Positions 1 to 64,000 of a DNA stretch of 64,000 nt are shown one piece after another; within the stretch, counting starts at the first letter, position 1, and each line of letters opens with the position of its first letter. This DNA comes from Armatimonadota bacterium (GTDB lineage Bacteria; Armatimonadota; DTGP01; JAKQQT01). The position numbers were made by a program, and so were the translations under genes. Location of the stretch: contig DASXVS010000023.1 in NCBI GenBank assembly GCA_036504095.1, positions 1 through 64,000 of the forward strand. Direction: 5' to 3'. Under the pieces are notes generated by a model. That model saw only the letters and a program-made list of their open reading frames with translations. It was not told the origin of the DNA and ran no database searches.

Positions 1-177
1 CAGCGCTCGGATCTCCGGAATATGCATCAACCATTGAGGTTTGGCCGGCAACAGCAGTTTCCCCCTGCTTCTCTATGTTGGCGCACAGCTGTGTCCAAAC
101 GAGCAAAAATCGCTAACGATAATGGGTGTTATCAACCACGATCCCCTGAGCTGCCAGTTCCCTGCCCTAGTGCCGCG

Positions 178-640
178 CTAGTTGGTGGTGGACGGGCGTA
201 GCCCTGCTCCTCCAGCCAGGCGCGATGGGCCTGCACGCTGGCCCGCGCAAAGGCCGGCCTGCCCTGCCCGCCAAACGAAGAAGTCGTCGAGAGCCTGGGC
301 GTACATTTTCTTCGTGGTGGGGCTGGAGACGGCGTCCAGCACCTGGGGGCGAATCGTCTCCAGGAAGACCGCCAGGCGGTCGTGGCGGCGGATCTCGTGG
401 TCCAGCCGGCCGCCTTCGGCCAGCAATTCCTCCAGGCGGGCGATCAGTGCAGGCCGCCGGCAAATCAGCGTATTGCCGGGGCCGGGCTCGGCGCCGCAGT
501 GGCGCAGCAGCCGCCAGGCGACGGTTTTTGAGACGCCCAGCAGTTCCTCGAGCTGGCGGCGGTCCACCCAGTCGGCGGTGGAAAGCCGGAGCGACTCCAG
601 TGCGGCCGGAATCCGGTGGTAATAGGTGGGGTGGGTGGGT
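178..640 (-). pseudogene. HTH gene remnant fused to tyrosine-integrase N-terminal fragment
   Basis: Reading right to left, the first part (from about 640) encodes a small protein with the stretch DRRQLEELLGVSKTVAWRLL, which looks like a helix-turn-helix. It matches a second copy at 8342-8828 almost residue for residue (HRIPAAL, DRRQLEELL, EIRRHDRLA, IRPQVL). After IRPQVLDAV the text switches to SPTTKKMYAQALDDFF, which resembles the core-binding domain of tyrosine recombinases. Integrase-like sequence (RASVQAHRAWLEEQG) continues in a shifted frame and then meets stops. The junction and frameshifts indicate a decayed fusion left by recombination. No intact recombinase is present. Confidence 0.6.
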
Positions 641-683
641 ATAATCGAAGCTCCCTTGACTCTATCAGGTTAGCGACGATCGT

Positions 684-714
684 TTCACATGATGGTTTTC
701 TAGCATGTTATAAT
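684..714 (+). promoter_or_regulatory. possible sigma-70 promoter
   Basis: A perfect TATAAT lies at 709-714 with TTCACA at 684-689, a 19-bp spacer, about 30 bp upstream of the ATG at 743. The spacer is slightly long and the downstream gene is degenerate, so this is only a plausible site. Confidence 0.3.
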
Positions 715-742
715 GGAACTTATAGCACGTTGAGAGGCTACC

Positions 743-889
743 ATGCCTTTTCCCCTCCAAATCGCCCTCTTCTGCCCCTGCGGCGCCCCCGCACCCCCAA
801 AAGCCCCCGCTGCCCCCTCTGCCGCCAACAACAGGCCAACTCCCAACGCCGCTTCGGCGGCCTCCGGACTAACCGTTGTACATGAATGA
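743..889 (+). pseudogene. remnant of a small Cys-rich (zinc-ribbon/HNH-like) protein
   Basis: The ATG at 743 opens a short frame with CPCG near its start. After a frame change the text reads CPLCRQQQANSQRRFGGLR, giving a second Cys pair and an Arg-rich stretch. The pattern recalls the N-terminal zinc-binding part of small HNH-type proteins, but the HNH core is absent. The frame ends at 889. The assignment is inference from a short pattern. Confidence 0.3.
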
Positions 890-1093
890 CGCCGCGCGCA
901 GGCGACGAGGAATTCCACCAGATGCCGCACGTGAACTTCATACGCCGTCAGCAAGGATCGACAGCGAAATCGTGCCACGGCTTGCCCGTCTGCCTAGCGA
1001 GTCCTTCAACAGAGGTATGCGAAGGCTTTCATACGTCAATACTCCGCCCGTTTCTGCCTGCTGTTGCACCAGCAGGACTAAGTGACGATATAG

Positions 1094-2428
1094 CTAATCG
1101 CGATGACGGAGTGACCGAAGCGCCCCGAGAGCAACCAACCCCGCACCTAACAAAACGTAGGAACTAGGTTCCGGTACCGGCGAGGGGGTAGGAATATCCG
1201 CTGGGAAAAGTGGTGGGTACACCGGCGAGAGGACTGGGGAGAGATCCTGTGGTAGTATCACCGGCGGTGTCACGGGTGGCGTGACCGGAGGAATTGCGGG
1301 AGCAGTCCCTGGCGGAGTGAAGAGCAGATTCACTGCAGGAGTCTCTGGCAGTATCACGGGTGAGGCCACTGGCGGAGTCGCTGGCGGTGTCACGGAGGAG
1401 GTCCCCGAAGGAGGGACGGGTGGGGCCACTGGCGGTGCCACTGGCGGTGCCACTGGCGGAGTCGCTGGCGGTGTCACGGAGGAGGTCCCCGAAGGAGGGA
1501 CGGGTGGGGCCACTGGTGGGGCCATTGGCGGAGTCACTGGTGGGACCACTGGTGGGGCCACTGGCGGGGTCCCCGAAGGAGGGACGGGTGGGGCCACTGG
1601 CGGAGTCGCTGGCGGTGTCACGGGTGATGTCATCGGAGGATGGACGGGTGGGCCTACTGGCGGAGTCACTGGTGGCTGTACCGTTCCGGGCTGCGGAGTC
1701 ATGTACCCGCCGCCAATTGACGGGATAATGTACGTTGGGATCATCGTCAGTCCCTCCGGAGTCGTACCCGGAGGATTCAGCGCCAACGGAACCACCACCG
1801 ACGCAAGTTCAGTTGCGATCTCGCCCCGCGGCGCGTGGAAGGTTGGATCGTCCGTTGGCGATTGTGGCAATGAAGTCAGCGGCAACTCAGGCGCATTGAA
1901 TACGTCCTCCGGTGGCTCCTTCCAGCTGACCGGCGCAGAGGGGGAATTCTCCAGCCGGTTGCCGCACCGGGCGCGGATCATGCTCTTGCCGTCGGTGATC
2001 ACCTTCTCACCCTGTTCCAACCGTAGCTTCTTCTTCGTGTAGTAAATGCGATCATCCTTGCGGTAGGAGACATACGCGACCTTAGGCTCAGTCAGTGTCA
2101 CCAGAACCGCCTTGCGGTAGTTGAAGCCACGGTAATGCTTCGCCACCACCGGATCTCTGTCCGCGGCTTCCTGCACATCACGGGGTCCGGCGACGCCTCC
2201 CGGCACCACAGAGTAGGGATAGACCGGTCGATTCGGCAATCGCAAGCTAAAGTCACGATTCTGTTCATGCACTGAGGCGACCGCGGCGATTTGCCGTTGT
2301 GGTGACTTCGCGAATCGCTCACTCACCATGAAGACCCCAGCGATCAATCCGACAGCTGCAATCAACGCCCACAGCCCACGCTGCGGGTACCGCTTCTTTC
2401 TCGTCCTCGGTAGTATCTTGGAATTCAT
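1094..2428 (-). CDS. PEP-CTERM sorting-domain protein with Pro-rich linker
   Basis: This 444-residue envelope protein is a probable exosortase substrate. The N-terminus is very basic (RTRKKR) and is followed by a hydrophobic signal/anchor segment at about residues 20-36. A globular region at about 60-165 follows (motifs VVPGGV, YRKDDRIYYTKK). Residues about 245-400 are low-complexity Pro/Val/Thr repeats (PPVTPPVAPP type). The C-terminus has the sorting signature VPEPSSYVLLGAGLVALGAL followed by RSLRHRD, that is a PEP motif, a membrane helix and a basic tail. It is far from the exosortase gene at 30.2 kb, which is normal for PEP-CTERM substrates. The function beyond sorting is unknown. Confidence 0.85.
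   Translation of the reverse strand: MNSKILPRTRKKRYPQRGLWALIAAVGLIAGVFMVSERFAKSPQRQIAAVASVHEQNRDFSLRLPNRPVYPYSVVPGGVAGPRDVQEAADRDPVVAKHYRGFNYRKAVLVTLTEPKVAYVSYRKDDRIYYTKKKLRLEQGEKVITDGKSMIRARCGNRLENSPSAPVSWKEPPEDVFNAPELPLTSLPQSPTDDPTFHAPRGEIATELASVVVPLALNPPGTTPEGLTMIPTYIIPSIGGGYMTPQPGTVQPPVTPPVGPPVHPPMTSPVTPPATPPVAPPVPPSGTPPVAPPVVPPVTPPMAPPVAPPVPPSGTSSVTPPATPPVAPPVAPPVAPPVPPSGTSSVTPPATPPVASPVILPETPAVNLLFTPPGTAPAIPPVTPPVTPPVILPQDLSPVLSPVYPPLFPADIPTPSPVPEPSSYVLLGAGLVALGALRSLRHRD
1265..1680. repeat. in-frame coding tandem repeats in the Pro-rich region
   Basis: Short GGCGGAGTCACTGG-like units recur throughout. A longer unit starting CTGGCGGTGTCACGG occurs at 1381 and again at 1465, an 84-bp (28-codon) offset that keeps the frame. 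This encodes the PPVAPP linker of the PEP-CTERM protein and is likely to vary in length between strains. Confidence 0.75.
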
Positions 2429-3595
2429 TTCAGGACATCGGGTAGCAGTGCGTTTGGGCAGAGAAGGCAGCAGAGAGTCCCACCACCGTAGCGATATGCG
2501 AGTAAGTCCACCCCCACCGAGAATGGATCAGGTGTCAAAGTCTCCATATCCCATCTTCCGCCGGTTGTGCTGCAATCTCAATCGCGGTAGCACTAGGACA
2601 AAAGGCACATTTCAGCATCCAAACTGTAAAGCGAGGAGAGCCCCTTGTGTGCCACTGGGGGCGACCGCCGGAAGTTCCCTACGGGGATTCACAGAAACGG
2701 TGGTTCTGAGACCAAGTCCCTCCATCTACCTCATCACATGGATGAGTTCCGTGATGATCACGATATTCAAGCCCTTCCATTTCCTCGGCTGTCTGTACCC
2801 CTTGCCGCCACCATGGTGACGAGTCAGATATCGGGAGGAACAGTCGACGCCGGACACTTGGAAATCGTCTCCGTTCACTATTTGCCAGTCGCGATAAGAA
2901 TCTGGCTACAGATTGCATGAGAACTTCCGATAGATGATCAGGGACGCGCGGCCATCATGGACCTATGGCCGCATTCGTAGGGCCGTCCTTCTCCTCCTCG
3001 ACGGCCCTACCAGCCCCCTGCAACTGTCCACAAGAGGCCCTTGCGGCTCATCCGTCTAGGGCCAGTACTACAGTAACCCACTCAAGTTCTCTCTCGATGA
3101 CACCATCCAGTAAGTGCGTTCGCTACCGGCGAGGCTAACTGTGTCGATCATTCCTGGAAGAACGCTGCCTAAGAATTGGTGCCACATCTCCAGAAGGAGC
3201 CCCCGGTGTTACCCGAAATCTCGGGCCGTTGCTACCTGGTATGAACCGCAAGGTACTGGGCTCGCTGTTTTTGCCGTTGGATGCGCGTCAGGTGGTGCAG
3301 GACATCATCCATTTACCAACGACGATGGCGAAGCGCAAGTAGTCAAAGGCGCTGGGGACCTAACACTCGGCATCCCGTAGAATCCCGAGCGAACTTTCGT
3401 GGAGGCTTCGCCGTGTCCTACATCCGAGAGGGAGGGGACGTGATTAGCCGCCAACTAGTGTGAGGGCATTCGACGCTGAGAAATGACCCGGCGGGACGTC
3501 CAATTGAATACCGCCGGCCTCCGGGCCAAGCACAGAGAGCACACGATGCCGTCAAGCGGTAGGCAAATCCAGTCTGAAGAGACCAGAAACGTAGG
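2429..3595. other. long stretch without a recognisable gene
   Basis: About 1.2 kb upstream of the PEP-CTERM gene. No reading frame here shows protein-like composition or a recognisable motif. The only clear structure is the hairpin at 2977-3010. The 5' part probably carries the promoter of the minus-strand PEP-CTERM gene. Confidence 0.5.
2977..3010. repeat. perfect 11-bp inverted repeat (hairpin)
   Basis: GTAGGGCCGTC at 2977-2987 pairs exactly with GACGGCCCTAC at 3000-3010 across a 12-nt pyrimidine-rich loop. No T-tract follows, so a Rho-independent terminator is not certain. It sits in otherwise featureless DNA. Confidence 0.6.
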
Positions 3596-3829
3596 TCATC
3601 GTGCCTCCCGGTCGCGTCCCGGCCCGATCAGATCGAGCACTTGCCTCCACTCACCAGGCGTGGCGAATACGCGGTAGCGATGGCTGCAACTGTAACATCG
3701 GAGGGTGTGGAACTGGAAGATCCGCAGGAGAAGATCTCTCAAATCCTTGTCCCTCGATGGCCGAGTAACAGGGGAGGCGCATTTAGGGCAAGGAAACACG
3801 GTAGGTCCTTGACCCAGAATACCACTCAT
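3596..3829 (-). CDS. small zinc-ribbon protein
   Basis: The product is about 77 residues from the ATG at 3829; an upstream in-frame ATG at 3937 would give 113. It has two Cys pairs, CPKC and CYSC, about 33 residues apart, flanked by basic residues (RPSRDKDLRDLLLRIF) and ending HRYRVF. This is the layout of short zinc-ribbon proteins. The part between 3829 and 3937 is Arg/Ser-rich and reads less like protein, so the shorter start is preferred, though no strong ribosome-binding site is seen. It stands alone and its function is unknown. Confidence 0.45.
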   Translation of the reverse strand: MSGILGQGPTVFPCPKCASPVTRPSRDKDLRDLLLRIFQFHTLRCYSCSHRYRVFATPGEWRQVLDLIGPGRDREAR

Positions 3830-4324
3830 TCTGGGAGATCGAGCTCGCCTGCGAGGTGCCTCGGTGCCATAGACCCTGCCGATCGCTGGCACGAATGCGG
3901 CGCTTGCGGGTTGTCTGCTAGAAGAGATTCTCCTCAAGGTAATCCTTCAAAGATAGGCACCGAATCCGCCTTTAGGCGCCAACGTCTAGCAGTAGCCAAT
4001 GGGTTGCCTGACAAGCCGCCTGCTTCAGTTGGCCGTCATTCACCAATGGCTCACCCCTGACCCTCGTATTGGGTGTTCCACACTCCTCGCTTAACTTCCC
4101 GCCCCACTAAAACCCGGGCCTGAGCCCGATCGATCTCGTGTCGAGATCAACTTGACGTAGCTGGCTCCACAACCGCTACCGCAGCCAAGTATCAGAGCTG
4201 ATCGAGAATGCTGACAACCAGGAAGGGGTGATCACGCCACCTGGTGGCGTGATTCCGTTCAGAGTGAGGCTAGTCGAGCTAATGGTGAGCCCTCCCTTAA
4301 TCGTGAGCGAACTGGCGCTAACTG
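3830..4324. other. intergenic region without a clear gene
   Basis: Nothing recognisable apart from the hairpin at 4231-4253 just downstream of the subtilase gene. Confidence 0.45.
4231..4253 (-). terminator. hairpin downstream of the subtilase gene
   Basis: ATCACGCCAC pairs perfectly with GTGGCGTGAT around a 3-nt loop, about 70 bp past the stop of the minus-strand subtilase. There is no clear U-tract, so it may act as a 3' stabilising structure or a weak terminator. Confidence 0.5.
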
Positions 4325-7300
4325 CTAGGGATTCACCGTGACGATAGCGCTCTTGGAGACTCCTCCATAGCTCGCCGTGATGGTGACCTGAGTGGTGGTC
4401 ATTACGGCTCTGGTCGCAATGGCGAAATAGGTGGAGTATGTTGCGCCGCCGGCAATCGTAATCGTCGATGGCGGTATAACAACCGTTGGACTAGAGGAGA
4501 TCAGCGTCACGACGGCCCCAGCCGGCGGCGCCGGGCCATCCAAGGCGACAGACGCACCGGAGGCTTTGCCTCCGGTAACGGCGGCGACCGAAGCAACCAA
4601 AGCAGCGAGGGCCGTTGGTTTTACATTTACTGTGATGGACTTGGAGACCCCGCCATAAGTGGCCGTGATTACCACCGGCGTTGCAGCAGTGACAGAGCCC
4701 GTTTTGACAATGAACGTAGGAGATACGGCAGCACCAGCGGCCACCGTCACCGTGGCCGGCGGTGTGGCGATGACCGGATTAGCGGAAGACAACGTAACCA
4801 CGGCGCCTCCGGACGGTGCCGGACCATCGATGTAGATCGAGCCGCCGAGATTCTTACCTCCGGAAATGGGCGTGGCAGAGAGGTAGAGTGCCGACAATGC
4901 TGTGGGTTTTACATTCACCGTGACGGACTTGGAAACGCCGCCATAGGTGGCCTTGATCGTAACAGGCTCGCTGGTGTTCACCTGTAACGTCGGGATCGTG
5001 AAATAGCCCGAGGTCGTCGAGCCGGCCGGTACGGTCACACTTACTGGCGGAACCGCTGCGCTATCGGAGCTGGTCAGCAGGACCACTGCACCTCCGACTG
5101 GAGCCGGGCCATTCAGTGTGACCGAGACCGACTTAATCGGGTTGCCACCCGTAACGGCCGTCGTCCACGTGGATAGGGCTGTCAGTACGGTGGGTGTCAC
5201 CGTAAAGATTGCCGTCTTGACGGAACCGAAGTAGGTGGCGGTAAGCGTCACTGACGTCGCTGCCGAAACTGTTGTCGTGAGAATAGTAAATGGCGCCGAA
5301 ACGCGTGACCCCTCAGGAATGGTAACGCTGGCCGGGACAGTTACGGCCGGATTGGAGCTCGTCAATCGAATGATCGCACCGCCGACCGGCGCGTTGGCGC
5401 TGATGTAGATCTGATTCGAGGTACTCGATCCGCCGCCCGCCAACTGTGTTGTCGAGAGTACGATGGACGAAATGGTGAAGGGTGCGACCGTGAGGTTCGC
5501 GGTCTTCACCATGCCCGCCAAGGAAGCGGAAATTGTTACAGCGGTGTCGACAGTAACGGCCCCGGTGGTAATACTGAACGGCGCGGACTGTGAGGCTCCG
5601 GCCGGAATTGTGACGGAGGCAGGCGGTAGGGCAACTGCGGAGTTTGAGCTGCGAAGTGTGACGACTGCACCGGATGCACCGGCCGGTCCAGTGAGAATCA
5701 CCTTGTTGCCTGCGATCGTCGTACCGCTGCCGAATGACGCTGCCGACAAGGTCAGCTGATAGAGTACCCCAGCGTTCGCCAACTGGAAGTTGGCCACGGT
5801 AGACGATCCATCGATGACACCAACTCCTGCCGTTGTGCTGCTGATCCCCCCAGCCAGCGAGGCGGTCGTTGAATACGTGCCTGCCGGCAGCCCGAGGGTT
5901 GTGAACTTGCCTTGGGCATCGGTAACCGCGCCGGCCGAAAACGAGCCACTATCTACCGTAATTTGCACGCCTGCCAGCGGAGTCCCCGAGTCGTTCACTA
6001 CCGTCCCGGTGATCGTGCCGAGATCATGCATCAGCATCTGCACGTAGCGGCTTCCACCCGCCGCCACCGTTTGGGCGCTGAGCCTGTAGGCCGAGTGCCC
6101 CACTGCGCTGGAAAGAAGATCGTACGTTCCCGCGGTTACCGGCAACGTAAATAGTCCATTGTTGTCGGTCACCGCGCTGGCTTTCACAACCCCGGCCTGC
6201 GACGCCTGCACCACCGCTCCCGCCAGGAGTTGCCCCCCGGCTGTGACAGACCCGGTGAAGGCGCCGGTGGGTACACCGAGCCTCACTCGCAGGGAGCTAT
6301 CGGCGCCGGCAGGAATCACAACATTGTAACTCCAGGTCGGGTTCACACCATCGCTGACTGTCAGCGTCGTAGCGCCAACGGGCATGTTGCCGAAGCGGAA
6401 AAGGCCCGTGGCCGGAGTGGTAATGAGAACGCCGCCCATCCGAACCTGAGCGCCGTTCACCGGCGTACCGGAAGCGTTAATCACCTGGCCCGCCAGGCCA
6501 CCGGTGGTAGTGGCCCGCATCTCACCACTGAGGCTGTGGAGTGCGTTCACACGGCCATAGCCGTAGTACTGATCCCAGGCGCCGGTGGTACTCTTGGATT
6601 CGGCGGATTGCTCGATCCGCTGCGCCACTGCGTCGGACGCCAGATCCGTGGTGGTGGCGGCAATGAGGCCCGCCACGGCGGAAACCATAGGAGTGGCCAT
6701 CGATGTCCCGCTCATGTTCACGTAGGTATTGCCGGGGTAAGTGGAGAGAATATTGACACCGGGCGCCATCACATCCAGCCCGAAGCCGAAGTTGGAAAAC
6801 GACGCCTTGGCGTCTGACGAATCAGTCGCCCCCACTCCCAGCACGTAATTCGCACCGGCCGGATAGAAGAGCGTGCTGCTGTTTGAATTGCCGGCGGCGG
6901 CGATCACGAGCACGTTTTTCGACCAGGCATAGTCCACCGCATCCTGTAAGAGTTGCGAGTAGCCCGCGCCGCCCAGGCTCATGGAGATGATCCGGGCACC
7001 AGCGTCGGCGGCTCTGGTGATCCCACTGGCGATGTCAAAATCGGAGCCGTATCCCGTCTTATCCATCACCTTGTAGATCATCAACTGGGCCGGGAAGCCC
7101 AACGATGCGATGCCCTTTCCGTTGTTGGTGGCCGCAGCCAGAATGCCGGCAACATGGGTACCGTGGCCATGGTCATCCTGCCACAAGCAGGCTGGGCTGG
7201 TAATGGTGGTCGGCACAATCGCCGTGCTCAGGGCGGCAGCAAACTGGCTACCGCCGGAAGTAGCGGTCGTTCCGCCAACGACGTCCACGAAATCAGGATG

Positions 7301-7768
7301 GGTGCAATCGGCGCCGGTATCGAGAATTGCGACGCGTACACGGTTGGCCATCGGCACAAAGTCAGTCAGACGGCCTGGCAACAGGCTCCACGCGGCGGCG
7401 GCCTGCGTTTTGCCGAGCCACCATTGTGAGGCAAAAGAGGCATCGTTGGGGGTGAGGCCGGTGGACGTGCGAATCCGATGTGGCTCCACATATTCGATCT
7501 CCGGATGATTGGCAAGAATGGTAGACACCGTTTGCCGCAAGGCTGCCGGCACGCGAATCACCTGGATCGGCATCGTGGTGGAACTGGCTACGCTCGTTGC
7601 CGTGATGTTCAGCGACCCGAGCACGCCCGCCAGTGTGGCGCCAGGCTTCAATCGAATCACGATCTCATCCGGAATCACGATTTCCCCGGGGCCTTCCTTG
7701 ATCTCCTGGCCAGCCCAGGCGGAAGCCAACGTCATGATGAGAGCAACGTAAAATAGTGCGGTCCTCAT
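4325..7768 (-). CDS. secreted subtilisin-like serine protease (S8) with Ig-like repeat tail
   Basis: The start at 7768 is chosen because it gives a clean signal peptide (MRTALFYVALIMTLASAWA) behind a purine-rich GAAGGGAAAG; an in-frame ATG at 7843 would add 25 unlikely residues. The product is about 1147 residues. A propeptide-like region is followed by the S8 catalytic domain with Asp150 (VAILDTG), His202 (HGHGTHVAG), the oxyanion Asn294 (AAAGNSN) and Ser356 (SGTSMATP). Next come about three carboxypeptidase-regulatory-like beta domains (about 420-670), then five tandem repeats of roughly 90 residues (motifs GPAPxGGAVVTL and YGGVSKSxTV) to the end. All catalytic residues are present. It is probably an exported protease anchored or extended by its repeats. 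Confidence 0.92.
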   Translation of the reverse strand: MRTALFYVALIMTLASAWAGQEIKEGPGEIVIPDEIVIRLKPGATLAGVLGSLNITATSVASSTTMPIQVIRVPAALRQTVSTILANHPEIEYVEPHRIRTSTGLTPNDASFASQWWLGKTQAAAAWSLLPGRLTDFVPMANRVRVAILDTGADCTHPDFVDVVGGTTATSGGSQFAAALSTAIVPTTITSPACLWQDDHGHGTHVAGILAAATNNGKGIASLGFPAQLMIYKVMDKTGYGSDFDIASGITRAADAGARIISMSLGGAGYSQLLQDAVDYAWSKNVLVIAAAGNSNSSTLFYPAGANYVLGVGATDSSDAKASFSNFGFGLDVMAPGVNILSTYPGNTYVNMSGTSMATPMVSAVAGLIAATTTDLASDAVAQRIEQSAESKSTTGAWDQYYGYGRVNALHSLSGEMRATTTGGLAGQVINASGTPVNGAQVRMGGVLITTPATGLFRFGNMPVGATTLTVSDGVNPTWSYNVVIPAGADSSLRVRLGVPTGAFTGSVTAGGQLLAGAVVQASQAGVVKASAVTDNNGLFTLPVTAGTYDLLSSAVGHSAYRLSAQTVAAGGSRYVQMLMHDLGTITGTVVNDSGTPLAGVQITVDSGSFSAGAVTDAQGKFTTLGLPAGTYSTTASLAGGISSTTAGVGVIDGSSTVANFQLANAGVLYQLTLSAASFGSGTTIAGNKVILTGPAGASGAVVTLRSSNSAVALPPASVTIPAGASQSAPFSITTGAVTVDTAVTISASLAGMVKTANLTVAPFTISSIVLSTTQLAGGGSSTSNQIYISANAPVGGAIIRLTSSNPAVTVPASVTIPEGSRVSAPFTILTTTVSAATSVTLTATYFGSVKTAIFTVTPTVLTALSTWTTAVTGGNPIKSVSVTLNGPAPVGGAVVLLTSSDSAAVPPVSVTVPAGSTTSGYFTIPTLQVNTSEPVTIKATYGGVSKSVTVNVKPTALSALYLSATPISGGKNLGGSIYIDGPAPSGGAVVTLSSANPVIATPPATVTVAAGAAVSPTFIVKTGSVTAATPVVITATYGGVSKSITVNVKPTALAALVASVAAVTGGKASGASVALDGPAPPAGAVVTLISSSPTVVIPPSTITIAGGATYSTYFAIATRAVMTTTQVTITASYGGVSKSAIVTVNP

Positions 7769-8341
7769 ATTTTTACTTTCCCTTCGTACAGAACTCCGAG
7801 GGACAATACCTTGCGCCACCGTCAGTGGAACAAGTAGTTTCATTCACAAACAGCCATTGGCAGCGTATCCATGTCGCTTCCTTCCAACTGTTTGCTCCGT
7901 CCCACAGAGATTCTGTACACTGGCTCGATCGTCAGATCGAAACCGTGAGAGGAGAGCACTAAGGGGACTATGCCAAAGAAACGCGGAATAGGCCCTAGTG
8001 GTAAATCAGGAGATGAATTAAGGTTGGGGCGGTAAGTACTACCGGGTTAGCGTCACCGTACATATACCGCCTTGAGTCGGGCCGCTGCCGGTGTGCGCGC
8101 AATTCCATGCACATACACTCTGCCTAACCCCTGCTGCTTGCATTGAAAGTGCACCCTGTCGATCCATGGATCCCAAGAGAGCCTACACTCACTTAGCAAT
8201 TATAGGGCCATTCCGCACAGTAGGTGTCCGTCCAGAGAGGCCGCCGGGACTCGGGCCGCTAGGGAAGGCTGCCGGGCAAAGGCTGAGCGTCCTGCCCGAT
8301 GCAGTCACGGATCTTCTCGAAGTCATTCTGCGGGGCGTAAA
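7769..8341. other. intergenic region with a possible coding remnant at its right end
   Basis: Most of this stretch is featureless and includes the promoter side of the subtilase. On the minus strand, about 8341 to 8260, a short open stretch reads YAPQNDFEKIRDCIGQ, protein-like and directly downstream of the HTH pseudogene, so it may be the remains of a neighbouring gene. No start or family can be assigned. Confidence 0.4.
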
Positions 8342-8828
8342 TCAGGCGCCCACGGCTTCCAGAAACTCGTTGGCTCCGGCAAAGTCGATGTGGAGGCTGA
8401 ACCGGGTCAGCAGGACATTGGCGGGCTAGGACTGGAATTGGCGGCTGAGCATCTCCATGGCCCGTTCGTCCTTGGCGACATCGGTGATGTTCGCCAAGAC
8501 CTGCGGGCGGATGCGCTCAAGAAACCCCGCCAGCCGGTCATGGCGCCGGATCTCACGGTCCAGCGGTCCGCCCTCCCGCCGGAGTTCTTCGAGCCGGTCA
8601 ATCAGCGCCGCACGGCCGCAAACCAGAGCGCCGCCGGGCCCTACCTCGCCGCCACAGTGCCGCAGCACGCGCCACGATTTTGGAGACGTCGAGCAGCTCT
8701 TCCAACTGGCGGCGATCGATCCATTGGCGCGTGGATTGGCGCAGTGCGTCCAGCGCGGCGGGAATCCGGTGTCCGTAGGTGGGGCTGGCTGGCATGGGCA
8801 ACTCGATCTTTCCCGGCAGATGTTTCAA
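8342..8828 (-). pseudogene. HTH gene, second decayed copy
   Basis: Begins around 8828 and parallels the copy at 178-640: HRIPAAL, then IDRRQLEELLDVSK, a frameshift inside the HTH helix near 8680 (a net 5-nt deletion against copy 1), then LRHCGGEVGPGG and EIRRHDRLAGFLERIRPQVL. A TAG after RQFQS interrupts the frame. Beyond it the same frame continues with NVLLTRFSLHIDFAGANEFL to a TGA at 8342, so the original gene probably ended there and the TAG arose from CAG. It is therefore doubly inactivated. It lies directly downstream of the partition genes on the same strand and may once have been part of that module. Confidence 0.6.
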
Positions 8829-8940
8829 TGTTTAGACATCTGAACAGCTAGACAACCGAGCCCTGCGGCACGGGCTGTGGCAGGGCCGACTGGGATAAAC
8901 AGCTAGCCATCTACCTGTTTAGCCAGCCAGCCATCCAGCA
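8820..8940. repeat. 8-bp-unit repeat array 1 (candidate centromere)
   Basis: Consecutive 8-mers read ATGTTTCA, ATGTTTAG, ACATCTGA, ACAGCTAG, ACAACCGA at 8820-8859. From about 8898 further units follow (AACAGCTA, GCCATCTA, CCTGTTTA, GCCAGCCA), which run into the 3' end of the ribbon-helix-helix gene. The spacing and sequence match the arrays at 9078-9133 and 9845-9940. Confidence 0.6.
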
Positions 8941-9208
8941 GCTCTGCCACCAGATCGCTCAGTTCCCTGCCCTGGCTCACCAGACGGCTCTTGGCCCGCA
9001 GATGCATGTCGCGCGGTATGTAGGTGGTGAACTTGACATAGCGCGGATCGCGGCTTTTGGCCAGGCCGGTTAGCGGAACATCTGGCTGTTTCTCTATTTG
9101 GCTGTCTGACTGTTTAACCATCTGAACATCCGGCACCACTTTGGCTAGCCGCGCGATCCGCAATGCGTCAAACGGGCTCACCCTCGCTTCGTCAACCCTT
9201 TTGCCCAT
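8903..9208 (-). CDS. ribbon-helix-helix-like partner of ParA
   Basis: About 101 residues from the ATG at 9208, which has GGAGG six bases upstream; it overlaps the end of parA by about 17 bp, so the two are translationally linked. The C-terminal half (RYVKFTTYIPRDMHLRAKSR, then LSDLVAELLDGWLAKQ) has the beta-strand/helix/helix pattern of CopG/Arc-type DNA-binding proteins. The middle (residues about 28-47, rich in Q, K, S, D and V) is encoded by the 8-bp repeat array, so its sequence may be set by the DNA element. The likely role is the centromere-binding protein of a type Ib-like partition system, acting with ParA. This is inferred from context; homology is not obvious by eye. Confidence 0.65.
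   Translation of the reverse strand: MGKRVDEARVSPFDALRIARLAKVVPDVQMVKQSDSQIEKQPDVPLTGLAKSRDPRYVKFTTYIPRDMHLRAKSRLVSQGRELSDLVAELLDGWLAKQVDG
9078..9133. repeat. 8-bp-unit repeat array 2, inside the RHH gene
   Basis: Seven contiguous 8-mers: ACATCTGG, CTGTTTCT, CTATTTGG, CTGTCTGA, CTGTTTAA, CCATCTGA, ACATCCGG. The consensus agrees with the array upstream of parA. It lies entirely within coding sequence; three 8-bp units equal eight codons, so the frame tolerates it. Confidence 0.65.
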
Positions 9209-9806
9209 ACAGAGCCTCCACTTCCTCGGCCACGGCTTCATAATCGCGCCAGGCCAACCCGGCGGAGTCGCTATTGCGCACGCAATCCACCGTGCCGCCC
9301 TCCAGCGCCGCCCGCTGAAACGCTACGGTGCGCCGGATGTCCCTCTCAAACAGCGGCAACCCGGCGTTGATCAGCGTCTGGCGGGCGTTATCCCCGTCCG
9401 GCATGGGCCGCGGCGGAACCACGGTCAGCAGGATTCGGTAGCGGTCACTGCCCAGGGTTTGCAGCGCCTCAATCGTCAGCAACAGCGCGTCGAGCGCGAA
9501 TGGGTCCGGCGTGCAAGGTAGAATCAGCAGGTCGCATCCGCTGGCCAAGGCCTGCAAATCGGCCGGATCGGGCCTCGCCTTGGTATCGATGATCAAATGC
9601 TCCGCTTTGCGCGCATAGATCGCAATCTGCGATTCCGGCGCCACTTCAAATTCCGGCTTGCCCCGCGCCGCCCACGAGGTTGAGCTGCGATTTGGATCCC
9701 CGTCAATCAATACGGTCGGCGCCTGACGGGCAAAGTAGGCGGCAAGATGAATGGCGGTGGTCGTCTTGCCGACTCCGCCCTTGAACGAGGCAACAGTGAG
9801 AATCAT
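9192..9806 (-). CDS. parA: ParA-family partition ATPase
   Basis: A 204-residue Walker-type ATPase. The deviant Walker A KGGVGKTTTAIHLA lies at residues 9-22, with the signature lysine at 9. VLIDGDPNRSS follows at about 32, and LIIDTKARP and LLILPCTPD at about 72-100 complete the nucleotide site. There is no N-terminal HTH extension, so this is the short ParA/MinD-like class found on plasmids and mobile replicons. It would drive segregation with the downstream RHH protein, with which it overlaps. Upstream, between parA and the primase gene, lies the best 16-bp repeat array (9845-9940), where the partition site and autoregulatory operator would be expected. Confidence 0.88.
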   Translation of the reverse strand: MILTVASFKGGVGKTTTAIHLAAYFARQAPTVLIDGDPNRSSTSWAARGKPEFEVAPESQIAIYARKAEHLIIDTKARPDPADLQALASGCDLLILPCTPDPFALDALLLTIEALQTLGSDRYRILLTVVPPRPMPDGDNARQTLINAGLPLFERDIRRTVAFQRAALEGGTVDCVRNSDSAGLAWRDYEAVAEEVEALYGQKG

Positions 9807-9844
9807 GTCTGGGGCGCTCTCATACTCACCAGAATACGCGCCAA

Positions 9845-9940
9845 CTGTTCACCTGTCCAGATGTTTACCCGTCTACCTGTCCAGTTGTCTGGCTGTTTAA
9901 ACGGCTGCCTGTTTAACTGCCTGCCCGTTTAACTGGCTGG
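9845..9940. repeat. six tandem 16-bp repeats (2 x 8 bp), candidate parS/operator
   Basis: Six units without spacers: CTGTTCACCTGTCCAG, ATGTTTACCCGTCTAC, CTGTCCAGTTGTCTGG, CTGTTTAAACGGCTGC, CTGTTTAACTGCCTGC, CCGTTTAACTGGCTGG. Each splits into two 8-mers of the form NTGTYNAN. It starts about 39 bp upstream of the parA start. Helically phased short arrays in this position are typical binding sites for ribbon-helix-helix partition proteins. Confidence 0.75.
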
Positions 9941-9973
9941 TGACTCACCGTTTTGCCCGCCAACCGGAGCCGC

Positions 9974-10939
9974 TCACGGAGCGTCGGCCACAACTCCGCT
10001 CAGCCGCCCGGCGGCCCACGCCTCGTTCACATCCTTGTAGCCGCCGTATGTCTCGGGCGGCAAAAAGCCCACCCGCTTGCCGCGCAACCGCGCCGCCCTG
10101 GCCAGCGCGTGCCAGGCCGTCTGGCCGGCCGGATCGGCATCGAGCGCAAACACTATCTCCTTCACCTCGTGGGCCCAAGTCCAGCGCCACCCATGCACCC
10201 CGAAGATAGCCACCACGCGCCCCACGCCGGCGGCGCGCAGGCTGAGCGCATCAAAAGGACCTTCACAGACATGCAGCGGCTGATCCAAACCGCCCGCCAG
10301 GCCGGCGCCCAGAAAGTAACCCTTCGCCCCGGCCAGATGATCGTGACGAAACGCTTTCGGCACATCATCCCCCACGGCGCGCCCGTACAAATTGACCAGC
10401 CGCCCTTCCGGGGTGGTGTGCGGAAACACGAGCCGGCCTCCACGCCAGTCCCGCAGCGGCCGCCCGCGCTCGTCGCGGTGCGCCCATTCGCCGGGGCCGG
10501 CGTAGCCCAACCCGCAGCGCTGCGCCACCGCCAGCGGAATCCCGCGGCTTTGCAGATACGCTTCACCCGCGCTGCCCGGCAGCATCTCGCGGTAAGCCGC
10601 CATCCAATCCTCAAGAACTTCGGTATCCGGAGTAAACTCCGGTTCCGGCGGTGGCAGGAGAACACCACCGCGGGGCGCCGCGCTGGAAGAGAATCTGCCG
10701 CGGGGCAGGGAAGCGGCCTCCTGCTTCCTTTGGGCCGTCCACTCTTCCCGCGCCGCTTCAGTAAAGCCCCATACTCCGCACGCAAAGCAGAAGAAGCGCC
10801 CTGAGACGGCATCCACACGCAAACTCCGCTGAGTATCGGATTGATGAAACGGGCAGAACGCCCGCAGCACCCGGCCGCCCTCCCCGCGCATCGGCTTGGC
10901 GGCGGACAGTTCGGCCGCCGACAGAGTTTCACCGCGCAC
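9974..10939 (-). CDS. DNA primase (CHC2 zinc finger plus Toprim)
   Basis: 321 residues with a GTG start overlapping the end of the helicase gene by 11 bp. The N-terminal zinc finger has CPFH at about 29 and CFACG at about 51, as in CHC2-type primases. A linker follows, then a catalytic core: LQSRGI, then LGYAG, and a Toprim domain with the acidic motif CEGPFDALSL at about 222 and FALDADPAGQ at about 263. It is shorter than DnaG (about 600 residues) and lacks the helicase-interaction domain, as in plasmid and phage primases. It would lay primers at the replicon's origin with the adjacent helicase. Confidence 0.85.
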   Translation of the reverse strand: MRGETLSAAELSAAKPMRGEGGRVLRAFCPFHQSDTQRSLRVDAVSGRFFCFACGVWGFTEAAREEWTAQRKQEAASLPRGRFSSSAAPRGGVLLPPPEPEFTPDTEVLEDWMAAYREMLPGSAGEAYLQSRGIPLAVAQRCGLGYAGPGEWAHRDERGRPLRDWRGGRLVFPHTTPEGRLVNLYGRAVGDDVPKAFRHDHLAGAKGYFLGAGLAGGLDQPLHVCEGPFDALSLRAAGVGRVVAIFGVHGWRWTWAHEVKEIVFALDADPAGQTAWHALARAARLRGKRVGFLPPETYGGYKDVNEAWAAGRLSGVVADAP

Positions 10940-12206
10940 TGGTCAGCGGAACCTCTTCGCGAAATACGCCCGTATCCGGGCGAAAGATCAGAGGCACCGT
11001 CCCCGTTCCGCCAAAGCGGTTTTTCACCACCACCAAATCAATCGCCCGGGCGGGATCGGTGGCCGTGCGCTCCCGCGCCTGGGTCAGGAACAGCACGGAA
11101 TCGGCAGCATACTCCAGATCACCCGATTCCTTCAGTGAATCGAGCTGGGCGCTGCCGCCGCGCCCGTAATCGCCGACGCTGCGATTCTGCGACGAGATTG
11201 CGATGACAGGCGATTGCAGGCGGCTGGACATTTCCCGCAGCTCCCCTGCCATCGCCGAAACGTTGTGCCGCAACTGCTCGTAGCCCTTGCCGTGTGCGGC
11301 CCTTTGCAGATAGTCGAAGACAATCAACACCTGCTCGGAGCCGGCCCGCTCGCGCGCCTGCAATGCCTTGCCGCGCACCTGCGACACCGTCGTTTGCGAC
11401 GTGCCTTCCATCAACGACACCAGGCTCAACGGCTCGCGCAGCGCCGCTGCGGCCTCCTCCAACAACGTGAGATCGGCAAAGCCGCGCTCCACCTGCGACG
11501 GCGACAGCCCGGCCCGGCTGCATGCCATCTTCAAAACCAGGCTTTGAGGCGAATTCTCATAGGTCACATACACCACCGGCACATGACACGCGGCGGCGTG
11601 CAGAGCCCACTGCGTGCAAATAGTGGTCTTGCCCACGCCCGGCCCGGCGGCCAGCACGTGCAACCCTTCGTTGAAGCCGTTGAGGATCTGATCCAGCCGT
11701 CCCAGGCCCGTCGCGATGCCGCTGCACGGCTTTCCCGTGGCTTTGCGGCGCGCCAGACGCCGGCGGGCCAGCGCCAGTGCGCCATCCAACAGGCCGCATC
11801 CCGAAACAGCAGTGCCCGCATCGGTTTCGCGCACCCGGCAGCGCACGGCGGCGGCCTCTTCCTCCAGCAGCGCGGCCACTGCCGCAGCCGGACGGGTCTC
11901 ATCAAAGAGCGCGTCGGCCAGACGCTCCTGCAATCCGGCCAGGAGCCGACGCTGGTACAGATCGGCCAGACGCACCGCATCGGCTCGCGGGTCTGTACTG
12001 GGCTCCACGGACGGGCCCACGGGTGTGGTTCCAGCGCTCACCGCATCCCGCAACTCCGCCCATACGGCGGATTCCACACAAAAACTCCCTTCGGGCAGTA
12101 AATCCTGTAATTGCCAATAGAGATTCAAGTCGCCGGCAATGGCAGCCAGCAGTCTCTGTTCCGTCCCCGGGTCGAGAAACTCTGATTCGAGGCTATACGT
12201 ACGCAT
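10929..12206 (-). CDS. DnaB-like replicative helicase
   Basis: About 425 residues from the ATG at 12206 (AAGG just upstream); an in-frame ATG at 12230 is the alternative. An N-terminal DnaB-type helical domain is followed by a RecA-like ATPase with SGIATGLGRLDQILNGF and Walker A AAGPGVGKTT at about residue 180, Walker B LIVFDYLQ at about 295, PVIAISSQNRS at about 335 and a late VVKNRFGGTG at about 395. It is first in the operon helicase-primase-parA-RHH. A divergent origin-like region lies directly upstream. It is most likely the replicon's own helicase, since the sequence is well diverged from a chromosomal DnaB. Confidence 0.85.
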   Translation of the reverse strand: MRTYSLESEFLDPGTEQRLLAAIAGDLNLYWQLQDLLPEGSFCVESAVWAELRDAVSAGTTPVGPSVEPSTDPRADAVRLADLYQRRLLAGLQERLADALFDETRPAAAVAALLEEEAAAVRCRVRETDAGTAVSGCGLLDGALALARRRLARRKATGKPCSGIATGLGRLDQILNGFNEGLHVLAAGPGVGKTTICTQWALHAAACHVPVVYVTYENSPQSLVLKMACSRAGLSPSQVERGFADLTLLEEAAAALREPLSLVSLMEGTSQTTVSQVRGKALQARERAGSEQVLIVFDYLQRAAHGKGYEQLRHNVSAMAGELREMSSRLQSPVIAISSQNRSVGDYGRGGSAQLDSLKESGDLEYAADSVLFLTQARERTATDPARAIDLVVVKNRFGGTGTVPLIFRPDTGVFREEVPLTSAR

Positions 12207-12240
12207 GACGCCTTGGGTAGTATAGGGCACAGCTGCGCGG

Positions 12241-12425
12241 CCCCTGGGCCGGTGCAGCGTGTGTTAATACTGGTTAAAACTAGTTAGAGTTGTGATAACT
12301 CCGTATTGTATTGATTCAAAAAGTCTTACATCAACACTTGCGCCGGGATAACGTCTACATAGCGCCGTCATGGCGTCTACTTAGCGCCAACATAGCGTCC
12401 CGGTTATCACAACTGTCTGAGGGCT
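12241..12425. other. AT-rich, repeat-containing, origin-like region
   Basis: Between the divergent helicase and dehydrogenase genes. It contains a perfect inverted repeat, AGTTGTGATAAC (12288-12299) with GTTATCACAACT (12403-12414), whose core TTATCACA resembles a DnaA box. Two direct copies lie 22 bp apart: ACGTCTACATAGCGCC (12351-12366) and GCGTCTACTTAGCGCC (12373-12388), plus a partial third. An AT-rich segment covers 12261-12330. The neighbouring replication genes and a shared repeat with 16036-16051 support an origin or a Rep-binding region, but activity cannot be shown from sequence. Confidence 0.5.
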
Positions 12426-12458
12426 GTTCTGTTCCATCTTCCAGGAGAAAAAATAACA

Positions 12459-13826
12459 GTGCCATCGTGGAATGAAACCACCTCCGGAGGGTATGCTGAC
12501 AACGTGTCGTCTCAGGCTCCGTTGGAATCCGTGGCCGCATCGCCCGCGCAGATTGCCGTGGTGGGGTTGGGTTACGTCGGCTGCGTGAGCGCGGCGTGTC
12601 TGGCGCAGCTTGGCCACGATGTCACCGGTGTGGACCGGGACGAATACAAGGTGCAGGCCGTTAATCAAGGCAAGGCGCCTTTCTGTGAACCAGGCCTGCC
12701 GGAGATGCTGGCGGCGGCGCGGCTGGCCGGTCGGCTTCGCGCCACGACGAACATGGCGGAGGCTCTGGCCGGCGCCGACGTGGTGTTCCTCTGCGTCGGC
12801 ACGCCATCGGAACCCAACGGGAACATGAGCGTGGAGCAGCTGCGCCGCGTCTCTTTGAAGATCGCGCCGCTGCTCGACGGGCGCGCAAAGCCGCTGATTG
12901 TGGCGGTCCGCAGCACGGCTTATCCGGGCACATGCGAGGATGTGGTCCTCGAAAGCCTGCGCCGCCACCCGATGGTGACGGTGGTGGCCAATCCGGAGTT
13001 TCTGCGCGAGGGTTCGGCCGTACGGGATTCGCTGGAGCCGGCGCTGCTGGTGGTGGGCAGTGACAATGAGGCGGTGGCCCGCCGCGTGGCCGGTCTTTAC
13101 GCCGGCCTGCCGGTGGAGCCGTGCCTCACCTCACTGCGCACGGCCGAACTGATTAAATACGCCTGCAACGCTTTTCACGCCGTCAAGATCAGCTTCGCCA
13201 ACGAGATCGGGGCCCTTGCCGGCGCTCTTGGCATCGATGGCGAGGAGGTGATGGCGACGCTGGCGAAGGACACCAAGCTGAACGCCTCGGCCGCCTATCT
13301 GCGCCCCGGCTTCGCGTTTGGCGGCTCGTGTTTGCCCAAGGATCTACGCGCCCTCAACTACCGGGCCCGGCGCCTGGATCTCCAATTGCCGGTGCTGGAA
13401 TCCGTACTATCGAGCAACGAGGCGCACCTGGCGCGGGCCATCCGGCATACTCTGAATCTGCCCGGGGAACGGATCGGCGTCTACGGTTTGGCCTATAAGG
13501 AAAACACGGATGATCTGCGGGAGAGCCCGGTCATTCCGCTGTTGGAGCAATTGCTGGCTGCCGGCCGCGTATGGCGTGTGTATGACGCCCATGTCCGGCT
13601 CGATGCCATCTTCGGCGCCAATCTCAACTTTCTGCTCACCGCGCTGCCGCGCATCGGACAGCAGATGGCGGCCAGCGTGGCCGAGCTCGTAGGCTGGGCC
13701 GATGAGATCGTGCTGACGCAGCAGCCCACGCCCGAGGACGAAGCTCTGATTCAGGCTTGCGGCAGACCCGTGCTCCGCCTGTACCGTACCGCGCACGCTC
13801 CAGACACTCGCCGCGCCGGGCTCTGA
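12459..13826 (+). CDS. algD: GDP-mannose 6-dehydrogenase-like (UDP/GDP-sugar dehydrogenase)
   Basis: 455 residues from a GTG start with AGGAGA 10 bases upstream. The family oxidises nucleotide hexoses to uronic acids with NAD+ in two steps. Rossmann motif GLGYVG lies at 36-41; NPEFLREGSAV at 178-188; the substrate region LIKYACNAFHAVKISFANEIG at 231-251 is followed by the catalytic Cys291 in GFAFGGSCLPKD. FAFGGSCLPKDxRAL and the CNxxHAxKxxFANEIG spacing are closer to AlgD (GDP-mannose) than to UDP-glucose dehydrogenases. It heads a three-gene plus-strand cassette with the epimerases. The substrate is inferred and could be UDP-glucose. Confidence 0.8.
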   Translation: MPSWNETTSGGYADNVSSQAPLESVAASPAQIAVVGLGYVGCVSAACLAQLGHDVTGVDRDEYKVQAVNQGKAPFCEPGLPEMLAAARLAGRLRATTNMAEALAGADVVFLCVGTPSEPNGNMSVEQLRRVSLKIAPLLDGRAKPLIVAVRSTAYPGTCEDVVLESLRRHPMVTVVANPEFLREGSAVRDSLEPALLVVGSDNEAVARRVAGLYAGLPVEPCLTSLRTAELIKYACNAFHAVKISFANEIGALAGALGIDGEEVMATLAKDTKLNASAAYLRPGFAFGGSCLPKDLRALNYRARRLDLQLPVLESVLSSNEAHLARAIRHTLNLPGERIGVYGLAYKENTDDLRESPVIPLLEQLLAAGRVWRVYDAHVRLDAIFGANLNFLLTALPRIGQQMAASVAELVGWADEIVLTQQPTPEDEALIQACGRPVLRLYRTAHAPDTRRAGL

Positions 13827-13846
13827 AGATAGACTGAAGACTAGCA

Positions 13847-14998
13847 ATGCCTCTCACCGAGCCCGCCCTATCCCGCCGCCAGCGAGTCCTTTTCATCTTT
13901 GGCACACGGCCGGAGGCGATCAAGCTGTGTCCCATCGTGCTGCACATGCAGACCCGGCCGGATGAGTTTGACGTGAAGGTCTGCGTCACCGCGCAGCACC
14001 GGGAGATGCTGGATCAGGTGCTGGCCGTGTTCCAGGTCCAGCCGGATCACGATCTAAACGTGATGCGTCCCAACCAGACGCTTTCGCAATCGACGGCGCG
14101 CATCATCGCCGCGCTGGAGCCGGTCCTGCTGGAAGAAAAGCCGGATCTGGTGATTGTACAGGGCGATACCACCACTACGTTTTGCGGCGCGCTGGCGGCC
14201 TTCTATCAGCGCATCGCGGTTGGTCATGTGGAGGCCGGGCTGCGCACGGGCGATCTCTGGCAGCCGTTTCCCGAAGAGCTCAACCGCGTGCTGACGACTC
14301 GCCTGACCAAACTGCACTTTGCGCCCACCTCCGCCTCGGCCGCCAACCTGCGCGCCGACGGAGTGGATGATGCCGCCATCTTCATCACAGGCAACTCCGG
14401 CATCGACGCCGTGTTGTACGTGCGGGACAAGCTCCAGGCCGGCGGGCTGGCCGGATTTCAAGGTGTAGCGCTAGAGCCCGGCCGCAAACTGATTGTCGTC
14501 ACCGCTCACCGCCGCGAGAACTTCGGCGACGGCCTCACGCGGCTCTACCGGGCGATCGGGCAGTTGGCCACGCGTCCCGATGTGCAGATCATCTACCCCG
14601 TTCACCCCAATCCGAACGTGCGCCAACCGGCGGAAGCGCTGCTCGTCGGGCTGCCGAATGTGCACCTGATCGCTCCGCTGGACTACGTGCCGTTTGTGGA
14701 TCTCATGCAGCGCGCCTATCTGTTGCTCACCGATTCCGGTGGCGTGCAGGAAGAGGCGCCCTCCCTCGGCAAGCCGGTGCTGGTGCTGCGTGAAAAGACC
14801 GAACGGCCGGAAGCTGTGGAGACAGGCACGGTGCGGCTGGTGGGCACCGATGGAGAGAAGATCCTGGCCGAGGCTGGAGCTCTGCTGGACGATGCCGCGC
14901 AATACCAGCGCATGTCCATGATGCACAATCCCTACGGGGACGGGCAGGCCAGCCGGCGCATTGCGGACGTGATCGCCAACGGAGAGTTTCTAGATTGA
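13847..14998 (+). CDS. wecB: UDP-N-acetylglucosamine 2-epimerase
   Basis: 383 residues, close to the family's usual length. It interconverts UDP-GlcNAc and UDP-ManNAc in the cytoplasm. Motifs seen: FGTRPEAIKLCPI near residue 18, TAQHREMLDQ near 46, VQGDTTTTFCGAL, HVEAGLRTGDLWQPFPEELNR, TAHRRENFG and the C-terminal LTDSGGVQEEAPSLGKPV. It is separated from the dehydrogenase by about 20 bp and overlaps the next gene. A second, less similar epimerase lies at 22.8 kb. Confidence 0.9.
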   Translation: MPLTEPALSRRQRVLFIFGTRPEAIKLCPIVLHMQTRPDEFDVKVCVTAQHREMLDQVLAVFQVQPDHDLNVMRPNQTLSQSTARIIAALEPVLLEEKPDLVIVQGDTTTTFCGALAAFYQRIAVGHVEAGLRTGDLWQPFPEELNRVLTTRLTKLHFAPTSASAANLRADGVDDAAIFITGNSGIDAVLYVRDKLQAGGLAGFQGVALEPGRKLIVVTAHRRENFGDGLTRLYRAIGQLATRPDVQIIYPVHPNPNVRQPAEALLVGLPNVHLIAPLDYVPFVDLMQRAYLLLTDSGGVQEEAPSLGKPVLVLREKTERPEAVETGTVRLVGTDGEKILAEAGALLDDAAQYQRMSMMHNPYGDGQASRRIADVIANGEFLD

Positions 14999-15939
14999 GA
15001 GTATTGGTAACCGGTGGCGCCGGATTCATTGGTTCGCACGTCAGCGCCCGGCTTCTGCGGGATGGTCATGCGGTAGCTGTGCTGGATGATCTGAACGATT
15101 ACTACCCGCCTGCGCAGAAGCTGCGCAATCTTGAGGATGCCCGCCAGGCTGGCGAGTTGGAGTTTGAGCAGGGCGATATCTGTGATGTGGCGGCGGTGGA
15201 GCGGCTGATGAGCCGTTTCCAGCCCGACGCCGTCATTCATCTGGCGGCCCGGGCGGGGGTGCGGCCCTCGCTGGAAGCGCCGCTGCTGTATCAGCGGGTG
15301 AATTGCGAGGGGACGACGGTGCTGCTGGAGTGTGCGCGGCGGCGCGGGATCCAGCGTTTTGTGTTCGCGTCGTCCAGTTCGGTGTATGGCGCCACTACCC
15401 AAGTGCCGTTCCGCGAGGACGACGCCCAGTTGCGGCCCATCTCCCCCTACGCCGCGACGAAGATCGCGGGCGAGGCCATCTGCCACGCCTACTCGCATCT
15501 TTACGGGATGCGGATCGCCTGCCTGCGCCTGTTCACCGTCTACGGGCCGCGCCAGCGCCCGGATCTGGCCATTCGGAAGTTCATCGGGCAGATCCGCGCC
15601 GGCCAGCCCATCCAGATGTTCGGCGACGGCCAGACCGGGCGGGACTACACCTACATCGATGACATCGTCAGCGGCGTTCTGAGCGCTCTGGCTTTGGAGC
15701 GCCCCTACGAGGTGTTCAACCTGGGCAACTCTCATCTGGTGCTGCTGCGCGACATGATCGCCACCGTGGAGCGCGCCGTGGGCCGGGCGGCGGTGATCCA
15801 GCAAATGGCGGTGCAACCCGGCGACGTGGCGGTCACTTTTGCGTCCATAGACAAGGCGCAAGCGATGCTGGGGTATCATCCGCTGACCACTTTTGAGGAC
15901 GGAGTCCAGCGGACCGTGGAGTGGATGGCCGCGCTGTAG
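14995..15939 (+). CDS. NAD-dependent sugar epimerase (UDP-glucuronate 4-epimerase-like SDR)
   Basis: 314 residues from an unusual TTG start that overlaps the preceding stop by 4 bp (TTGA), implying translational coupling. The extended-SDR fold shows GGAGFIGSHV at the N-terminus, LDDLNDYYPP after strand 2 (the DxNDYY form common in UDP-glucuronate 4-epimerases of the CapI type), HLAARAGVRPS, SSSSVYG and the catalytic YAATK. An Arg-rich substrate loop and RDYTYIDDIV follow. With the upstream dehydrogenase this suggests hexuronate precursors. A UDP-glucose 4-epimerase cannot be excluded. Confidence 0.82.
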   Translation: MRVLVTGGAGFIGSHVSARLLRDGHAVAVLDDLNDYYPPAQKLRNLEDARQAGELEFEQGDICDVAAVERLMSRFQPDAVIHLAARAGVRPSLEAPLLYQRVNCEGTTVLLECARRRGIQRFVFASSSSVYGATTQVPFREDDAQLRPISPYAATKIAGEAICHAYSHLYGMRIACLRLFTVYGPRQRPDLAIRKFIGQIRAGQPIQMFGDGQTGRDYTYIDDIVSGVLSALALERPYEVFNLGNSHLVLLRDMIATVERAVGRAAVIQQMAVQPGDVAVTFASIDKAQAMLGYHPLTTFEDGVQRTVEWMAAL

Positions 15940-15954
15940 GACAGCTACTCTATC

Positions 15955-16060
15955 ACACGCACGCAAGCGTTTTTATCACAGAAATTTTCAAGTTGTTGAA
16001 AACAAATGAGATGTTTTCTTGATTGCGACGTGATCGCGTCCCGATTATCACTGGAAGCCG
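15955..16060. other. second AT-rich segment sharing a repeat with the origin-like region
   Basis: Located between the convergent ends of the epimerase and Rep genes. It contains TTTTTATCACAG and GCGTCCCGATTATCAC (16036-16051); the latter matches GCGTCCCGGTTATCAC at 12395-12410 in 15 of 16 positions and the same orientation. The segment is locally AT-rich in GC-rich surroundings. It may be part of a split origin or a Rep-binding site. Confidence 0.45.
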
Positions 16061-16092
16061 GTTTGTAACGGTTCTAAGCCTCTGATTCGCGG

Positions 16093-17961
16093 TTAGTTAC
16101 CGGGTTCCAGGTCGCGCATCCACTCCTGGAGCCGCTGATGAATGGCCTTAGACGGCTGGCGGGCGCCCTTTTCCAGCATGGAGTAGTAGCTCTGGGCGAT
16201 GCCAAGCTGTTCGGCTGCCTGGGTTTGCGAGAGACCGAGCTGATTGCGGCGGGTTTGGAGCCGCTCAGACCAGGCGGTGTCGGAGGCGAGGGGCAGGGCA
16301 GTGGCGGCCTGCGGAGTGGGTGACAGAATGCTCATGTACGCCTGGCGGATTGTCTCCGGCGGCATGATCAGAACGGTCCAGTTGGGGAGGTGTTCGGCCC
16401 AGCCGCGCTGGCCGGCGATGTCCTCGTTGTAATCGTCCCACTGCCAGCTTTCGATGATGTGATCGTTGGCGAGGGTGTCGAGGGCCTTCTCCATGCGCTC
16501 GCGGGTGCGGCTGGGATGGTCGCTATCGATCTCGTAGCCGCAGGCCTCCAGGAGGGTGCGGACCTTGAACGGACGCCTGTAGGAGCCCTGGGCGGCCTGT
16601 ACGCGCCATTGCCAGCTCAGATAGCGGGCGAGGCGTTTTTCAATGTCCTGGCGGTAGGGGTCATATTCCACGGCGCGGGCCGAGAGCAGGGCGGTCTGCC
16701 GGCCGGGGCCGAAGAGAAACTGGCCGAAGACGGCGCCGGGGCGGAAGAGAAAGTGCTGCAGCTCGAAGTTGGAGCCGTCAAAGCGCCGTTCGCCGCTGAC
16801 GTCGGTGATGACGAAGGCGCGGCTCTGCACTTCATGGAACGTCCGGCGGCGGCGGCCTCCGGGGCCGCTGGCCTGGTAGCTTTCCACGCGGCTCATGTTG
16901 ATCCACAGGCTGGAGAGGCGGTGGAGGGCCTGATAGAGCTGCTGGCGCTGCTCGGTGCGGTAGCCACTGGGGCGGCCGCCGGCGCCGGTCTTGGGTTTCA
17001 AGGCGCGCATTTCCAGGAGCTGATCCACGTCGGCGGTGCCGGGGTCGTTGGGTGTGCGGGCCTGTTTCAGCCACAGGTCGCTCAGCATGTCCAGCACGTC
17101 GGCGTCGGCGTCGCTCAGCTCCAGGCGCTGCTGCCACATGCGGCCAATCATCTCCTCCTGCATCTCGGGCGGCAGGAATGCCTGATTGTCGTACTCCACC
17201 GGAATCAGTTGGGCCTGCCCCTTGGCGGCGCCCTTGTTGAGTTGCGCGGTGGGCCAGGGCGAATCCGGATTCTTCTCAAACAGATTCAGGGCGAGCGCTT
17301 CGCGCAGGGCCTGGTAGTGGCCGGCGCTCATGACGGAGAGGTATTTTTCGCGGAGATCCACCTTGAGGCGGCGCGCCGGGATGGTGGTGCCGTGCTTGAT
17401 CTCGGACTGGAGCAGTTCATTCTCGACAGGCAGGCCGAGCTCCTCCAGCAGGAACCAGGCGATGGTATGGGAGTGGAGGTGGAGAAGCACCGGGGTCAGT
17501 CGGGCAAAGACGCTCTCGTCTCGCCACATGCCGCCGCATTCGGTGATGACGGCTTCGGCGAGGCGGTCCGGCCCGGCGGCGGTGAGATACTCGGCCAAAA
17601 TCCAGCCGGCCAATATGCCTTGCATCTCCTGGGCGAGCCGCTGGAGGTAGGCGGGTCTTTGGGTGGCGGCGGCCACGGCGTCGTTGCCGGCCTCGTAGAT
17701 CAGCGGCGCGGCGCGGCGGGAGGCGATGCCGAGCAGTAGTTGCAGATTGCCGTGCAGATACATCTGCAGGCGGCGGGAGAGCAGGGAATCGCCGGTCGGG
17801 ATGGCAGCCAGCAGGCGTTGGGCTTCGGCCTGGCGATGCGCGGGCGGGGCGGGGTACTGATCCGGCAACAGGAACACGCGGGCCGGCTCGCCGCTGAGCA
17901 GGGCGTGGTAGGCGCGGGGCAGCGCCGGCGGCTTTCCTGTTTTGTTGGCGTGACGGGACAA
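16093..17961 (-). CDS. plasmid-type replication initiator-like protein with C-terminal XRE domain
   Basis: 622 residues from a TTG start with AGGGA just upstream. The middle-to-late part (residues about 365-540: FVITDVSGE, FGQFLFGPGRQTALLSARAVEYDP, KRLARYLSWQWR, FKVRTLLEACGYE, RMEKALDTLANDHII) looks like the paired winged-helix layout of Rep initiators. Residues about 565-622 (RRNQLGLSQTQAAEQLGIAQ, then SMLEKGARQPS) form a clear XRE/Cro HTH. The long N-terminal region (about 1-330) is unrecognised. It follows the aminotransferase by 7 bp in an apparent operon. Context (helicase, primase, ParA nearby, origin-like repeats downstream) supports a replication role; a purely regulatory role is possible. 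Confidence 0.6.
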   Translation of the reverse strand: MSRHANKTGKPPALPRAYHALLSGEPARVFLLPDQYPAPPAHRQAEAQRLLAAIPTGDSLLSRRLQMYLHGNLQLLLGIASRRAAPLIYEAGNDAVAAATQRPAYLQRLAQEMQGILAGWILAEYLTAAGPDRLAEAVITECGGMWRDESVFARLTPVLLHLHSHTIAWFLLEELGLPVENELLQSEIKHGTTIPARRLKVDLREKYLSVMSAGHYQALREALALNLFEKNPDSPWPTAQLNKGAAKGQAQLIPVEYDNQAFLPPEMQEEMIGRMWQQRLELSDADADVLDMLSDLWLKQARTPNDPGTADVDQLLEMRALKPKTGAGGRPSGYRTEQRQQLYQALHRLSSLWINMSRVESYQASGPGGRRRRTFHEVQSRAFVITDVSGERRFDGSNFELQHFLFRPGAVFGQFLFGPGRQTALLSARAVEYDPYRQDIEKRLARYLSWQWRVQAAQGSYRRPFKVRTLLEACGYEIDSDHPSRTRERMEKALDTLANDHIIESWQWDDYNEDIAGQRGWAEHLPNWTVLIMPPETIRQAYMSILSPTPQAATALPLASDTAWSERLQTRRNQLGLSQTQAAEQLGIAQSYYSMLEKGARQPSKAIHQRLQEWMRDLEPGN

Positions 17962-17968
17962 GGTTTCC

Positions 17969-19105
17969 CTATTTTATGAAGAATCCGGCGATGGTGTCGC
18001 AAACATATTCGATATCGCCGTCCAGCAGTCCGGAATGGATGGGCAGGGCGAGCACTTCCCGGCAGGCGCGCTCGCTCTCCGGCAGGGCGCCTTCGGCGTA
18101 ACCGAGATCCAGATAGCAGGGCTGGCGGTGGAGCGCGATGGGGTAGTAGATCTCCGAGCCGATGCCGGCGGCGGCCAGGTGCGCTTTTAACTCGTCGCGG
18201 CGCGGCGTGCGGATCACGAACTGGTTCCAGACGTGGGCCGTCTGCCAGGGTGCGGCCATCGGCACGGTGATGGGCAGACCGGCGGGCGTGAGCAACTCCT
18301 GATAACGGGCCGCGTTGCGCTGCCGGGCGGCGGTCCATTCGTTCAAATGACGCAGCTTGACGCGCAGGATCGCGGCCTGCAGCGTGTCCAGCCGCGAGTT
18401 GAAGCCGATCCATTCGTGCTTGTACTTCTCGCGGGAGCCGTGGACGCGCAGGGCGGAGAGCAGCTCTGCTTTCCCCTCGTCCGTGGTGGTGACCATGCCC
18501 GCATCGCCGAAGGCGCCCAGGTTTTTACTCGGGAAGAAGCTCAAGGTTGCCATCTGGCCCAGGCCGAAGCAGGGCCGGTTGTTGTAGGTGGCGCCGATGG
18601 ATTGCGCGCCATCCTCGATCACGGTCCAGCCATGTCGCGCAGCGATCGCGAGAATCGGATCCATGTCGGCCGCGCCGCCGAACAGGTGGACGGGAATCAC
18701 TGCTTTGATGCGCGGATGCTGCCGGGCGGCCTCGTCGAGTGCCGCCGGATCGAGATTGAATGTCAACGGATCGATGTCGCGGAAGACTGGCGTGGCGCCG
18801 GTGCGCGAGACCGCACCGGCGGTGGCGAAGAAGGTGAAAGCCGGTACGGCGACCTCGTCGCCCGGGCCCACTCCTGCGGCCATCAGCGCCAATAGCAAAG
18901 CGTCGCTGCCGTTGGCGCAGCCGATGGCGTGGGGCACGCCCAGAAAGGCGGCCATCTCCTGCTCAAACTTCTTATTGTCCGGGCCGAGGATGAAGTACTG
19001 CGATTGGAAGACGTTGGCAATGGCGGCTTCAATCTCAGTGCGAATCGGCTCGTTCTGGGGCCGCAAATCCAGCAGCGGCACCGTGCGGGTGTTCTGGGAA
19101 GGCAT
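17969..19105 (-). CDS. DegT/DnrJ/EryC1/StrS family sugar aminotransferase
   Basis: 378 residues, a PLP-dependent enzyme that aminates a keto-sugar nucleotide. It shows PLLDLRPQN at the start, GCANGSDALLLAL at about 60, the PLP phosphate/ring region VPAFTFFATAGAV, VIEDGAQSIGA and the Schiff-base lysine in FFPSKNLGAFGDAGM at about 193. The C-terminal EIYYPIALHRQPCY is typical of the WbpE-like branch, which makes 3-amino sugars. It is the first gene of a two-gene operon with the Rep-like protein, an odd pairing of sugar biosynthesis and replication. Confidence 0.88.
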   Translation of the reverse strand: MPSQNTRTVPLLDLRPQNEPIRTEIEAAIANVFQSQYFILGPDNKKFEQEMAAFLGVPHAIGCANGSDALLLALMAAGVGPGDEVAVPAFTFFATAGAVSRTGATPVFRDIDPLTFNLDPAALDEAARQHPRIKAVIPVHLFGGAADMDPILAIAARHGWTVIEDGAQSIGATYNNRPCFGLGQMATLSFFPSKNLGAFGDAGMVTTTDEGKAELLSALRVHGSREKYKHEWIGFNSRLDTLQAAILRVKLRHLNEWTAARQRNAARYQELLTPAGLPITVPMAAPWQTAHVWNQFVIRTPRRDELKAHLAAAGIGSEIYYPIALHRQPCYLDLGYAEGALPESERACREVLALPIHSGLLDGDIEYVCDTIAGFFIK

Positions 19106-19536
19106 GAAACTCCTTCAAACTAACATAGGCCACAGCCGGCTGGGTTTGTGAGCATTAGCTACAAGAGTTGATACTGTTTGCCTTTGATTCTCGCGGGTTG
19201 GGTTCGTAGAAGTGAAACGTCCTTCGCTGGGATCTGGGGTGATGTCAAATCTCAGGACGAGCTGGTTCGGATCTGCTACCCGGTTCGTGACTAGATGTCT
19301 CACTTCTGCTGGTCACTCGGGTGGCACCACAATTAGTACCAGTACTATCACTGCGAATTCTGCCTTGACTTACCTTTTCCGGGGGGGTAACATTTTATCA
19401 TTAACCGAGAGGTATGCCCGGTCGGGCGGATCGGCTTGGAAGACGCGAGACCACGAGCGCGAGTTGCGCTGACGGCGCACCGGCATTGCAAACCGTATGC
19501 TGGAACAGCTTAGAAATCAATCGGAGGAGTTGAAGA
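19106..19536. other. intergenic region with the PEP-CTERM gene promoter
   Basis: Divergent region between the aminotransferase and the second PEP-CTERM gene. It holds the promoter at 19365-19393 and an ideal GGAGGAG ribosome-binding site just before 19537. A G-tract of seven lies in the promoter spacer. Nothing else is recognised. Confidence 0.45.
19365..19393 (+). promoter_or_regulatory. candidate sigma-70 promoter of the PEP-CTERM gene
   Basis: TTGACT (19365-19370) and TAACAT (19388-19393) are spaced by 17 bp. The region lies about 145 bp upstream of the start codon, leaving a long leader. Confidence 0.4.
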
Positions 19537-20175
19537 ATGCGTAAATTTGCCTTTTGCCTGGTACTCAGTGTGACCAGTACGGTGGTCAGTGCGGCCAGCC
19601 TGACTTTAGACCCCGTGACCGTTGTCCACCAATATCAACAGACCTCGAACAGACCATGTGTCATTGGTGATCCATCCTGTCACAATCCTGCAGGTTTTGA
19701 TTTGACCATCCTTCCGGTCGGGGGGCAGGTGTCGTCCTACAATGCGTTCTCCCCTATTTATACCGTGGCGCAAGTTCAGAGCATCGTCGGAAATACCTTC
19801 ATGGTGGGCGTTGACATCAATCAGGCTACGGGGCAGGGACCTCAGTCGCTCAGCCTGTTCACGATGTTGATTAACGGCGTTGTCGTCGATACCTACACGG
19901 GGGCGCCGACCTCAGTTCCACCTACGGTTGGCGGAGGCAACGGGAACGGCTATGCTGATTACCTCGTACATGGATTTACCAGCCTTGCGGGCCTTGCCGC
20001 AACCGACACAGTGCAGTTTCACGCAACCATGCCGGTGATCAATGACGGCAGGGAAGAGTTCTTCCTTCTTGCCAGCACTGCCCCCCCTTCCACCGTTCCT
20101 GAGCCGGCTACTTACGCCCTCCTGGGTGGTGGATTAGCGGCTCTCGGCGTTCTTCGGTCACGTCGTCGCGTTTAG
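19537..20175 (+). CDS. PEP-CTERM sorting-domain protein
   Basis: 212 residues with an N-terminal signal peptide (MRKFAFCLVLSVTSTVVSA) and a beta-rich body, including two Cys at about 41-48 (CVIGDPSC). The end is a classic sorting signal: VPEPATYALLGGGLAALGVL plus RSRRRV. GGAGGAG lies 7 bases before the ATG. It is predicted to be exported and then cleaved by the exosortase encoded at 30.2 kb. The specific function is unknown. Confidence 0.88.
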   Translation: MRKFAFCLVLSVTSTVVSAASLTLDPVTVVHQYQQTSNRPCVIGDPSCHNPAGFDLTILPVGGQVSSYNAFSPIYTVAQVQSIVGNTFMVGVDINQATGQGPQSLSLFTMLINGVVVDTYTGAPTSVPPTVGGGNGNGYADYLVHGFTSLAGLAATDTVQFHATMPVINDGREEFFLLASTAPPSTVPEPATYALLGGGLAALGVLRSRRRV

Positions 20176-20190
20176 CTGTTATCCCGTGCC

Positions 20191-20257
20191 GCCACCCTCT
20201 TCAGGGTGGCCCATACTGAGCTGGTGCGGACTCCCCTCAGGGAATCCGCGCCAGCTC
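20191..20257 (+). terminator. two consecutive hairpins after the PEP-CTERM gene
   Basis: GCCACCCT-CTTC-AGGGTGGC (20191-20210) is an 8-bp perfect stem. At 20218-20257 a larger stem forms from GAGCTGG/CCAGCTC, GCGGA/TCCGC and CCC/GGG around CTCA, with small bulges. Together they look like a terminator for the PEP-CTERM gene, although the T-tract is poor. Confidence 0.6.
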
Positions 20258-20855
20258 TTCGGCGTTATGGCGGATAGGTTGTGTCCTCCACTGTCGACCT
20301 ACCGTGAAGGGAGCATTTGTCCATTTGCACCATGCCATAGCGGCCAAATCAGGTTACTTGCTCCGGGAGGCTGCCAGCCGTACCTGTGTGGTGGCGCTAC
20401 TCGGAAGGCCTAGTAGCCGCTGGTCTGGTCCACATTTGAAACCGGCCGGTTGATGCTGCATCCCGCTCCGAAGCCACGGTTGATGACTCTGCGTCCGTAG
20501 ACCCCTTGGACGGTGAAATGGTAGCTGATCGCGACGGCAGCCAGCACATCCAGCGAATGCTCCGCATCGGAGCCATCCCTCGTCTTTGTCGTCCCGTCGA
20601 TGTTCACCAGGCGGTCTGGATCTTAGGTGTCCCCTGAGAGTCCGGATGCGGAGTGCAGCGGGGACTACATTCGAGTAGCGGTCGTCCAGCCGCGAGTTAA
20701 TAGACCCCGGCCGCTTGGGTTCGGCGATCCCGGCAGCGTGCCATCCCGGCGCCAGCCGGGCTGAGCCGGACGGAGGCCCAGGCCCGCAAATGCTAAACTG
20801 CAAGGAACGAAGAGCCCTTTCCGCCCCGGGATCTGCACTTCTTACCCAATTGATC
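20258..20855. other. stretch without a confident gene
   Basis: A minus-strand open stretch at 20410-20607 has protein-like composition (AVAISYHFTVQGVYGRRV) and could be the C-terminus of a lost gene, but no family or valid start was found. Confidence 0.4.
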
Positions 20856-21220
20856 ATGCCGATAGAGCACTGGTTTTCACGCCGGACATTTGCCGGTCTG
20901 CTCCTTGGTCTGGCAGCGGCATGTGGCTGGCGCCGGGCGCCCGTCCCCGCTCCGGCCACCTCGAATCTCTCCTATGGACCCAGCCCCTCCCAGCGCTTTG
21001 ACGTGTACTCGGCACCAGCCTTGTCTGGAAGCCTGGCGCCGCTCGTTGTGCTGATCCACGGAGGAGGCTGGGAGAGCGGCTCGCGTGCCGAAGTCGCGAA
21101 GTTCATCCCGTATTTCACGGAGCGCCGCTGGGTGGTCGCAAACATCGGCTACCGGCTCACGCCGGAAGCGGTGGCGCCGGCCGCAGCAGAGGACGTTCGC
21201 AACGCGATCGCGTCCGTCTG
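20856..21220 (+). pseudogene. alpha/beta-hydrolase (esterase) N-terminal fragment
   Basis: Starts at ATG 20856 with a Tat- or lipoprotein-like leader (FSRRTFAGLLLGLAAACGW). The fold then begins: FDVYSAP, LVVLIHGGGWESGS (the HGGGW oxyanion motif of esterase/lipase-like enzymes), VVANIGYRLTPEA and AAEDVRNAI. Around 21220 the reading passes without a stop into sequence related to BACON repeats in another frame. The nucleophile Ser and the acid/His of the triad are missing, so the enzyme is truncated and not functional. Confidence 0.65.
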
Positions 21221-22666
21221 CGCCCGCGCCGCGTACGGTGCAGGTGACCAGCGGTGGCACGGCTCTCGGTTTTCAGGCCGTCTCCGCGGCTGCTTGGCTG
21301 TCGGTCAGCCCGGCTAGCGGTAGCACGCCAGCCCCTCTGGCTGTCTCGGTGAATCCAGTCGGCCTACAACCGGGCGTCTATCAGGGGGCGATTACGCTCA
21401 CCGGCGCCGGCACTCCGGGCAGCTCGACGACCGTCAATGTCACCCTTACCGTGTCGGCACCGGTGGTTGTGAACTTCACGGCCTCTCCCTCCGCACTCTA
21501 TTTGTCGTACACGCTGGGAGCACTATGCCGGCGCCGGTACAGTTGCGCATCGTGTCTTCGCCCACCGGGGCAGGGTTCAGCGCCACAACCAGCGCGCCCT
21601 GGCTGCTGGTGACGCCGTCGTCCGGGACCGCCACGGCGTACGTGACTGTTTCAGTTGTGCCGGGTATCCTCACAGCGGGCACGAGTCTAGCCAATGTCGT
21701 CATTGTCGGCACTGGCGGCGGGCAGTTGACGGTGCCTGTTTAGGTGAAAGTCACGGCGCAGCCGGACTTCATTCTGAAGACGAAGTCCTTGAGTTTCAGT
21801 TACACGATCGGAGACGCGACGCCGGTGGGCCAGTCGCTGTCGATTGCTTCGACATCGGTCCAGTTCAACTGGACCGGCAGCACCAATGCTCCGTGACTGC
21901 GTCTATCGGCCAGCTCGGGCGCGACTCCGTCGTCGGTGGTGGTGACGGCCGATCCTTCTGGCTTGAGTGCCGGCGTATACAATGGCGCTGTGACGCTGGC
22001 ATCGCCGTCGACGGTGAGCGGTACAGCCGTGGTGCCGGTGGCATTGACGGTGGTGAGCGTCGCCACTGCCAATCCGGCGACTTTCTACACATCGCCGGCT
22101 GGGCTGTATCTGAACTACACGGTGGGCGGCGTGGCGCCGGCGCCGGTGGTGGTGCGGATCACGGCTGACAAGGCGGGAGCGACGTTCACGGTGGGAACGG
22201 CGGCAGGGTGGCTCCAGGTGATGCCGGGCAGCGGAGCGGTGACGTCGACGATTACAATTACAGCCTAGCCGGGGCTGCTGACGCCAGGCACGCATCTGGC
22301 GGACGTGGTGGTGACGGGAACGGGGGAGGTACGCGAACCATTCCGGTATCGCTGAAAGTCGCGGCGCAGCCGTCGATCACAGTGAACCCGAAGTCGCTGG
22401 CCTTCAGCGCCGTCGCGGGAACGATGCCGGCGGGCAAGAGCCTGGGGGTGGGTTCGACAACGGTGGCATTCAACTACAGCTTGAGCGTGAATGCGCCGCG
22501 GTTGAAGCTGTCCACGACTTCAGGCGTGGCGTGGGGTACGGCTGTGGTTTCGGCGGACACGACGGGGTTGGCGCCGGGCACCTACAGCGCGGCGGTGACG
22601 GTCACCGCGCCCACTACCGGGAACGGAACCGTGACGGTTCCTGTGACACTCACCGTGCCACCTTAG
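21221..22666 (+). pseudogene. decayed BACON/Ig-repeat protein
   Basis: A chain of beta-sandwich repeats is readable only by moving between frames: TVQVTSGGTALGFQA and WLSVSPASGSTPAPLAV at 21240-21530; APWLLVTPSSGTATAYVTVS from about 21590; FILKTKSLSFSYTIGD at about 21770; VVVTADPSGLSAGVYNGAVT at about 21936; and a last repeat ending TVPVTLTVPP at 22666. Stops lie at about 21741, 21895 and 22268, and there is a frameshift near 21525. The pattern (WLSVSPASG, then GLxPGVYxGAITL) is that of BACON-type domains common in Bryobacteraceae secreted proteins. The 5' end is lost at the esterase junction. Confidence 0.65.
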
Positions 22667-22831
22667 CCCCAATACTGTGCACCTAACAATCAACTCCGGA
22701 CCGACTACCTAACTCGACGAGCCGATGAATCCTGGGCAACTTTGCGCGGCTGCGCTAGACTCAATTCACATGAAACCAGCACGGCGCATCTTTCATGATG
22801 TGTCCTCTGGCAACTGCATCACTGCCACAAT

Positions 22832-23956
22832 ATGGCTGAGTGGAATCATATGCAAGCGGCGAAATTGATCTGTGTGGGCGGAGCCCGGCCCAACTTCATG
22901 AAACTGGCTCCCCTGGTGCGTCTCCTGCGCGGCGATGATCGCTTCCAGACGCTCCTCGTCAACACTGGGCAGCACTACGACGATCAGATGTCGGGTCAGT
23001 TCTTTCGCGACCTCGGCATGCCTGAGCCTGACTATCAGATGGAGGTGGGATCGGGCTCACACGCGGTGCAAACCGGCGAAATCATGAAGCGATTCGAGAC
23101 GATCGTGCAGAACGAGCAACCGCGCGCTGTGCTGGTGGTTGGCGATGTGAATTCCACCATCGCCTGCGCGCTCGTGGCGGCAAAACTCCATGTACCTGTC
23201 GTACACGTGGAGGCAGGCTTGCGCAGCTTTGACAGGTCTATGCCGGAAGAGATCAACCGGTTAGTCACCGACGTGCTGAGCGATCTGTTCCTGGTCACCG
23301 AAGAGAGCGGGGCCTTTAATCTTCGTACAGAGGGCGCGGCTGAGGAGAAGATTGCGATGGTGGGCAATCTGATGATCGATTCCCTCTTCTTCCATCTGAA
23401 GCGGGCTGAGGAATCGGACATCGCCCGGAGATGCGGACTGCAAGAGAATCAGAGCTTTGGCCTGGTAACGCTGCACCGGCCTGCCAATGTAGATGACGCG
23501 ATGCAACTGGCGGGCATTATGGAGGCGTTGCGAGAGATCAGCCAGGACCTGCCACTGCTATTCCCGGTTCATCCGCGAACCCGCTCCAGGCTGAGTCGGG
23601 AAAACGTTGGCGAGGGTGACTGCATCCGCTTGCTGGATCCTCTTGGCTATATCGATTTCCTCGGACTAATGCGCCGGGCCGCTGTCGTTCTCACGGATTC
23701 GGGCGGGATTCAGGAAGAGACCACCGCTCTCGGCATCCCGTGTCTGACTATTCGAGACAACACGGAGCGGCCTATCACCGTGGAGCAGGGCACGAATATT
23801 CTCGCTGGAACTTGCAAGAAGAGCATTCTAGCCGCATGGGAACAGATCGGCCGCCAGCCGAAGCAGGGACGGATTCCCCCTCTTTGGGACGGGAGAGCCG
23901 CGGAGCGGTGTCGAGATGCGGTCTGGCAAATGCTGGAAAAGCACGGCGTCCGGTAA
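22832..23956 (+). CDS. UDP-N-acetylglucosamine 2-epimerase family (second copy)
   Basis: 374 residues; an in-frame ATG at 22850 is an alternative start. It shows GGARPNFMKLAPLVR at the N-terminus, NTGQHYDDQMS, VVGDVNSTIACALVA, HVEAGLRSFDRSMPEEINR, LHRPANVDD and TDSGGIQEETTALGIPC. These differ consistently from the WecB-like copy at 13.8 kb (GARPNFMK against GTRPEAIK; LHRPAN against AHRREN), so the two are not recent duplicates. This branch includes enzymes acting on 2,3-diacetamido sugars (WbpI-like), which would fit with the WbpE-like aminotransferase. The substrate is inferred. Confidence 0.85.
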   Translation: MAEWNHMQAAKLICVGGARPNFMKLAPLVRLLRGDDRFQTLLVNTGQHYDDQMSGQFFRDLGMPEPDYQMEVGSGSHAVQTGEIMKRFETIVQNEQPRAVLVVGDVNSTIACALVAAKLHVPVVHVEAGLRSFDRSMPEEINRLVTDVLSDLFLVTEESGAFNLRTEGAAEEKIAMVGNLMIDSLFFHLKRAEESDIARRCGLQENQSFGLVTLHRPANVDDAMQLAGIMEALREISQDLPLLFPVHPRTRSRLSRENVGEGDCIRLLDPLGYIDFLGLMRRAAVVLTDSGGIQEETTALGIPCLTIRDNTERPITVEQGTNILAGTCKKSILAAWEQIGRQPKQGRIPPLWDGRAAERCRDAVWQMLEKHGVR

Positions 23957-24279
23957 TCGGAATCCGTACGCTGGAAAGGCGACGGAGACCCGCCCCGTCT
24001 CCACCCGGTGCGGATCGTCAGTGTTCTTTCGGCAAGGCTGCGTAAGAGTCCGATTGCCTCTACTTCCGGTTGAATCGGTCGGAGTTACTCACCCGACGTG
24101 CTCGGGGCTGCAATTCGGCTCTGCTTCCACTGAGCAGGCAGCCAGCGCGGCGGATCGCTCAAGCGTGTGGCCGGCAGGTTCACTCACTGTTGCGTCAGCG
24201 GGTCCACGTCATGAACAGATGGGCCTGCAATGACGGATACTCTCGATCCCGGTTTGCGCCTCAGCTTTTCGCTCAGCGT
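23957..24279. other. convergent intergenic region
   Basis: Between the plus-strand epimerase and the end of the minus-strand EPS operon. A weak stem GGAGAC/GTCTCC occurs near 23990 and could serve termination. Nothing else is recognised. Confidence 0.35.
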
Positions 24280-25290
24280 TCACCCTAGGCGAACGGCTTC
24301 GATCCGGTTGCGCATCGCCCATGTCGTGGCGAAGCGCAGGCGGTGGCCGCGCAGGCGGCAGGCGGTGCCCACGTGGCGGAACAGATCGTCCAGGCCGCCT
24401 TCCAGCAGCGCTCGCGAGTTGCGCTCCTGCGTGCCGTGGGTGTGGAGCTTGAGGAAGATGTCATCCCCGAGGTGCGGGGCGAGGTCCAGCCAGCGGTCGG
24501 CGCGATAGGGCGTGGCGAGGTCGTAGCCGGCCAGGTCGCCCGCCTCCATGCGCGGCATCAGGCGCCCCCGCCAGCGCAGGCCAAAGGGGCCGGGGATCAT
24601 CAGCAGGTCGCCGGTCTGGTGGCCGCCGGGCGTCACCGGCGTGCCGAAATCGTAGGAGCGCGGACGGGCTGGATCGTCCACGGCGTAATAGATCTGGTTT
24701 ACCGTACGCGGCTGGGTGGGTGAGGCGCCGGAAGGAAACGTCAAGTCGGCGTAGCAGCCAATCTGCCGCAGCAGCGTGATTTCGTTGTTCAGCCCGCACC
24801 AGCGGCCGTCCGGGCGGCTGTTGTCCAGGCACCAGTTGCCGTGAATGAAGGCGAAGACCGGGCGGCCGTTCTCCTGGTGCAACAGGCCGTGACGGGTGTG
24901 GAGCGTCTCGAGGAAGACGCTCATGCGGTCCAGGAACGCGGCCTCTGTGTCGTTGTCGTGGTGGAGGTGAATCTCCACGTCGCCTAGGCCTTCATGCACC
25001 ATGGCGGCGAGCGAATCCAGCAGCCACGGACGATACTCCTCCTCGGGGTAGAAGAAGCAGTATTGCGGTTTGCCGCCAAAGTCGTCGATATGACGCGAGG
25101 CGATCTCCGGCCAGAGGGCGCTCCACCGGGCGACGCGCTGGCGGGCGAGTTCGTCGTCCTGATTGCGCCAATAGGGTTCAAAGTGGTCGCAGATGCTCAA
25201 CCACACCGTCGCCGCGCCACGCGGGCGCGGGCTGAGGCGATCCCTCAGGTAGCCGGGCATCCAGATCTGGGCGTTGCGGGGCAGTTGCAC
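24280..25290 (-). CDS. polysaccharide-deacetylase-like protein of the EPS operon
   Basis: Start taken as GTG 25290, 9 bp after the GT2 stop and behind GAGG; about 336 residues. The layout resembles the NodB/polysaccharide deacetylase fold: WLSICDHFEPYW near residue 30 (an Asp-His pair), VEIHLHHDND at about 110 (a His-rich metal-type motif), FAFIHGNWCLDNS at about 145 and LKLHTHGTQE near 290. The family signature is not textbook, so this is a fold-level guess. Its position as the last gene of the EPS operon suggests sugar modification. Confidence 0.5.
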   Translation of the reverse strand: MQLPRNAQIWMPGYLRDRLSPRPRGAATVWLSICDHFEPYWRNQDDELARQRVARWSALWPEIASRHIDDFGGKPQYCFFYPEEEYRPWLLDSLAAMVHEGLGDVEIHLHHDNDTEAAFLDRMSVFLETLHTRHGLLHQENGRPVFAFIHGNWCLDNSRPDGRWCGLNNEITLLRQIGCYADLTFPSGASPTQPRTVNQIYYAVDDPARPRSYDFGTPVTPGGHQTGDLLMIPGPFGLRWRGRLMPRMEAGDLAGYDLATPYRADRWLDLAPHLGDDIFLKLHTHGTQERNSRALLEGGLDDLFRHVGTACRLRGHRLRFATTWAMRNRIEAVRLG

Positions 25291-25298
25291 GGTGGCCT

Positions 25299-26126
25299 CT
25301 ATCCGAAAAGCTTGCGTTTGGCTCGCGCCACCGTGGTGTGTATGGCGCTGTGCAGGCCGGGCGGCAGGAACGCATACCAATACTGGAGATAGTTGATGAC
25401 GATGGCCCGCGAGTAGCCGGGGTACTTGTCGTGATAGCGCTTGGTGAGCATCAGTGACGTTCTCAGGTGCGGCTTCATGTGCACGATGGAGGTGTTCTGT
25501 GAACCCATCGTGTAGAAGCTCAGGTATTCCGGGAAGTTATAGAGTTTGCCGAGCAGGCCCAGCTTCATCCAGAAATCGCGGTCGCCGGAGTAGCGGATGG
25601 ATTGGTCGTACCAGCCCGCACGCTCGCCGGCCTCGCGGCGGAACACAGTGGTGGAGTTTGCCATCGGGTTGGAAAACAGCATCGATTTGCGGATAGCCTC
25701 GTCGGTTTCCGGCTTGAGATAGCGGTACATCTCCTTGCCTTCGAGATCGACGATGATGAGGCCGCCGCCGCAGCCCACATACTCCGGATTGCGGTCGAGA
25801 AAATCGATTTGTGTGCTGAGCTTCTCGTTGATGCACCAGCGGTCATCGTCATCGATCATGGCGATGTACTCGCCGCGGCAGCGGGCGAAGCCGCGATTGT
25901 AGTTGACGCTGATGCCCTGGTTGTCGTCGTAGCGCAGATAGGCCATGCGCGGCTCGGTGGCGGCCAAACGGCGGGCCACCTCCGGCGTGTTATCCCGTGA
26001 ACCGTCGTCGGGGACAATCAGTTCCCAGTCGGTAAACGTCTGGGCCTGCAACGCTGTGAGCGCGGCTTCCAGGAAGTGGGCGCGGTTGTAGGCGCCCATC
26101 AGGATGCTGACTTTCGGAGTACTCAT
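25299..26126 (-). CDS. glycosyltransferase family 2
   Basis: 275 residues, a GT-A-fold transferase. It starts VSILMGAYNRAHFLEAALTA, with VPDDGSRDNTPEV at about 38, GISVNYNRGFARCRGEYIAM and the metal-binding IDDDD at about 92. GDRDFWMKLGL at about 180 gives the acceptor-side acidic motif. There are no membrane helices, so it is cytosolic or peripheral. The start overlaps the previous stop by 4 bp. It would add a sugar during EPS repeat-unit assembly; donor and acceptor are unknown. Confidence 0.88.
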   Translation of the reverse strand: MSTPKVSILMGAYNRAHFLEAALTALQAQTFTDWELIVPDDGSRDNTPEVARRLAATEPRMAYLRYDDNQGISVNYNRGFARCRGEYIAMIDDDDRWCINEKLSTQIDFLDRNPEYVGCGGGLIIVDLEGKEMYRYLKPETDEAIRKSMLFSNPMANSTTVFRREAGERAGWYDQSIRYSGDRDFWMKLGLLGKLYNFPEYLSFYTMGSQNTSIVHMKPHLRTSLMLTKRYHDKYPGYSRAIVINYLQYWYAFLPPGLHSAIHTTVARAKRKLFG

Positions 26127-27394
26127 GCGGCGGATTCCAGCAACGGCAGCATGGCTGCCAAGCTATCGAGCGTGACCGTGGGCTGCACGCGGGCCTCTTC
26201 CTCCGCGTTGTGTGAGTTGCGCAGAAAGGCGGTGCGGCAGCCGAGGGTCTGGCCGGCGCGCACGTCCCGGTCGCTGTCGCCGATCATCCAGCACTGCGCC
26301 GGATCGAGGGCGAATTCACGGGCGGCGCGCTCTAGCATTCCAGCTGCGGGCTTGCGGCAGGAGCATTGATCGGCGTCGATGTGGGGGCAGGTGTAGAAGG
26401 CATCGATGCGGCGGCCGAGTTGCACGGCGACGGTGTCATTGATGTTGTCCAGCGCTTCGGCGGTGATCAGGCCGCGGGCCACCTGCGGCTGATTGGTGAC
26501 CACCAACAGGCGGTAGCCGAGCGCCTGGGCGCGGCTGAGCAGTTCCACGGCGCCGGGCAGCAGTTCCACCTGATCCGGACGCGTGAGATACTCGCCCCGG
26601 GCCAGAGCGCCAATCAGTGTGCCGTCCCGATCCAGCAGCAGCGCCTTGTTTGTTTTGGGGCGTGCGTCCTGCCAGCGCGCATACCAATCCTTGGCAAACT
26701 CGTATTTCTCTGGAGTGCCGATATCGAGAATCTCCAGATCTTCGGGCAGGCCGTAGACGGCGGCACCCTCCGAGACCAAGCGCGGCAGCACTTCCCGGTC
26801 GAGACTGACCGGGCGGCCGGCGGGGATCTCGTCCAGGATGCGGCGCGAGATCACGTCCAGGCCGGTATTCAGGTAGAGACCTTCGCGAAACTCGGTGATG
26901 CCGTGAGGGCGTCCGTGCCAGCGATGAATGCGGCCGGTGGCCGGGTCGATCTCGGCCAGGTCCCCATTCTGAGGCAGGTCGGAGCGTTTCAGCGTGACCG
27001 TGGCCAGCGCGCCGGTTTCGTTGTGGCGGTGCACCAGGGCGGAAAAGTCGTAGTTGTGGAGTTGATCGCCGTAGACCAGAAGAAACTGCTCGTCCAGAAG
27101 GTGGGCGGCGTGGCGCAGGGCGCCGGCGGTATCCAGCAGGCCGGCGCTCTCGTCGCTGTATAGGATCTCGACGCCGAGGCGGGCACCGTCGCCGAAGTGG
27201 CGGATGATCTGTTCGCCTTTGTAGTGCACGCTGATGACAAAGCGGCCCACACCCTGGTCTTTCATCTGCCGGATGAGATGCTCCAGCAGCGGAAGGCCGC
27301 TCGGGGTGAGCGGGGCCATCACCTTTGGCATATGGTCCGTGAGTGGACGCAGGCGGGTGCCGAGGCCGGCCGCCAGAAGAAACGCTTGCATCAT
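26123..27394 (-). CDS. fused sugar-1-phosphate nucleotidyltransferase / heptose-bisphosphate phosphatase (HddC-GmhB-like)
   Basis: 423 residues and two enzymes. Residues 1-235 are a nucleotidyltransferase (LLAAGLGTRLRPLT at 7-20, PKVMAPLT, VYGDQLHNYDF, GLYLNTGLDVIS). Residues about 248-400 are a HAD phosphatase of the HisB-N/GmhB type (LLLDRDGTLI, VVTNQPQVARG, the Cys/His cluster CPHIDADQCSCRKP, and MIGDSDRDVRAG). With the adjacent HddA-like kinase this fits the D-glycero-D-manno-heptose route to GDP-heptose. The fusion places two non-consecutive steps in one chain. It is coupled by ATGA overlaps to both neighbours. Confidence 0.82.
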   Translation of the reverse strand: MMQAFLLAAGLGTRLRPLTDHMPKVMAPLTPSGLPLLEHLIRQMKDQGVGRFVISVHYKGEQIIRHFGDGARLGVEILYSDESAGLLDTAGALRHAAHLLDEQFLLVYGDQLHNYDFSALVHRHNETGALATVTLKRSDLPQNGDLAEIDPATGRIHRWHGRPHGITEFREGLYLNTGLDVISRRILDEIPAGRPVSLDREVLPRLVSEGAAVYGLPEDLEILDIGTPEKYEFAKDWYARWQDARPKTNKALLLDRDGTLIGALARGEYLTRPDQVELLPGAVELLSRAQALGYRLLVVTNQPQVARGLITAEALDNINDTVAVQLGRRIDAFYTCPHIDADQCSCRKPAAGMLERAAREFALDPAQCWMIGDSDRDVRAGQTLGCRTAFLRNSHNAEEEARVQPTVTLDSLAAMLPLLESAA

Positions 27395-28401
27395 GCGAGG
27401 ATGTCTCCGTTGTAAACGACGGAAGCCCCGCCTGTGACCAGCGAGATATGGATTTCGCAGGAGTCCGTCAGCTCCAGCTTAGCGGCCTGTTCCTTCACCG
27501 CCTGGCGGATTTCGTCGTGCCGTTCGGCCGGGGCCAGGAACAGAACGCAGCCGCCGCCGCCGGCGCCCAGGAGCTTGCCGCCCCAGGCTCCGGCACCCAG
27601 GCCGGCGTTGTAGATGTGATCGATAACGCTGCTGGAGATCATGCCGGAGAGCTGGCGCTTACGCATCCAGTTTTCGTGTAGCAAGTTGCCCATGCCCTCC
27701 ACGTCGCCGCAGCACAGCATGCGTTCAAAAACCTCCACGTCGGCGGCCATCTGCTTCATCACCTCAAAGTGGCCGTCCATGTGGGCGCGCTGGTTATCGA
27801 GAACTGCCGCCGCGCTGCGCGTGATACCGGTGTAAAACAGCAGCATGTGGTATTCCAGCTTGCGGCGCAGGGGTACGGTGAGCGCCACGGGTTGCACATC
27901 CACGGTGCCGTCCTGGTTGAACTGGTAGACGTGCAGCCCGCCGAAGGCGGCGGCGTACTGGTCCTGCTTGCCGATGCGCTCGCCCACGAGCTCGATCTCC
28001 AGGCGGCTGGCGAGCTCGGCCAGGTGGCCTGGTTCCAGGCTCTTGCCGAGATAGGAGTAAAGGCCGGCCAGCAGCGCGACGGAGAAGCTCGATGACGAGC
28101 CCAGGCCGGTACGCGCCGGCAGCGAGGCAAACGAGCCGATCTCAATCTTGCTGCGGATGTTGAGGTCCAACAGGGCGGCGCGGAGGCGCGTGTGCTGCAG
28201 GTCCTCGGGCCGGTCCACGGTCTCCACAACGGAGTAGCGGGCCGACACCTTCTCAATGAAGGGCGTGCGGTTGATGGCCAGAAAGACGTATTTGTCGATG
28301 GCGGTGGAGATGACGCGGCCGGGATGGCGCGTGTAAAACTCCGGCAGGTCCGTACCGCCGCCAACGAAGCTGATCCGCAAAGGGGCGCGGGCGACGATCA
28401 T
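27391..28401 (-). CDS. hddA: GHMP kinase, heptose-7-phosphate kinase-like
   Basis: 336 residues. It opens with RAPLRISFVGGGTDLPEFY, the hallmark start of HddA- and fucokinase-type GHMP kinases. The ATP loop is PARTGLGSSSSFSVALLAG at about 95-113, followed by GKQDQYAAAFGG at about 145 and the C-terminal GAWGGKLLGAGGGGCVLFL at about 270. It would phosphorylate heptose-7-phosphate at C1, feeding the phosphatase and nucleotidyltransferase encoded downstream. No isomerase GmhA is seen in the window. Confidence 0.85.
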   Translation of the reverse strand: MIVARAPLRISFVGGGTDLPEFYTRHPGRVISTAIDKYVFLAINRTPFIEKVSARYSVVETVDRPEDLQHTRLRAALLDLNIRSKIEIGSFASLPARTGLGSSSSFSVALLAGLYSYLGKSLEPGHLAELASRLEIELVGERIGKQDQYAAAFGGLHVYQFNQDGTVDVQPVALTVPLRRKLEYHMLLFYTGITRSAAAVLDNQRAHMDGHFEVMKQMAADVEVFERMLCCGDVEGMGNLLHENWMRKRQLSGMISSSVIDHIYNAGLGAGAWGGKLLGAGGGGCVLFLAPAERHDEIRQAVKEQAAKLELTDSCEIHISLVTGGASVVYNGDILA

Positions 28402-28408
28402 GAATGGC

Positions 28409-29512
28409 TCACTTTCTGATTCCTGCCTTGATCGCCTTCAATTGCTCCACGGGGGCCGTCTTGTCGAATCCCTCCGCCTTGTACCATTCGACGTAGGTGC
28501 GAATGGAATCATCGATGCCAAACTTGGGTTTCCAGCCGAGCGACTGGAGTTTCGACGCATCGCTGACGGCGTTGCGCGTGTCGGTGCGGCGGTAGCTGCC
28601 GAGAACGATAGGCGAGGCTGTGCCGGTGATGCGCTGTACCGCTTCGGCAAACTCCAGCACCGGAATGGCCCGGCCGCCGCTGACGTTGAAGACCTGGAAA
28701 TCGGCCTTGCGGGACTTCATGACGAGCAAGTTGGCGGCCACTACGTCGTGGACATTGACGAAATCGCGGAGCTGCTGGCCGTCCTCATAAACCGTGATGG
28801 GCACGCCGGCCAGAGCCTGGCTGATGAAGATACGCAGCGCGCCGGAGTAGAGATTGCGCGGCGACTGGCGCGGCCCCTGAATGATGGAGTAGCGCATTAT
28901 TTTGGTGGGGATGCCGTAAGTCTTGCCGAGGCGCAGAGCCATCATCTCGGAGGCGTATTTGGAGAGCCCGTAGCTGTTGGTGGGCTGGACGGGTTGTTCC
29001 TCGCGGAACGGCGTGAAACGGGCCTCCCCGCCATCGGGTTCGCGAACGGCCCAGCGGCCGGCCTTGAGATCGGCTTCGCGGCGAAGCTCAGGAAAGAACG
29101 TCTCGCCGGCTGCGTTCTGATAGGCGCCATCGCCGTAGACAAACTGCGAGCTGGCATAGACTACGGAGCGGACGGGGTGATTGTTTTCGGCAATGACTTC
29201 ATAAAGCAGGGCGGTGGAGACGGTGTTGGTGGTGTAGAAGCGCGAGAAGTCCGGCCGCTGATCCTGATAGGCGGCCAGGTGGAAAACTGCCTTCACGCCG
29301 CGCAATGCCTTCTCCCATGTGGCCTTCTCGCGCACGTCGGCGCGGATAAGTTCATAGCCCTTGCGCTGGATGTAGCGCGGCCATTTACCGGCGTGGACTT
29401 CACCCTGGAGATTGTCAACGATGCGGACCGCGTAGCCCTTGGCGGACAGGGCGTCGGCGGTATGGGAGCCCAGGAAGCCAGCTCCTCCGGTAATCAGAAC
29501 GGTTTTTGTCAT
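28409..29512 (-). CDS. NAD-dependent epimerase/dehydratase (extended SDR)
   Basis: 367 residues. N-terminal GGAGFLGSHTADAL, VFHLAAYQDQRPDFS at about 80, YASSQFVYGDGAY at about 127, the catalytic Tyr-Lys in NSYGLSKYASEM at about 197, then RYSIIQGPRQSP and RDFVNVHDVV. The protein fits the family's size. It lies between EpsI and the GHMP kinase, so a GDP-heptose or other sugar-nucleotide modification is plausible, but motifs alone do not fix the substrate. Confidence 0.83.
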   Translation of the reverse strand: MTKTVLITGGAGFLGSHTADALSAKGYAVRIVDNLQGEVHAGKWPRYIQRKGYELIRADVREKATWEKALRGVKAVFHLAAYQDQRPDFSRFYTTNTVSTALLYEVIAENNHPVRSVVYASSQFVYGDGAYQNAAGETFFPELRREADLKAGRWAVREPDGGEARFTPFREEQPVQPTNSYGLSKYASEMMALRLGKTYGIPTKIMRYSIIQGPRQSPRNLYSGALRIFISQALAGVPITVYEDGQQLRDFVNVHDVVAANLLVMKSRKADFQVFNVSGGRAIPVLEFAEAVQRITGTASPIVLGSYRRTDTRNAVSDASKLQSLGWKPKFGIDDSIRTYVEWYKAEGFDKTAPVEQLKAIKAGIRK

Positions 29513-29552
29513 AGGTGCGGAATAGGGGGCGTTACGGAATGACGGCGTTGTA

Positions 29553-30227
29553 TCAGGCGCCGGCGCGAGGGCCAGGCAGATACTGTTTGATGACTGGGTA
29601 AACGGAACGGAGGAAGTCCAGGGCGGCTCGCTCCGCCTGAACGCCCTCTTCGTCCGATTCCTCCAAGGGCATTACGATGCGCACCATGGCTGTGTCGCTG
29701 CGCTGGTAGCGCAGCGAATCGGCCACCAGGAAAACTTTGGCCATGTACTCGCTGGCAACCGAGCGATAGGGTGTCAGATACCAGTAGTAGACCAGGCTCC
29801 TGGAGTTGCCTTTGCCGACGATGTAGCGATTGACATTGACGGGTTCGGGCGAGCCGGGCACGTCGATGTTGACGATGGAACTGGATTTCTGCACCCAGCC
29901 GTTGGCCGGCAGGCAGTGCTTGGGTGAGTGCGGGGCGACGCCGGTGCGCTGCGTGCGGAAGAACGCGATGTACAGATTGGCGGGCGCGGCATAAGCCGGA
30001 TTCTGGTAGTTGCGGACCAGCGTCCCATCGGCTTTGAGTTCGTCCTGCACTTCCTTTTCCATGGGGAAATCCTGTACGCCGTGCCAGGCGCCCGCGGTTT
30101 GGGATAGGCCGTCGAGGGGGTTGAGCTGCGGCACGTATTCGGTCCTTTGCACCGAATGGTGGGCGATGATGGCGGCCAGCAGCAGCAAGGCTCCGGCGAG
30201 GAAATGGGGCCCGCGGAAGATGCCCAT
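29553..30227 (-). CDS. epsI: EpsI family protein (exosortase-associated)
   Basis: 224 residues with one N-terminal membrane helix (FLAGALLLLAAIIAHHSV), so mostly periplasmic. It has the EpsI features: GLSQTAGAWHGVQDFPM, an Arg/Tyr-rich middle (YIAFFRTQRTGVAPHSPKHC), LPANGW and VYYWYLTPYRSV. EpsI-like proteins are encoded beside, or fused to, exosortases and are needed for EPS export/PEP-CTERM systems, but their biochemistry is unclear. The start overlaps the exosortase stop by one base (TGATG). Confidence 0.88.
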   Translation of the reverse strand: MGIFRGPHFLAGALLLLAAIIAHHSVQRTEYVPQLNPLDGLSQTAGAWHGVQDFPMEKEVQDELKADGTLVRNYQNPAYAAPANLYIAFFRTQRTGVAPHSPKHCLPANGWVQKSSSIVNIDVPGSPEPVNVNRYIVGKGNSRSLVYYWYLTPYRSVASEYMAKVFLVADSLRYQRSDTAMVRIVMPLEESDEEGVQAERAALDFLRSVYPVIKQYLPGPRAGA

Positions 30228-31096
30228 CAGGCGCTCTCCGGGCGTGTGGCGGTGTGCCGTCGGCGGCTAATTACATCCAGGGTTCGATGAAGAACCACCA
30301 GAGCAGTCAGTGCAACCATGAAGATAACCCAGCCTTCAAGACTATGATAAATCCCCTCCGACCACTCCCGCTTGTACTCGCTGAGGACGCCTGTGATTGT
30401 GACGCGAAAGGCGTTGGCGGCGATGGCAATAGGGATGGTGGAAGAAAACAGCGTGACGCGTATCCAGAGGCGCTTGTCGAAGGCATAGCCGTAGATCAGG
30501 GACAGGAAGGTGAGCGAGAGCAGGGAGCGGATGCCCGAACACGCCTCCACGACGCTAAGTCTCTGGCTGGGCAGTTCCAGGACGTTGCCATCCCGCAGAA
30601 CAGGGATGCCGACGATACCTAACCCGATCTCCGCCACTTGTGAGGCCAGTAACTGGAGAGGGAACGTGATCTGGTTGTAGAGGATTGTGGGCCAGCGAAC
30701 CATAAAGCAGAGCAGCACAAGCGGAAAGATGAGCGCCCGCAGCATGGCAGTGCCGGCGGTGAGCAGAATAATGCCGATCAGGCCGACGATAAAGGCGGTT
30801 CTGGCAAGAAAATACTCCGCCCCCAGTTCGGCCACTACCAACTGGGTAAACGCCATGAGCAGCACGATCCAACCCGTCCACGAGGGCCGGATCGGAATCT
30901 GCGCCAGCTTGTCGCGTTGGGTCCAAATCACCCAACCCACGACGAAGGGCACGAACAGGCCGTGGCCCATCTCCTCCAACCGGAACCATTCGTCCACCAT
31001 CTTGAACAGTACGTTCCAGAACAGTGCGGCCAGGAGCAGAGCAAGAACGGCAGTTCTCGCCAAGACAGACGGCATCTGTTTTGCAGTCATCGACAA
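30227..31096 (-). CDS. xrt: exosortase (PEP-CTERM transpeptidase/protease)
   Basis: 289 residues with about eight hydrophobic membrane segments. The catalytic signature is complete: Cys186 in VVEACSGIRSLLSL, Arg231 in NAFRVT and His251 in GIYHSLEGW. The N-terminal EEMGHGLFVPFVVGW (about 41-55) is also typical. It would cleave PEP-CTERM proteins at the inner membrane, with the proteins at 1.1 and 19.5 kb as candidate substrates. A 170-bp gap separates it from the VanZ-like gene, so it may have its own promoter. Which exosortase subtype it is cannot be told here. Confidence 0.9.
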   Translation of the reverse strand: MSMTAKQMPSVLARTAVLALLLAALFWNVLFKMVDEWFRLEEMGHGLFVPFVVGWVIWTQRDKLAQIPIRPSWTGWIVLLMAFTQLVVAELGAEYFLARTAFIVGLIGIILLTAGTAMLRALIFPLVLLCFMVRWPTILYNQITFPLQLLASQVAEIGLGIVGIPVLRDGNVLELPSQRLSVVEACSGIRSLLSLTFLSLIYGYAFDKRLWIRVTLFSSTIPIAIAANAFRVTITGVLSEYKREWSEGIYHSLEGWVIFMVALTALVVLHRTLDVISRRRHTATRPESA

Positions 31097-31268
31097 GGGG
31101 GGACTCCTCAGGACCTATATCTGTTCGGCTCTGGCTCAGCGGCGCAGGACGGCATCCTCAAACAACCTCGGCGAGTTGCCCCGATCCTTATCAGAGACGG
31201 AGACAAATCCGGCCTAGCCTTTCATGGGTACGCTCACAATTATTGCAAACTTCCTGATTGCCGTAACT

Positions 31269-32429
31269 TTAAGCGGTTGGCGGACAATGGCGGCGGGCGA
31301 AGCGGAGGTCGACCAGCCAGAGCATGGAAGCCGCCAACAGTGCGATGGCCAGGTCTGTGATGCCGGCCGTCCGGCCAGGGATCCAGCATTGCGCCGCCTC
31401 AACGGCAGTGACGGTAACGGCTGTGATTGCGAGCGAGGCGGGGCGGCCGTATCTGGTGTGCGAAAAGAGCCAGAACGCAGCGCCGTATGTCCAGGTTTTA
31501 CGCAGAAAGACGCCGATACCGGGCATCCAGGCGGCGTTTAGCAGCTCGCGGAACAACACCCATCCAAAAGGCTGGGCCTCAGTGGAGAAGACGAAGGGAC
31601 GAAGGCCGTCGAGCACCAGCCAGAGCAGCCAGGCCCAAGCCAGGGCGGAGTTGGTGATACGCCGGTTCTCGGGTAGCAGCGAGAAGATGCCGACCGCTGC
31701 CACGGCGCCACCCACATAGGACCAGGTAAATGTATGGCCGGGCGATGCGAGCATCAGGCCGAACACAGCGGACAGCAGAATCCAGAGCCACCAGCGAGGG
31801 AGATTGGCGCCGACGATCACGCTGAGGAGGCAGCCCGCCAACAGCCAGGGCATCGCTCCGTTGAGGCTATCGAGCGGCGCCCACGATCCGGGATGGAGAA
31901 GGGCTCTCAGCCGGGGCACCATGCCCAGGCCGAAGATGCGGTCGGGCCAGGCGAGGCCTGAAATCCATAGGGCGAGCAGCAGTACGGCGGAGGAGAATTG
32001 AAATGTGTGTTCGCGCCGCCTCTCCAGGTGATGGGCCTCGATGACCATCTGGAAGATGGCGGCCAGGGCCAGCCCGAGGGCCGTGCTGATGGTGTTGCAG
32101 ACTACATCGGTTAGGCCGGGCATCCGGCCCGGCACATAGCTCTGGAGAGTCTCGACCGTGAACGAGAGCAGTGCGCCGGTAAGCAGCGGGCAACCGAGGC
32201 GCGTGAGCCGGGAGCGCCAGCCGCGCCACAGAAAGCCCGTGAATCCGATCGGTATGTAAATGACGAGATTGATTAGAACATCCCGGAGTCCGGTGCTGCT
32301 GACGGATTGGTCCCAGCCGTTGAGCAGTCGCCAGACGGCATGGCCCAAGGGCGGTCCGGAGACGAAGCTCCAGGGGAAGAGGGAGCCGGCCAGCAGAAGG
32401 ACGGCGAAAGCAGCGAGGAGGATCAGCAT
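31269..32429 (-). CDS. VanZ-like membrane protein (two VanZ-like halves)
   Basis: 386 residues, about ten membrane segments. The N-terminal half has LINLVIYIPIGFTGF, LSFTVETLQSYVPGRMPGLTDVVCN, the VanZ pattern (E-x-x-Q, then R-x-x-x-x-D). The C-terminal end repeats it: VTAVEAAQCWIPGRTAGITDL. VanZ-like proteins sit in exosortase/EPS loci, sometimes fused to other domains; their role is unknown. Its ATG follows the GT4 stop with no gap (TAAATG). Confidence 0.82.
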   Translation of the reverse strand: MLILLAAFAVLLLAGSLFPWSFVSGPPLGHAVWRLLNGWDQSVSSTGLRDVLINLVIYIPIGFTGFLWRGWRSRLTRLGCPLLTGALLSFTVETLQSYVPGRMPGLTDVVCNTISTALGLALAAIFQMVIEAHHLERRREHTFQFSSAVLLLALWISGLAWPDRIFGLGMVPRLRALLHPGSWAPLDSLNGAMPWLLAGCLLSVIVGANLPRWWLWILLSAVFGLMLASPGHTFTWSYVGGAVAAVGIFSLLPENRRITNSALAWAWLLWLVLDGLRPFVFSTEAQPFGWVLFRELLNAAWMPGIGVFLRKTWTYGAAFWLFSHTRYGRPASLAITAVTVTAVEAAQCWIPGRTAGITDLAIALLAASMLWLVDLRFARRHCPPTA

Positions 32430-33626
32430 TTAGCGCCGGCCGCCGGAGAGAGCGGTCTGGCAGACAGCTAGCGTTTCCTGCGCCACAGTGTCCCAGCCAC
32501 GTTGCATGGAGGCGGAGAGGGCGTCGTCGTCCCAATTGCGGTTCAGTGTTCGCTCCAGGGCGGCAGCGAGGGCGTCCGGGTTTTGAGGCGGGGTGAGTTC
32601 GCCGCGGCTTTGGTCAACAAGGTCGGGTATCGCGCCAACGGAGCTGGCAACCACAGGCCGGCCGGATGATAGGGCTTCAATGACCACGTTGGGGCAGCCC
32701 TCGTTGAGGCTAGGCAGGCAGAAGACGTTGCAGGCGTGCATCCAGCGAGCGACCTGGCGGGGTGTGCAGGAGCCGGCAAAGTGGACAGGCAGCGCACTGC
32801 CGGACTGGGTCAGGGTAGCCTGAAGTTCGGCTTGCTGGTAACCCTCCCCGACGAAAACCAGCACGAGTTTCGGGTGGCGGGCGGCGAGCGAGATGGCGGC
32901 GGTGAGTAAGTCCTTGACGCCCTTTACGGGGATCAGATGGCCAGCAAAAAGAACAATCTTCGAGTCAGGATTGAGGCCTAGTTCGGCTCTGGCGTCGATG
33001 CGGCTGCCCGGCGTGAAGATGCTAGAGTCACAGCCATTAAGGATGACGTGAACGCTGGCGGCATTGGCGCCGAGCTCTAGAGCGCGATCTCTGAGTTCAC
33101 TGCTGACTGTGAGTACGGCGGCGGCCTCGGCGAGCACGGTGCGGGTGCCGCGGGAAGAGAAGGGTTCCGGCGGTCGTAGGTCGGTGCCGCGAGAGCCGAC
33201 AACGACAGGTACACCGAGTTGGCGGGCGATGAGGCAGGCTGCGTAGCCCTCTGGGTAGAGCCAATAGGCGAGGATCAAATCAGGTCGGAAGGCGCGGATG
33301 GGGCCGGTGAGGCGGCGGACGGCCAAGCGTCCATTGAAGGGGCGGGTGATGTGGGGCAGAACATAGTATTCGCAGTAGTGGGTGCGGACGCCGCCGGGTT
33401 GCCAGGCGGTATTTGCGCGGCGGTAGATGTAGCTCTTGGGCTGAAGCCAAGAGACAGGCGGATAGACGGCGAGAGGGACAAACGCTTCCACCTCGGCGAA
33501 GCGCGCCAGTTGTACGACGGTGTGATAGATCGGGATTCCGCGGTAGGGCTCGGTATCGAGCGGAAACAATGGGGTGACTACAGCGATGCGCAAGGGACGG
33601 GAGGTTGGGTCTATGGCCATCGGCAA
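32430..33626 (-). CDS. glycosyltransferase family 4
   Basis: 398 residues with a GT-B fold. Pieces seen: VVTPLFPLDTEPYRGIPIYH at the N-terminus, YWLYPEGYAA, GSRGTDLR, LTVSSELRDRAL, FAGHLIPVKGVKDLL at about 228, VGEGYQQAELQ and the donor-site EALSSGRPVVASSVGAIPDLV at about 318. It is first in the long minus-strand operon and would act in EPS repeat-unit assembly at the cytoplasmic face. The start could also be the ATG 6 bp downstream. Its promoter region is shared with the divergent barrel gene. Confidence 0.88.
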   Translation of the reverse strand: MPMAIDPTSRPLRIAVVTPLFPLDTEPYRGIPIYHTVVQLARFAEVEAFVPLAVYPPVSWLQPKSYIYRRANTAWQPGGVRTHYCEYYVLPHITRPFNGRLAVRRLTGPIRAFRPDLILAYWLYPEGYAACLIARQLGVPVVVGSRGTDLRPPEPFSSRGTRTVLAEAAAVLTVSSELRDRALELGANAASVHVILNGCDSSIFTPGSRIDARAELGLNPDSKIVLFAGHLIPVKGVKDLLTAAISLAARHPKLVLVFVGEGYQQAELQATLTQSGSALPVHFAGSCTPRQVARWMHACNVFCLPSLNEGCPNVVIEALSSGRPVVASSVGAIPDLVDQSRGELTPPQNPDALAAALERTLNRNWDDDALSASMQRGWDTVAQETLAVCQTALSGGRR

Positions 33627-33772
33627 CGGTCTTACAGTAACACGTGGCCCGTTCCTGGCGGAATCGTGTACAAGCTTGAGGGCCCGGCGCCTGCCCGACG
33701 AGGAATCAGCGCGAGTTATCCTCCGGGCCGATACAATGAAAGACAGTGGATTCGTGGAGGAAAGGCAAAATC

Positions 33773-35185
33773 ATGCGGGTGAAGGTTTTGGCTGCGGTGT
33801 GTACATCGGTATTCTTCGGCGGCGCAGTCCAGGCTCAGCTGGGAGGACCAGGCGGACTGGGGCCTGGCTTGGATCGGCTTCCTTCGAGAGATTCGGCGTC
33901 GATGACGACGAGCACGGGGCTTCATCCGTGGCTGTTGGCAAACGGCATCTACAATCACACCTTAAGCGCCAGTGCGGATACCGCCAAATACAACACGATC
34001 ATCGGGACGTTGTCCGGTGGGTTGGGCGGCTTCAAGTCCTGGGAGAACAGCCAGTTGGGCGGCAGTCTCATGGCCAGCGGATCGTATTTTGACAGGGGGC
34101 CTGCGGCTACTGGCGCGCAAGCGGGGGGCTCATTCTGGCGGCAATCGTATGTCGCCGATCTGGGGTATTCGCAGCAAGTCAGCCGGAGGTTGAAGTTCAT
34201 CGTTCAGCAATTGGGCGGTCTTTCAGATGGCGGTTATGGGTTAGGCTCTGGCTTTGGTGCCAACGGCGTGCCTGGCATGACGAGTTCATACGGGGCGGGC
34301 AGCACGACGGCTGGTGGTGCGTCCGGACTCGATGCATTTGGCAACCCCGCGAATAACGGATTAGTGGACAACGAGATCTTTTCGAGCCGGACGAAGTTCT
34401 ATAGCGGCAGTGTGTCGATGGATTATCAGATCAGCCAGCGTCTGTATGCAAGCGGGTGGGGGCAGGCGTCAATCATCCGACGGAGTGGGAGCCTTTACGG
34501 CATGGACAACGCCGGCGGCGGGGGCAATGTGCAGTATCGGGCGACACAGATGTCCGTTCTGGGTGTCGGTGTGCAGTTGGGGACAACTCGCTACCCGGGG
34601 CAGTTCGGTGGGATTCGGAATGAGAGCATCTTTGGTGTGTTCACACAGCGGGTCACGCGGACCATGTCGTATACGATGCAGGCTGGCGTAGGGCGCGTCC
34701 GGTCTGAGTTTATCGGCGCAGTTACTCTGCCGCCGGAGGTGGCGGCGATTCTGGGAGCGGGGTCTAGCCTGCAGGTGACGGACACACAGTTTCTGTCGCC
34801 AGTCTACAATCTGTCAATCCACAAAATCTTCGAGTTGGGGACGCTGATTCTGGCGGGCGGTCGCTCCTTTAGCGCTGGGAACGGTTTCGTTCAGGCGGGA
34901 ATCCGGGACACCGCCAGTATTAACTTCGGCAGAGCACTGACGCCTAAGCTGTCCGCAAACCTGGTTGCGACCTACTTCCGGATGTCGGGGCGTGTGGGCC
35001 TGCTGCAGGTAACCGAGACGGCCCAGGTGGGTGGGATGGCCAGTTACCGATTCTACCGTCACCTGAGCCTAACGGCGCAGGCAGGCACGCGCTATGTCGG
35101 AGTGACGCATGGGGCCCGGCGGTTGGATGCCTACGCGGGCGTGGGGATTGGCTGGTCGCCCGGCGACCATGCGTTCAGCTTCTAG
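33773..35185 (+). CDS. outer-membrane beta-barrel-like protein
   Basis: The start at 33773 gives a signal peptide (MRVKVLAAVCTSVFFGGAVQA) and follows GGAGG; an upstream GTG is in frame but unneeded. About 470 residues follow, with alternating hydrophobic/polar strands rich in Gly, Ser and Tyr (LKFIVQQLGGLSDG, FYSGSVSMDYQISQRLYAS, YTMQAGVGRVRS) and a terminal Phe (AFSF), as in barrels inserted by the BAM complex. It is encoded next to exosortase/EPS genes and could be the EPS secretion barrel or its accessory, but no family was recognised. Confidence 0.7.
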   Translation: MRVKVLAAVCTSVFFGGAVQAQLGGPGGLGPGLDRLPSRDSASMTTSTGLHPWLLANGIYNHTLSASADTAKYNTIIGTLSGGLGGFKSWENSQLGGSLMASGSYFDRGPAATGAQAGGSFWRQSYVADLGYSQQVSRRLKFIVQQLGGLSDGGYGLGSGFGANGVPGMTSSYGAGSTTAGGASGLDAFGNPANNGLVDNEIFSSRTKFYSGSVSMDYQISQRLYASGWGQASIIRRSGSLYGMDNAGGGGNVQYRATQMSVLGVGVQLGTTRYPGQFGGIRNESIFGVFTQRVTRTMSYTMQAGVGRVRSEFIGAVTLPPEVAAILGAGSSLQVTDTQFLSPVYNLSIHKIFELGTLILAGGRSFSAGNGFVQAGIRDTASINFGRALTPKLSANLVATYFRMSGRVGLLQVTETAQVGGMASYRFYRHLSLTAQAGTRYVGVTHGARRLDAYAGVGIGWSPGDHAFSF

Positions 35186-35703
35186 CGGTGCAGTTCCCGG
35201 ATGGGCGATGTCTGACCGGCGTCTCGTTGGGTGGCGTGGCCATCGGGACCGAGCCGATGTTCCGTTCCAAGCAGGCGGATGTTAATACGGTGGTGAGGGT
35301 CGGATTGTCGTGTGTACTGAGATGATTTGCAGTCGGCTGCGGCCCTCGGGTGGCATCTGGCTGGAGAAAACGGTCGTTGCCGCGAGCTGGCTGTGGCTGA
35401 GTAAGGGCAGCGAGTACCGAACTGCAGTGCGCGAATACCTAGTACGTAGATAGCGGTGACCGCTCGTGGGTGGGTGAATCTGCCAGTCTGGAGAGTGGAT
35501 GCGGTGACCGTTGGATTTGTTGTGAGTGGGGCTCGGATGTGACGTCGATAACGGTGCTGTCGGCCCAAGCGCTTCGCCATGAGCGATGGTCCATAATGGG
35601 GCAAGGGGCCGCAATGGAGACAGAGCAACGAGTCGGACTCTCGACATCGACTGTTTCAGTTTGGGCGTAATGGGCTTGGTTCGCTTACGGGGTGACGGTG
35701 ACA
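35186..35703. other. intergenic region without a gene
   Basis: About 500 bp between the barrel gene and the heparinase-like gene. No start/ribosome-site pairing or protein-like frame is convincing on either strand. It must contain the promoter of the large downstream gene unless that gene is read through. Confidence 0.4.
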
Positions 35704-38700
35704 ATGATGAAGCTCTCTTTGCTGTGTTGGATCGTGTCGGTACCACTCTTGGCGCAGACCACTTTGTACGTCCCAACGGGCCAGACGCGGTGCGTGGCGT
35801 CGGCAACGAATGCAACGCCAATCGTTATTTCAACAGCGGGCTGCGACAATACATCGCTCGCTGCGGCCACGCCCGCGCTAGTTGCGCACGGCTGGACGAA
35901 TGGCACAGTCATTGTTCTGGCTGGGGTGGAAGGCAACACGGCCGCGAATGGCACTCGAGTGGCGACCAACGTGACCGAGACGACGGCGGAACTGTATGAC
36001 TTGGCTGGTGCTCCAGTGGCGGGTAACGGCGAATTCCTGCGGTACACGGGTGGACAGGGCACCAGCTATCCGGAAGCGGCGGCGGGTTCGCTGGTGACGT
36101 TGAAAGATCACCCGCGCGTGTGGCTGGACGGCCCGGGGGGCGCGCTGACTTCGACGCTTTGCACCCACGGGCGCCGCGATTGCAAGGCGGTTTCGAGTAA
36201 CCCGGCCTACGCTGCCATGAAAACAGCCATCGACGGGCGCGTGCTCACCGCTGACACCGCAGCGCCAAGCGAGATGCTGATTGCCCAGCTACAGAACGGA
36301 GATTTCGGGTATCTGGGCGGGGCGGCGTTGATGTACCAGTCAACCGGAAACACGGCCTACCGGGACAAGGCCATCGCCGCGCTCAACAACATCGACAAGT
36401 ACGCCAAGGGTTTCGGGTGTCTCACCGAACAGATCTCCGCCTGTGGCGACTCCATCACGCTGGACTACGGCAGTAAATATATGTGGAACATCGCGCAGGC
36501 GTACTCGATTGTGCGCTCTGGGATGACCTCGGGCGAGCGCACTGTGTTTGTTAACAAGATGCTGACCGACGTGGATGATGGATGCACAAGCCGCTTCTAC
36601 GCGGGCACGGGCACCGTGAACTACACGCTCTACGCCAAGACCATCACCGGCAACGGCACGCAGTGGCTGACAAACGCCGACACGACACAGCGGATAGCGA
36701 CGGGTGACTCGATCGGGTGGACGGCAGGATGCACGTCGGGCTACTGCGTGGGCATGACGATGATCGTCAAGTCGGTGGAGTCCGACACTTCGTTAACCAT
36801 TCAGGGCTCCCCTACTGGAGGGTTTCTCGCCACGAGTGCGACGGACGGGCCTTTCTGGATCGGCAAGCCGTGGACGACTGGGAACTGTGGGTTTGTGAAT
36901 TTCATCAATTACTCCGGGTACTCTCCAATCGCAAGCGGGAAGGCGCATGGAAACTCATACCTAAGTGGCGCGGCATCTAGCTTTGGCGGGGCAACGATCT
37001 ACTCCCGCGACGAGTCGAGCCGAAACGAACTCTACAACCAGAACATCACGAAGGGCCTCGGCTTTTTGGCCCTGGCAATTGCCCTGGCTGACGACGACCC
37101 TAGGGCGCAGGCTATGTTGCAGCGGCTGGTTTTCTGGTGGAAAGACTTCTGGTATCCGCTCCAGAAGCAATGGACGACGGGCGCAATGCAGATCACGGCG
37201 AAGTACTACGCCACTCGCGTTCAGCCGTTCACCGCCGACTTCGCTATCCAACTTCGAAACAGCTTCTACGAACCGAGCATGGACTTCACGGGCGGGACGT
37301 GGCTGAAAACCCCACTGTCCCTGTGGGTCTACGGCTACAGTCGGGCAGACAACCGTAGTATCCGATGGGGCGGGCCTGCGCCTGTAGCCATGACGGCTGA
37401 TCACTGGAAGGGTGGCTTGGCATCGGCGTATCTCACGCCGGGGAGCGATGAATCGAAAGCATGGCTCCACATCCTGAAGAACTACACAGGGTACTACCTG
37501 CCAGCGGAGACGCAATTCGGCTACGCCAACATGCTCGGCTACCCCGACAACTACCTCTACAGCGACCCGACTGCGCCTACGGCAGACCCGAATACGACAC
37601 TGCCGCTGTCCCGAAATCTAACAGTTTCCGATTCTCAGCCGAATGGCGAGGGCACTGGGCTAGTGATCTCGCGAACTGGCTGGCTGGCCGATTCCAGTAT
37701 TTTCGAGATTCACGCGCTGAGTGAATTTCGGTTCTCCAGTCTGTACGGAACGAGCTACTCCGGTGATCCGGCCAGCTATAAGATTTTCAAACGACACTAC
37801 CTACTGGCTGAGGACTATGGTAGGGGCATTCAGCCCACGTTTACGGCCTACGGTGCTCCGAACGAGCAGAGCAACTTCATGCGGATCGGACCGTATCTCA
37901 GCAATTCACCGTCACTACTCCAACGGGCAAACTTCAAGTCGCAGATCCAGTTCGTCAGGACTTCACGATTCTGGAACGATCCCAGCAACGCGGCCACCTA
38001 CGCGATGGTGGACTATGCGGGGGCGTATCAGGCGGCCGCTCAGATCACATTCGCGCACCGGCACTTTGCGCACTTCAAGAAGTTGGGTAGAAGCGAGTAC
38101 ATCATTGCCGCCGACGCGGTGCGAACCAGCGGCGGGCAGCAGAAGGTGACGTACCTGCACTACCCGAATAACGGGCAGTCGGGGGTTTTCGAGAACGGGT
38201 CTACGCCGTGGCCGGCCAACGGGGCTGAAGGCAATACGGTGTTGACGGACGATTCGCTTGTGTCCAGCGGGCCGGCGTCGAGGATCCTGACCAAGGTATT
38301 GAAGCCGGGCGGCGCGACCTCGCTGCGTGTCTATACGGACAATCCGGACGGATCATACACGGGCACGGTTGATCCGGCGAAGGGGCCGCTAGGTGGGGTG
38401 GGGCAGACCTTCCGAGTATCGATCTGCGCCTCGGCTGATGGCGTCACCTGCGACGCCTCGAATCTGAAGACGAATGTGCTGGTAGCGCATCGCGTGGTGG
38501 ACGGCACGACGGAGACCGCGAATCCGGTGGCGCTGCTGTCCGCGATCGACCCTAACTTCATCGGCGCACAGGTGGACGACGGAGCGAACTCCATTGTGGC
38601 CGTCTTTCCGGCGGAGGGCATCACGCTCTCGGCGGCGGCATTCACGACAACGCATTCCGACGCCGGGCAGTACCTGGTGAGCGGGCTGACCGCGGGGCTC

Positions 38701-40221
38701 TGGTCAATTTCCAGAGACGGGGCCGTGATTACGGCGGCCGCGAACGTGGATAGCAGCGGAACATTGTATTGGGAGGGAGGCGCAGGAGCGTATGTTCTGA
38801 TTCGGACGGGCGCGGGGCCGCTGAGCGTGGCGACGGGGAGTTTGCCGCCAGCGCTGCTGAACGGTAGCTATTTCTTTCCTTTGGTGGCGCTGGGCGGGAC
38901 CCCGCCCTATCAATGGAGCGTGACCTCCGGCCGCCTGCCGGATGGCGTGAGCCTGTCACCGGCAGGCCTACTCTCCGGCACGGCCACGCTGAGCGGCGAC
39001 TTCGCGTTCACGGTGAGTGTGGACGACAGTGACGGGCAAAGCGTCACGAAGGATTTGATGCTGACGGTGGGGACGACGCCGCTGAGGATTCTGACGAGCG
39101 TGCTGGGCGGCGGCGTGGTGGGGCGTCCTTACCAGGCGTCCTTACTGGTTGGGGGGGGAGTGCCGCCCTACGCCTGGACCACAGTGAGCGGAACACTGTG
39201 TGGCGGACTGTCATTGGTGAGCGACGGCATAATCAGCGGTCAACCGCTGCAGGTGGAGACGTGCGCGTTTCGAGTGCGGGTGACCGACCAGGGCGGCCTG
39301 TCGGCGGAGCGTGATCTGGAGTTGAGCGTCGTGGCCGAAAATTCGCTATCTATTTTGACGACTAGCCTACCGGATGGGAAGAGCGGCAGTGACTACATGG
39401 TGCAACTGACGGGCAGTGGCGGGGTAACGCCGCTGCAGTGGTCGATCAGCGCTGGGAATTTGCCGGATGGATTGCAGTTGGACGAGGACACTGGGATCAT
39501 TTCCGGAATACCCGCCTCTGCGGGTCAGTGGGCGTTCACGGCGCAGCTGACGGACAGCTCCACACCGAGCCTGCAGGTGGCACAGGACTTGAGCATTACG
39601 GTAACGCCGGACGTTCCGGAGCTGGCGTTAGTGTCGCAGGAACTGCCAGTGGTTCAGGCCGGCTCGGATTGCCGGACGGCGATTCAGGCGCTGGGCGGAG
39701 TGCCGCCGCACCAATTTCAGGCGACCCGGCAGAGTCTGCCGACGGGGATGACGCTCTCGGCGGCGGGCCTGTTAAACGGGCGGCCGGCGGCGGCGGGTGT
39801 GCCGCGATTGGAGTTGGCCGACGCGACGGAAGGGTCGCTGCTGTTGCGATATGGCGGGGCGGGGCTGCGATGGGCGGCTTTCGGGCCGGGTCTGGGGCTG
39901 ACGCTGAACCGGTTGTACTATGCGCGAGTGAGTTGCGGCGGGGCGGCCGCCGCACTGGCAGCGGCTACGCGGTCGGCGGGCAGGGCGGGCACGGGTGCGG
40001 CGAAGCTGGCGGTAAAGGCTCCAGCCGGGGTAGATAAGCTGCGCGTGGATTACGGGGGCACGGCGGCGCTCGGCGCCCGGCTGGAGACGACGTGCGTGGC
40101 TGGGCGGTGCGGGGCGTCGATTCCCGCGGTTTCGGGCCAGCCGTTGTGCCACCAGAGCGCCTATCTCTCGGGCAGCCAGGTGGTGCGGGTGTCGAAGCCG
40201 GCGGTATTGCTGGCGCGATAA
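35704..40221 (+). CDS. giant secreted heparinase II/III-like protein with Ig-like repeat tail
   Basis: About 1505 residues; the ATG at 35704 precedes a signal peptide (LSLLCWIVSVPLLAQ). Residues about 20-990 form a core shared, collinear, with the protein at 59.2-63.1 kb. An alpha-helical part (DHPRVWLDGP, NGDFGYLGGAALMYQSTG, ITKGLGFLALAIALADDDPRA) is followed by a beta-sheet part (GTGLVISRTGWLADSSIFEIH, QITFAHRHFAHFKK), the layout of heparinase II/III-type polysaccharide lyases. The last 400 residues hold four putative-Ig repeats (GGTPPYQWSVTSG, LPDGVSLSPAGLLSGT). It is probably an exported polysaccharide-degrading or -binding protein; catalytic residues were not identified. Confidence 0.72.
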   Translation: MMKLSLLCWIVSVPLLAQTTLYVPTGQTRCVASATNATPIVISTAGCDNTSLAAATPALVAHGWTNGTVIVLAGVEGNTAANGTRVATNVTETTAELYDLAGAPVAGNGEFLRYTGGQGTSYPEAAAGSLVTLKDHPRVWLDGPGGALTSTLCTHGRRDCKAVSSNPAYAAMKTAIDGRVLTADTAAPSEMLIAQLQNGDFGYLGGAALMYQSTGNTAYRDKAIAALNNIDKYAKGFGCLTEQISACGDSITLDYGSKYMWNIAQAYSIVRSGMTSGERTVFVNKMLTDVDDGCTSRFYAGTGTVNYTLYAKTITGNGTQWLTNADTTQRIATGDSIGWTAGCTSGYCVGMTMIVKSVESDTSLTIQGSPTGGFLATSATDGPFWIGKPWTTGNCGFVNFINYSGYSPIASGKAHGNSYLSGAASSFGGATIYSRDESSRNELYNQNITKGLGFLALAIALADDDPRAQAMLQRLVFWWKDFWYPLQKQWTTGAMQITAKYYATRVQPFTADFAIQLRNSFYEPSMDFTGGTWLKTPLSLWVYGYSRADNRSIRWGGPAPVAMTADHWKGGLASAYLTPGSDESKAWLHILKNYTGYYLPAETQFGYANMLGYPDNYLYSDPTAPTADPNTTLPLSRNLTVSDSQPNGEGTGLVISRTGWLADSSIFEIHALSEFRFSSLYGTSYSGDPASYKIFKRHYLLAEDYGRGIQPTFTAYGAPNEQSNFMRIGPYLSNSPSLLQRANFKSQIQFVRTSRFWNDPSNAATYAMVDYAGAYQAAAQITFAHRHFAHFKKLGRSEYIIAADAVRTSGGQQKVTYLHYPNNGQSGVFENGSTPWPANGAEGNTVLTDDSLVSSGPASRILTKVLKPGGATSLRVYTDNPDGSYTGTVDPAKGPLGGVGQTFRVSICASADGVTCDASNLKTNVLVAHRVVDGTTETANPVALLSAIDPNFIGAQVDDGANSIVAVFPAEGITLSAAAFTTTHSDAGQYLVSGLTAGLWSISRDGAVITAAANVDSSGTLYWEGGAGAYVLIRTGAGPLSVATGSLPPALLNGSYFFPLVALGGTPPYQWSVTSGRLPDGVSLSPAGLLSGTATLSGDFAFTVSVDDSDGQSVTKDLMLTVGTTPLRILTSVLGGGVVGRPYQASLLVGGGVPPYAWTTVSGTLCGGLSLVSDGIISGQPLQVETCAFRVRVTDQGGLSAERDLELSVVAENSLSILTTSLPDGKSGSDYMVQLTGSGGVTPLQWSISAGNLPDGLQLDEDTGIISGIPASAGQWAFTAQLTDSSTPSLQVAQDLSITVTPDVPELALVSQELPVVQAGSDCRTAIQALGGVPPHQFQATRQSLPTGMTLSAAGLLNGRPAAAGVPRLELADATEGSLLLRYGGAGLRWAAFGPGLGLTLNRLYYARVSCGGAAAALAAATRSAGRAGTGAAKLAVKAPAGVDKLRVDYGGTAALGARLETTCVAGRCGASIPAVSGQPLCHQSAYLSGSQVVRVSKPAVLLAR
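35773..36136 (+). repeat. 364-nt inverted repeat copy A (gene-conversion tract)
   Basis: This part of the heparinase-like gene is almost identical at the nucleotide level to 61883-62246 on the other strand: same length, only a few substitutions seen, no gaps. The flanking parts of the two genes differ much more. Confidence 0.85.
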
Positions 40222-40365
40222 GACGAGCGGCGCAGGCCCGGCCGAGAAAGCGTCGAAGCCGGGCCTCCAATGCTAAAATCAAGCATTGCCGGGCGGATAA
40301 GCCTGTCTTTATGCCCACTCAGCCGGGAGTGTGGCCGTGGGTTTTGCAGGGGGATGGGGAGGTTT

Positions 40366-42084
40366 ATGGAGGCAGTGACTTTTCGCGCTGAACTGATCAG
40401 CCGGCTGGAGAAGAACCTCCACAAGGTTCTTCTGCGGATAGTATTGTCACCGGACTTGGAGAAGCCCGTTGAGTTTACGGGCGGAATGATCCTGGAACAG
40501 GCGCGCGCCGCGGCCCGGCGTTATGCCGTGGTGGACAAGCCGGGGGTGGTGCTGTTGCTGCTGCCGCACTCCCTGGAGCTGTTTCTTCTGCATTTAGGCT
40601 TGGTGCTGGAAGGTTGGCTGCCGGCGATTCTCCCGTGGCCGACGAGCCGCATGGACCCGGCGAAGTATCAGCGCAACCTCCTGCATCAATTACGCAACCT
40701 GCCGGCGCAGCAACTGATCACGCTGCCCAGGCTGGTGAGCAATCTGGCGGCGGGCCTGCCGTTTCCGGCCACGGCATGCACGGTGCCAGGCTGCGAAGCT
40801 CTGGAGCGGGCGTACGAGATTCCGCTGCCGCTGGAGAGTGCCGGGGACGGTGTGAAGGCGGGGCTGGATACGCAGCCGCCATCTGATTCCCTGTTCCTGC
40901 AGTTTTCGGGCGGGACGACGGGCGCGCAAAAAGCGGTAGTCGTGACAGCTCCGATGATGGCATCGCAGATGGACCGGCTGCGCGATGCGTTGGGGTTCGA
41001 CAGCTCCGATGGAGTAGCCTCCTGGCTGCCGATGTATCACGACATGGGGCTGATTGCGTGTCTCTGGTTTCCGCTGTGGCACGGGGCGGCGTCCACGCAG
41101 ATCAGCGCCAGCGACTGGCTGCTGGCGCCGGATCTGCTGTTCTCCTACCTGGACCGTTACCAGGCGACCTATTGCTGGCTGCCGAATTTCGCGTTCTCCT
41201 ATCTGGCTGGCCAGCGCGGGCGAATGAACGGGCCTTACCGGCTGGGGCACGTTCGTGGATTTGTGAACTGTTCCGAGCCAGTGAGGGCGCGTTCGATGAA
41301 CGCTTTCGCCGACACATTCGCCGATTGGGGCGTGCGGCGAACGGCGCCGCAGGCATCCTACGCGATGGCGGAGAATGTCTTTGCCGTGACACAGACTCCA
41401 ATGGGCGAAGAGCCACGGCAGACGCCGCGAAGTGGGCTGCGGCATGCGGCCAAGAGCTACCCGCCGCTGGCATTCGACATGCTCGACGAAACCTATGTGT
41501 CCAGCGGCGCCGTTTTGGAAAGCATGGAAGTGCGGATTCGCGGTGTGAACGGCGACGACTGCGCGGAACGCGAACCGGGCGAGATTCTAATCCGGAGCGA
41601 GGCGTTGTTTTCCGGCTATTGGGGGTCGCAGGGGTTCCTGACGTCGTCGATCTCGGCGGACGGCTGGTACTCCACGGGCGACTACGGATTTATGGAGGCC
41701 GGCCATCTTTACGTGATCGGGCGGCTGAAGGACATCGTGATCGTCGGCGGCCAGAACATCTTTCCGGAAGACGTGGAGGCTGTGGTCAACGCGTTGCCGG
41801 GCGTGTATCCGGGGCGAGTGGTGGCGTTTGGCGTGGTTGACGAAGTCAACGGAACGGAAGCGCTGGCGGTGGTGGCGGAGATGCGGGGCGAGTGGGGGGC
41901 AGCGGCGGCAAAGCGGATGGAGCGAGAGATGCAGCAGGGCATCATGGCCGCCATCGGAATCGCGCCGCGCTATACGGGAGCGGTGCCGGAGCGCTGGATT
42001 GTGAAGAGTACAGCCGGCAAGATTTCGCGACGCGACACACGCGAGCGTTTTCTGACCGAGAAGCTGCGCCGTCAGCCCCAATAG
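40366..42084 (+). CDS. acyl-AMP ligase (fatty-acyl-AMP-ligase-like)
   Basis: About 572 residues from ATG 40366, with GGGGAGG very close upstream; ATG 40354 is an alternative. It is an ANL-superfamily adenylating enzyme with FSGGTTGAQKAVVVT (A3/P-loop), WLPMYHDMGLIACLWFPLWHG (the MYHDMGL motif characteristic of FAALs), NCSEPVRARSMNAF, GEILIRSEALFSGYWG, YSTGDYGFMEAGHLYVIGRLKDIVIVGGQNIFPEDVE and a C-terminal lysine in STAGKISRRD. The HDMGL and RLKDxIIxxGxNxxPxDIE-like features favour an acyl-AMP ligase that hands its acyl group to a carrier protein. The carrier is encoded 30 bp downstream. Confidence 0.85.
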   Translation: MEAVTFRAELISRLEKNLHKVLLRIVLSPDLEKPVEFTGGMILEQARAAARRYAVVDKPGVVLLLLPHSLELFLLHLGLVLEGWLPAILPWPTSRMDPAKYQRNLLHQLRNLPAQQLITLPRLVSNLAAGLPFPATACTVPGCEALERAYEIPLPLESAGDGVKAGLDTQPPSDSLFLQFSGGTTGAQKAVVVTAPMMASQMDRLRDALGFDSSDGVASWLPMYHDMGLIACLWFPLWHGAASTQISASDWLLAPDLLFSYLDRYQATYCWLPNFAFSYLAGQRGRMNGPYRLGHVRGFVNCSEPVRARSMNAFADTFADWGVRRTAPQASYAMAENVFAVTQTPMGEEPRQTPRSGLRHAAKSYPPLAFDMLDETYVSSGAVLESMEVRIRGVNGDDCAEREPGEILIRSEALFSGYWGSQGFLTSSISADGWYSTGDYGFMEAGHLYVIGRLKDIVIVGGQNIFPEDVEAVVNALPGVYPGRVVAFGVVDEVNGTEALAVVAEMRGEWGAAAAKRMEREMQQGIMAAIGIAPRYTGAVPERWIVKSTAGKISRRDTRERFLTEKLRRQPQ

Positions 42085-42116
42085 TTCGTGAACGAGATCG
42101 GAGTACGAGGTAATTC

Positions 42117-42365
42117 ATGCTGGATGAGTCTACTATCCGTGAAGCAGCCCGGGCCGTTGTGCAGTCGATGACGGGCGCGTTGGTGGCTGACGACGAGGCG
42201 CTGATCTCATCGGGGCTGATCGACTCACTGTCGATTCTGAAGCTGATCGGGCAACTGGAAGAACGCCTGAACATCGCTATTCCGGCGGCGCAATTGCAGC
42301 CTGACGATTTTGAAAACGTGGACTGGATTGTGGACACGGTGGGGAGGGTGGGCAAGGCTCGATGA
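42117..42365 (+). CDS. acyl carrier protein
   Basis: 82 residues with the phosphopantetheine site LISSGLIDSLSILKLI, Ser37 being the attachment residue. The four-helix pattern is complete (IREAARAVVQSM, LKLIGQLEERLNI, VDWIVDTVGRV). A short purine-rich site precedes the ATG. It ends with an ATGA overlap to the SGNH gene. It would carry the acyl group made by the upstream ligase to the membrane acyltransferase. Confidence 0.9.
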   Translation: MLDESTIREAARAVVQSMTGALVADDEALISSGLIDSLSILKLIGQLEERLNIAIPAAQLQPDDFENVDWIVDTVGRVGKAR

Positions 42366-43543
42366 GTCCTGGGCGCGCCGCCGGCGTGTTGCTGCCGTTG
42401 ACAGCCATGGCGCTGGCGGGACTGCTGTGGGCCAGGCCGTTTGCGGCAGTGAACTTCGCGCTGGACCACCTAGTAGGCGCCGCGCCGGAGTGGACGCAGG
42501 TCAAGACGCTGCTGCGCGATCCGCAGCGGCATGAGACGACATCGGGCGAACTGGCGCGGCAAAGTTACGAGACCCTGTCCCGTTTCTGGGGGCCGCAGAC
42601 GGGCCGCCGGCGCGTGGTATTCGCGGGCAACTCGCAGATGATGACCATGAGCCTGGCCCCAGGGGAAGCGCGCCCCGGACCGGTGGAAAAGACCTATTTT
42701 GATACTCTGTACGACAGCCTGTCGGAAAAGGCGGGCGCTCCGCTCTGCTACCGGTTGGCGGCAGGCGGGCTGACGTACGAGGAAGTGCTTTTCAATCTGC
42801 ACTATTTCCTCGGCCGTCCGGAGTTGAAGCCGGACGTGCTGGTGCTGCAGATCAACTACCAGGCATTCCGCATGGGCGGCATCCGCGAAGGGCTGACTGA
42901 TCTGCTGGCCAACCCGGCGATGCACGCCGCAGCGGAGGAAGAAGCGGCATCGGGCGCGCTGTACGCCGACGAGTTCCGCTCGACGCTGGATCGTTTCGCG
43001 CAGAAGGCGGCGGAATCAGCAGGCGGGACCGGAGCCCAGGAGGGGCCGGTGGTTCTTGGCGCCCGCCTGGAGCGCCAGTTCCGCGACGCCGCCAAGCACT
43101 CCAACTTGATGGCGGCGCGCCATATCCAGAAGGAAGAGTTTCTAGATGTGCTCTACCGGCTACGGCTCTACGTTTTGCAGTTGAAGCCGAGCACGGCACG
43201 CTCGATTGCCGGTTCACGGCTGTCGCGGAACCGGAGTTGCCTGGAGCGCATTGCGACTTTGTGCCAGTCTCAGAACGTGAAGCTGGTTCTGTTTCTGGCG
43301 CCGGTGAACCCGCGGGTCCTCCTGTTCAGCTCGGAGGAAGACAAGCTCTCCTATCGCGGCTACGTCACGGAACTGGCCGAGCGCTTCCACCTGAGCCTGT
43401 ATGATTTTGAAGCGGCGATTCCTGAGCAATACTGGGGCTCGTATTACAACGCGCCAGACCCACTGCACATGGGCCGCCGCGGGCATGAATTATTTGCGGC
43501 CACACTACAACCGGCCGTGGAAAAGGCGCTGAGCCTCCCGTAA
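42362..43543 (+). CDS. SGNH/DltD-like O-acyltransferase partner
   Basis: 393 residues. An N-terminal hydrophobic segment (residues 5-25) anchors it with the rest outside. SGNH-type blocks: GNSQMM at 89-94 (candidate nucleophile Ser91), LVLQINYQAFRMGG at about 160 and the late DPLHMGRRGHELFA with Asp366 and His369 (the D-x-x-H block). This is the AlgJ/AlgX/DltD type of companion to an MBOAT, which moves acyl groups onto an exported polymer. It sits between the carrier protein and the MBOAT, exactly as in Dlt-type operons. Confidence 0.72.
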   Translation: MSPGRAAGVLLPLTAMALAGLLWARPFAAVNFALDHLVGAAPEWTQVKTLLRDPQRHETTSGELARQSYETLSRFWGPQTGRRRVVFAGNSQMMTMSLAPGEARPGPVEKTYFDTLYDSLSEKAGAPLCYRLAAGGLTYEEVLFNLHYFLGRPELKPDVLVLQINYQAFRMGGIREGLTDLLANPAMHAAAEEEAASGALYADEFRSTLDRFAQKAAESAGGTGAQEGPVVLGARLERQFRDAAKHSNLMAARHIQKEEFLDVLYRLRLYVLQLKPSTARSIAGSRLSRNRSCLERIATLCQSQNVKLVLFLAPVNPRVLLFSSEEDKLSYRGYVTELAERFHLSLYDFEAAIPEQYWGSYYNAPDPLHMGRRGHELFAATLQPAVEKALSLP

Positions 43544-43549
43544 CGCGAA

Positions 43550-44998
43550 ATGCAGTTCAACTCCTATTCCTACCTGGTCCTACTGATTCCGGTGACTGTT
43601 CTGTTCTGGAATCTTCCGGTGGCTTGGCGCAAGTGGTACCTGCTGGCCGTGAGCGCCGCTTTCTATGCCAGTTGGAGCGTCACGTACGCGGCCATTCCCT
43701 ACGCGCTGATCGGGATGTCGTGGCTGGTGGCACGGCGTATGATTGGCGCGTCGACAGAGAAAGACAAATCGTTCTGGCTGACTGTGGGTATCGCGGCCGT
43801 GTTGGCGGTGCTGGCATTCTTCAAATACCGCGACTTCGCGCTGGTTAACATGAGCATGATGCTGGCGGCGTTGGGGGCGGCGCCGATCCACACGACGCTC
43901 CAGCTCGCGCTCCCGTTGGGCATCTCGTTTTACGCCTTTGAGGCGGTGAGCTATCTGATCGACACGCGCCAGGGCAGGGTGCGTGATGCGCGGTTCCAGG
44001 ATCTAGCCCTGTTTGTGACATTCTGGCCGCACATGATCGCCGGACCGATTGTACGCGTCCGCGAGTTTTTCCCGCAGATTGAAAAGCCGAAGCCTTTCAG
44101 CACGTTGCTGTTGGTAGAGGGCTGCGACCGGCTGTTGTGGGGACTGGTGCAGAAGAACCTGATTGCGAACAACCTGGCCGGATGGGTCAGCGAGGGCTTT
44201 CTACCGCAGGCCGCGGCGGCCAACTCGACGCTGGACAATTGGGCTCTGACAGTGGGGTTCGGCCTGCAGATTTACTTCGATTTCGCATCCTATTCGAACA
44301 TGGCGATCGGCGCATCCCGGCTGGTGGGCATCGTACTGCCGGAGAACTTCCGGTTCCCGTATCACGCAGCCAGTCCGCCTGATTTCTGGGGTCGCTGGCA
44401 CATGACGCTGTCACGCTGGATTCGCGACTATCTGTTCTTCCCGGTGAATGCAAAGTACAAGGGCGCGCAGGGGCCGCTGTACTTGAGCTTGTTGGGGATT
44501 ATGGCCTTGGTCGGGTTGTGGCACGGGGCGGGGTGGGGTTTTATGCTGTGGGGCCTGTTCCACGGCGTGTATCTCGCACTGTACCGGATGTGGGAACACG
44601 TGACTGAGACGCGTTACCCGCAGTGGGCGAAATCGGCCGCCTGGGGCTGGTTCTGGCGTGTGTTCATCCTGGCGGGTGCGATGCTGGCCTGGGTTCCGTT
44701 CCGGTCCAGTTCCCTGGGCCAGACGGTGACGCTGCTGAAGTCCATGCTCTTTTCGTTCCGGTTCCATGTCTCCTACAGCTTGAATTTCTACCTGACCGTT
44801 GCGTTGGTATCGCTGTTCTGCATGCTGGAGCCGTGGCTTTGCAAGCAGTTGCGGCGGCGGCTGGTGCCGCAGGGCGCCGCGGCGCCCTGGCCGGTCTGGA
44901 ACATCGCCTTGGCCCGGCCCATGATCTACGCCGGCGCGCTGCTATTGTTTCTGATCTTCGACGATAAAGATGTGCAGTTCATCTACTTCCAGTTCTGA
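43550..44998 (+). CDS. MBOAT family O-acyltransferase (AlgI/DltB-like)
   Basis: 482 residues, about eleven membrane helices. Catalytic His325 is in GLWHGAGW and the second conserved His284 in GRWHMTLSRWIRDYLFFP. ISFYAFEAVSYLIDTRQG and FVTFWPHMIAGPIVR are typical of the AlgI/DltB group. With an acyl-AMP ligase, carrier protein and SGNH protein just upstream, it is likely to take acyl groups from the carrier protein in the cytoplasm and pass them through the membrane for attachment to EPS. The acyl group is not known. Confidence 0.9.
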   Translation: MQFNSYSYLVLLIPVTVLFWNLPVAWRKWYLLAVSAAFYASWSVTYAAIPYALIGMSWLVARRMIGASTEKDKSFWLTVGIAAVLAVLAFFKYRDFALVNMSMMLAALGAAPIHTTLQLALPLGISFYAFEAVSYLIDTRQGRVRDARFQDLALFVTFWPHMIAGPIVRVREFFPQIEKPKPFSTLLLVEGCDRLLWGLVQKNLIANNLAGWVSEGFLPQAAAANSTLDNWALTVGFGLQIYFDFASYSNMAIGASRLVGIVLPENFRFPYHAASPPDFWGRWHMTLSRWIRDYLFFPVNAKYKGAQGPLYLSLLGIMALVGLWHGAGWGFMLWGLFHGVYLALYRMWEHVTETRYPQWAKSAAWGWFWRVFILAGAMLAWVPFRSSSLGQTVTLLKSMLFSFRFHVSYSLNFYLTVALVSLFCMLEPWLCKQLRRRLVPQGAAAPWPVWNIALARPMIYAGALLLFLIFDDKDVQFIYFQF

Positions 44999-45034
44999 GG
45001 TGGAAACGTCTCAGCACAAACGCGGATAGAGCTT

Positions 45035-47449
45035 ATGACAACAACCAGGCGGAACTTTCTCATTCCGTTGGCGGCCTCTCCAGCGCTGGTCTGCTGCCAG
45101 GGCGCGCCGCGAGCGCAAAGTTCCGGCGGGCCGCGCCCCGGCGGCAAGGTGAGCGCGGCGGAGAATGCTGCGGCGTCGAGGCTGGATCAGTGGCGGATTC
45201 TCGGACCTGGCGGCGGCGGGGCGATGTTCTTTCCCGTTGTCAGCCCGCACGATCCAAAGCTAATGATGGTCTGCACCGACATGGGCGGTGTGTTTCTGAG
45301 CCGGGATGGCGGGCAGTCCTGGCGCTCGATCCAGCTACGGACCAAGGCGTTCTGGATGGCCTTTCATCCGGTGAATCCGCGGCGGCTGCTCATCAGCAAC
45401 CGGGTTGGCCTCTATGAGAGCCTCGACCAGGGCGTGACATGGTCTCTCTTCTATCCGGACCCCGCCCAGGTGCGTGGCTTGCAGTACAGCGACTACGGAC
45501 CTAGCCTGAGTCTGGTTCTGGCCAAGGGCACGGCGGGCGGGGCGACAACGATGGTGATTGACCCGCAGGACGCGGAGACGATCTTCATCACCGATGGCCG
45601 CATCCTGACTGCGACGGCCAACGGGGGAAAGAGCTGGAGAGCGCTGGCGACGCTGCCGGTACGGGCGCAGGCGATATACCTGGACCGCAATAGCACGCGC
45701 GGCAACCGCAGGCTGTTTCTTGTGGTGCACGGCCCGGCGCCTCTGGCGATCTACGAAGACGGCAAGCTGAGGCTGACGGAGCCGGCCAAGGCGGGAGAGT
45801 GGGTCACCAGCTCCGCCTGCGCCTTTCCGCCCGGAGGAGGACCGCCGGTGCTGTACGTGACCGCCGATTATCAAAAAGACGCGCAAGGGCGGCCGTTTGG
45901 CGGGCTGATCGTGACTCGCGATCTGGGGCGGACGTGGTCGCTGGGGCTGAATAACCTGCTCACGGAGCGTTCACAGCCTGACGCTTGGCCCCAGGTGACG
46001 GCCGTGGCGGCAGATGATTCGGGTGTTGCCTATGTCTCGCTGTCGCGTCTGAGCACCGCCGGGGATGCGCGCTCTTTGTTTCTGGGTGTCGGCAAATCGA
46101 CTGACTCCGGCCAGACGTGGCGGCTTGTCTGGAAGGAGAACAACCAGAAGCTGGCGGCTAATGTAGAAGACCCGTGGATCACGGAGCGGTTTGGCGCGGA
46201 GTGGGGCGAGAATCCGTTGAGCATGACGATTGCTCCAGGCGGGAGCGGCGTCGTGTTGGGCACCGATTACGGCCGGCTGATGCGGTCAGTGGACGGCGGC
46301 AAGAGCTGGAAGGGTGTCTACAGCAAGCGTCTGGAGGATGGCTCGCACACCAGCACCGGCCTGGACGTGACAGCTTGTTCCGGAGTGCACTTCGATCCGT
46401 TCGACAAACAGAGGATCTTCCTCTCCTGCTTCGACATCGGCCTGCTGATGAGCGAGAACAGCGGGGGGAGCTGGCGCAGCACGACGAAGAACGGCGTACC
46501 GCAGGAGTGGTGGAACACCGCCTACTGGATGGAGTTCGATCCCTCAGTGAAAGGGCGGATGTGGGCGGCGGTGAGTCGGAATCACGAACTGCCGCAATAT
46601 AGCGTCTTCAGCCGCGGAACCGGCGGGTTGAAGGGCGGAGTGGTGACGAGCGACGACGGCGGATGGAGCTGGCGGGCCAGCAGCGTGGGCCTTCCTCAGA
46701 TGGCGGTAACACATCTGCTGGTGGACCCGAAAAGCCGGCCCGGACAGCGGACGGTCTACGTGACCGGATTTGGGCGCGGCGTCTACCGGTCCACCGATAA
46801 CGGAGAGTCCTGGACCTCGGTCAATCAGGGACTTCCGCCGGGCGAGAACCGGGCCTGGCGTCTGGCAATGGACAAGGACGGCACGCTCTATGTCGTGCTT
46901 TATCGCAGATCCATTGACGACAAATTCGGCGGCGATGACGACGGCATGGTGTTCCGATCCAAGGACCAGGGTGGGAGTTGGCAGAGGATTGCGCTGCCGG
47001 CGGGATTCAACGGACCGACGGGCATCGCCATCGACCCAAGGACACCAAACCGGCTGTATCTGTCTGCTTGGGGGCGGGCGAAGCCCTACGATCTCCGGAA
47101 GAACGACGGGGGCGTGTGGAGTTCCTCCGACGGCGGCCTGACTTGGCGGAACGTATTGAGCAAGTGCCAGCATGTCTATAGCGTGACGGTGGACGACACC
47201 CGACCGGATGTTGTGTACGCGGCGGGCTATGAATCGTCCATCTGGCGATCAGACGACGGCGGAGGTAATTGGGCGAGAATCCGCGGTTTCAATTTCCAGG
47301 CGGCCAACCGGGTGATTCCGGACCCGCACAGCCCTGGCATGATCTACGTCACGACGTCGGGCAGCAGTGTTTGGCATGGCCCGTCGGCGGGAGATCCGGC
47401 TGCGGCGGAAGACCTGACAGGGCCGCCGGTGCTCCGGTATTCCGGATGA
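45035..47449 (+). CDS. Tat-exported BNR/VPS10-type beta-propeller protein
   Basis: 804 residues. The twin-arginine leader TTTRRNFLIPLAASPALV with a Cys pair suggests Tat export. The body is made of beta-propeller blades with Asp-box motifs (SRDGGQSWRSI, ESLDQGVTWSLF, TANGGKSWRAL, RSVDGGKSWKGV, SENSGGSWRST, SDDGGWSWRAS, STDNGESWTSV, SKDQGGSWQRI, SSDGGLTWRNV, SDDGGGNWARI), giving two seven-bladed-like units as in GH74 enzymes and sortilin-type domains. Position between MBOAT and Wzy suggests action on the EPS. Catalytic residues were not assigned. Confidence 0.75.
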   Translation: MTTTRRNFLIPLAASPALVCCQGAPRAQSSGGPRPGGKVSAAENAAASRLDQWRILGPGGGGAMFFPVVSPHDPKLMMVCTDMGGVFLSRDGGQSWRSIQLRTKAFWMAFHPVNPRRLLISNRVGLYESLDQGVTWSLFYPDPAQVRGLQYSDYGPSLSLVLAKGTAGGATTMVIDPQDAETIFITDGRILTATANGGKSWRALATLPVRAQAIYLDRNSTRGNRRLFLVVHGPAPLAIYEDGKLRLTEPAKAGEWVTSSACAFPPGGGPPVLYVTADYQKDAQGRPFGGLIVTRDLGRTWSLGLNNLLTERSQPDAWPQVTAVAADDSGVAYVSLSRLSTAGDARSLFLGVGKSTDSGQTWRLVWKENNQKLAANVEDPWITERFGAEWGENPLSMTIAPGGSGVVLGTDYGRLMRSVDGGKSWKGVYSKRLEDGSHTSTGLDVTACSGVHFDPFDKQRIFLSCFDIGLLMSENSGGSWRSTTKNGVPQEWWNTAYWMEFDPSVKGRMWAAVSRNHELPQYSVFSRGTGGLKGGVVTSDDGGWSWRASSVGLPQMAVTHLLVDPKSRPGQRTVYVTGFGRGVYRSTDNGESWTSVNQGLPPGENRAWRLAMDKDGTLYVVLYRRSIDDKFGGDDDGMVFRSKDQGGSWQRIALPAGFNGPTGIAIDPRTPNRLYLSAWGRAKPYDLRKNDGGVWSSSDGGLTWRNVLSKCQHVYSVTVDDTRPDVVYAAGYESSIWRSDDGGGNWARIRGFNFQAANRVIPDPHSPGMIYVTTSGSSVWHGPSAGDPAAAEDLTGPPVLRYSG

Positions 47450-47506
47450 CAGCATCCACCTGGCAGGCTGTTCAACTATCATAGAAAAGCGGCGTTTCCC
47501 CCCTCC

Positions 47507-48802
47507 ATGGGCTTCATCATCACAACTGCAGTTATTGTTCTGCTCTACCTTTCGCCCGCGGCCACAATTCCGTGGCTGGCGCAGTATGGCTTCATGCCGG
47601 CGTTAATTGTATTGGGGTGTTTGGTCACCGTGGTGGGCTTCCTGGGAAGCCGCCTGTCGTTCACCGAGCCACAGATCATCCTGCTGCTGTTTTTTTGCGG
47701 GTGGACCACGATCAGCCCGGCGCTGCATGGCTGGGTGGGCGGCTTGGCGCCGACGTTCATGAAGATGATTTTCCCGGCCGTGGCGTTTCTGATGGTGCTG
47801 GCGAATGTGACCACTCTGCCGCGATTCCGCCTGTTCAGCGGCGCGATGGTAGCGGTGTCAGTCTACCTGGCCATTCGCGCGGTGATGGCCTTCCACTACG
47901 GCATCGACCGCGAAACCTACACAATGGAGCAGTTCACGGAACAGAGCGAGGGCATGGAAGAACGCGAGGTCTTCTATCGCGCCTGCGGCCCCGGTTTTCT
48001 GGCCGATCCCAATGACTTCGCTCAGCACCTGACGCTGTCCATCGCGCTGTTGGGCGCCATCTGGAGGCCCCGTTCTCCGTTCCGGAATCTGCTTCTGATA
48101 TTTGTCCCGCTGGTGATCATGTCCTATGGCATCTACATCACAGCTTCGCGCGGCGCTCTGCTGGGTATCTTTCTGTTGCTGGCGTTTGCGCTGAAAGACC
48201 GCCTGGGGATAGGCGGCCCCGTCTTGGGCGGCGCTATCGTGGTGGGACTGGTGACCTTTTTGGGATTTGGAGGCGGGCGGGCCATCTCGGTCTCATCCGG
48301 CAGCGGCGGCGGGCGCATGGATATCTGGTCTGACGCGCTATTCGCCTTTATGTCCTTCCCGTTCCGCGGCGTCGGTTTCGGTTCCATCCGCGATTACACC
48401 TACCTGACCGCTCACAACACGCTGTTGCTGTGCTTTACGGAGTTGGGCCTGATCGGCTACTTTTTCTTCGTGGGATTATTTGTGCTGACGCTTTGGCAGC
48501 TGCAGAGCGTGTTGAGACTGGTGCCGGCCGGCGTGCCCGCCAATACGGACACCTTGCGCGCAGTCAAGACGATCCGCAATTCGATCATCCTGTTTCTGGC
48601 TACCGGCCTGTTTCTATCCCGTACCTACGTGATCACGCCGTATGTGCTGCTGGGCCTCGGACTGGCCGTGTTCCTGATGGAAAGGGGCAAAGAAGGCTCG
48701 CCGGTGGCTGCGATCAAAGTGCCATGGGTGAAATACACCCTGATCAGCATGGCATCCAGTATCGTCCTGATCTATCTGGCTGTGCGCCTGCATTGGCTAT
48801 GA
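47507..48802 (+). CDS. wzy: O-antigen ligase/polymerase-like (Wzy/WaaL) membrane protein
   Basis: 431 residues, about twelve membrane helices. The Wzy_C-type features are a large periplasmic loop (YGIDRETYTMEQFTEQSEG to RACGPGFLADPNDFA) and TASRGALLGIFLLLAFAL, the SRGA motif of this family. A second HN-containing loop (LTAHNTLLLCFTELGLIG) follows at about 305. It would polymerise EPS repeat units at the periplasmic face. The ATG of the next gene overlaps its stop. Confidence 0.82.
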   Translation: MGFIITTAVIVLLYLSPAATIPWLAQYGFMPALIVLGCLVTVVGFLGSRLSFTEPQIILLLFFCGWTTISPALHGWVGGLAPTFMKMIFPAVAFLMVLANVTTLPRFRLFSGAMVAVSVYLAIRAVMAFHYGIDRETYTMEQFTEQSEGMEEREVFYRACGPGFLADPNDFAQHLTLSIALLGAIWRPRSPFRNLLLIFVPLVIMSYGIYITASRGALLGIFLLLAFALKDRLGIGGPVLGGAIVVGLVTFLGFGGGRAISVSSGSGGGRMDIWSDALFAFMSFPFRGVGFGSIRDYTYLTAHNTLLLCFTELGLIGYFFFVGLFVLTLWQLQSVLRLVPAGVPANTDTLRAVKTIRNSIILFLATGLFLSRTYVITPYVLLGLGLAVFLMERGKEGSPVAAIKVPWVKYTLISMASSIVLIYLAVRLHWL

Positions 48803-49890
48803 TGACACCCAACCTCTCCGGACAGTGGGCCGCGAAACTGCCTAGTCGGATTCCCTCGCTCGATGGGCTGCGCGCCATCAGTATCCTACTGGTGATTCTG
48901 GGCCACTCCGTCTCGAAACTCAGCCATCCGAAGGCCTATCAACTGCTGGGCCACTTCGGCAACCTAGGCGTGAAGGCCTTCTTCCTGATTTCCGGATTTC
49001 TGATCACCACGCTGCTGCTGAAGGAGTGGGACAAGTCCGGCGGCGTCTCTCTGAAGAACTTCTACATCCGGCGGTCGCTGCGAATCTTCCCCGCGTTCTT
49101 GGTGTACGTGGGGGTGGTGGTTGTGTTGGAAGCGCGAGGTATGATCACACTGGAACCCGGCGACGTCCTCCACGCGCTCACCTACACGATGAACTATCAC
49201 ATGACCCGGGGCTGGGTTTTGAACCATCTGTGGTCGCTCTCGGTGGAGGAGCAGTTCTATCTGCTTTGGCCGGCCGTGCTGCTGCTGGCCGCGCCGGTGC
49301 GCGCGTGGAAATTCGTCCTGGCTGCGGTGGCCGTGGCGCCGCTGATTCGCGCCGTGATGTGGTTTGGCTTCGGCGCCGGTCCCACCGCGGTCAGCCGTCA
49401 TTTCGAGGCCGTCTGCGATGCCCTGGCCTGCGGCTGCGCGCTGGCGTTCTTTTATAACCGGCTAGGCGAACTGACGTGGTACACGCGGCTCATTCACGCC
49501 CGCTGGTATCTGCTGATTCCGCCCGCGCTGATGCTGATCGCCGCGCTGGGCCACAAGATCCATCCGTGGATCTACTACGTACCGGGCCAGACACTGGCCA
49601 ATTTCGGAATTCTCCTGCTGCTCGACCGCTGCATCCGCTATCCGGAGGATTGGTTTGGCGATCTGCTCAACTGGTCGATTTTCCGGTGGGTGGGCGTCAT
49701 CAGCTACTCGTTGTATCTGTGGCAGGAGTTGTTCCTGGACTACGAACCCGAGCACCTGGGCCTGACCTTGCCTTGGAACATGGTGCTCACCTTCGCGGTG
49801 AGCGCGGCCAGCTACTACCTGGTAGAGAAGCAATTCTTAAAGCTGAAGGAACGCGCCACCGGCCAGGCCAAGCGCCAGCCCGCAACATGA
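48799..49890 (+). CDS. acyltransferase 3 family (OafA-like) membrane O-acetyltransferase
   Basis: 363 residues from an ATG that overlaps the Wzy stop (ATGA); an upstream in-frame extension would run antiphase through Wzy and is discounted. It opens with RIPSLDGLRAISILLVILGHS, the catalytic Arg/His pattern of acyltransferase 3 enzymes, then FFLISGFLITTLLLKEW, FYIRRSLRIFPAFLVYVGVV and HLWSLSVEEQFYLLWPAVLLL. About ten membrane helices. It probably transfers acetyl (or other short acyl) groups to EPS sugars. Confidence 0.88.
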   Translation: MMTPNLSGQWAAKLPSRIPSLDGLRAISILLVILGHSVSKLSHPKAYQLLGHFGNLGVKAFFLISGFLITTLLLKEWDKSGGVSLKNFYIRRSLRIFPAFLVYVGVVVVLEARGMITLEPGDVLHALTYTMNYHMTRGWVLNHLWSLSVEEQFYLLWPAVLLLAAPVRAWKFVLAAVAVAPLIRAVMWFGFGAGPTAVSRHFEAVCDALACGCALAFFYNRLGELTWYTRLIHARWYLLIPPALMLIAALGHKIHPWIYYVPGQTLANFGILLLLDRCIRYPEDWFGDLLNWSIFRWVGVISYSLYLWQELFLDYEPEHLGLTLPWNMVLTFAVSAASYYLVEKQFLKLKERATGQAKRQPAT

Positions 49891-49903
49891 GGTAACGCGC
49901 CGC

Positions 49904-51004
49904 TCAGCGGGCCAACAGGCGGCGAAACAGCGCCTCGTACTCCAATTGAGTCTTCTCTATGCCGAATCGCTCGCAGGCGATCCGGCGCGCTGCCTCGCCC
50001 ATGGCAGAGAGGTCCGGGCTGGCGGCGGCTTGCCTCATCGCGGCAGCCAGACTGCCGGCGTCACCCGGTTCGGCATAAAAAGCGACGCTGCCTTCGGGCG
50101 CCATCTCCGGAACGCCGCCGATGCGCGTGCTGACAATGGGCAGGCTGGCGGCCATGGCTTCCTGGACGACAATCGGCATGCCCTCGCTGATGGACGAGAG
50201 CACGAAGACGTCGAGATCCTTCAAAAACGAAGGAGGATCGGAGGTGATGCCGGGCAGATGGACGCTTTGCCTCAGTTGGAGTTGCTCCACCAGGGCGGCA
50301 TTCGCCGCAGCCAGCGTTCCGTCTCCGGCGATGTGCAGTTCCGCCTGCGGGTAGTGCTGCAGAACCTGGGCAAAGGCACGGATGAGAACATCGTGCGCCT
50401 TGGCGGGCACCATGCGGCCCACGGTGCCAAAGCGCAGCCTGGGCCGAAAAGCGCCGGGCGTGGCGGGTTGCGCGAGGAAGCGCGCCAGGGGAACGCCGTT
50501 GTAGATCACCTGGCAGATATCCTGCGGAACGCCACGATGACGGACGAAGAACTCGCGGCCGTCCTCGCTGACCGTCACGACGCGGTCAGTCCACGGCATG
50601 GTGGCCCGGAAATAGTAGTCCTGGCGCCGGGCCGAGTGCAGCACTCCGAGACCGTGCCGCGTGTTGACGGTAACGCGCACGCCAGCACGCCACGCCGCCA
50701 GCAGGCCGTAGTGATGGATGACCGAGTTGTGGGTATGGACCACATCGGCGCGCAGCCGACGCAGTTCCGCCGCCATAGCGCGGATGTTGGACCAGGTGAA
50801 GCCCTTCTTCTTGTGAAACGCGATCACTGGCACTCCGGCTGCTTCCGCCTGGGCGGCCAGCGCGCCGGGATGGAAGACGCAAAAGATGGCGGGTAGATGG
50901 CCGGCCTGTTTCTGAGCGCTTGCCAGATCGACTGCCAGCCGCTCCAACCCGCCGACATCGAGCGTCTCGACCACCTGGACGATCCGCAGCGGCTCGCCGT
51001 TCAT
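49904..51004 (-). CDS. glycosyltransferase family 4
   Basis: 366 residues, GT-B fold. VQVVETLDVGGLERLAVDLA at the start, HTHNSVIHHYG at about 93, NTRHGLGVLHSARRQ, VTVSEDGREFF, FGTVGRMVPAKAHDVLI at about 190 and EAMAASLPIVSTRIGGVPEM at about 285. The start overlaps the stop of the gene upstream (ATGA), which is itself coupled to a UDP-sugar dehydrogenase. Sequence and motifs mark it as an EPS chain-assembly enzyme with unknown donor. Confidence 0.88.
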   Translation of the reverse strand: MNGEPLRIVQVVETLDVGGLERLAVDLASAQKQAGHLPAIFCVFHPGALAAQAEAAGVPVIAFHKKKGFTWSNIRAMAAELRRLRADVVHTHNSVIHHYGLLAAWRAGVRVTVNTRHGLGVLHSARRQDYYFRATMPWTDRVVTVSEDGREFFVRHRGVPQDICQVIYNGVPLARFLAQPATPGAFRPRLRFGTVGRMVPAKAHDVLIRAFAQVLQHYPQAELHIAGDGTLAAANAALVEQLQLRQSVHLPGITSDPPSFLKDLDVFVLSSISEGMPIVVQEAMAASLPIVSTRIGGVPEMAPEGSVAFYAEPGDAGSLAAAMRQAAASPDLSAMGEAARRIACERFGIEKTQLEYEALFRRLLAR

Positions 51005-52473
51005 GCCGCGCCCCGCGTGATGCCGGTGAGGCGGGCCAGCAGCGCCACCGTGTTGGGCCGGGCATAGGCCTCGATGGCGGCGGCGTTAGGCGCGAAACCG
51101 GAGTTGACTTTGCCGGCGCGCCAATGCGTCCAGGCCTCCAGAATCATGGCCCGCAACGCCTCCGGATCCTCGGCGGAAGCCACTCTGCCGCCGCCGGTCT
51201 CGGCGATCACGCGGGCCACCTCGCCATCCGGCGGCGTGACGGCCAGCACCGGTTTCCCGGTGGCCAGATACTCGAACAGCTTGCCGGAATGGACGGTCTT
51301 CTCACCGATCAACAGCAGCAGATAATCGGTCTCCTCCAACAGCGCGAAGCCCTGGTGCTGGGGCAGGAACCCGTAGAGGCGCACCTCGGCGCGGCGGTTT
51401 CTCAGCATCGGTTCGGCCTCGCGGGCGACGCGGCCGATGAAGCGCGTCTCCACCTGCCCGCGCACCTCTTCCTGGAGGCTATCGACGGCATCCAGCCAAG
51501 CTTGGGGCGAATAGACCGGATTGGTGTAGACGCTGCCCATGTAGGTGACCACCATGCGGCCTGTGCCGTGCGGCCGCGGCCGAAAGTGGCGGAACATCTC
51601 GGGATCGTAGCCATTCGGCACGGTGAGAAACTTCGCGGGCGGCAGTTCGGGATAGCGGTTGATAAGGGCTCGGGTCCATTCCGGTGTCACAGTCACGACG
51701 TAGTCGGAGGACTCGACGGCGAGCCGCTCTTCGCTGAGGGCCAATTGGCGGCGGAAAGCGTCGTCGGCGGAGTTGTCCAATTGGGCGAGGTAGTAGCCGA
51801 CCCATTGATCGCGGAAGTCACTGATCAAAGTGAGATGGGGGAATTGGCGCTTGAGATCGACGCCGATGCGCAGGGCGGAAAACGGGGGCACTGTCACCAG
51901 AATGGTATCGATGCCGTGGCGGCGCACCAACTGGGCTGCCTTGCGCAGGGCGAACGGCCGCCAGACCACCTGGGGGTCCGGCGAGAACAGGCGCTTGACG
52001 GCGGAGACGGCGCGGTGCTTCCAGCCGCTGGGCGGTGCGGGTGGAGCCACATCAGCACAATGTGCCATTGCTGGGCCTACAGCGCCGCTCGGAGCAATTT
52101 TGTTACTCGTCTCATGGGTATCTGATATCTCAGTCGTCACCGTGGCGGCGGCGCATTCAGTGGCCCGCGTTTGAGTCTTAGTTCCTGCGCTGCCCGGGGC
52201 GGGCTTTGCCAGCCGCTTCCAGATCCAATCGCGCCACCCATAGGGCACCTCCGGCGTGAAGGCGCCGTGGACGGGCGTTCCGGGCGGGATCATCTTCACC
52301 AGCGCCTCATCACGTACGGGCGGCGCGGCGTTGCTGGCGGTCAGGACATGGAGCCGGCAGCCGCAGGCGGGCAGATAACGGGCGTAGGCCAGGGCGCGCT
52401 GCACCCCGACCCCGCCCGAGGGCGGAAATAGGTAACTAATCAGCAGGACCGTGCGAGTGTCCGAGGCGGACAT
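51001..52473 (-). CDS. glycosyltransferase family 4-like (long form)
   Basis: 490 residues from ATG 52473, 3 bp past the dehydrogenase stop; a longer frame upstream would overlap that gene antisense and is rejected. It starts VLLISYLFPPSGGVGVQRAL, a GT4-type opening. Later FLTVPNGYDPEMF at about 290, YMGSVYTNPVY, YGFLPQHQGFALLEETDYLLLLI, and SGKLFEYLATGKPVLAVTP at about 410. A low-complexity stretch rich in Thr, Ala and Pro at about 90-150 interrupts the N-terminal domain. Donor unknown. Confidence 0.85.
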   Translation of the reverse strand: MSASDTRTVLLISYLFPPSGGVGVQRALAYARYLPACGCRLHVLTASNAAPPVRDEALVKMIPPGTPVHGAFTPEVPYGWRDWIWKRLAKPAPGSAGTKTQTRATECAAATVTTEISDTHETSNKIAPSGAVGPAMAHCADVAPPAPPSGWKHRAVSAVKRLFSPDPQVVWRPFALRKAAQLVRRHGIDTILVTVPPFSALRIGVDLKRQFPHLTLISDFRDQWVGYYLAQLDNSADDAFRRQLALSEERLAVESSDYVVTVTPEWTRALINRYPELPPAKFLTVPNGYDPEMFRHFRPRPHGTGRMVVTYMGSVYTNPVYSPQAWLDAVDSLQEEVRGQVETRFIGRVAREAEPMLRNRRAEVRLYGFLPQHQGFALLEETDYLLLLIGEKTVHSGKLFEYLATGKPVLAVTPPDGEVARVIAETGGGRVASAEDPEALRAMILEAWTHWRAGKVNSGFAPNAAAIEAYARPNTVALLARLTGITRGAA

Positions 52474-52475
52474 TG

Positions 52476-53786
52476 CTAAAGCCGGAAGATCTTCGGATCG
52501 GAGAATTTCTTCAGCGCATTGCGCGTATCGACAATCAGGCGGGCGTGCTCCACCACCGAGGCGTAATCCACTTGCTTGTGATCGGTGATGATGACGACGC
52601 AATCGGAGGAGGCGACGGCGGCATCGATAGGCAAGCTCTGGTGCTTGACGCCCTCGACGTCGATCGAGGGGATATAGGGATCGGAGTAGGTAACCACGGC
52701 GCCGCGCCGCGTCAGCAGGTGCATGATATCGAGCGCCGGGGATTCGCGCACATCGTCGATGTCGCGCTTGTAGGCGACGCCGAGGATATGGACATTGGAG
52801 CCCTTCAGCGGCTTGCACTGCTCATTGAGCGCGTTCTGCACCTTGTCGACGACGAAGTGCGGCATGGAGCCGTTGATATAGCCGGCGAGCTCAATAAAGC
52901 GCGCTTCGATGCCGGCCTGCTTGGTCTTCCAGGAAAGATAGAACGGATCGATAGGGATGCAGTGGCCGCCGAGGCCGGGGCCGGGATAGAAAGGCATGAA
53001 ACCGAAGGGCTTGGTGGCGGCGGCGTCGATGACCTCCCAGACATTGATGTTGATGCGTTCGCACATCATGGCGAGCTCGTTCACCATGCCGATGTTGATC
53101 ATGCGGAATGTGTTTTCCAACAGCTTCACCATTTCGGCGACGCGTGTGGAGCTGACCGGCACCACGGTTTCGAGCGCCTGCTGATAGAGGGTGGCGCCGG
53201 CCTTAGTGCAGGCGGCGGTGATGCCGCCGACTACTTTGGGGATGTTGTGGGTTTGGAAGTTGGGATTGCCGGGGTCGACGCGCTCGGGTGAGAAGCAGAG
53301 GAAGATATCCTCGCCAACCTTCAACCCCTTGGCCTCGATCATGGGCTGAATCAACTCGTCGGTGGTGCCGGGATAGGTGGTGGATTCCAGGATAATCAGC
53401 AAGCCGGGCCGGGCGTGTTCGGCGATGGACTGGGACGCAGAGACCACGAAACTCATGTCCGGGTCCTTGGTCTTGCGCAGCGGCGTGGGGACCGCGATGT
53501 TGATGGTGTCCATGCCGCTGACAGCGGCGAAATCGGTGGTCGCCTTCAGGCGGCCCGCCTTGACGAGCGCGGCGACCTCTTCGGTTGGCACGTCCTGGAT
53601 ATAGCTGATGCCTTGGTTGATTTGGTTGACCTTGTTCTCGGAGACATCGATACCGGTGACGGTAAACCCCACCTTGGCGAACTCGACGGCGAGTGGCAGG
53701 CCGACATAGCCCAGGCCCACCACGCCAACGTGGGCGGTCTTGTTGCCGATCTTCTCAATCAGCGAGTCGAAATGCTTAGTGCTCAT
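52476..53786 (-). CDS. UDP-N-acetylglucosamine 6-dehydrogenase-like (WbpA/WecC family)
   Basis: 436 residues from ATG 53786, where the typical N-terminus begins; the longer upstream frame is antisense to leader DNA. It shows GVVGLGYVGLPLAVEFA at 20-36, SPERVDPGNPNF, the helix KLLENTFRMINIGMVNELAMM, and the catalytic Cys in PGPGLGGHCIPIDPFYLSWK at about 270. GGHCIPIDPFYL separates it from the AlgD-like enzyme at 12.5 kb and marks UDP-HexNAc dehydrogenases. With UDP-GlcNAc epimerases it could supply UDP-GlcNAcA or UDP-ManNAcA. Confidence 0.88.
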   Translation of the reverse strand: MSTKHFDSLIEKIGNKTAHVGVVGLGYVGLPLAVEFAKVGFTVTGIDVSENKVNQINQGISYIQDVPTEEVAALVKAGRLKATTDFAAVSGMDTINIAVPTPLRKTKDPDMSFVVSASQSIAEHARPGLLIILESTTYPGTTDELIQPMIEAKGLKVGEDIFLCFSPERVDPGNPNFQTHNIPKVVGGITAACTKAGATLYQQALETVVPVSSTRVAEMVKLLENTFRMINIGMVNELAMMCERININVWEVIDAAATKPFGFMPFYPGPGLGGHCIPIDPFYLSWKTKQAGIEARFIELAGYINGSMPHFVVDKVQNALNEQCKPLKGSNVHILGVAYKRDIDDVRESPALDIMHLLTRRGAVVTYSDPYIPSIDVEGVKHQSLPIDAAVASSDCVVIITDHKQVDYASVVEHARLIVDTRNALKKFSDPKIFRL

Positions 53787-53937
53787 AGTGGTTGTGAAAT
53801 GAAGACGCGAATCCAGGATTTTAGGATAGCGTGGATGGCGGCCCGGGTTCTGATTCGCTTTCGCTTGCCGCCGGGGAACCGCCTCAGCCACAATGGAGAA
53901 ACCCGCCGGGTGACACCGGCCGCCGCGCTGGAGCAGG

Positions 53938-55476
53938 ATGTCCCCCCCCACAGCCTCAAATACTAAACTCATCGCCCGCAACTCTTTCTGGTACGGCATC
54001 GAAGTGGTGTTGGAAGTTTTCGTGGCGCTGGCCACTTCCATTCCCCTGGCGCGCGTCATCGGACCGGAGCGGCTGGGCTACTACGGACTGATGGTGTGGG
54101 TCGCCAATATGAGCAGCCTGTTGGGCTCCATGGGGGCGCCGGCGGCTACGCGCAAGTACATGGCCGAGCGGTTGGGCAAGGGCCGGCCCGGTGAGGCGCG
54201 GGCGGTTTTCCAATACACGTTCCGGGCACAGGTGATTTCGGCGCTGGGCTTCACGGTCGCGGCGATGCTGGCGGCCTGGAAGTTCTCCGACCGGGGCTAT
54301 GAGACTATCGGGCTGCTGGTAGCGGCCAGCCTGCTGCCCTCAATGGTACTGATGATTCCCGCGCAGGCTAATCAGGCGGCCGAGAACATGCGCGCCAACG
54401 TACCGGCCACACTGATCAGCCAGACGTTGTACACCATTGCCGTGTGGGTCAGCTTGTGGCGGGGCTGGGATCTACTGGGCGTCAGCGCCGGGGTGCTGAT
54501 CTACAAGTGGGTGGAGCTGTTCATGCGCCTGATTCCGGCGCGGCGCTGGCTGGCCGCGTTTCCGCAGGAGCCGCTGCCGGCGGAGCTCCGCGAACGGCTG
54601 CACTCGTTCTCCATCCGCAGCCTGGCAATCATGCTGCTGAACGTGCTGGTCTGGAGCCGGTCGGATCTGTTGCTGCTGCGGGCGCTCAGCCCGGATATGC
54701 GCCAGCTCACCTTCTTTTCACTGGCGCAGAATCTCAGTGAAAAGGCGATTCTGGTGCCGCGCATTTTCAGCGTGGCGGCCGGGGCCAGCCTGATGGCCCA
54801 GTTCGGGCGCGATCCCGAGAAGCTATCCGGCCTGCTGCGCCTGGCGTTACGCTACCTGCTGCTGGCCGGGATGCCGTTGCTGTGGGGCATGTCGGCGGTG
54901 AGCGTGGCTCTGGTGCCGGCGCTGTACGGCAGCCGCTACATGGAAGCCATCCCGGTGCTGGCCCTGGCCACAATGGCCGCCGTGCCGGCCTCGATCTTCA
55001 TGCTGGCGCAGAACTATCTGGAAGCGCGGGAGCAGCAGCGCTCCATCATTACTTGGACGTGCGCCGCCGGCGTGGTGAAGCTCGCGATGGACTGGCTGTT
55101 GATTCCGCACTGGGGCGCGCTGGGCGCGGCCGTCGGCAACAGCAGCGGACAACTGGCGGCCGCCCTTGGCATCTGGGGCTTCATTCTGAGCCAGGGCCGG
55201 TTGCGGCTCGATTGGCCCTACATGGCCCGCATCGCCGTCGCGACGGCGATGCTGTATGTGGCGGCCCACACCGTTGCCCAGTCATTCGCCCCATGGCCCG
55301 GCCTGCTGCTGGGGGTGGCGGCGGGCACGGTGACATTCCTGGTGGCGCTGCGGCTGTTGAAGGTGCTGGACGCCGAGGACGGCAGGAGGTTGCTGACGGC
55401 GCTGGAGAAGGCTCCCGCTGCGTTGCGGCCTCAGATCCGGCGAGTGGTGGGCTGGTTGGCCCCGGCGGCGGCGTGA
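53938..55476 (+). CDS. wzx: polysaccharide flippase (Wzx/MATE-like)
   Basis: 512 residues, twelve to fourteen hydrophobic segments. The N-terminus NSFWYGIEVVLEVFVALATSIPLARVIGPERLGYYGLMVW matches the Wzx/MVF pattern (short amphipathic start, then ARxxGPExxGYY). ILVPRIFSVAAGASLMAQFG in the middle and PLLWGMSAVSVALVPALYG later are also family-like. It would flip lipid-linked EPS repeat units across the inner membrane, complementing the Wzy-like protein. Its promoter region is shared with the divergent dehydrogenase. Confidence 0.88.
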   Translation: MSPPTASNTKLIARNSFWYGIEVVLEVFVALATSIPLARVIGPERLGYYGLMVWVANMSSLLGSMGAPAATRKYMAERLGKGRPGEARAVFQYTFRAQVISALGFTVAAMLAAWKFSDRGYETIGLLVAASLLPSMVLMIPAQANQAAENMRANVPATLISQTLYTIAVWVSLWRGWDLLGVSAGVLIYKWVELFMRLIPARRWLAAFPQEPLPAELRERLHSFSIRSLAIMLLNVLVWSRSDLLLLRALSPDMRQLTFFSLAQNLSEKAILVPRIFSVAAGASLMAQFGRDPEKLSGLLRLALRYLLLAGMPLLWGMSAVSVALVPALYGSRYMEAIPVLALATMAAVPASIFMLAQNYLEAREQQRSIITWTCAAGVVKLAMDWLLIPHWGALGAAVGNSSGQLAAALGIWGFILSQGRLRLDWPYMARIAVATAMLYVAAHTVAQSFAPWPGLLLGVAAGTVTFLVALRLLKVLDAEDGRRLLTALEKAPAALRPQIRRVVGWLAPAAA

Positions 55477-55579
55477 GGGCGGCGGCTTCGGCCGCGCGGA
55501 CGATCCCACCAAATCCGGGCCACCACCCGTCCCGGCTATACTGGTGAGGATCCTCAGTCTGGAGGATTGCCCCACGCGC

Positions 55580-56539
55580 ATGGAATCCACCCCACTTCAG
55601 TTTCACGATTTTTCGGGTGACTACGCCGCTCTCAGCCAGTTGATGACCGCCTCGTGGAACCAGAATCAGGGACAGGGTCTGGACTATAGCCCTGAGTTTC
55701 TCCGCTCGTATCTGCAATACCCCGGCATGACACCCGCCCTCGCGCCGGTAATTCTGGACAATGGCCGCCCCATCGCCTTTGTCTGCGCCTTTCCGCGGAC
55801 GCTCCGCATCGCCGGACAGACCAGGCGCTTTGCATTGCTGACGCTGTTCACTGTCTCGCCCGCCTGCAAGGGGCGCGGCCTGGGCGTCAAAATCTGGGTT
55901 GAGTGCCTGCGCCGCGCGCGCGAGGCCGGCTTTGAGGGCACACTGCACTATTGCGTGGATGGCAACGTTTCCAACCATGTGATCACCACCGCGGCGCGCC
56001 AGGCCGGCTACACCACTCAACCGGTTTTAAGCGTCCCCTATCTGATGGCTTATATCGGCAATCAGCCGGGCGATCCGCTGCCTGAAGTGGACGCCGCGCA
56101 GGCTGCCGCCGCACTGGTGGACCACGCCGAGCGCCTGTCCTCACGCCTCCCCATTGCTCGCCTGTGGAGCCCCCAGGAGGCCCTCTGGCAGTGCCGCGAC
56201 CGCTTCGGCGCCCTGGCTTACTTTGATCCCGCCAGCGGCGCACTGCTCAGCGGTTACGTCGTATCCTCCACCGACGAGGCCCGCACCCCGTGCCTGTTTC
56301 TCGACGAGGTGCATTGGGCTGGACTCGCATCCGAACAACGCGGCCCATTTCTGAAGACGTTTTTGCGCAGCGCCTCACAGCGCGCCCGCCTGGCGACCGT
56401 GCCGCTTCTCGGCTATGTGGACCCGGCCGATCTGAAGGCCGCCGGCTTCCGGCGCTCGCCCCGTCTCCTGCACACCTACCTCACGCTGTGGACGTCGGAG
56501 GCCGCGCCGGTGGATTCGCTCTACGCCGATGTGCTCTGA
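55580..56539 (+). CDS. GNAT-fold acyltransferase
   Basis: Taken from ATG 55580 (about 319 residues); a GTG 36 bp upstream is possible. It has the GNAT acyl-donor loop FTVSPACKGRGLGVKIWVECLRRA at about 91-114 (V-x-P-x-x-x-x-x-GLG pattern), preceded by FAFVCAFP-like strand residues and followed by LHYCVDGNVSNHVITTAARQAGY. A second half (about 180-310) is GNAT-like or accessory. It is directly followed by a carrier protein and an adenylating ligase, so it may use a carrier-bound acyl or aminoacyl donor instead of a CoA thioester. The GNAT call is sure; the donor is inference. Confidence 0.72.
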   Translation: MESTPLQFHDFSGDYAALSQLMTASWNQNQGQGLDYSPEFLRSYLQYPGMTPALAPVILDNGRPIAFVCAFPRTLRIAGQTRRFALLTLFTVSPACKGRGLGVKIWVECLRRAREAGFEGTLHYCVDGNVSNHVITTAARQAGYTTQPVLSVPYLMAYIGNQPGDPLPEVDAAQAAAALVDHAERLSSRLPIARLWSPQEALWQCRDRFGALAYFDPASGALLSGYVVSSTDEARTPCLFLDEVHWAGLASEQRGPFLKTFLRSASQRARLATVPLLGYVDPADLKAAGFRRSPRLLHTYLTLWTSEAAPVDSLYADVL

Positions 56540-56558
56540 AATTGAGGAGAACGACGAT

Positions 56559-56792
56559 ATGGAAGTCATGGAACAAGTCCGCCAGTTGATCTGCGGCATC
56601 ACCGGGCTGGCAGCCGATTTCGGCCCGGCCGCCAATCTCTACCAGGATCTGGGCGTGCCCTCTGTACACGCCATGCAGTTGTTGACCGAACTGGAAGAGA
56701 AATTTGAGATCGCCCTGCCCGATGACGAGTTCATCGAGGCAGTGACCTTGGAGAGTCTCACGGCGCTGGTAGCAAAGGTCAAGGGAGCCTGA
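56559..56792 (+). CDS. acyl/peptidyl carrier protein (second copy)
   Basis: 77 residues from ATG 56559, behind GAGGAGA; earlier in-frame ATGs overlap the GNAT end. The phosphopantetheine site is LGVPSVHAMQLL with Ser35; the Asp normally before it is replaced by Pro. NLYQDLGV and the helix LLTELEEKFEIALPDDEF are canonical. It is unlike the carrier at 42.1 kb in sequence, which argues for two different partners. The ligase gene follows 8 bp on. Confidence 0.85.
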   Translation: MEVMEQVRQLICGITGLAADFGPAANLYQDLGVPSVHAMQLLTELEEKFEIALPDDEFIEAVTLESLTALVAKVKGA

Positions 56793-56800
56793 TTTCGCTC

Positions 56801-58357
56801 ATGACATCTCGCCAGGATCTTGGACAGGGTTTTTCCGCCGTCGCCGCCAGCCAACCGGAACGGGCCGCTCTGGTGGCCCACGGGGCAACCATCACCTACG
56901 GCCAGATGGACGACACGGCCCGGCGCTGGGCCAGAGTCATCACAGACCGGCTCGGGAGGCCGGCACAGCGAGTCGGCCTCTTCGGCTCCCGAAGCGCCGT
57001 TTCCTACACCGGCACCATCGCTTCCCTATACAGCGGCGCGGCGTTTGTCCCACTCAATCCCAGATTTCCGGCTGATCGAACGCGGCGCATGATCGCCTTG
57101 GCAGGCCTGGACGCGATCCTTTGCGACAAGTTGGGCACGCAGCAACTGGGCGCGGTCCTGGAGGGCCTGACCGAAACACCGCTGATCCTGCGTCCGGAGG
57201 AGGACGACGAAGCCTGGCTGGCCACGGCGCCCCGCCTGGAGGAGTTGCCGCCGCTGCGGCCCGCCAGTGTCGCCTACCTGCTCTTTACCTCCGGCAGCAC
57301 CGGCTTGCCCAAGGGCGTCCCTATCACCCACGCCAACGTCTGCGCCTATCTCGACTGGGCATCGGATCGTTACGGTATCGTGCCGGAAGACCGGTTCTCC
57401 CAGACCTTCGACCAGACCTTCGACCTCTCCGTGCATGACCAGTTTCTCTGTTGGGAGAATGGCGCCTCGCTCTTTGCCATGTCGCCGGTGGAGCTGCTGG
57501 CGCCGGCCCGCTACATTCAACGCAACGAGCTGACGGTCTGGTTCTCCGTGCCCAGCGTCGTGGCCCAGATGCGCAAGCGCAAGACCCTGCTGCCCGGCGC
57601 GCTGCCCACGCTCAGGTGGAGCCTGTTTTGCGGCGAGCCGCTGCCGCGGGCCAGCGCCGAGGCTTGGCAGGAGGCGGCGCCCGACTCCATCGTCGAGAAT
57701 CTGTACGGGCCCACGGAGCTGACCATCGCCTGCTGCGTGCATCGCTGGGACCCCGTTTCGTCACCGGCGCTGTGCGTCAACGATATGGTGTCCATCGGCG
57801 CGCCATTCCCCGGCCTGACCGCCGTACTGCTCGACGACCAATTGAACGCCGTTCCGCCCGGCAGTGACGGCGAACTCTGTCTGTGCGGCGCGCAGACCTC
57901 GCCCGGCTATTGGAACGACGAAGCCAAGACGGCCGAGCGCTTCGTCCGTCTGGATCACGGCCCGATTCCCGGCGAGCGCTACTACCGCACCGGCGACCGC
58001 GCCATTCAATTGGAGAACGGCGAGTACGCGTGTCTTGGCCGGACGGACCATCAGGTGAAGGTGCTCGGCTTCCGGGTGGAGTTGGGCGAAATCGAGGCAG
58101 CTCTGCAAAAAGATGCCCGCGTCGTGCAGGCTGTTGCCATGGGCTGGCCCATCTCCGAAGGCACCGCCCAGGGCATTGTCGCCTTTGTCTCAGGAGCCGG
58201 TCTGGACTTGGCCGCTTTGAAACAGACATGCCGCGGCTCTCTGGCCGATTACATGGTGCCATCAGCCATCCACTTCGTCGAAGAGATGCCTCTGAACGCG
58301 AACGGCAAGGTGGATCGCGGCGTGCTGGCGCAACGGCTGGCGGAGAGGGCGGGCTGA
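56801..58357 (+). CDS. AMP-forming ligase, DltA/NRPS A-domain-like
   Basis: 518 residues. Core motifs in order: LLFTSGSTGLPKGVPITH (A3) at 160-177; FDQTFDLSVHD at 203-213, whose Asp fits the residue that holds the amino group of an amino acid in A-domains; FCGEPLPRASAEAW at about 275; VENLYGPTELTIAC (A5) at about 290; GELCLCG; YRTGDRAIQLENGEYACLGRTDHQVKVLGFRVELGEIE; and a C-terminal lysine in PLNANGKVDR. This suggests adenylation of an amino acid and loading onto the adjacent carrier. AMP-forming ligases are a known class in exosortase loci (TIGR03098). Confidence 0.82.
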   Translation: MTSRQDLGQGFSAVAASQPERAALVAHGATITYGQMDDTARRWARVITDRLGRPAQRVGLFGSRSAVSYTGTIASLYSGAAFVPLNPRFPADRTRRMIALAGLDAILCDKLGTQQLGAVLEGLTETPLILRPEEDDEAWLATAPRLEELPPLRPASVAYLLFTSGSTGLPKGVPITHANVCAYLDWASDRYGIVPEDRFSQTFDQTFDLSVHDQFLCWENGASLFAMSPVELLAPARYIQRNELTVWFSVPSVVAQMRKRKTLLPGALPTLRWSLFCGEPLPRASAEAWQEAAPDSIVENLYGPTELTIACCVHRWDPVSSPALCVNDMVSIGAPFPGLTAVLLDDQLNAVPPGSDGELCLCGAQTSPGYWNDEAKTAERFVRLDHGPIPGERYYRTGDRAIQLENGEYACLGRTDHQVKVLGFRVELGEIEAALQKDARVVQAVAMGWPISEGTAQGIVAFVSGAGLDLAALKQTCRGSLADYMVPSAIHFVEEMPLNANGKVDRGVLAQRLAERAG

Positions 58358-58360
58358 GGC

Positions 58361-59101
58361 GTGGCGGGCGGATTATCGGGCTTTATTCTGAAGGTGAGGA
58401 AGGCGGAAACGCCTTTCTTCGCCCGCCTGAAACGGCTGGTGCTGGCTGCCTCTGTCTTTGAGATGCCCGTGCCGGGCTTCACCCGCCCACTCTGGAGCGC
58501 GCTGTACCACGGGCGGATGCTGGCCCCCGAACTTTGGCGGCGGCTGTTGTCGGTGGCCTACCGCAGTCCGATGTTCAAAAGCCAGTGTGCCCAGGTGGGC
58601 AGCCGCCTCTATCTGGAGCAGATCCCCCGAATCTCCGGCCGTGTGAAGTTGGTTCTCGGCGATGACGTCAATATTTCGGGCCATTTCAGCGTCCGCGCCG
58701 GCCGGTCTTTCGACGACCCGGAGATCATTCTCGGCGACAAGGTCTTTATCGGCCACCAGGTGGTGATGCAGGTGGCGCGGCGGATTGAGATGGAAGAGGG
58801 CGCGGCGCTGGCCGGCGGCTGCTATGTCACCGACAACGACGCCCACCCGCTGGACGCCGCCGCCCGGCTGCGCGGCGAGGCCGTCGCGCAGGATGACGTG
58901 CAGCCGGTGAAGATCTGCCGCCACGCCTGGGTGGGCCGGGGCAGCTCCATTATGAAGGGCGTCACCATCGGCGAGTTTGCCATTATCGGTGTCGGCAGCG
59001 TGGTGGTCTCCAACGTCCCGCCTTACAGCGTAGCCATGGGGAACCCGGCGCGAGTCGTCAAGAAGATGGCGCCACCGACCCGGGATGATCATTCTGGATA
59101 G
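58361..59101 (+). CDS. hexapeptide-repeat acyltransferase (left-handed beta-helix)
   Basis: 246 residues from a GTG start 3 bp after the ligase stop. A helical N-terminal part with PVPGFTRPLWSALYHG is followed by a parallel beta-helix with hexapeptide pattern: LVLGDDVNISGHFSV, IILGDKVFIGHQVVM, GCYVTDNDAHPLD, ICRHAWVGRGSSIMKGVTIGEFAIIGVGSVV and PPYSVAMGNPARVVKK. The last piece is the standard C-terminal signature of maltose/galactoside-type acetyltransferases. It probably acetylates an EPS sugar or nucleotide sugar; it is last in the GNAT-carrier-ligase operon. Confidence 0.85.
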   Translation: MAGGLSGFILKVRKAETPFFARLKRLVLAASVFEMPVPGFTRPLWSALYHGRMLAPELWRRLLSVAYRSPMFKSQCAQVGSRLYLEQIPRISGRVKLVLGDDVNISGHFSVRAGRSFDDPEIILGDKVFIGHQVVMQVARRIEMEEGAALAGGCYVTDNDAHPLDAAARLRGEAVAQDDVQPVKICRHAWVGRGSSIMKGVTIGEFAIIGVGSVVVSNVPPYSVAMGNPARVVKKMAPPTRDDHSG

Positions 59102-59207
59102 ATAGCTACAGCACGCACAGGAGTGTTGAGACACGGCCTTGGCGGTGCTCAGGCCCCGAACGCGCCGTAGTTTTCACCTGCTTCGGTGCGACTGCCAAAG
59201 GGCCCTG

Positions 59208-62200
59208 TCATTGCCTTGAAAGAACAAAAGACCCTGATGTCCCTTCCCAATACAAGACCCCACTTGCGTCCACCGCGATTTGATTGACAATCACCACTCC
59301 GTCCTTGGAGATCTGCCAATTGCCGGCGGCCAATCCGCTCACCATATATTGAGCGCTCCCATCATGTGTGGTCAAGAATCTACTAAGACTGCTCAATGTG
59401 TCTTCTGCCGGGAAGACAGCCACCTTCGAGTTATCACCATCTATGACCTGTGCGCCGATGAAGTTGGGATCCACTTGTGGGAGTAGTGTTATCGGATTCT
59501 CGGTCTCAGCATTGCCGTCCACAACGCGGTGTGCCACCAGAACGTTGGTCTTCAAGTTGTTCGGATCACAGCTAACCCCATCCGCCGATGCACAAATAGA
59601 CACCCTGAAGGTTTGGCCAGCGCCGCCCAATGGGCCCTTGGCCGGATCAACCGCTCCAATATAGGAACCGTCGAGATTGTCCGTATAGACTCGCAGAGAG
59701 TTTGCGCCTCCAGGCTTCAACACTTTCGTGAGAATCCGGGACGAAGGCGAGTCGGACACGATTGTATCCGAGCCCGCCGTAAAAGCAGTGTTTCCCTCGG
59801 TTGGATTATCCGGCCACGGCGTCGTGCCGTTCTCAAAGACCCCCGACTGTCCGTTATTGGGGTAGTGCAGGAACGTGACCTTGTTTTGCGGCGCCGATGT
59901 TCTCACTGCATCCGCGACAATCACGTATTCGCTCTTCCCTGGCTTCTTGAAGTGAGCGTAATGACGATGCGCGAACGTGATCTGCGCCGATGGTTGATAC
60001 GCTCCAGCGTAATCCACCATCGCATAGGTGGCGGCATTGCCCGGATCGTTCCAGAACCTTGGGGTCTTGACGTACTGGATCTGCGATTTGAAGTTCGCCC
60101 GCTGTAGCAGCGAAGGAGAGGTTGTGCCGTATGGCCCGATCCGCATATAGTTGCTCTGCTCGTTTGGCGCTGAATAGGCGGAAAAAGTAGGCTGAATGCC
60201 CTTACCGTAATCTTCGGCTAACAGGTAATACCGCTTGAAAACCTTGTAGCTGGCTGGATTGCCCGCATAAGAGACTGGCCAGAGATTGGAGAATTTAAGA
60301 TTACTTAAAGCGTGGATCTCGAAGATGCTGGAATCGGCCAGCCAGCCCGTGCGCGATAGCACCAGCCCTGTGCCTTCACCCAATGTCCCGGTATCCGAGA
60401 TGGTCAGATTACGAGCCAGTGGGAGGATCGCGTTCGGATCTGCCGCCATCGCCGTTGGATCGGTGTAGAGGTAGTTGTCTGGGTAGCCGAGCATGTTGCT
60501 GTACGAGAACTGAGCCGCGCCAGGACCGTAGTTCCCCGCCCAGTTCTGGAGAATGTAGCGCCACGACTTTGATTCATCAGCGTCGGGCTGCAGGTACGCG
60601 GAGCTTAGCCCTCCCTTCCAGTGGTCGGGGGTCATGGTCACGGGAGCCGCCGCACCCCATCGCGTGCCCGCATTGGCAGCACGATTGTAGCCATACACCC
60701 AGAGCGAGAGCGGAGTCTTTAGCCATGTCCCACCCGTGAAGTCCATGCTCGGTTCAGCGAAGCTGTTGCGGAGTTGTATGGCGAAGTCAGCCGTGAAGGG
60801 CTGAACGCGAGTTGCGTGATACTTCGCCGTGATCTGCATTGCTCCCGTGGACCATTGGCGCTGGAGTGGATGCCAGTAGTCCTTCCACCAGAAGACCATC
60901 CGTTGCAGCATTGCCTGTGCGCGTGGGTCGTCATCGGCGAGTGCGAGCGAAATGGCGAGGAAACCGAGTCCCTTGGTGATGTGTTGGTTGTAGAGTTCAG
61001 ATCGTGTGGACTCGTCCCGGCTGTAGACAGAAGATCCACCAAATGCGCCTGGAACCCCATTAACATATTGAGTGCCATGTGTCTTGCCACTCGACAGGGG
61101 TGAGAAGCCAGAGTGGTTGATGAAATTCACCAGCCCGCAATTTCCCGTCGTGAAAGCCTTACCGATCCAGAACTTGCCAGTTGTCACCGTCTCCGCGAGA
61201 TATCCACCCGTGGGATAGTTCTGGATGGTCAGTGAAGTGTCCGACGCCACGGACGCAACAATGGCCGTCATGCCGCTGCAATACCCGCTGTCACAGCCGT
61301 TTGTCCACAGAATCGAATCCCCCGCCGCGATGCGCTGTGTCGTGTCAGGGTTGGTCAGCCAGAGCGTACCCGTTCCCGTGAGTGTCGTCCCGTAGAGTGT
61401 ATAGGCGATTGTTCCGGTTCCCGCATAGAACCGTTGCGTGCAGGACGTGTCCACGTCGTTGAGTATCTTGTTGGCGAACGCTGTACGCTCCCCGATGGAC
61501 ATGGAGCCGCGCACAATGGAGTACGCTTGCGCGATATTCCACAGGTACTTCGAGGCGTAGTCGAGCGTGATGGAATCGCCGCAGCCGGAGATGGATTCCA
61601 GGCACCCAAATCCCTTTGTCCATTTGTCGATGTTGTTGAGCGCCCCGATCACCCAGTCCCGATAGGAAGCGGTCCCCGTGCTTTGATACATCAACGCGGC
61701 CCCGCCGAGGTAGCCAAAGTCGCCGTTCTGCATCTGTGAGATCAACGCCTGATCAGTAGCGGAACTCGACCTCGGCATGACGTATGTGTCCACACTCGTC
61801 TTCATTGCTGCGTAGGCCGGATTGCTCGAAACCGCCTTGCAAGCTGCCCCGCTAGTGCAGAGCGTCGCAGTCAGCACACCATCCGGGCCGTCCAGCCACA
61901 CGCGCGGGTGATCTTTCAACGTCACCAGCGAACCCGCCGCCGCTTCCGGGTAGCTGGTGCCCTGTCCACCCGTGTACCGCAGGAATTCGCCGTTACCCGC
62001 CACTGGAGCACCAGCCAAGTCATACAGTTCCGTCGTCGTCTCGGTCACGTTGGTCGCCACTCGAGTGCCATTCGCGGCCGTGTTGCCTTCCACCCCAGCC
62101 AGAACAATGATTGTGCCATTCGTCCAGCCGTGCGCAACTAGCGCGGGCGTGGCCGCAGCGAGCGATGTATTGTCGCAGCCCGCTGTTGAAATAACGATTG

Positions 62201-63059
62201 GCGTTGCATTCGTTGCCGACGCCACACACCGTGTCTGGCCCGTTGGCATGTAAAGAGCGCTCTGCGGCGAGCTCAGGGCAGTCGATGCTGGGGGCATTAG
62301 TAGCACCGATTGGCTCGCCGACTTGGTTCCATCCGCCACACTCGTCGCCGTCACGGTCAAGGCCTGTTGAGCGACAACACTTGCTGGTGCGGTGTAGAGT
62401 CCCGTCGCAGAGATACTCCCCACCGCCGGATTGATTGACCACGTTACGGCTATGTTTGTGCTATTGCTCACCGTCGCAATGAACTGTTGCGTTTGGCCGG
62501 CCAGCAGCGTCACCGTCACCGGGGCCAAAGTAATCGATACTGGGGGACTTAGTGTCACCGATCGGCTCGCTGACTTGGTTTCATCTGCGATGCTCGTCGC
62601 GGTCACCGTCACCGTCTGCTGAAAGACGATACTTGCTGGTGCGGTGTAGAGTCCTGTCGCAGAGATGCTCCCCACTGCCGGATTGATTGACCATGCTACG
62701 GCTGTGTTTGTGCTGTTGATCACCGTCGCAGTGAATTGCAGCGTCTGGCTCTCTCGCAACGTCGCCGTGTCCGGTCCTAAAGTAATTGACACAGGGATGG
62801 TAGATGTCACGCACGGACCGGTCATTGCATTTGTCACCCGCCGTACGACTTTGACGTCGCAGATTCCGGCACCCAAGATATTGGCTGTGCAGGGCTTCAC
62901 GGAGCCGACACTCATGCTAATTGCCAGAGCAACATCGGATCTGTCGACTACCCCGTCACCATTGAGATCACAGGCATTTGCTACTTGAGTTTGGCTTGAA
63001 GCAGCAGGGGCCAACAAGAATACGCTGATAGCTATGACGGCTGCTGTGTTTCTACTCAT
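59208..63059 (-). CDS. secreted dockerin/Ig-like plus heparinase-like protein (inverted paralogue)
   Basis: 1283 residues from ATG 63059 (AGAAGAG upstream); a longer frame from 63140 lacks a signal at its start. A signal peptide (VFLLAPAASSQ) is followed at about 30-83 by a dockerin-like segment (CDLNGDGVVDRSDVALAIS). Two Ig-like repeats come next (SITLGPDTATLRESQTLQF, SINPAVGSISATGLYTAPAS) to about 250. From there it shares about 1000 residues, collinear, with the protein at 35.7 kb, and it ends after that core. The paralogue lacks the N-terminal repeats here and instead carries C-terminal ones. Probable exported polysaccharide-active protein; active-site residues not identified. Confidence 0.72.
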   Translation of the reverse strand: MSRNTAAVIAISVFLLAPAASSQTQVANACDLNGDGVVDRSDVALAISMSVGSVKPCTANILGAGICDVKVVRRVTNAMTGPCVTSTIPVSITLGPDTATLRESQTLQFTATVINSTNTAVAWSINPAVGSISATGLYTAPASIVFQQTVTVTATSIADETKSASRSVTLSPPVSITLAPVTVTLLAGQTQQFIATVSNSTNIAVTWSINPAVGSISATGLYTAPASVVAQQALTVTATSVADGTKSASQSVLLMPPASTALSSPQSALYMPTGQTRCVASATNATPIVISTAGCDNTSLAAATPALVAHGWTNGTIIVLAGVEGNTAANGTRVATNVTETTTELYDLAGAPVAGNGEFLRYTGGQGTSYPEAAAGSLVTLKDHPRVWLDGPDGVLTATLCTSGAACKAVSSNPAYAAMKTSVDTYVMPRSSSATDQALISQMQNGDFGYLGGAALMYQSTGTASYRDWVIGALNNIDKWTKGFGCLESISGCGDSITLDYASKYLWNIAQAYSIVRGSMSIGERTAFANKILNDVDTSCTQRFYAGTGTIAYTLYGTTLTGTGTLWLTNPDTTQRIAAGDSILWTNGCDSGYCSGMTAIVASVASDTSLTIQNYPTGGYLAETVTTGKFWIGKAFTTGNCGLVNFINHSGFSPLSSGKTHGTQYVNGVPGAFGGSSVYSRDESTRSELYNQHITKGLGFLAISLALADDDPRAQAMLQRMVFWWKDYWHPLQRQWSTGAMQITAKYHATRVQPFTADFAIQLRNSFAEPSMDFTGGTWLKTPLSLWVYGYNRAANAGTRWGAAAPVTMTPDHWKGGLSSAYLQPDADESKSWRYILQNWAGNYGPGAAQFSYSNMLGYPDNYLYTDPTAMAADPNAILPLARNLTISDTGTLGEGTGLVLSRTGWLADSSIFEIHALSNLKFSNLWPVSYAGNPASYKVFKRYYLLAEDYGKGIQPTFSAYSAPNEQSNYMRIGPYGTTSPSLLQRANFKSQIQYVKTPRFWNDPGNAATYAMVDYAGAYQPSAQITFAHRHYAHFKKPGKSEYVIVADAVRTSAPQNKVTFLHYPNNGQSGVFENGTTPWPDNPTEGNTAFTAGSDTIVSDSPSSRILTKVLKPGGANSLRVYTDNLDGSYIGAVDPAKGPLGGAGQTFRVSICASADGVSCDPNNLKTNVLVAHRVVDGNAETENPITLLPQVDPNFIGAQVIDGDNSKVAVFPAEDTLSSLSRFLTTHDGSAQYMVSGLAAGNWQISKDGVVIVNQIAVDASGVLYWEGTSGSFVLSRQ
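61883..62246 (-). repeat. 364-nt inverted repeat copy B (gene-conversion tract)
   Basis: Counterpart of 35773-36136 in the other paralogue, almost identical over its whole length with only a handful of substitutions. Confidence 0.85.
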
Positions 63060-63430
63060 ATTATACTCTTCTAATCGAAATGAACCTTTATAAGCTGGTA
63101 CGCATTCGTGGTACCAGTAGCGCTGCCTTGTCTCAATCAATAGTTCGGCACTTCCGGCGCTTCACTCCATAGGGCTCTCCCCTTAAAGTGCGGGGACGAA
63201 ATTCACAGGACACCGACGATCGGTGGTGCCCGCTATGGGCGCGGAGGGGCCCGCGCTGATGGCGGTGATGACATCGCCGACTCGACCTGCTCGATTATGT
63301 GTTGAAACCGAGGCGCTGTCGGGTTGCGCCCAGCGTCTTTTCACGGAAGATCTCCTCACATCCAACCTTCTTCTGAGCCTGCAACTGCAACCCACATTTG
63401 GCCCAGGCGATGTATTGGGCAGTAGGTAGC
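63060..63430. other. intergenic region with no gene found
   Basis: Between two minus-strand genes. It must hold the promoter of the heparinase-like gene. Open frames on either strand lack protein-like composition. Confidence 0.4.
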
Positions 63431-64000
63431 CTATTCAATCGCGAGCGTGGCAGTGTTGCTGGAGTGGCGTCGTCCATCGGACGAGATGAGCTCCAGACGA
63501 ACCGGGACCTCGTCGCCGAGGGGCGCCGCGGCTGGAATTCTCACGTGAATCAGGAAGACTCCTGCGGCGTCCAGGGCCGGGACCACGGATTCAACTTGAG
63601 CATCGACGTCACCCACCCTTACTGCGATGACCCCTGCGAAGGAGTCAGTGATTCCGAGCCCTGTGGCGCGAAACGAGACCAAATCGTCGAGTTGTGCGGG
63701 CTCGCCTATGCCGTGGTGGTTCCGGACCATCGCGACGCGGTCCGTCCCTGAGACGGTAACGAGCGCCTGTCCGCGGTTCAGATTCTGGGCTCGCAAGAGT
63801 TGAGGACTTGCAGCGAGCATCGTTGTCTGTACTGGCACGGTTGTGCCGGACGGTGTCTCCAGCGTAATTCCAAGATCGGTTCCGGGCATCGTGCTGGGGC
63901 AGAGGAAATCGACTTGCGTCGGGCTGGCAAACAGCACGGGGACAAGTCCGTCGTTGACCTTCACCCTGGTGCCGCCCAGTCTCAGAGACGATCCGGTCGG
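63431..64000 (-). CDS. TIGR03437-type C-terminal domain, partial
   Basis: The open frame runs off the window edge, so the N-terminus is missing; at least 189 residues are visible. The text has the layout of the domain described from Solibacter: LRLGGTRVKVNDGLVPVLFASPTQVDFLCP, then AASPQLLRAQN, VSFRATGLGITDSFAG, IAVRVGDVDAQVESV, AAGVFLIHVRIPAAAPLGDEVPVRL and SSNTATLAIE at the end. In known proteins this domain ends large exported proteins; its function is not known. A GTG at 63964 could be mistaken for a start but coding continues upstream. Confidence 0.8.
   Translation of the reverse strand, partial: PTGSSLRLGGTRVKVNDGLVPVLFASPTQVDFLCPSTMPGTDLGITLETPSGTTVPVQTTMLAASPQLLRAQNLNRGQALVTVSGTDRVAMVRNHHGIGEPAQLDDLVSFRATGLGITDSFAGVIAVRVGDVDAQVESVVPALDAAGVFLIHVRIPAAAPLGDEVPVRLELISSDGRRHSSNTATLAIE

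Follow-up and report, generated by a model that had tools for sequence, protein, structure and literature searches.

The closest described systems are those in which dimers of a ribbon-helix-helix (RHH) protein occupy short repeats in DNA. MetJ is the familiar example, with contiguous 8-bp met boxes for its RHH dimers. For plasmid partition, it is reported that ParG of TP228 binds both a centromere and an operator (PMC7308502, PMC5016525), and that in pSM19035 the same repeats act as centromere and operator (PMC9499535, PMC5016525), full activation of the ATPase by Omega and parS needing at least four contiguous repeats (PMC9499535). We read the locus discussed here as a plasmid partition locus of type Ib (ParF/ParG-like) with a centromere that is spread over the whole operon, and put the probability of that reading at about 0.78; binding, repression, partition and the role of each array are what we infer from the analysis.

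In the window, by which we mean the whole 64-kb stretch of DNA that was analysed, from a contig of 66,012 bp, the order on the minus strand is a dnaB-like helicase gene (10929-12230), a TOPRIM primase gene (9974-10939), array A, parA (9192-9806), the RHH gene (8903-9208) and array D. The parA gene encodes a 204-aa deviant Walker ATPase with the motif KGGVGKT, and the ParG-like RHH gene, which has its ATG at 9208 and overlaps parA by 17 nt, encodes a presumed centromere-binding protein of 101 aa. Four blocks between 8269 and 16449 are collinear with the Paludibaculum fermentans plasmid pPfer1 at 86-92% identity, and on this basis we regard the contig as plasmid-like; comparison of the two contig ends gave no overlap. 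The stretch from the dnaB-like gene to its next neighbour holds short tandem repeats at 12263-12286 (10 bp x 2.4) and 12348-12399 (22 bp x 2.4), possibly iterons of a plasmid origin. The gene that follows array D is split over two frames in the window (8407-8828, minus strand) and intact in pPfer1 (5342-5884). A second related copy is found at the start of the contig (178-567, minus strand), and window positions 332-638 have 75% identity to pPfer1 5345-5651.

With regard to the host, its plasmid backbone is 86-92% identical to that of an Acidobacteriota plasmid, while among the 291 genomes of its own phylum group the host genome (G000) gave the only hit to the RHH profile. The group around the acidobacterial MAG used in our survey is larger and includes G547, the carrier of a Granulicella plasmid, and the 16S fragment of the host has 83% identity to G547 and equally to a genome of its own family. 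The mismatch of host and plasmid is possibly due to cross-phylum transfer, to misbinning or to a split in the taxonomy.

There are four arrays of 8-bp units in the window, all with at least four contiguous units. Array A (9841-9936, minus strand), upstream of parA, has 12 gap-free 8-mers with a consensus of about ACAKNTRR. Array B (9074-9129, minus strand) has seven units of the array A type in codons 27-45 of the RHH gene. Array C (8903-8942, minus strand) has four to five units, which take in the last RHH codons and run to the final base of the stop codon, the fifth unit contributing little (24.0 with four units, 25.5 with five). Array D (8820-8859, plus strand), of five units, is downstream of the RHH gene and separated from C by about 43 bp (8860-8902); A, B and C have the same orientation, and D is inverted, scoring best on the opposite strand. 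The preliminary description had three arrays, and the observation is real, but its third (8820-8940) consists of C and D in opposite orientations, so that there are four. The 16-bp pairing that it reported in the upstream array is confirmed, the self-match being higher at lag 16 (0.68) than at lag 8 (0.49).

The arrays were scored with a matrix trained only on the A arrays of the window (12 units) and pPfer1 (8 units), which was run across both strands of the window and 50,000 of the 55,292 bases of pPfer1. The five-unit scores in the window are 49.8 and 37.3 for A, 31.3 for D, 31.1 for B and 25.5 for C, with 6.2 for the best site beyond the arrays and their edges; in pPfer1 they are 50.3 for A, 47.4 for B, 37.8 for D and 29.0 for C, with 5.4 for the next. 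The maximum score in 60 Markov-generated 64-kb windows averages 5.8, the highest being 19.9. As a matrix derived from A alone recovers B, C and D, the intragenic arrays match the intergenic one in kind, and the earlier claims of a parA/RHH pair with phased repeats and of an array within the RHH gene, built of array A units, are upheld. A pattern search of the 4.68-Mb host genome with up to three mismatches gave 31 matches, 14 in the arrays and 17 elsewhere (24 for a reversed-pattern control); with up to two mismatches five of the eight matches are in the arrays, and the other three are single hits on other contigs. A 2-kb stretch of a 29-kb host contig (C15) that was scanned with the array A matrix scores 20.1 over four units (L201:1019-1050), possibly a short array. 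Array C only modestly exceeds the needs of the protein, as 470 of 20,000 synonymous recodings reach its four-unit score.

The ParA protein is 97% identical to that of pPfer1. It has the deviant Walker A motif near the N terminus, with the CbiA and AAA_31 matches starting at residue 2-3, and the domain search gave no HTH match and hence no sign of an N-terminal HTH domain; against NF041546 (ParA_partition) it scores 88.9 bits, under the cut-off of 180. A profile of the RHH protein (A3, 14 homologues) matches solved RHH proteins, namely a CopG family protein (9kkd, E 1e-5), omega (E 0.016) and ParG (E 0.18). The window protein alone matches Pfam ParG with an E of 0.013, which is below the cut-off; NCBIfam gave no match for it, nor did Foldseek with the monomer model. 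In the predicted model there are helices at 66-79 and 83-100, with a mean pLDDT of 90-93 over residues 61-100, and within the linker residues 26-28 and 33-38 have a pLDDT below 50. Towards the N terminus F13 is invariant and L16 near-invariant in the 14 proteins, and this motif is presumed to be the ParA contact.

Judged by its sequence the locus resembles a partition operon of type Ib (ParF/ParG-like), having a short ParA with no HTH, an RHH gene directly downstream, and phased short repeats before parA. Two other types were considered. Type Ia, with an HTH ParB and long palindromic parS, was rejected as the partner matches RHH profiles and the repeats are 8-bp arrays. The delta-omega type of pSM19035 was rejected as its 7-bp repeats are absent, the self-match at lag 7 being 0.18 in both A and B, against 0.49 and 0.56 respectively at lag 8.

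The family of parA genes was surveyed with homologues from genome contigs, plasmids, viral contigs and, lastly, the phylum to which an acidobacterial MAG belongs. Periods from 5 to 15 were compared in the 350 bp preceding each parA, with one script and one null. Period 8 is the strongest in 42 of the 51 loci that have an RHH partner, a set to which window and pPfer1 belong, and 38 of the 42 reach a z of 3 or more; of the 18 parA loci with no called RHH gene it is the strongest in one (z 1.8). The 42 include records from Acidobacteriota, Cyanobacteriota, Deinococcota, Actinomycetota, Planctomycetota and Abditibacteriota, and an Oscillochloris locus that we take to be from Chloroflexota. Nine loci with an RHH partner are exceptions (L002, L058, L071, L072, L073, L077, L119, L234 and L242), and three of these (L072, L073 and L077) have another type of RHH protein and period 12 as the strongest. 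Outside controls, comprising two E. coli ParG plasmids, IncR and IncFIA (z 2.9 and 12.2), and a Zymomonas parA plasmid (z 6.2), also have period 8 on top. The preliminary description would have been refuted by a lack of conserved phasing in homologous loci, and this check came out in its favour, as most of the RHH-partnered loci have the phasing. Downstream of the genes, 27 of 36 loci have a match to the matrix of their own upstream array with its centre no more than 60 bp from the RHH stop, at a per-locus 95% threshold that passes about 5% of loci by chance. In 13 further loci just three have a downstream match above all 100 shuffles, so that array D is less general than A. The upstream 8-bp array is the usual layout of the family, and a downstream array is frequent but not constant. 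As the phasing is family-wide, the upstream array of our locus is in itself ordinary.

These counts have to be read with the composition of the survey in mind, as many of the loci are related and are not independent events. To call RHH partners we used an ORF rule plus inspection by eye or annotation rather than a profile for each, and the same rule defines the group with no RHH gene. L069 and L195 were reassigned to the RHH group after their frames were read, for L069 with the period already seen, and putting L069 back gives 41 of 50 and 2 of 19. We dropped 38 of the 80 genome-contig loci (L079-L116; weak, mostly short matches), 60 of the 64 viral-contig loci (L122-L181; weak or short), L064 (interrupted parA frame), L241 (same plasmid as L002), L199 (no parA annotated) and L244-L246 (parA match absent or weak). 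The survey excludes L182-L188 and L204-L233, and L054 has too short an upstream stretch. In the phylum of the acidobacterial MAG 43 genomes had a hit, and 13 stretches from eight genomes were taken, nine of which are in the survey.

The array motif and the protein vary together. In 39 loci, 11 of 50 having been omitted (period 8 not on top, too short, or near duplicate), the more alike the array motifs, the more alike the RHH strands tend to be (Mantel r 0.25, p 0.0005), and the remainder of the RHH domain gives a similar correlation (r 0.246, p 0.0005). The strand still correlates with the array once domain and GC are controlled for (r 0.11, p 0.03), and so does the domain once strand and GC are (r 0.16, p 0.003). 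The strand of the window protein is K-F-T, and after pPfer1 the five arrays nearest to that of the window belong to proteins with an R-x-T strand, the next two having Q. This supports, short of proof, the suggestion that the RHH protein reads the arrays, and shared descent accounts for part of the covariation.

The unusual feature of the locus is array B in the linker codons, the 8-bp array itself being ordinary. It is between the N-terminal F13 motif and the RHH domain, in codons for the disordered linker, the low-confidence part of the predicted model. When the protein is kept fixed and the codons are redrawn, none of 4000 recodings reaches the observed score in either plasmid, the matrix score being 33.2 in the window against a synonymous null of 1.1 +- 8.0, and 49.5 in pPfer1 against 23.6 +- 6.0. 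When the test was extended to the entire RHH gene, with codons drawn at the usage of the locus itself, p was 0.008 for the window and 0.002 for pPfer1, and the lag-8/16 identity of array B is equalled by 0 and 8 of 10,000 synonymous recodings in the two plasmids. These results support a pattern at the DNA level that exceeds what the protein requires. The residues of the linker also differ more between the two plasmids than do those of the rest of the protein: there are 7 non-synonymous changes in its 45 sites and 8 in the 184 sites outside it (Fisher p 0.013). The earlier claim that the linker peptide is dictated by DNA sites is supported in so far as the pattern goes beyond the needs of the protein, but not as a general rule, a strong linker array being present in only two of the 49 loci in which we looked.

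Those 49 loci (36, and 13 more) were put through the synonymous tests for both genes. Nine RHH genes have p<0.02, where about one is expected by chance: in the linker for the window, pPfer1, L037, L040 and L118, and towards the 3' end, as for array C, in L003, L042, L197 and L119. The linker scores of L037, L040 and L118 are 12-15, against 26-34 in the window and pPfer1, on different matrices that are only roughly comparable between loci, and being low they make these three candidates only. For parA four of 49 genes have p<0.02, again with about one expected. Three of these (L066, L067 and L068; nt 424-458) are from one Nodosilinea/Leptolyngbyaceae clade and have a TTAA-type 8-bp array inside parA (p 0.002, 0.002 and 0.006); the fourth is L239 (3' end). 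Close relatives of the RHH protein were absent from viral contigs, whether sought by protein or by an exact 22-base pattern from array C, and were found in one of 61 genomes related to the host and one of 291 genomes of its phylum, which was the host itself each time. Neither the 49 loci nor these searches of viral contigs and the host phylum gave a third instance of a strong array B. With the weaker candidates and the arrays in parA of the Nodosilinea clade in view, it may be that intragenic arrays arise repeatedly in the disordered linkers of proteins of this sort.

It could be argued that array B is a fossil, which the RHH gene took up or received as a copy and which now only drifts, with A (and D) as the working centromere; we regard this as unlikely. 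The restriction of the strong linker array to two close relatives is what one would expect of a fossil, and the 3'-end arrays of L003, L042, L197 and L119 resemble spill-over from a downstream array. Array B scores 29.9 in the window and 46.6 in pPfer1, and the drop can be explained by random substitution: with 11 random substitutions on the pPfer1 array a fraction of 0.35 scores at least as high as the window array, although in the reverse direction, window to pPfer1, the figure is 0 of 5000. The difference between the two plasmids is thus not in itself proof of selection keeping the motif. However, despite the 11 differences in 56 bp each copy outscores all of its 4000 synonymous recodings, and within the units positions 1 and 3 are unchanged and position 5 is the most variable, as it is in A, though the numbers are small.

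On our preferred reading, of a type Ib locus with a centromere spread over the operon, the RHH protein would bind as a row of dimers, one to each 8-bp unit. Array A would be where it assembles the partition complex and also where it masks the -35 region, with repression of its own operon as the result; it would also coat B and C within its own gene and D beyond it, and nucleoid-bound ParA would move the RHH-array complex as cargo. Array B would have been placed where the protein tolerates it best, in the codons of the disordered linker, and we propose that the linker residues are therefore largely a by-product of the DNA sites. More specifically a portion of the centromere may be housed in the gene of its binder, selected at the DNA level, with site and protein inseparable by recombination, the linker dictated by the sites, and the protein able to block its own gene from within; we give this a little less than even odds.

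Another view is that the arrays are operators for autoregulation and not a centromere, partition being elsewhere or absent. RHH proteins are often repressors, and this counts for the operator view. There is one promoter-like match in positions 8700-10100 (shuffles average 0.4), TGGACA-17-TATTCT at 9831-9859 on the minus strand, which we assign to the parA-RHH operon on its match to consensus, and its -35 hexamer falls within array A. The two roles need not be alternatives, however, as the repeats of pSM19035 double as centromere and operator and ParG of TP228 binds both, as reported (PMC9499535, PMC5016525, PMC7308502), and about 29 units over four arrays would seem to be more than an operator needs. 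We consider operators without a centromere rather improbable.

It is very improbable that array B is at root a repeat in the protein, with the 8-bp period as a side effect. In both plasmids the linker can indeed be read as a repeat of eight residues (DxQxxxQx), but a perfect octapeptide repeat gives an average lag-8/16 identity of 0.25 and reaches the observed values in just 6 and 23 of 10,000 trials, and the residues diverge between window and pPfer1 while the units remain recognisable. That the arrays are a product of chance or low complexity, for which we found no point in favour, can practically be dismissed given the scan of the whole window, the 60 Markov windows and the fact that none of 4120 coding segments of 57 nt from nine other ORFs in the window matches the periodicity of array B.

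The same 56 bases are then a row of probable binding sites and also code for the linker of the probable binder. Should array B work, one could ask of it cleanly how overlapping DNA and protein codes evolve, and why the match between a partition protein and its site is maintained. The 8-bp rule points to candidate centromeres for ParG-like plasmids in several phyla, and the differences in motif that track the RHH sequence offer a recognition code that can be tested.

Comparison with known systems shows which parts of this are new. ParF-ParG-parH of TP228 and the E. coli ParG plasmids resemble our locus in having a small ParA gene followed by that for a small RHH protein, whose N-terminal tail is flexible there and predicted to be so here, and an upstream array, with period 8 on top in the IncR and IncFIA plasmids as it is in the window; the ACTC boxes of the IncR plasmid are spaced by 54, 8, 25, 24, 8, 16, 22 and 8 bp. 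They differ in the sequence of the unit and in having their repeats upstream of the genes, as the two E. coli ParG plasmids have no array inside parG (period 8 z -1.4 and -0.8) and no clear one downstream (-1.0 and 1.8). As a correction to the preliminary description, the 8-bp phasing is not special, being the norm for the family. The sequence AGACATCT in the window arrays resembles the met box AGACGTCT of MetJ, and both proteins have a K-x-T strand. MetJ is the methionine repressor and has no ParA partner, unlike the protein of our locus. For par2 of pB171 we know of no intragenic site. Its order, parC1-parA-parB-parC2 as given by the construct lists of one paper (PMC4270457), has sites flanking the genes on both sides, as A and D do here.

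In delta-omega-parS of pSM19035, as described, there is also an RHH dimer for each short repeat, and several arrays of 7-10 contiguous repeats, direct and inverted, over promoters (PMC9499535, PMC5016525); it differs in having 7-bp WATCACW repeats, a promoter for each gene, and arrays in promoter regions. In Mycobacterium bovis BCG a putative parS inside parA (PMC2346475) is a case of a partition site within a par gene, but unlike array B it is, as there described, one 16-bp palindrome for a protein of the ParB/Spo0J type, and not an RHH array in the gene of its own binder. Our searches of open-licence PubMed Central gave no precedent for an array placed within the linker codons of the binder itself. 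The operon with its 8-bp array is thus of an already known kind, and it is the array in the linker codons of its own binder that is the new part.

Follow-up and report, generated by a model that had tools for sequence, protein, structure and literature searches.

The cassette examined here occupies positions 40366-44998 of a 64,000-nucleotide stretch of Armatimonadota DNA (the window), in which a FAAL-type ligase, an acyl carrier protein, an SGNH protein and an MBOAT acyltransferase are encoded by four consecutive plus-strand open reading frames (Table 1). A sequence-only reading had described the genes as consecutive, with two of them joined by an ATGA overlap, and had noted an intact Ser37 in the carrier and His325 in the MBOAT. 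Both the sequence and a check of the open reading frames bear this out: the genes are co-directional, successive genes lie 32, -4 and 6 bp apart, and the two residues stand in the motifs GLIDSL and GLWHG, respectively. The window also carries exosortase, EpsI, PEP-CTERM, Wzx- and Wzy-like genes, and the cassette sits within this polysaccharide/exosortase locus, upstream of the Wzy-like gene. The co-directional genes that follow it possibly share its transcription unit, an operon membership that we infer; the AT3 protein among them is found at 48817. A second adenylation/carrier set, which the sequence-only reading did not mention, is present at 55544-58357 and has no MBOAT.

Table 1. Features of the acylation cassette and the genes that follow it (window coordinates)
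Feature	Position	Strand	Basis
FAAL-type acyl-AMP ligase, 572 aa	40366..42084	+	PF00501 AMP-binding, 111 bits; A10 Lys552
Stand-alone acyl carrier protein, 82 aa	42117..42365	+	PF00550, 28.5 bits; Ser37 (42225-42227) in SSGLIDSL
ATGA stop/start overlap	42362..42365	+	Sequence; ACP stop overlaps SGNH ATG
Membrane-anchored SGNH acyltransferase-like protein, 393 aa	42362..43543	+	Hydrophobicity, motifs, hhalign, model
MBOAT acyltransferase, 482 aa	43550..44998	+	PF03062, 67 bits; His325 (44522-44524) in GLWHG
Acyl-shuttle hexapeptide FIYFQF (Tyr479), MBOAT C-terminus	44978..44995	+	Sequence; FXYXXF match
Downstream genes: Vps10/BNR protein, Wzy-like O-antigen ligase/polymerase, AT3 acyltransferase	45035..49890	+	Pfam

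The best solved relative of the ligase is EcFAAL (3pbk, E 3e-44), and its best curated models are those of FAAL/fatty-acid ligases (PRK07768, 269 bits; PRK09192, 229 bits). The FAAL-specific insertion is present: 44 residues separate YAMAE from the next conserved Gly, as opposed to 26 in the A-domain ligase LIG2, and the ~18 additional residues align with the insertion region of EcFAAL. The positions that block the CoA pocket are likewise matched, with W220, M227 and F275, plus P222, corresponding to W224, M231, F279 and Pro226 of EcFAAL (mapped from PMC8460268; the numbering of the PDB chain is one off from that of the paper), and the FAAL-specific helix is placed at S249-A254 (region 247-255) by sequence position alone. 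In characterised FAALs these pocket marks block CoA and admit holo-ACP (PMC8460268), and the cassette ligase, which bears the sequence marks of this group, would be predicted to load a carrier and reject CoA as they do. The exosortase-associated ligase model TIGR03098 is absent from the 25 best models listed for this protein; LIG2 scores 193 against 592 with that model.

The top-scoring model for the carrier is that of DltC (NF003464), yet it reaches only 32 bits against a cut-off of 68. The same holds for the MBOAT, for which the best-scoring NCBIfam model is DltB (TIGR04091, 175 bits, below the cut-off of 375) and which matches the solved DltB structure 6bug with E 4e-30. His325 is invariant in alignment A2, and two hydrophobic segments lie near the C-terminus (413-431 and 452-470). 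The sequence-only reading overlooked that the protein ends in FIYFQF, which contains Tyr479. The FXYXXF motif is the acyl-shuttle of both PatA-type MBOATs and DltX, the chemistry having been demonstrated in each (PMC12148441), and such an end is found in 66 of 69 MBOATs related to this one. These features place the window MBOAT in the PatA/AlgI subtype, with its fused shuttle, and not with DltB.

The SGNH protein has no Pfam match at 1e-3 (best PF13472, E 0.004). It has an N-terminal hydrophobic segment at residues 6-24, and Ser91 (42632-42634), Asp366 and His369 (43466-43468) form its catalytic-type residues. It scores 61.5 in hhalign, where none of 60 shuffles exceeds 22.4 and proteins that were not recognised as partners of an MBOAT score ~32, and columns G89, S91, D366 and H369 are invariant in 19-20 MBOAT-partner SGNH proteins at 12-19% identity. 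A fold predicted from the single sequence (pLDDT 37.8) is too weak alone, its top Foldseek matches being GDSL lipases. An alignment-based model (pLDDT 62.7), from whose alignment a plasmid-derived row was left out, has SGNH hydrolases as its top PDB matches, and DltD occupies ranks 16, 25 and 32; the model is of middling confidence, and the rows of its alignment are themselves SGNH proteins. The SGNH assignment stands on profile comparison, invariant columns and model. The DltD family model PF04914 gives no match even at E 5. Both halves expected of a PatAB/AlgIJ-type pair are found here: an SGNH partner that is anchored in the membrane and carries Ser and Asp-x-x-His, and an MBOAT that has its catalytic His and ends in FXYXXF.

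The DltC and DltB scores, together with DltD among the structural matches, could be read as signs of a divergent Dlt operon adding D-alanine or another amino acid. We regard this as highly improbable, as both curated cut-offs are missed, the shuttle is part of the MBOAT itself and DltX is absent, and the ligase is FAAL-like, scoring 78 bits with the amino-acid adenylation model TIGR01733 against a cut-off of 317 (LIG2, 348). Dlt membership proper is ruled out on all five features tested (DltA, DltB, DltC, DltD and DltX): no DltA model is among the 25 best listed for the ligase, and the contiguous genes leave no room for a DltX microprotein, the hexapeptide being the MBOAT's own C-terminus.

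A lack of linkage of the four genes in relatives had been named beforehand as one outcome that would refute the proposal; the linkage held. Among 400 sampled Chloroflexota genomes, 31 loci encode a ligase that shares 44-55% identity with the one in L014, a further Chloroflexota locus. Of these 31, 26 have the carrier alongside, 21 have the MBOAT as well, and 18 have all four genes; five have no partner at all. The cassette ligase clusters with these ligases in the tree (SH-aLRT 100), and the carriers adjoining them share the motif (I/L)SSGLIDS with the window carrier. Gene order is unlike between the window and Chloroflexota and the gene set is kept; because this set recurs, a chance origin of the cassette is excluded. 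The probability of a same-strand MBOAT lying that near is ~0.15-1.2% per locus, a yardstick only, since the Chloroflexota loci are related. The quartet thus recurs in many distantly related Chloroflexota and is real, a relative of the Gram-positive D-alanylation machinery that has apparently gone undescribed.

The Chloroflexota quartet MBOATs are of a different subtype, with the FXYXXF tail in none of 21 and no small FXYXXF reading frame found near them, and the shuttle steps proposed below (steps 3 and 4) are therefore not transferable to them. Only two fused-shuttle quartets were found, that of the window and that of L014, the latter arranged ACP-FAAL-SGNH-MBOAT. In MBOAT trees the two do not form one clade among fused-shuttle MBOATs, so that common ancestry is unsupported and the quartet may have come together on more than one occasion. 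Across 291 genomes of the window's own phylum, FAAL-MBOAT linkage occurs only in this genome, and no ligase or SGNH relatives adjoining an MBOAT were found elsewhere. Two candidates were set aside: a Leptolinea plasmid ligase (L026) belongs to the same ligase clade but has no adjoining carrier, its MBOAT being 34 kb off, and an A-domain/ACP/MBOAT set (L018) was dropped as a second recurrent type, its three ligase relatives in 395 genomes of its phylum having carriers and no MBOAT.

Most of the fused-shuttle MBOATs that we found pair with an SGNH protein in the absence of ligase or carrier, and PatA has been shown to use acetyl-CoA (PMC12148441). The MBOAT and SGNH protein might then be an ordinary acetyl-CoA-fed polysaccharide O-acetyltransferase of the AlgI/PatA type, with ligase and carrier serving another reaction, such as cytoplasmic amino-sugar acylation or the feeding of the AT3 protein. 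Carrier/ligase sets without an MBOAT do occur, with GNATs in Bacteroidota and in the second set of the window. On the other hand, the cassette is tightly packed, down to the ATGA overlap, the four genes recur as a set, and a carrier adjoining the ligase is joined by an MBOAT at 21 of the 31 Chloroflexota loci; we consider the acetyl-CoA explanation distinctly unlikely. The built-in carrier and ligase would likewise seem to argue against direct acyl-CoA use by the MBOAT.

We instead think it probable that the four genes form one transmembrane acylation line, running from the FAAL to an extracytoplasmic acceptor, most likely exopolysaccharide (EPS). This view builds on what the genes encode, on catalytic residues that are intact, on the shuttle motif and the FAAL marks, and on linkage kept in other genomes; the first four steps are drawn by analogy with characterised homologues. 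In step 1 the ligase would adenylate a carboxylic acid, probably fatty or hydroxy-fatty, and load it onto the phosphopantetheine of Ser37 in the adjoining carrier. The loaded carrier would then dock against the cytoplasmic side of the MBOAT, in the manner of DltC and DltB (step 2), whereupon His325 would transfer the acyl group to the protein's own Tyr479 on the periplasmic side (step 3), and the shuttle would hand it to Ser91 of the SGNH protein (step 4). In step 5 the SGNH protein would esterify its acceptor, most likely the polysaccharide of the surrounding exosortase/Wzx-Wzy locus. Gene context is what suggests both this acceptor and the kind of acyl group.

The same line could differ in this last step only, serving a lipid, a protein glycan of an exosortase substrate or peptidoglycan. 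The cassette itself encodes no acceptor, and those Chloroflexota cassettes that were read in detail adjoin housekeeping-type genes (release-factor-like, FtsY-like) and not EPS genes. Against such a target stands the position of the window cassette, inside a polysaccharide/exosortase locus and ahead of a Wzy-like gene, and we hold it to be rather unlikely, if a more serious contender than acetyl-CoA feeding.

With EPS as the favored acceptor, we tentatively suggest a separate, undescribed class in which a FAAL loads a carrier of its own, which in turn supplies an MBOAT/SGNH pair. The class would be widespread in Chloroflexota, where the MBOAT lacks the known shuttle, and would have a fused-shuttle form in an exosortase/EPS locus that places an ACP-derived, probably fatty, acyl group on EPS. 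If so, MBOAT/SGNH pairs would be a general outlet for varied carrier-charging enzymes (FAAL, A-domain, FkbH). Non-Dlt MBOAT/SGNH pathways are currently described as carrier-free because acyl-CoA is used (PMC12148441); judging by the cassette and by its relatives in Chloroflexota, a version that draws on a carrier and has a fatty-type ligase exists well outside Gram-positive Dlt systems. Should the cassette attach lipid-like esters to exopolysaccharide, this would explain how such polymers could become amphiphilic after export. The cassette is a defined four-gene set open to testing, and how Chloroflexota MBOATs transfer acyl groups without an FXYXXF shuttle becomes a testable question.

Among known systems, the Dlt pathway (DltXABCD, teichoic acid D-alanylation) similarly encodes an adenylating ligase, stand-alone carrier, MBOAT and SGNH protein together, and it, too, employs a carrier acyl thioester as MBOAT donor and an acyl-Tyr, then acyl-Ser, relay (PMC12148441). 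The cassette differs in having a FAAL-type ligase in place of DltA, an MBOAT-fused shuttle in place of DltX, and an exosortase/EPS setting. The Dlt-like logic of the sequence-only reading, with an acyl-AMP ligase replacing the D-Ala enzyme, is thus upheld by the FAAL marks and the quartet linkage, while the likeness ends at an MBOAT of PatA/AlgI subtype and at a carrier plus fused shuttle, which is no published Dlt layout. PatA/PatB and AlgI/AlgJ/AlgX O-acetyltransferases share the MBOAT with His and C-terminal FXYXXF and the membrane-anchored SGNH partner; unlike the cassette with its carrier and FAAL, they are described without a carrier, PatA using acetyl-CoA (PMC12148441), and the combination of carrier and fused shuttle is for this reason a hybrid layout. 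EcFAAL, FadD32 and the PRK09192 group have in common with the cassette ligase the AMP-binding fold, FAAL-specific insertion, blocked CoA pocket and tight ACP pairing, but known FAALs mainly feed polyketide synthases and NRPSs. A 2025 review of FAALs mentions neither MBOAT, O-acyltransferase nor polysaccharide (PMC11837247). Among open-licence papers we found nothing relevant on FAAL or FkbH together with MBOAT. An FkbH-type HAD enzyme charges a carrier with a glyceryl-type group. The FkbH-ACP-MBOAT-SGNH loci that we found in Leptolyngbyaceae, Phaeospirillum and Paraburkholderia resemble the cassette as carrier-fed MBOAT/SGNH sets, mostly with a fused FXYXXF tail, and differ in that their carrier would be charged by such an enzyme rather than by a ligase.

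The four genes of the cassette are open reading frames on the forward strand where the sequence-only reading had placed them, and the carrier serine and MBOAT histidine that it had named are both intact in their motifs. Carrier and SGNH genes share ATGA as stop and start, and the GC3 of all four genes falls inside the range of the remaining window genes.

Features of the window and of locus L014 (Chloroflexi RBG_19FT_COMBO_62_14)
Feature	Position	Strand	Remark
ParA-like partition ATPase, DnaB-like helicase	9192-12230	-	adjoining polysaccharide locus
Exosortase, EpsI	29553-31096		
Large protein, heparinase II C-terminal-like domain	35692-40221	+	flanks locus
FAAL-like ligase	40366-42084	+	ORF
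Carrier (ACP)	42117-42365	+	ORF; Ser37 in GLIDSL
SGNH-like protein	42362-43543	+	ORF; start overlaps carrier stop
MBOAT	43550-44998	+	ORF; His325 in GLWHG
Vps10/BNR-repeat protein, Wzy-like protein, AT3 acyltransferase	45035-49890	+	directly downstream of cassette, co-directional
GNAT-like protein, ACP, amino-acid-type A-domain ligase	55544-58357	+	second adenylation set
Large protein, heparinase II C-terminal-like domain	59208-63140	-	flanks locus
TIGR03437 Solibacter C-terminal domain	63431-63964	-	62 bits
L014 ACP	3041-3343		
L014 FAAL	3340-5061		37% identical to window ligase
L014 AlgX-like SGNH	5113-6348		
L014 MBOAT	6349-7788		ends FIYGQF

The FAAL-like character proposed for the ligase is borne out by its Pfam match (AMP-binding), its top NCBIfam models (fatty-acid/FAAL groups) and its closest solved relative, the E. 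coli FAAL 3pbk (E 3e-44). The features named for CoA rejection in EcFAAL, W224, M231, F279, the FAAL-specific helix and Pro226 (PMC8460268; the PDB chain is numbered one lower), align to W220, M227, F275, positions 249-254 and P222. After YAMAE, the segment with the FAAL-specific insertion runs to 44 residues, versus 26 in LIG2, the window's second adenylating enzyme. Given these model matches, pocket residues and insertion length, the ligase is predicted to be of the carrier-loading and not the CoA-loading type. In a tree it joins, on a long branch, the ligases of L014, Leptolinea and the Chloroflexota cassettes, apart from other FAALs (SH-aLRT 100). LIG2 itself scores 348 bits with TIGR01733 and 259 bits with DltA; in the ACP of its set the serine lies in GVPSV instead of DSL. 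Comparable GNAT/ACP/A-domain sets are present in Bacteroidota (L192, L194).

For the MBOAT, the nearest solved structure is DltB (E 4e-30), and the curated DltB model is not reached (175 of 375 bits). Its C-terminus consists of two hydrophobic segments followed by FIYFQF, an instance of the FXYXXF acyl-shuttle, whose tyrosine is acylated in PatA and which in Dlt systems sits on a microprotein of its own, DltX (PMC12148441). Such an ending is found in 66 of 69 collected related MBOATs, the exceptions being L089 (contig end or different ending), L090 (Cys for Tyr) and L020 (tail absent). Within the window's phylum, the near-identical MBOATs of L090 and L094 end FLCFRF versus FLYFRF, with Cys in place of the shuttle Tyr in one genome.

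The SGNH-like protein has no family match at 1e-3, GDSL_2 alone appearing at E 0.004. Scored with a profile built from SGNH proteins adjacent to MBOATs, it gets 61.5, within the range of the other true partners; shuffled sequences (60) stay at or below 22.4, and proteins not recognised as partners score ~32 at best. Across 20 such SGNHs, aligned at 12-18% identity, only G89, S91, D366 and H369 are invariant besides Met1, and the same four recur in a further SGNH alignment (A3). An alignment-based model (mean pLDDT 62.7, pTM 0.62) matches PDB entries of SGNH hydrolases at E 1e-5 to 1e-4 and DltD (3bma, 6pfx) at probability 1.00; because the rows of the folding alignment are SGNHs themselves, it shows consistency more than proof of fold. 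A single-sequence model, independent of those rows, likewise places GDSL lipases first, but weakly.

Linkage of the four genes in relatives, whose absence the sequence-only reading had named as one refutation, is found in 18 of 31 Chloroflexota loci and in L014. The latter, which carries FAAL, ACP, SGNH and MBOAT, was among 21 loci retrieved when genome contigs were searched once with the window MBOAT; its ligase matched 42 of 400 Chloroflexota genomes. In the 31 loci read, with ligases 44-55% identical to that of L014 and same-strand neighbours counted, a carrier lies beside the ligase in 26 and carrier plus MBOAT in 21; five have no carrier, MBOAT or SGNH neighbour. The usual order, MBOAT-SGNH-(lipoprotein)-ACP-FAAL, is the reverse of the window's, and half of the full quartets (9/18) include an extra SGNH-like lipoprotein. 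Among 291 genomes of the window's phylum, Armatimonadota, 68 have MBOATs and 5, the window genome included, have FAAL relatives (E <= 1e-25); no other has a FAAL linked with an MBOAT.

The FAAL-carrier module pairs with two kinds of MBOAT. Those of the Chloroflexota cassettes form a separate clade, lack the FXYXXF tail (0/21) and stop where the window MBOAT's two C-terminal helices start, and no small FXYXXF or DltX-like ORF was found in the Chloroflexota quartet loci (L152-L182). The window and L014 MBOATs fall in trees among fused-shuttle MBOATs, not as sisters. The SGNHs of L152-L182 share NFFYPRW, loosely like F-X-Y-X-X-W, possibly a coincidence. The layout of carrier plus fused-shuttle MBOAT occurs with FAAL (two examples), with an A-domain ligase (L018) and, several times, with FkbH. 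An FkbH-like HAD protein and an ACP stand beside MBOAT and SGNH-like genes in cyanobacteria (L003, L004), Phaeospirillum (L020) and Paraburkholderia (L021, L022), which suggests a carrier-fed glyceryl-type group moved onto a surface polymer.

The residues needed for the route proposed here are present and the parts travel together. By analogy with characterised FAALs, DltC-DltB (whose carrier-to-MBOAT delivery is described in PMC9338922) and PatA-PatB, the FAAL would charge the carrier with an acid and the carrier would bring the acyl group to the MBOAT, where His325 would assist transfer onto Tyr479; the acyl group would then move from the tail to the SGNH protein's Ser91, and the SGNH protein would esterify an extracytoplasmic acceptor. 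Besides exosortase and EpsI, the window encodes a PEP-CTERM protein, nucleotide-sugar enzymes, Wzx-/Wzy-like proteins and glycosyltransferases. EPS as acceptor, judged from this gene context, is the least secure step, since the Chloroflexota loci read in detail are without it. Elsewhere in the window, the AT3 protein is a possible second acyl-transfer route, the two heparinase II-like proteins are possible polysaccharide lyases, and the ParA-like/DnaB-like pair may be a sign of a plasmid or an integrated element. The Solibacter C-terminal domain (TIGR03437) suggests that the window is of acidobacterial origin.

The open-licence papers searched contain no account of an MBOAT/SGNH system fed by a FAAL. 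The Dlt-like logic first suggested for the cassette stands in part: it would work like Dlt, yet five tested Dlt features fail. MBOAT/SGNH pathways except Dlt are stated to have no carrier (PMC12148441); the cassette belongs with the MBOAT/SGNH pairs by its residues and motif, and differs from them in having its own carrier and ligase.
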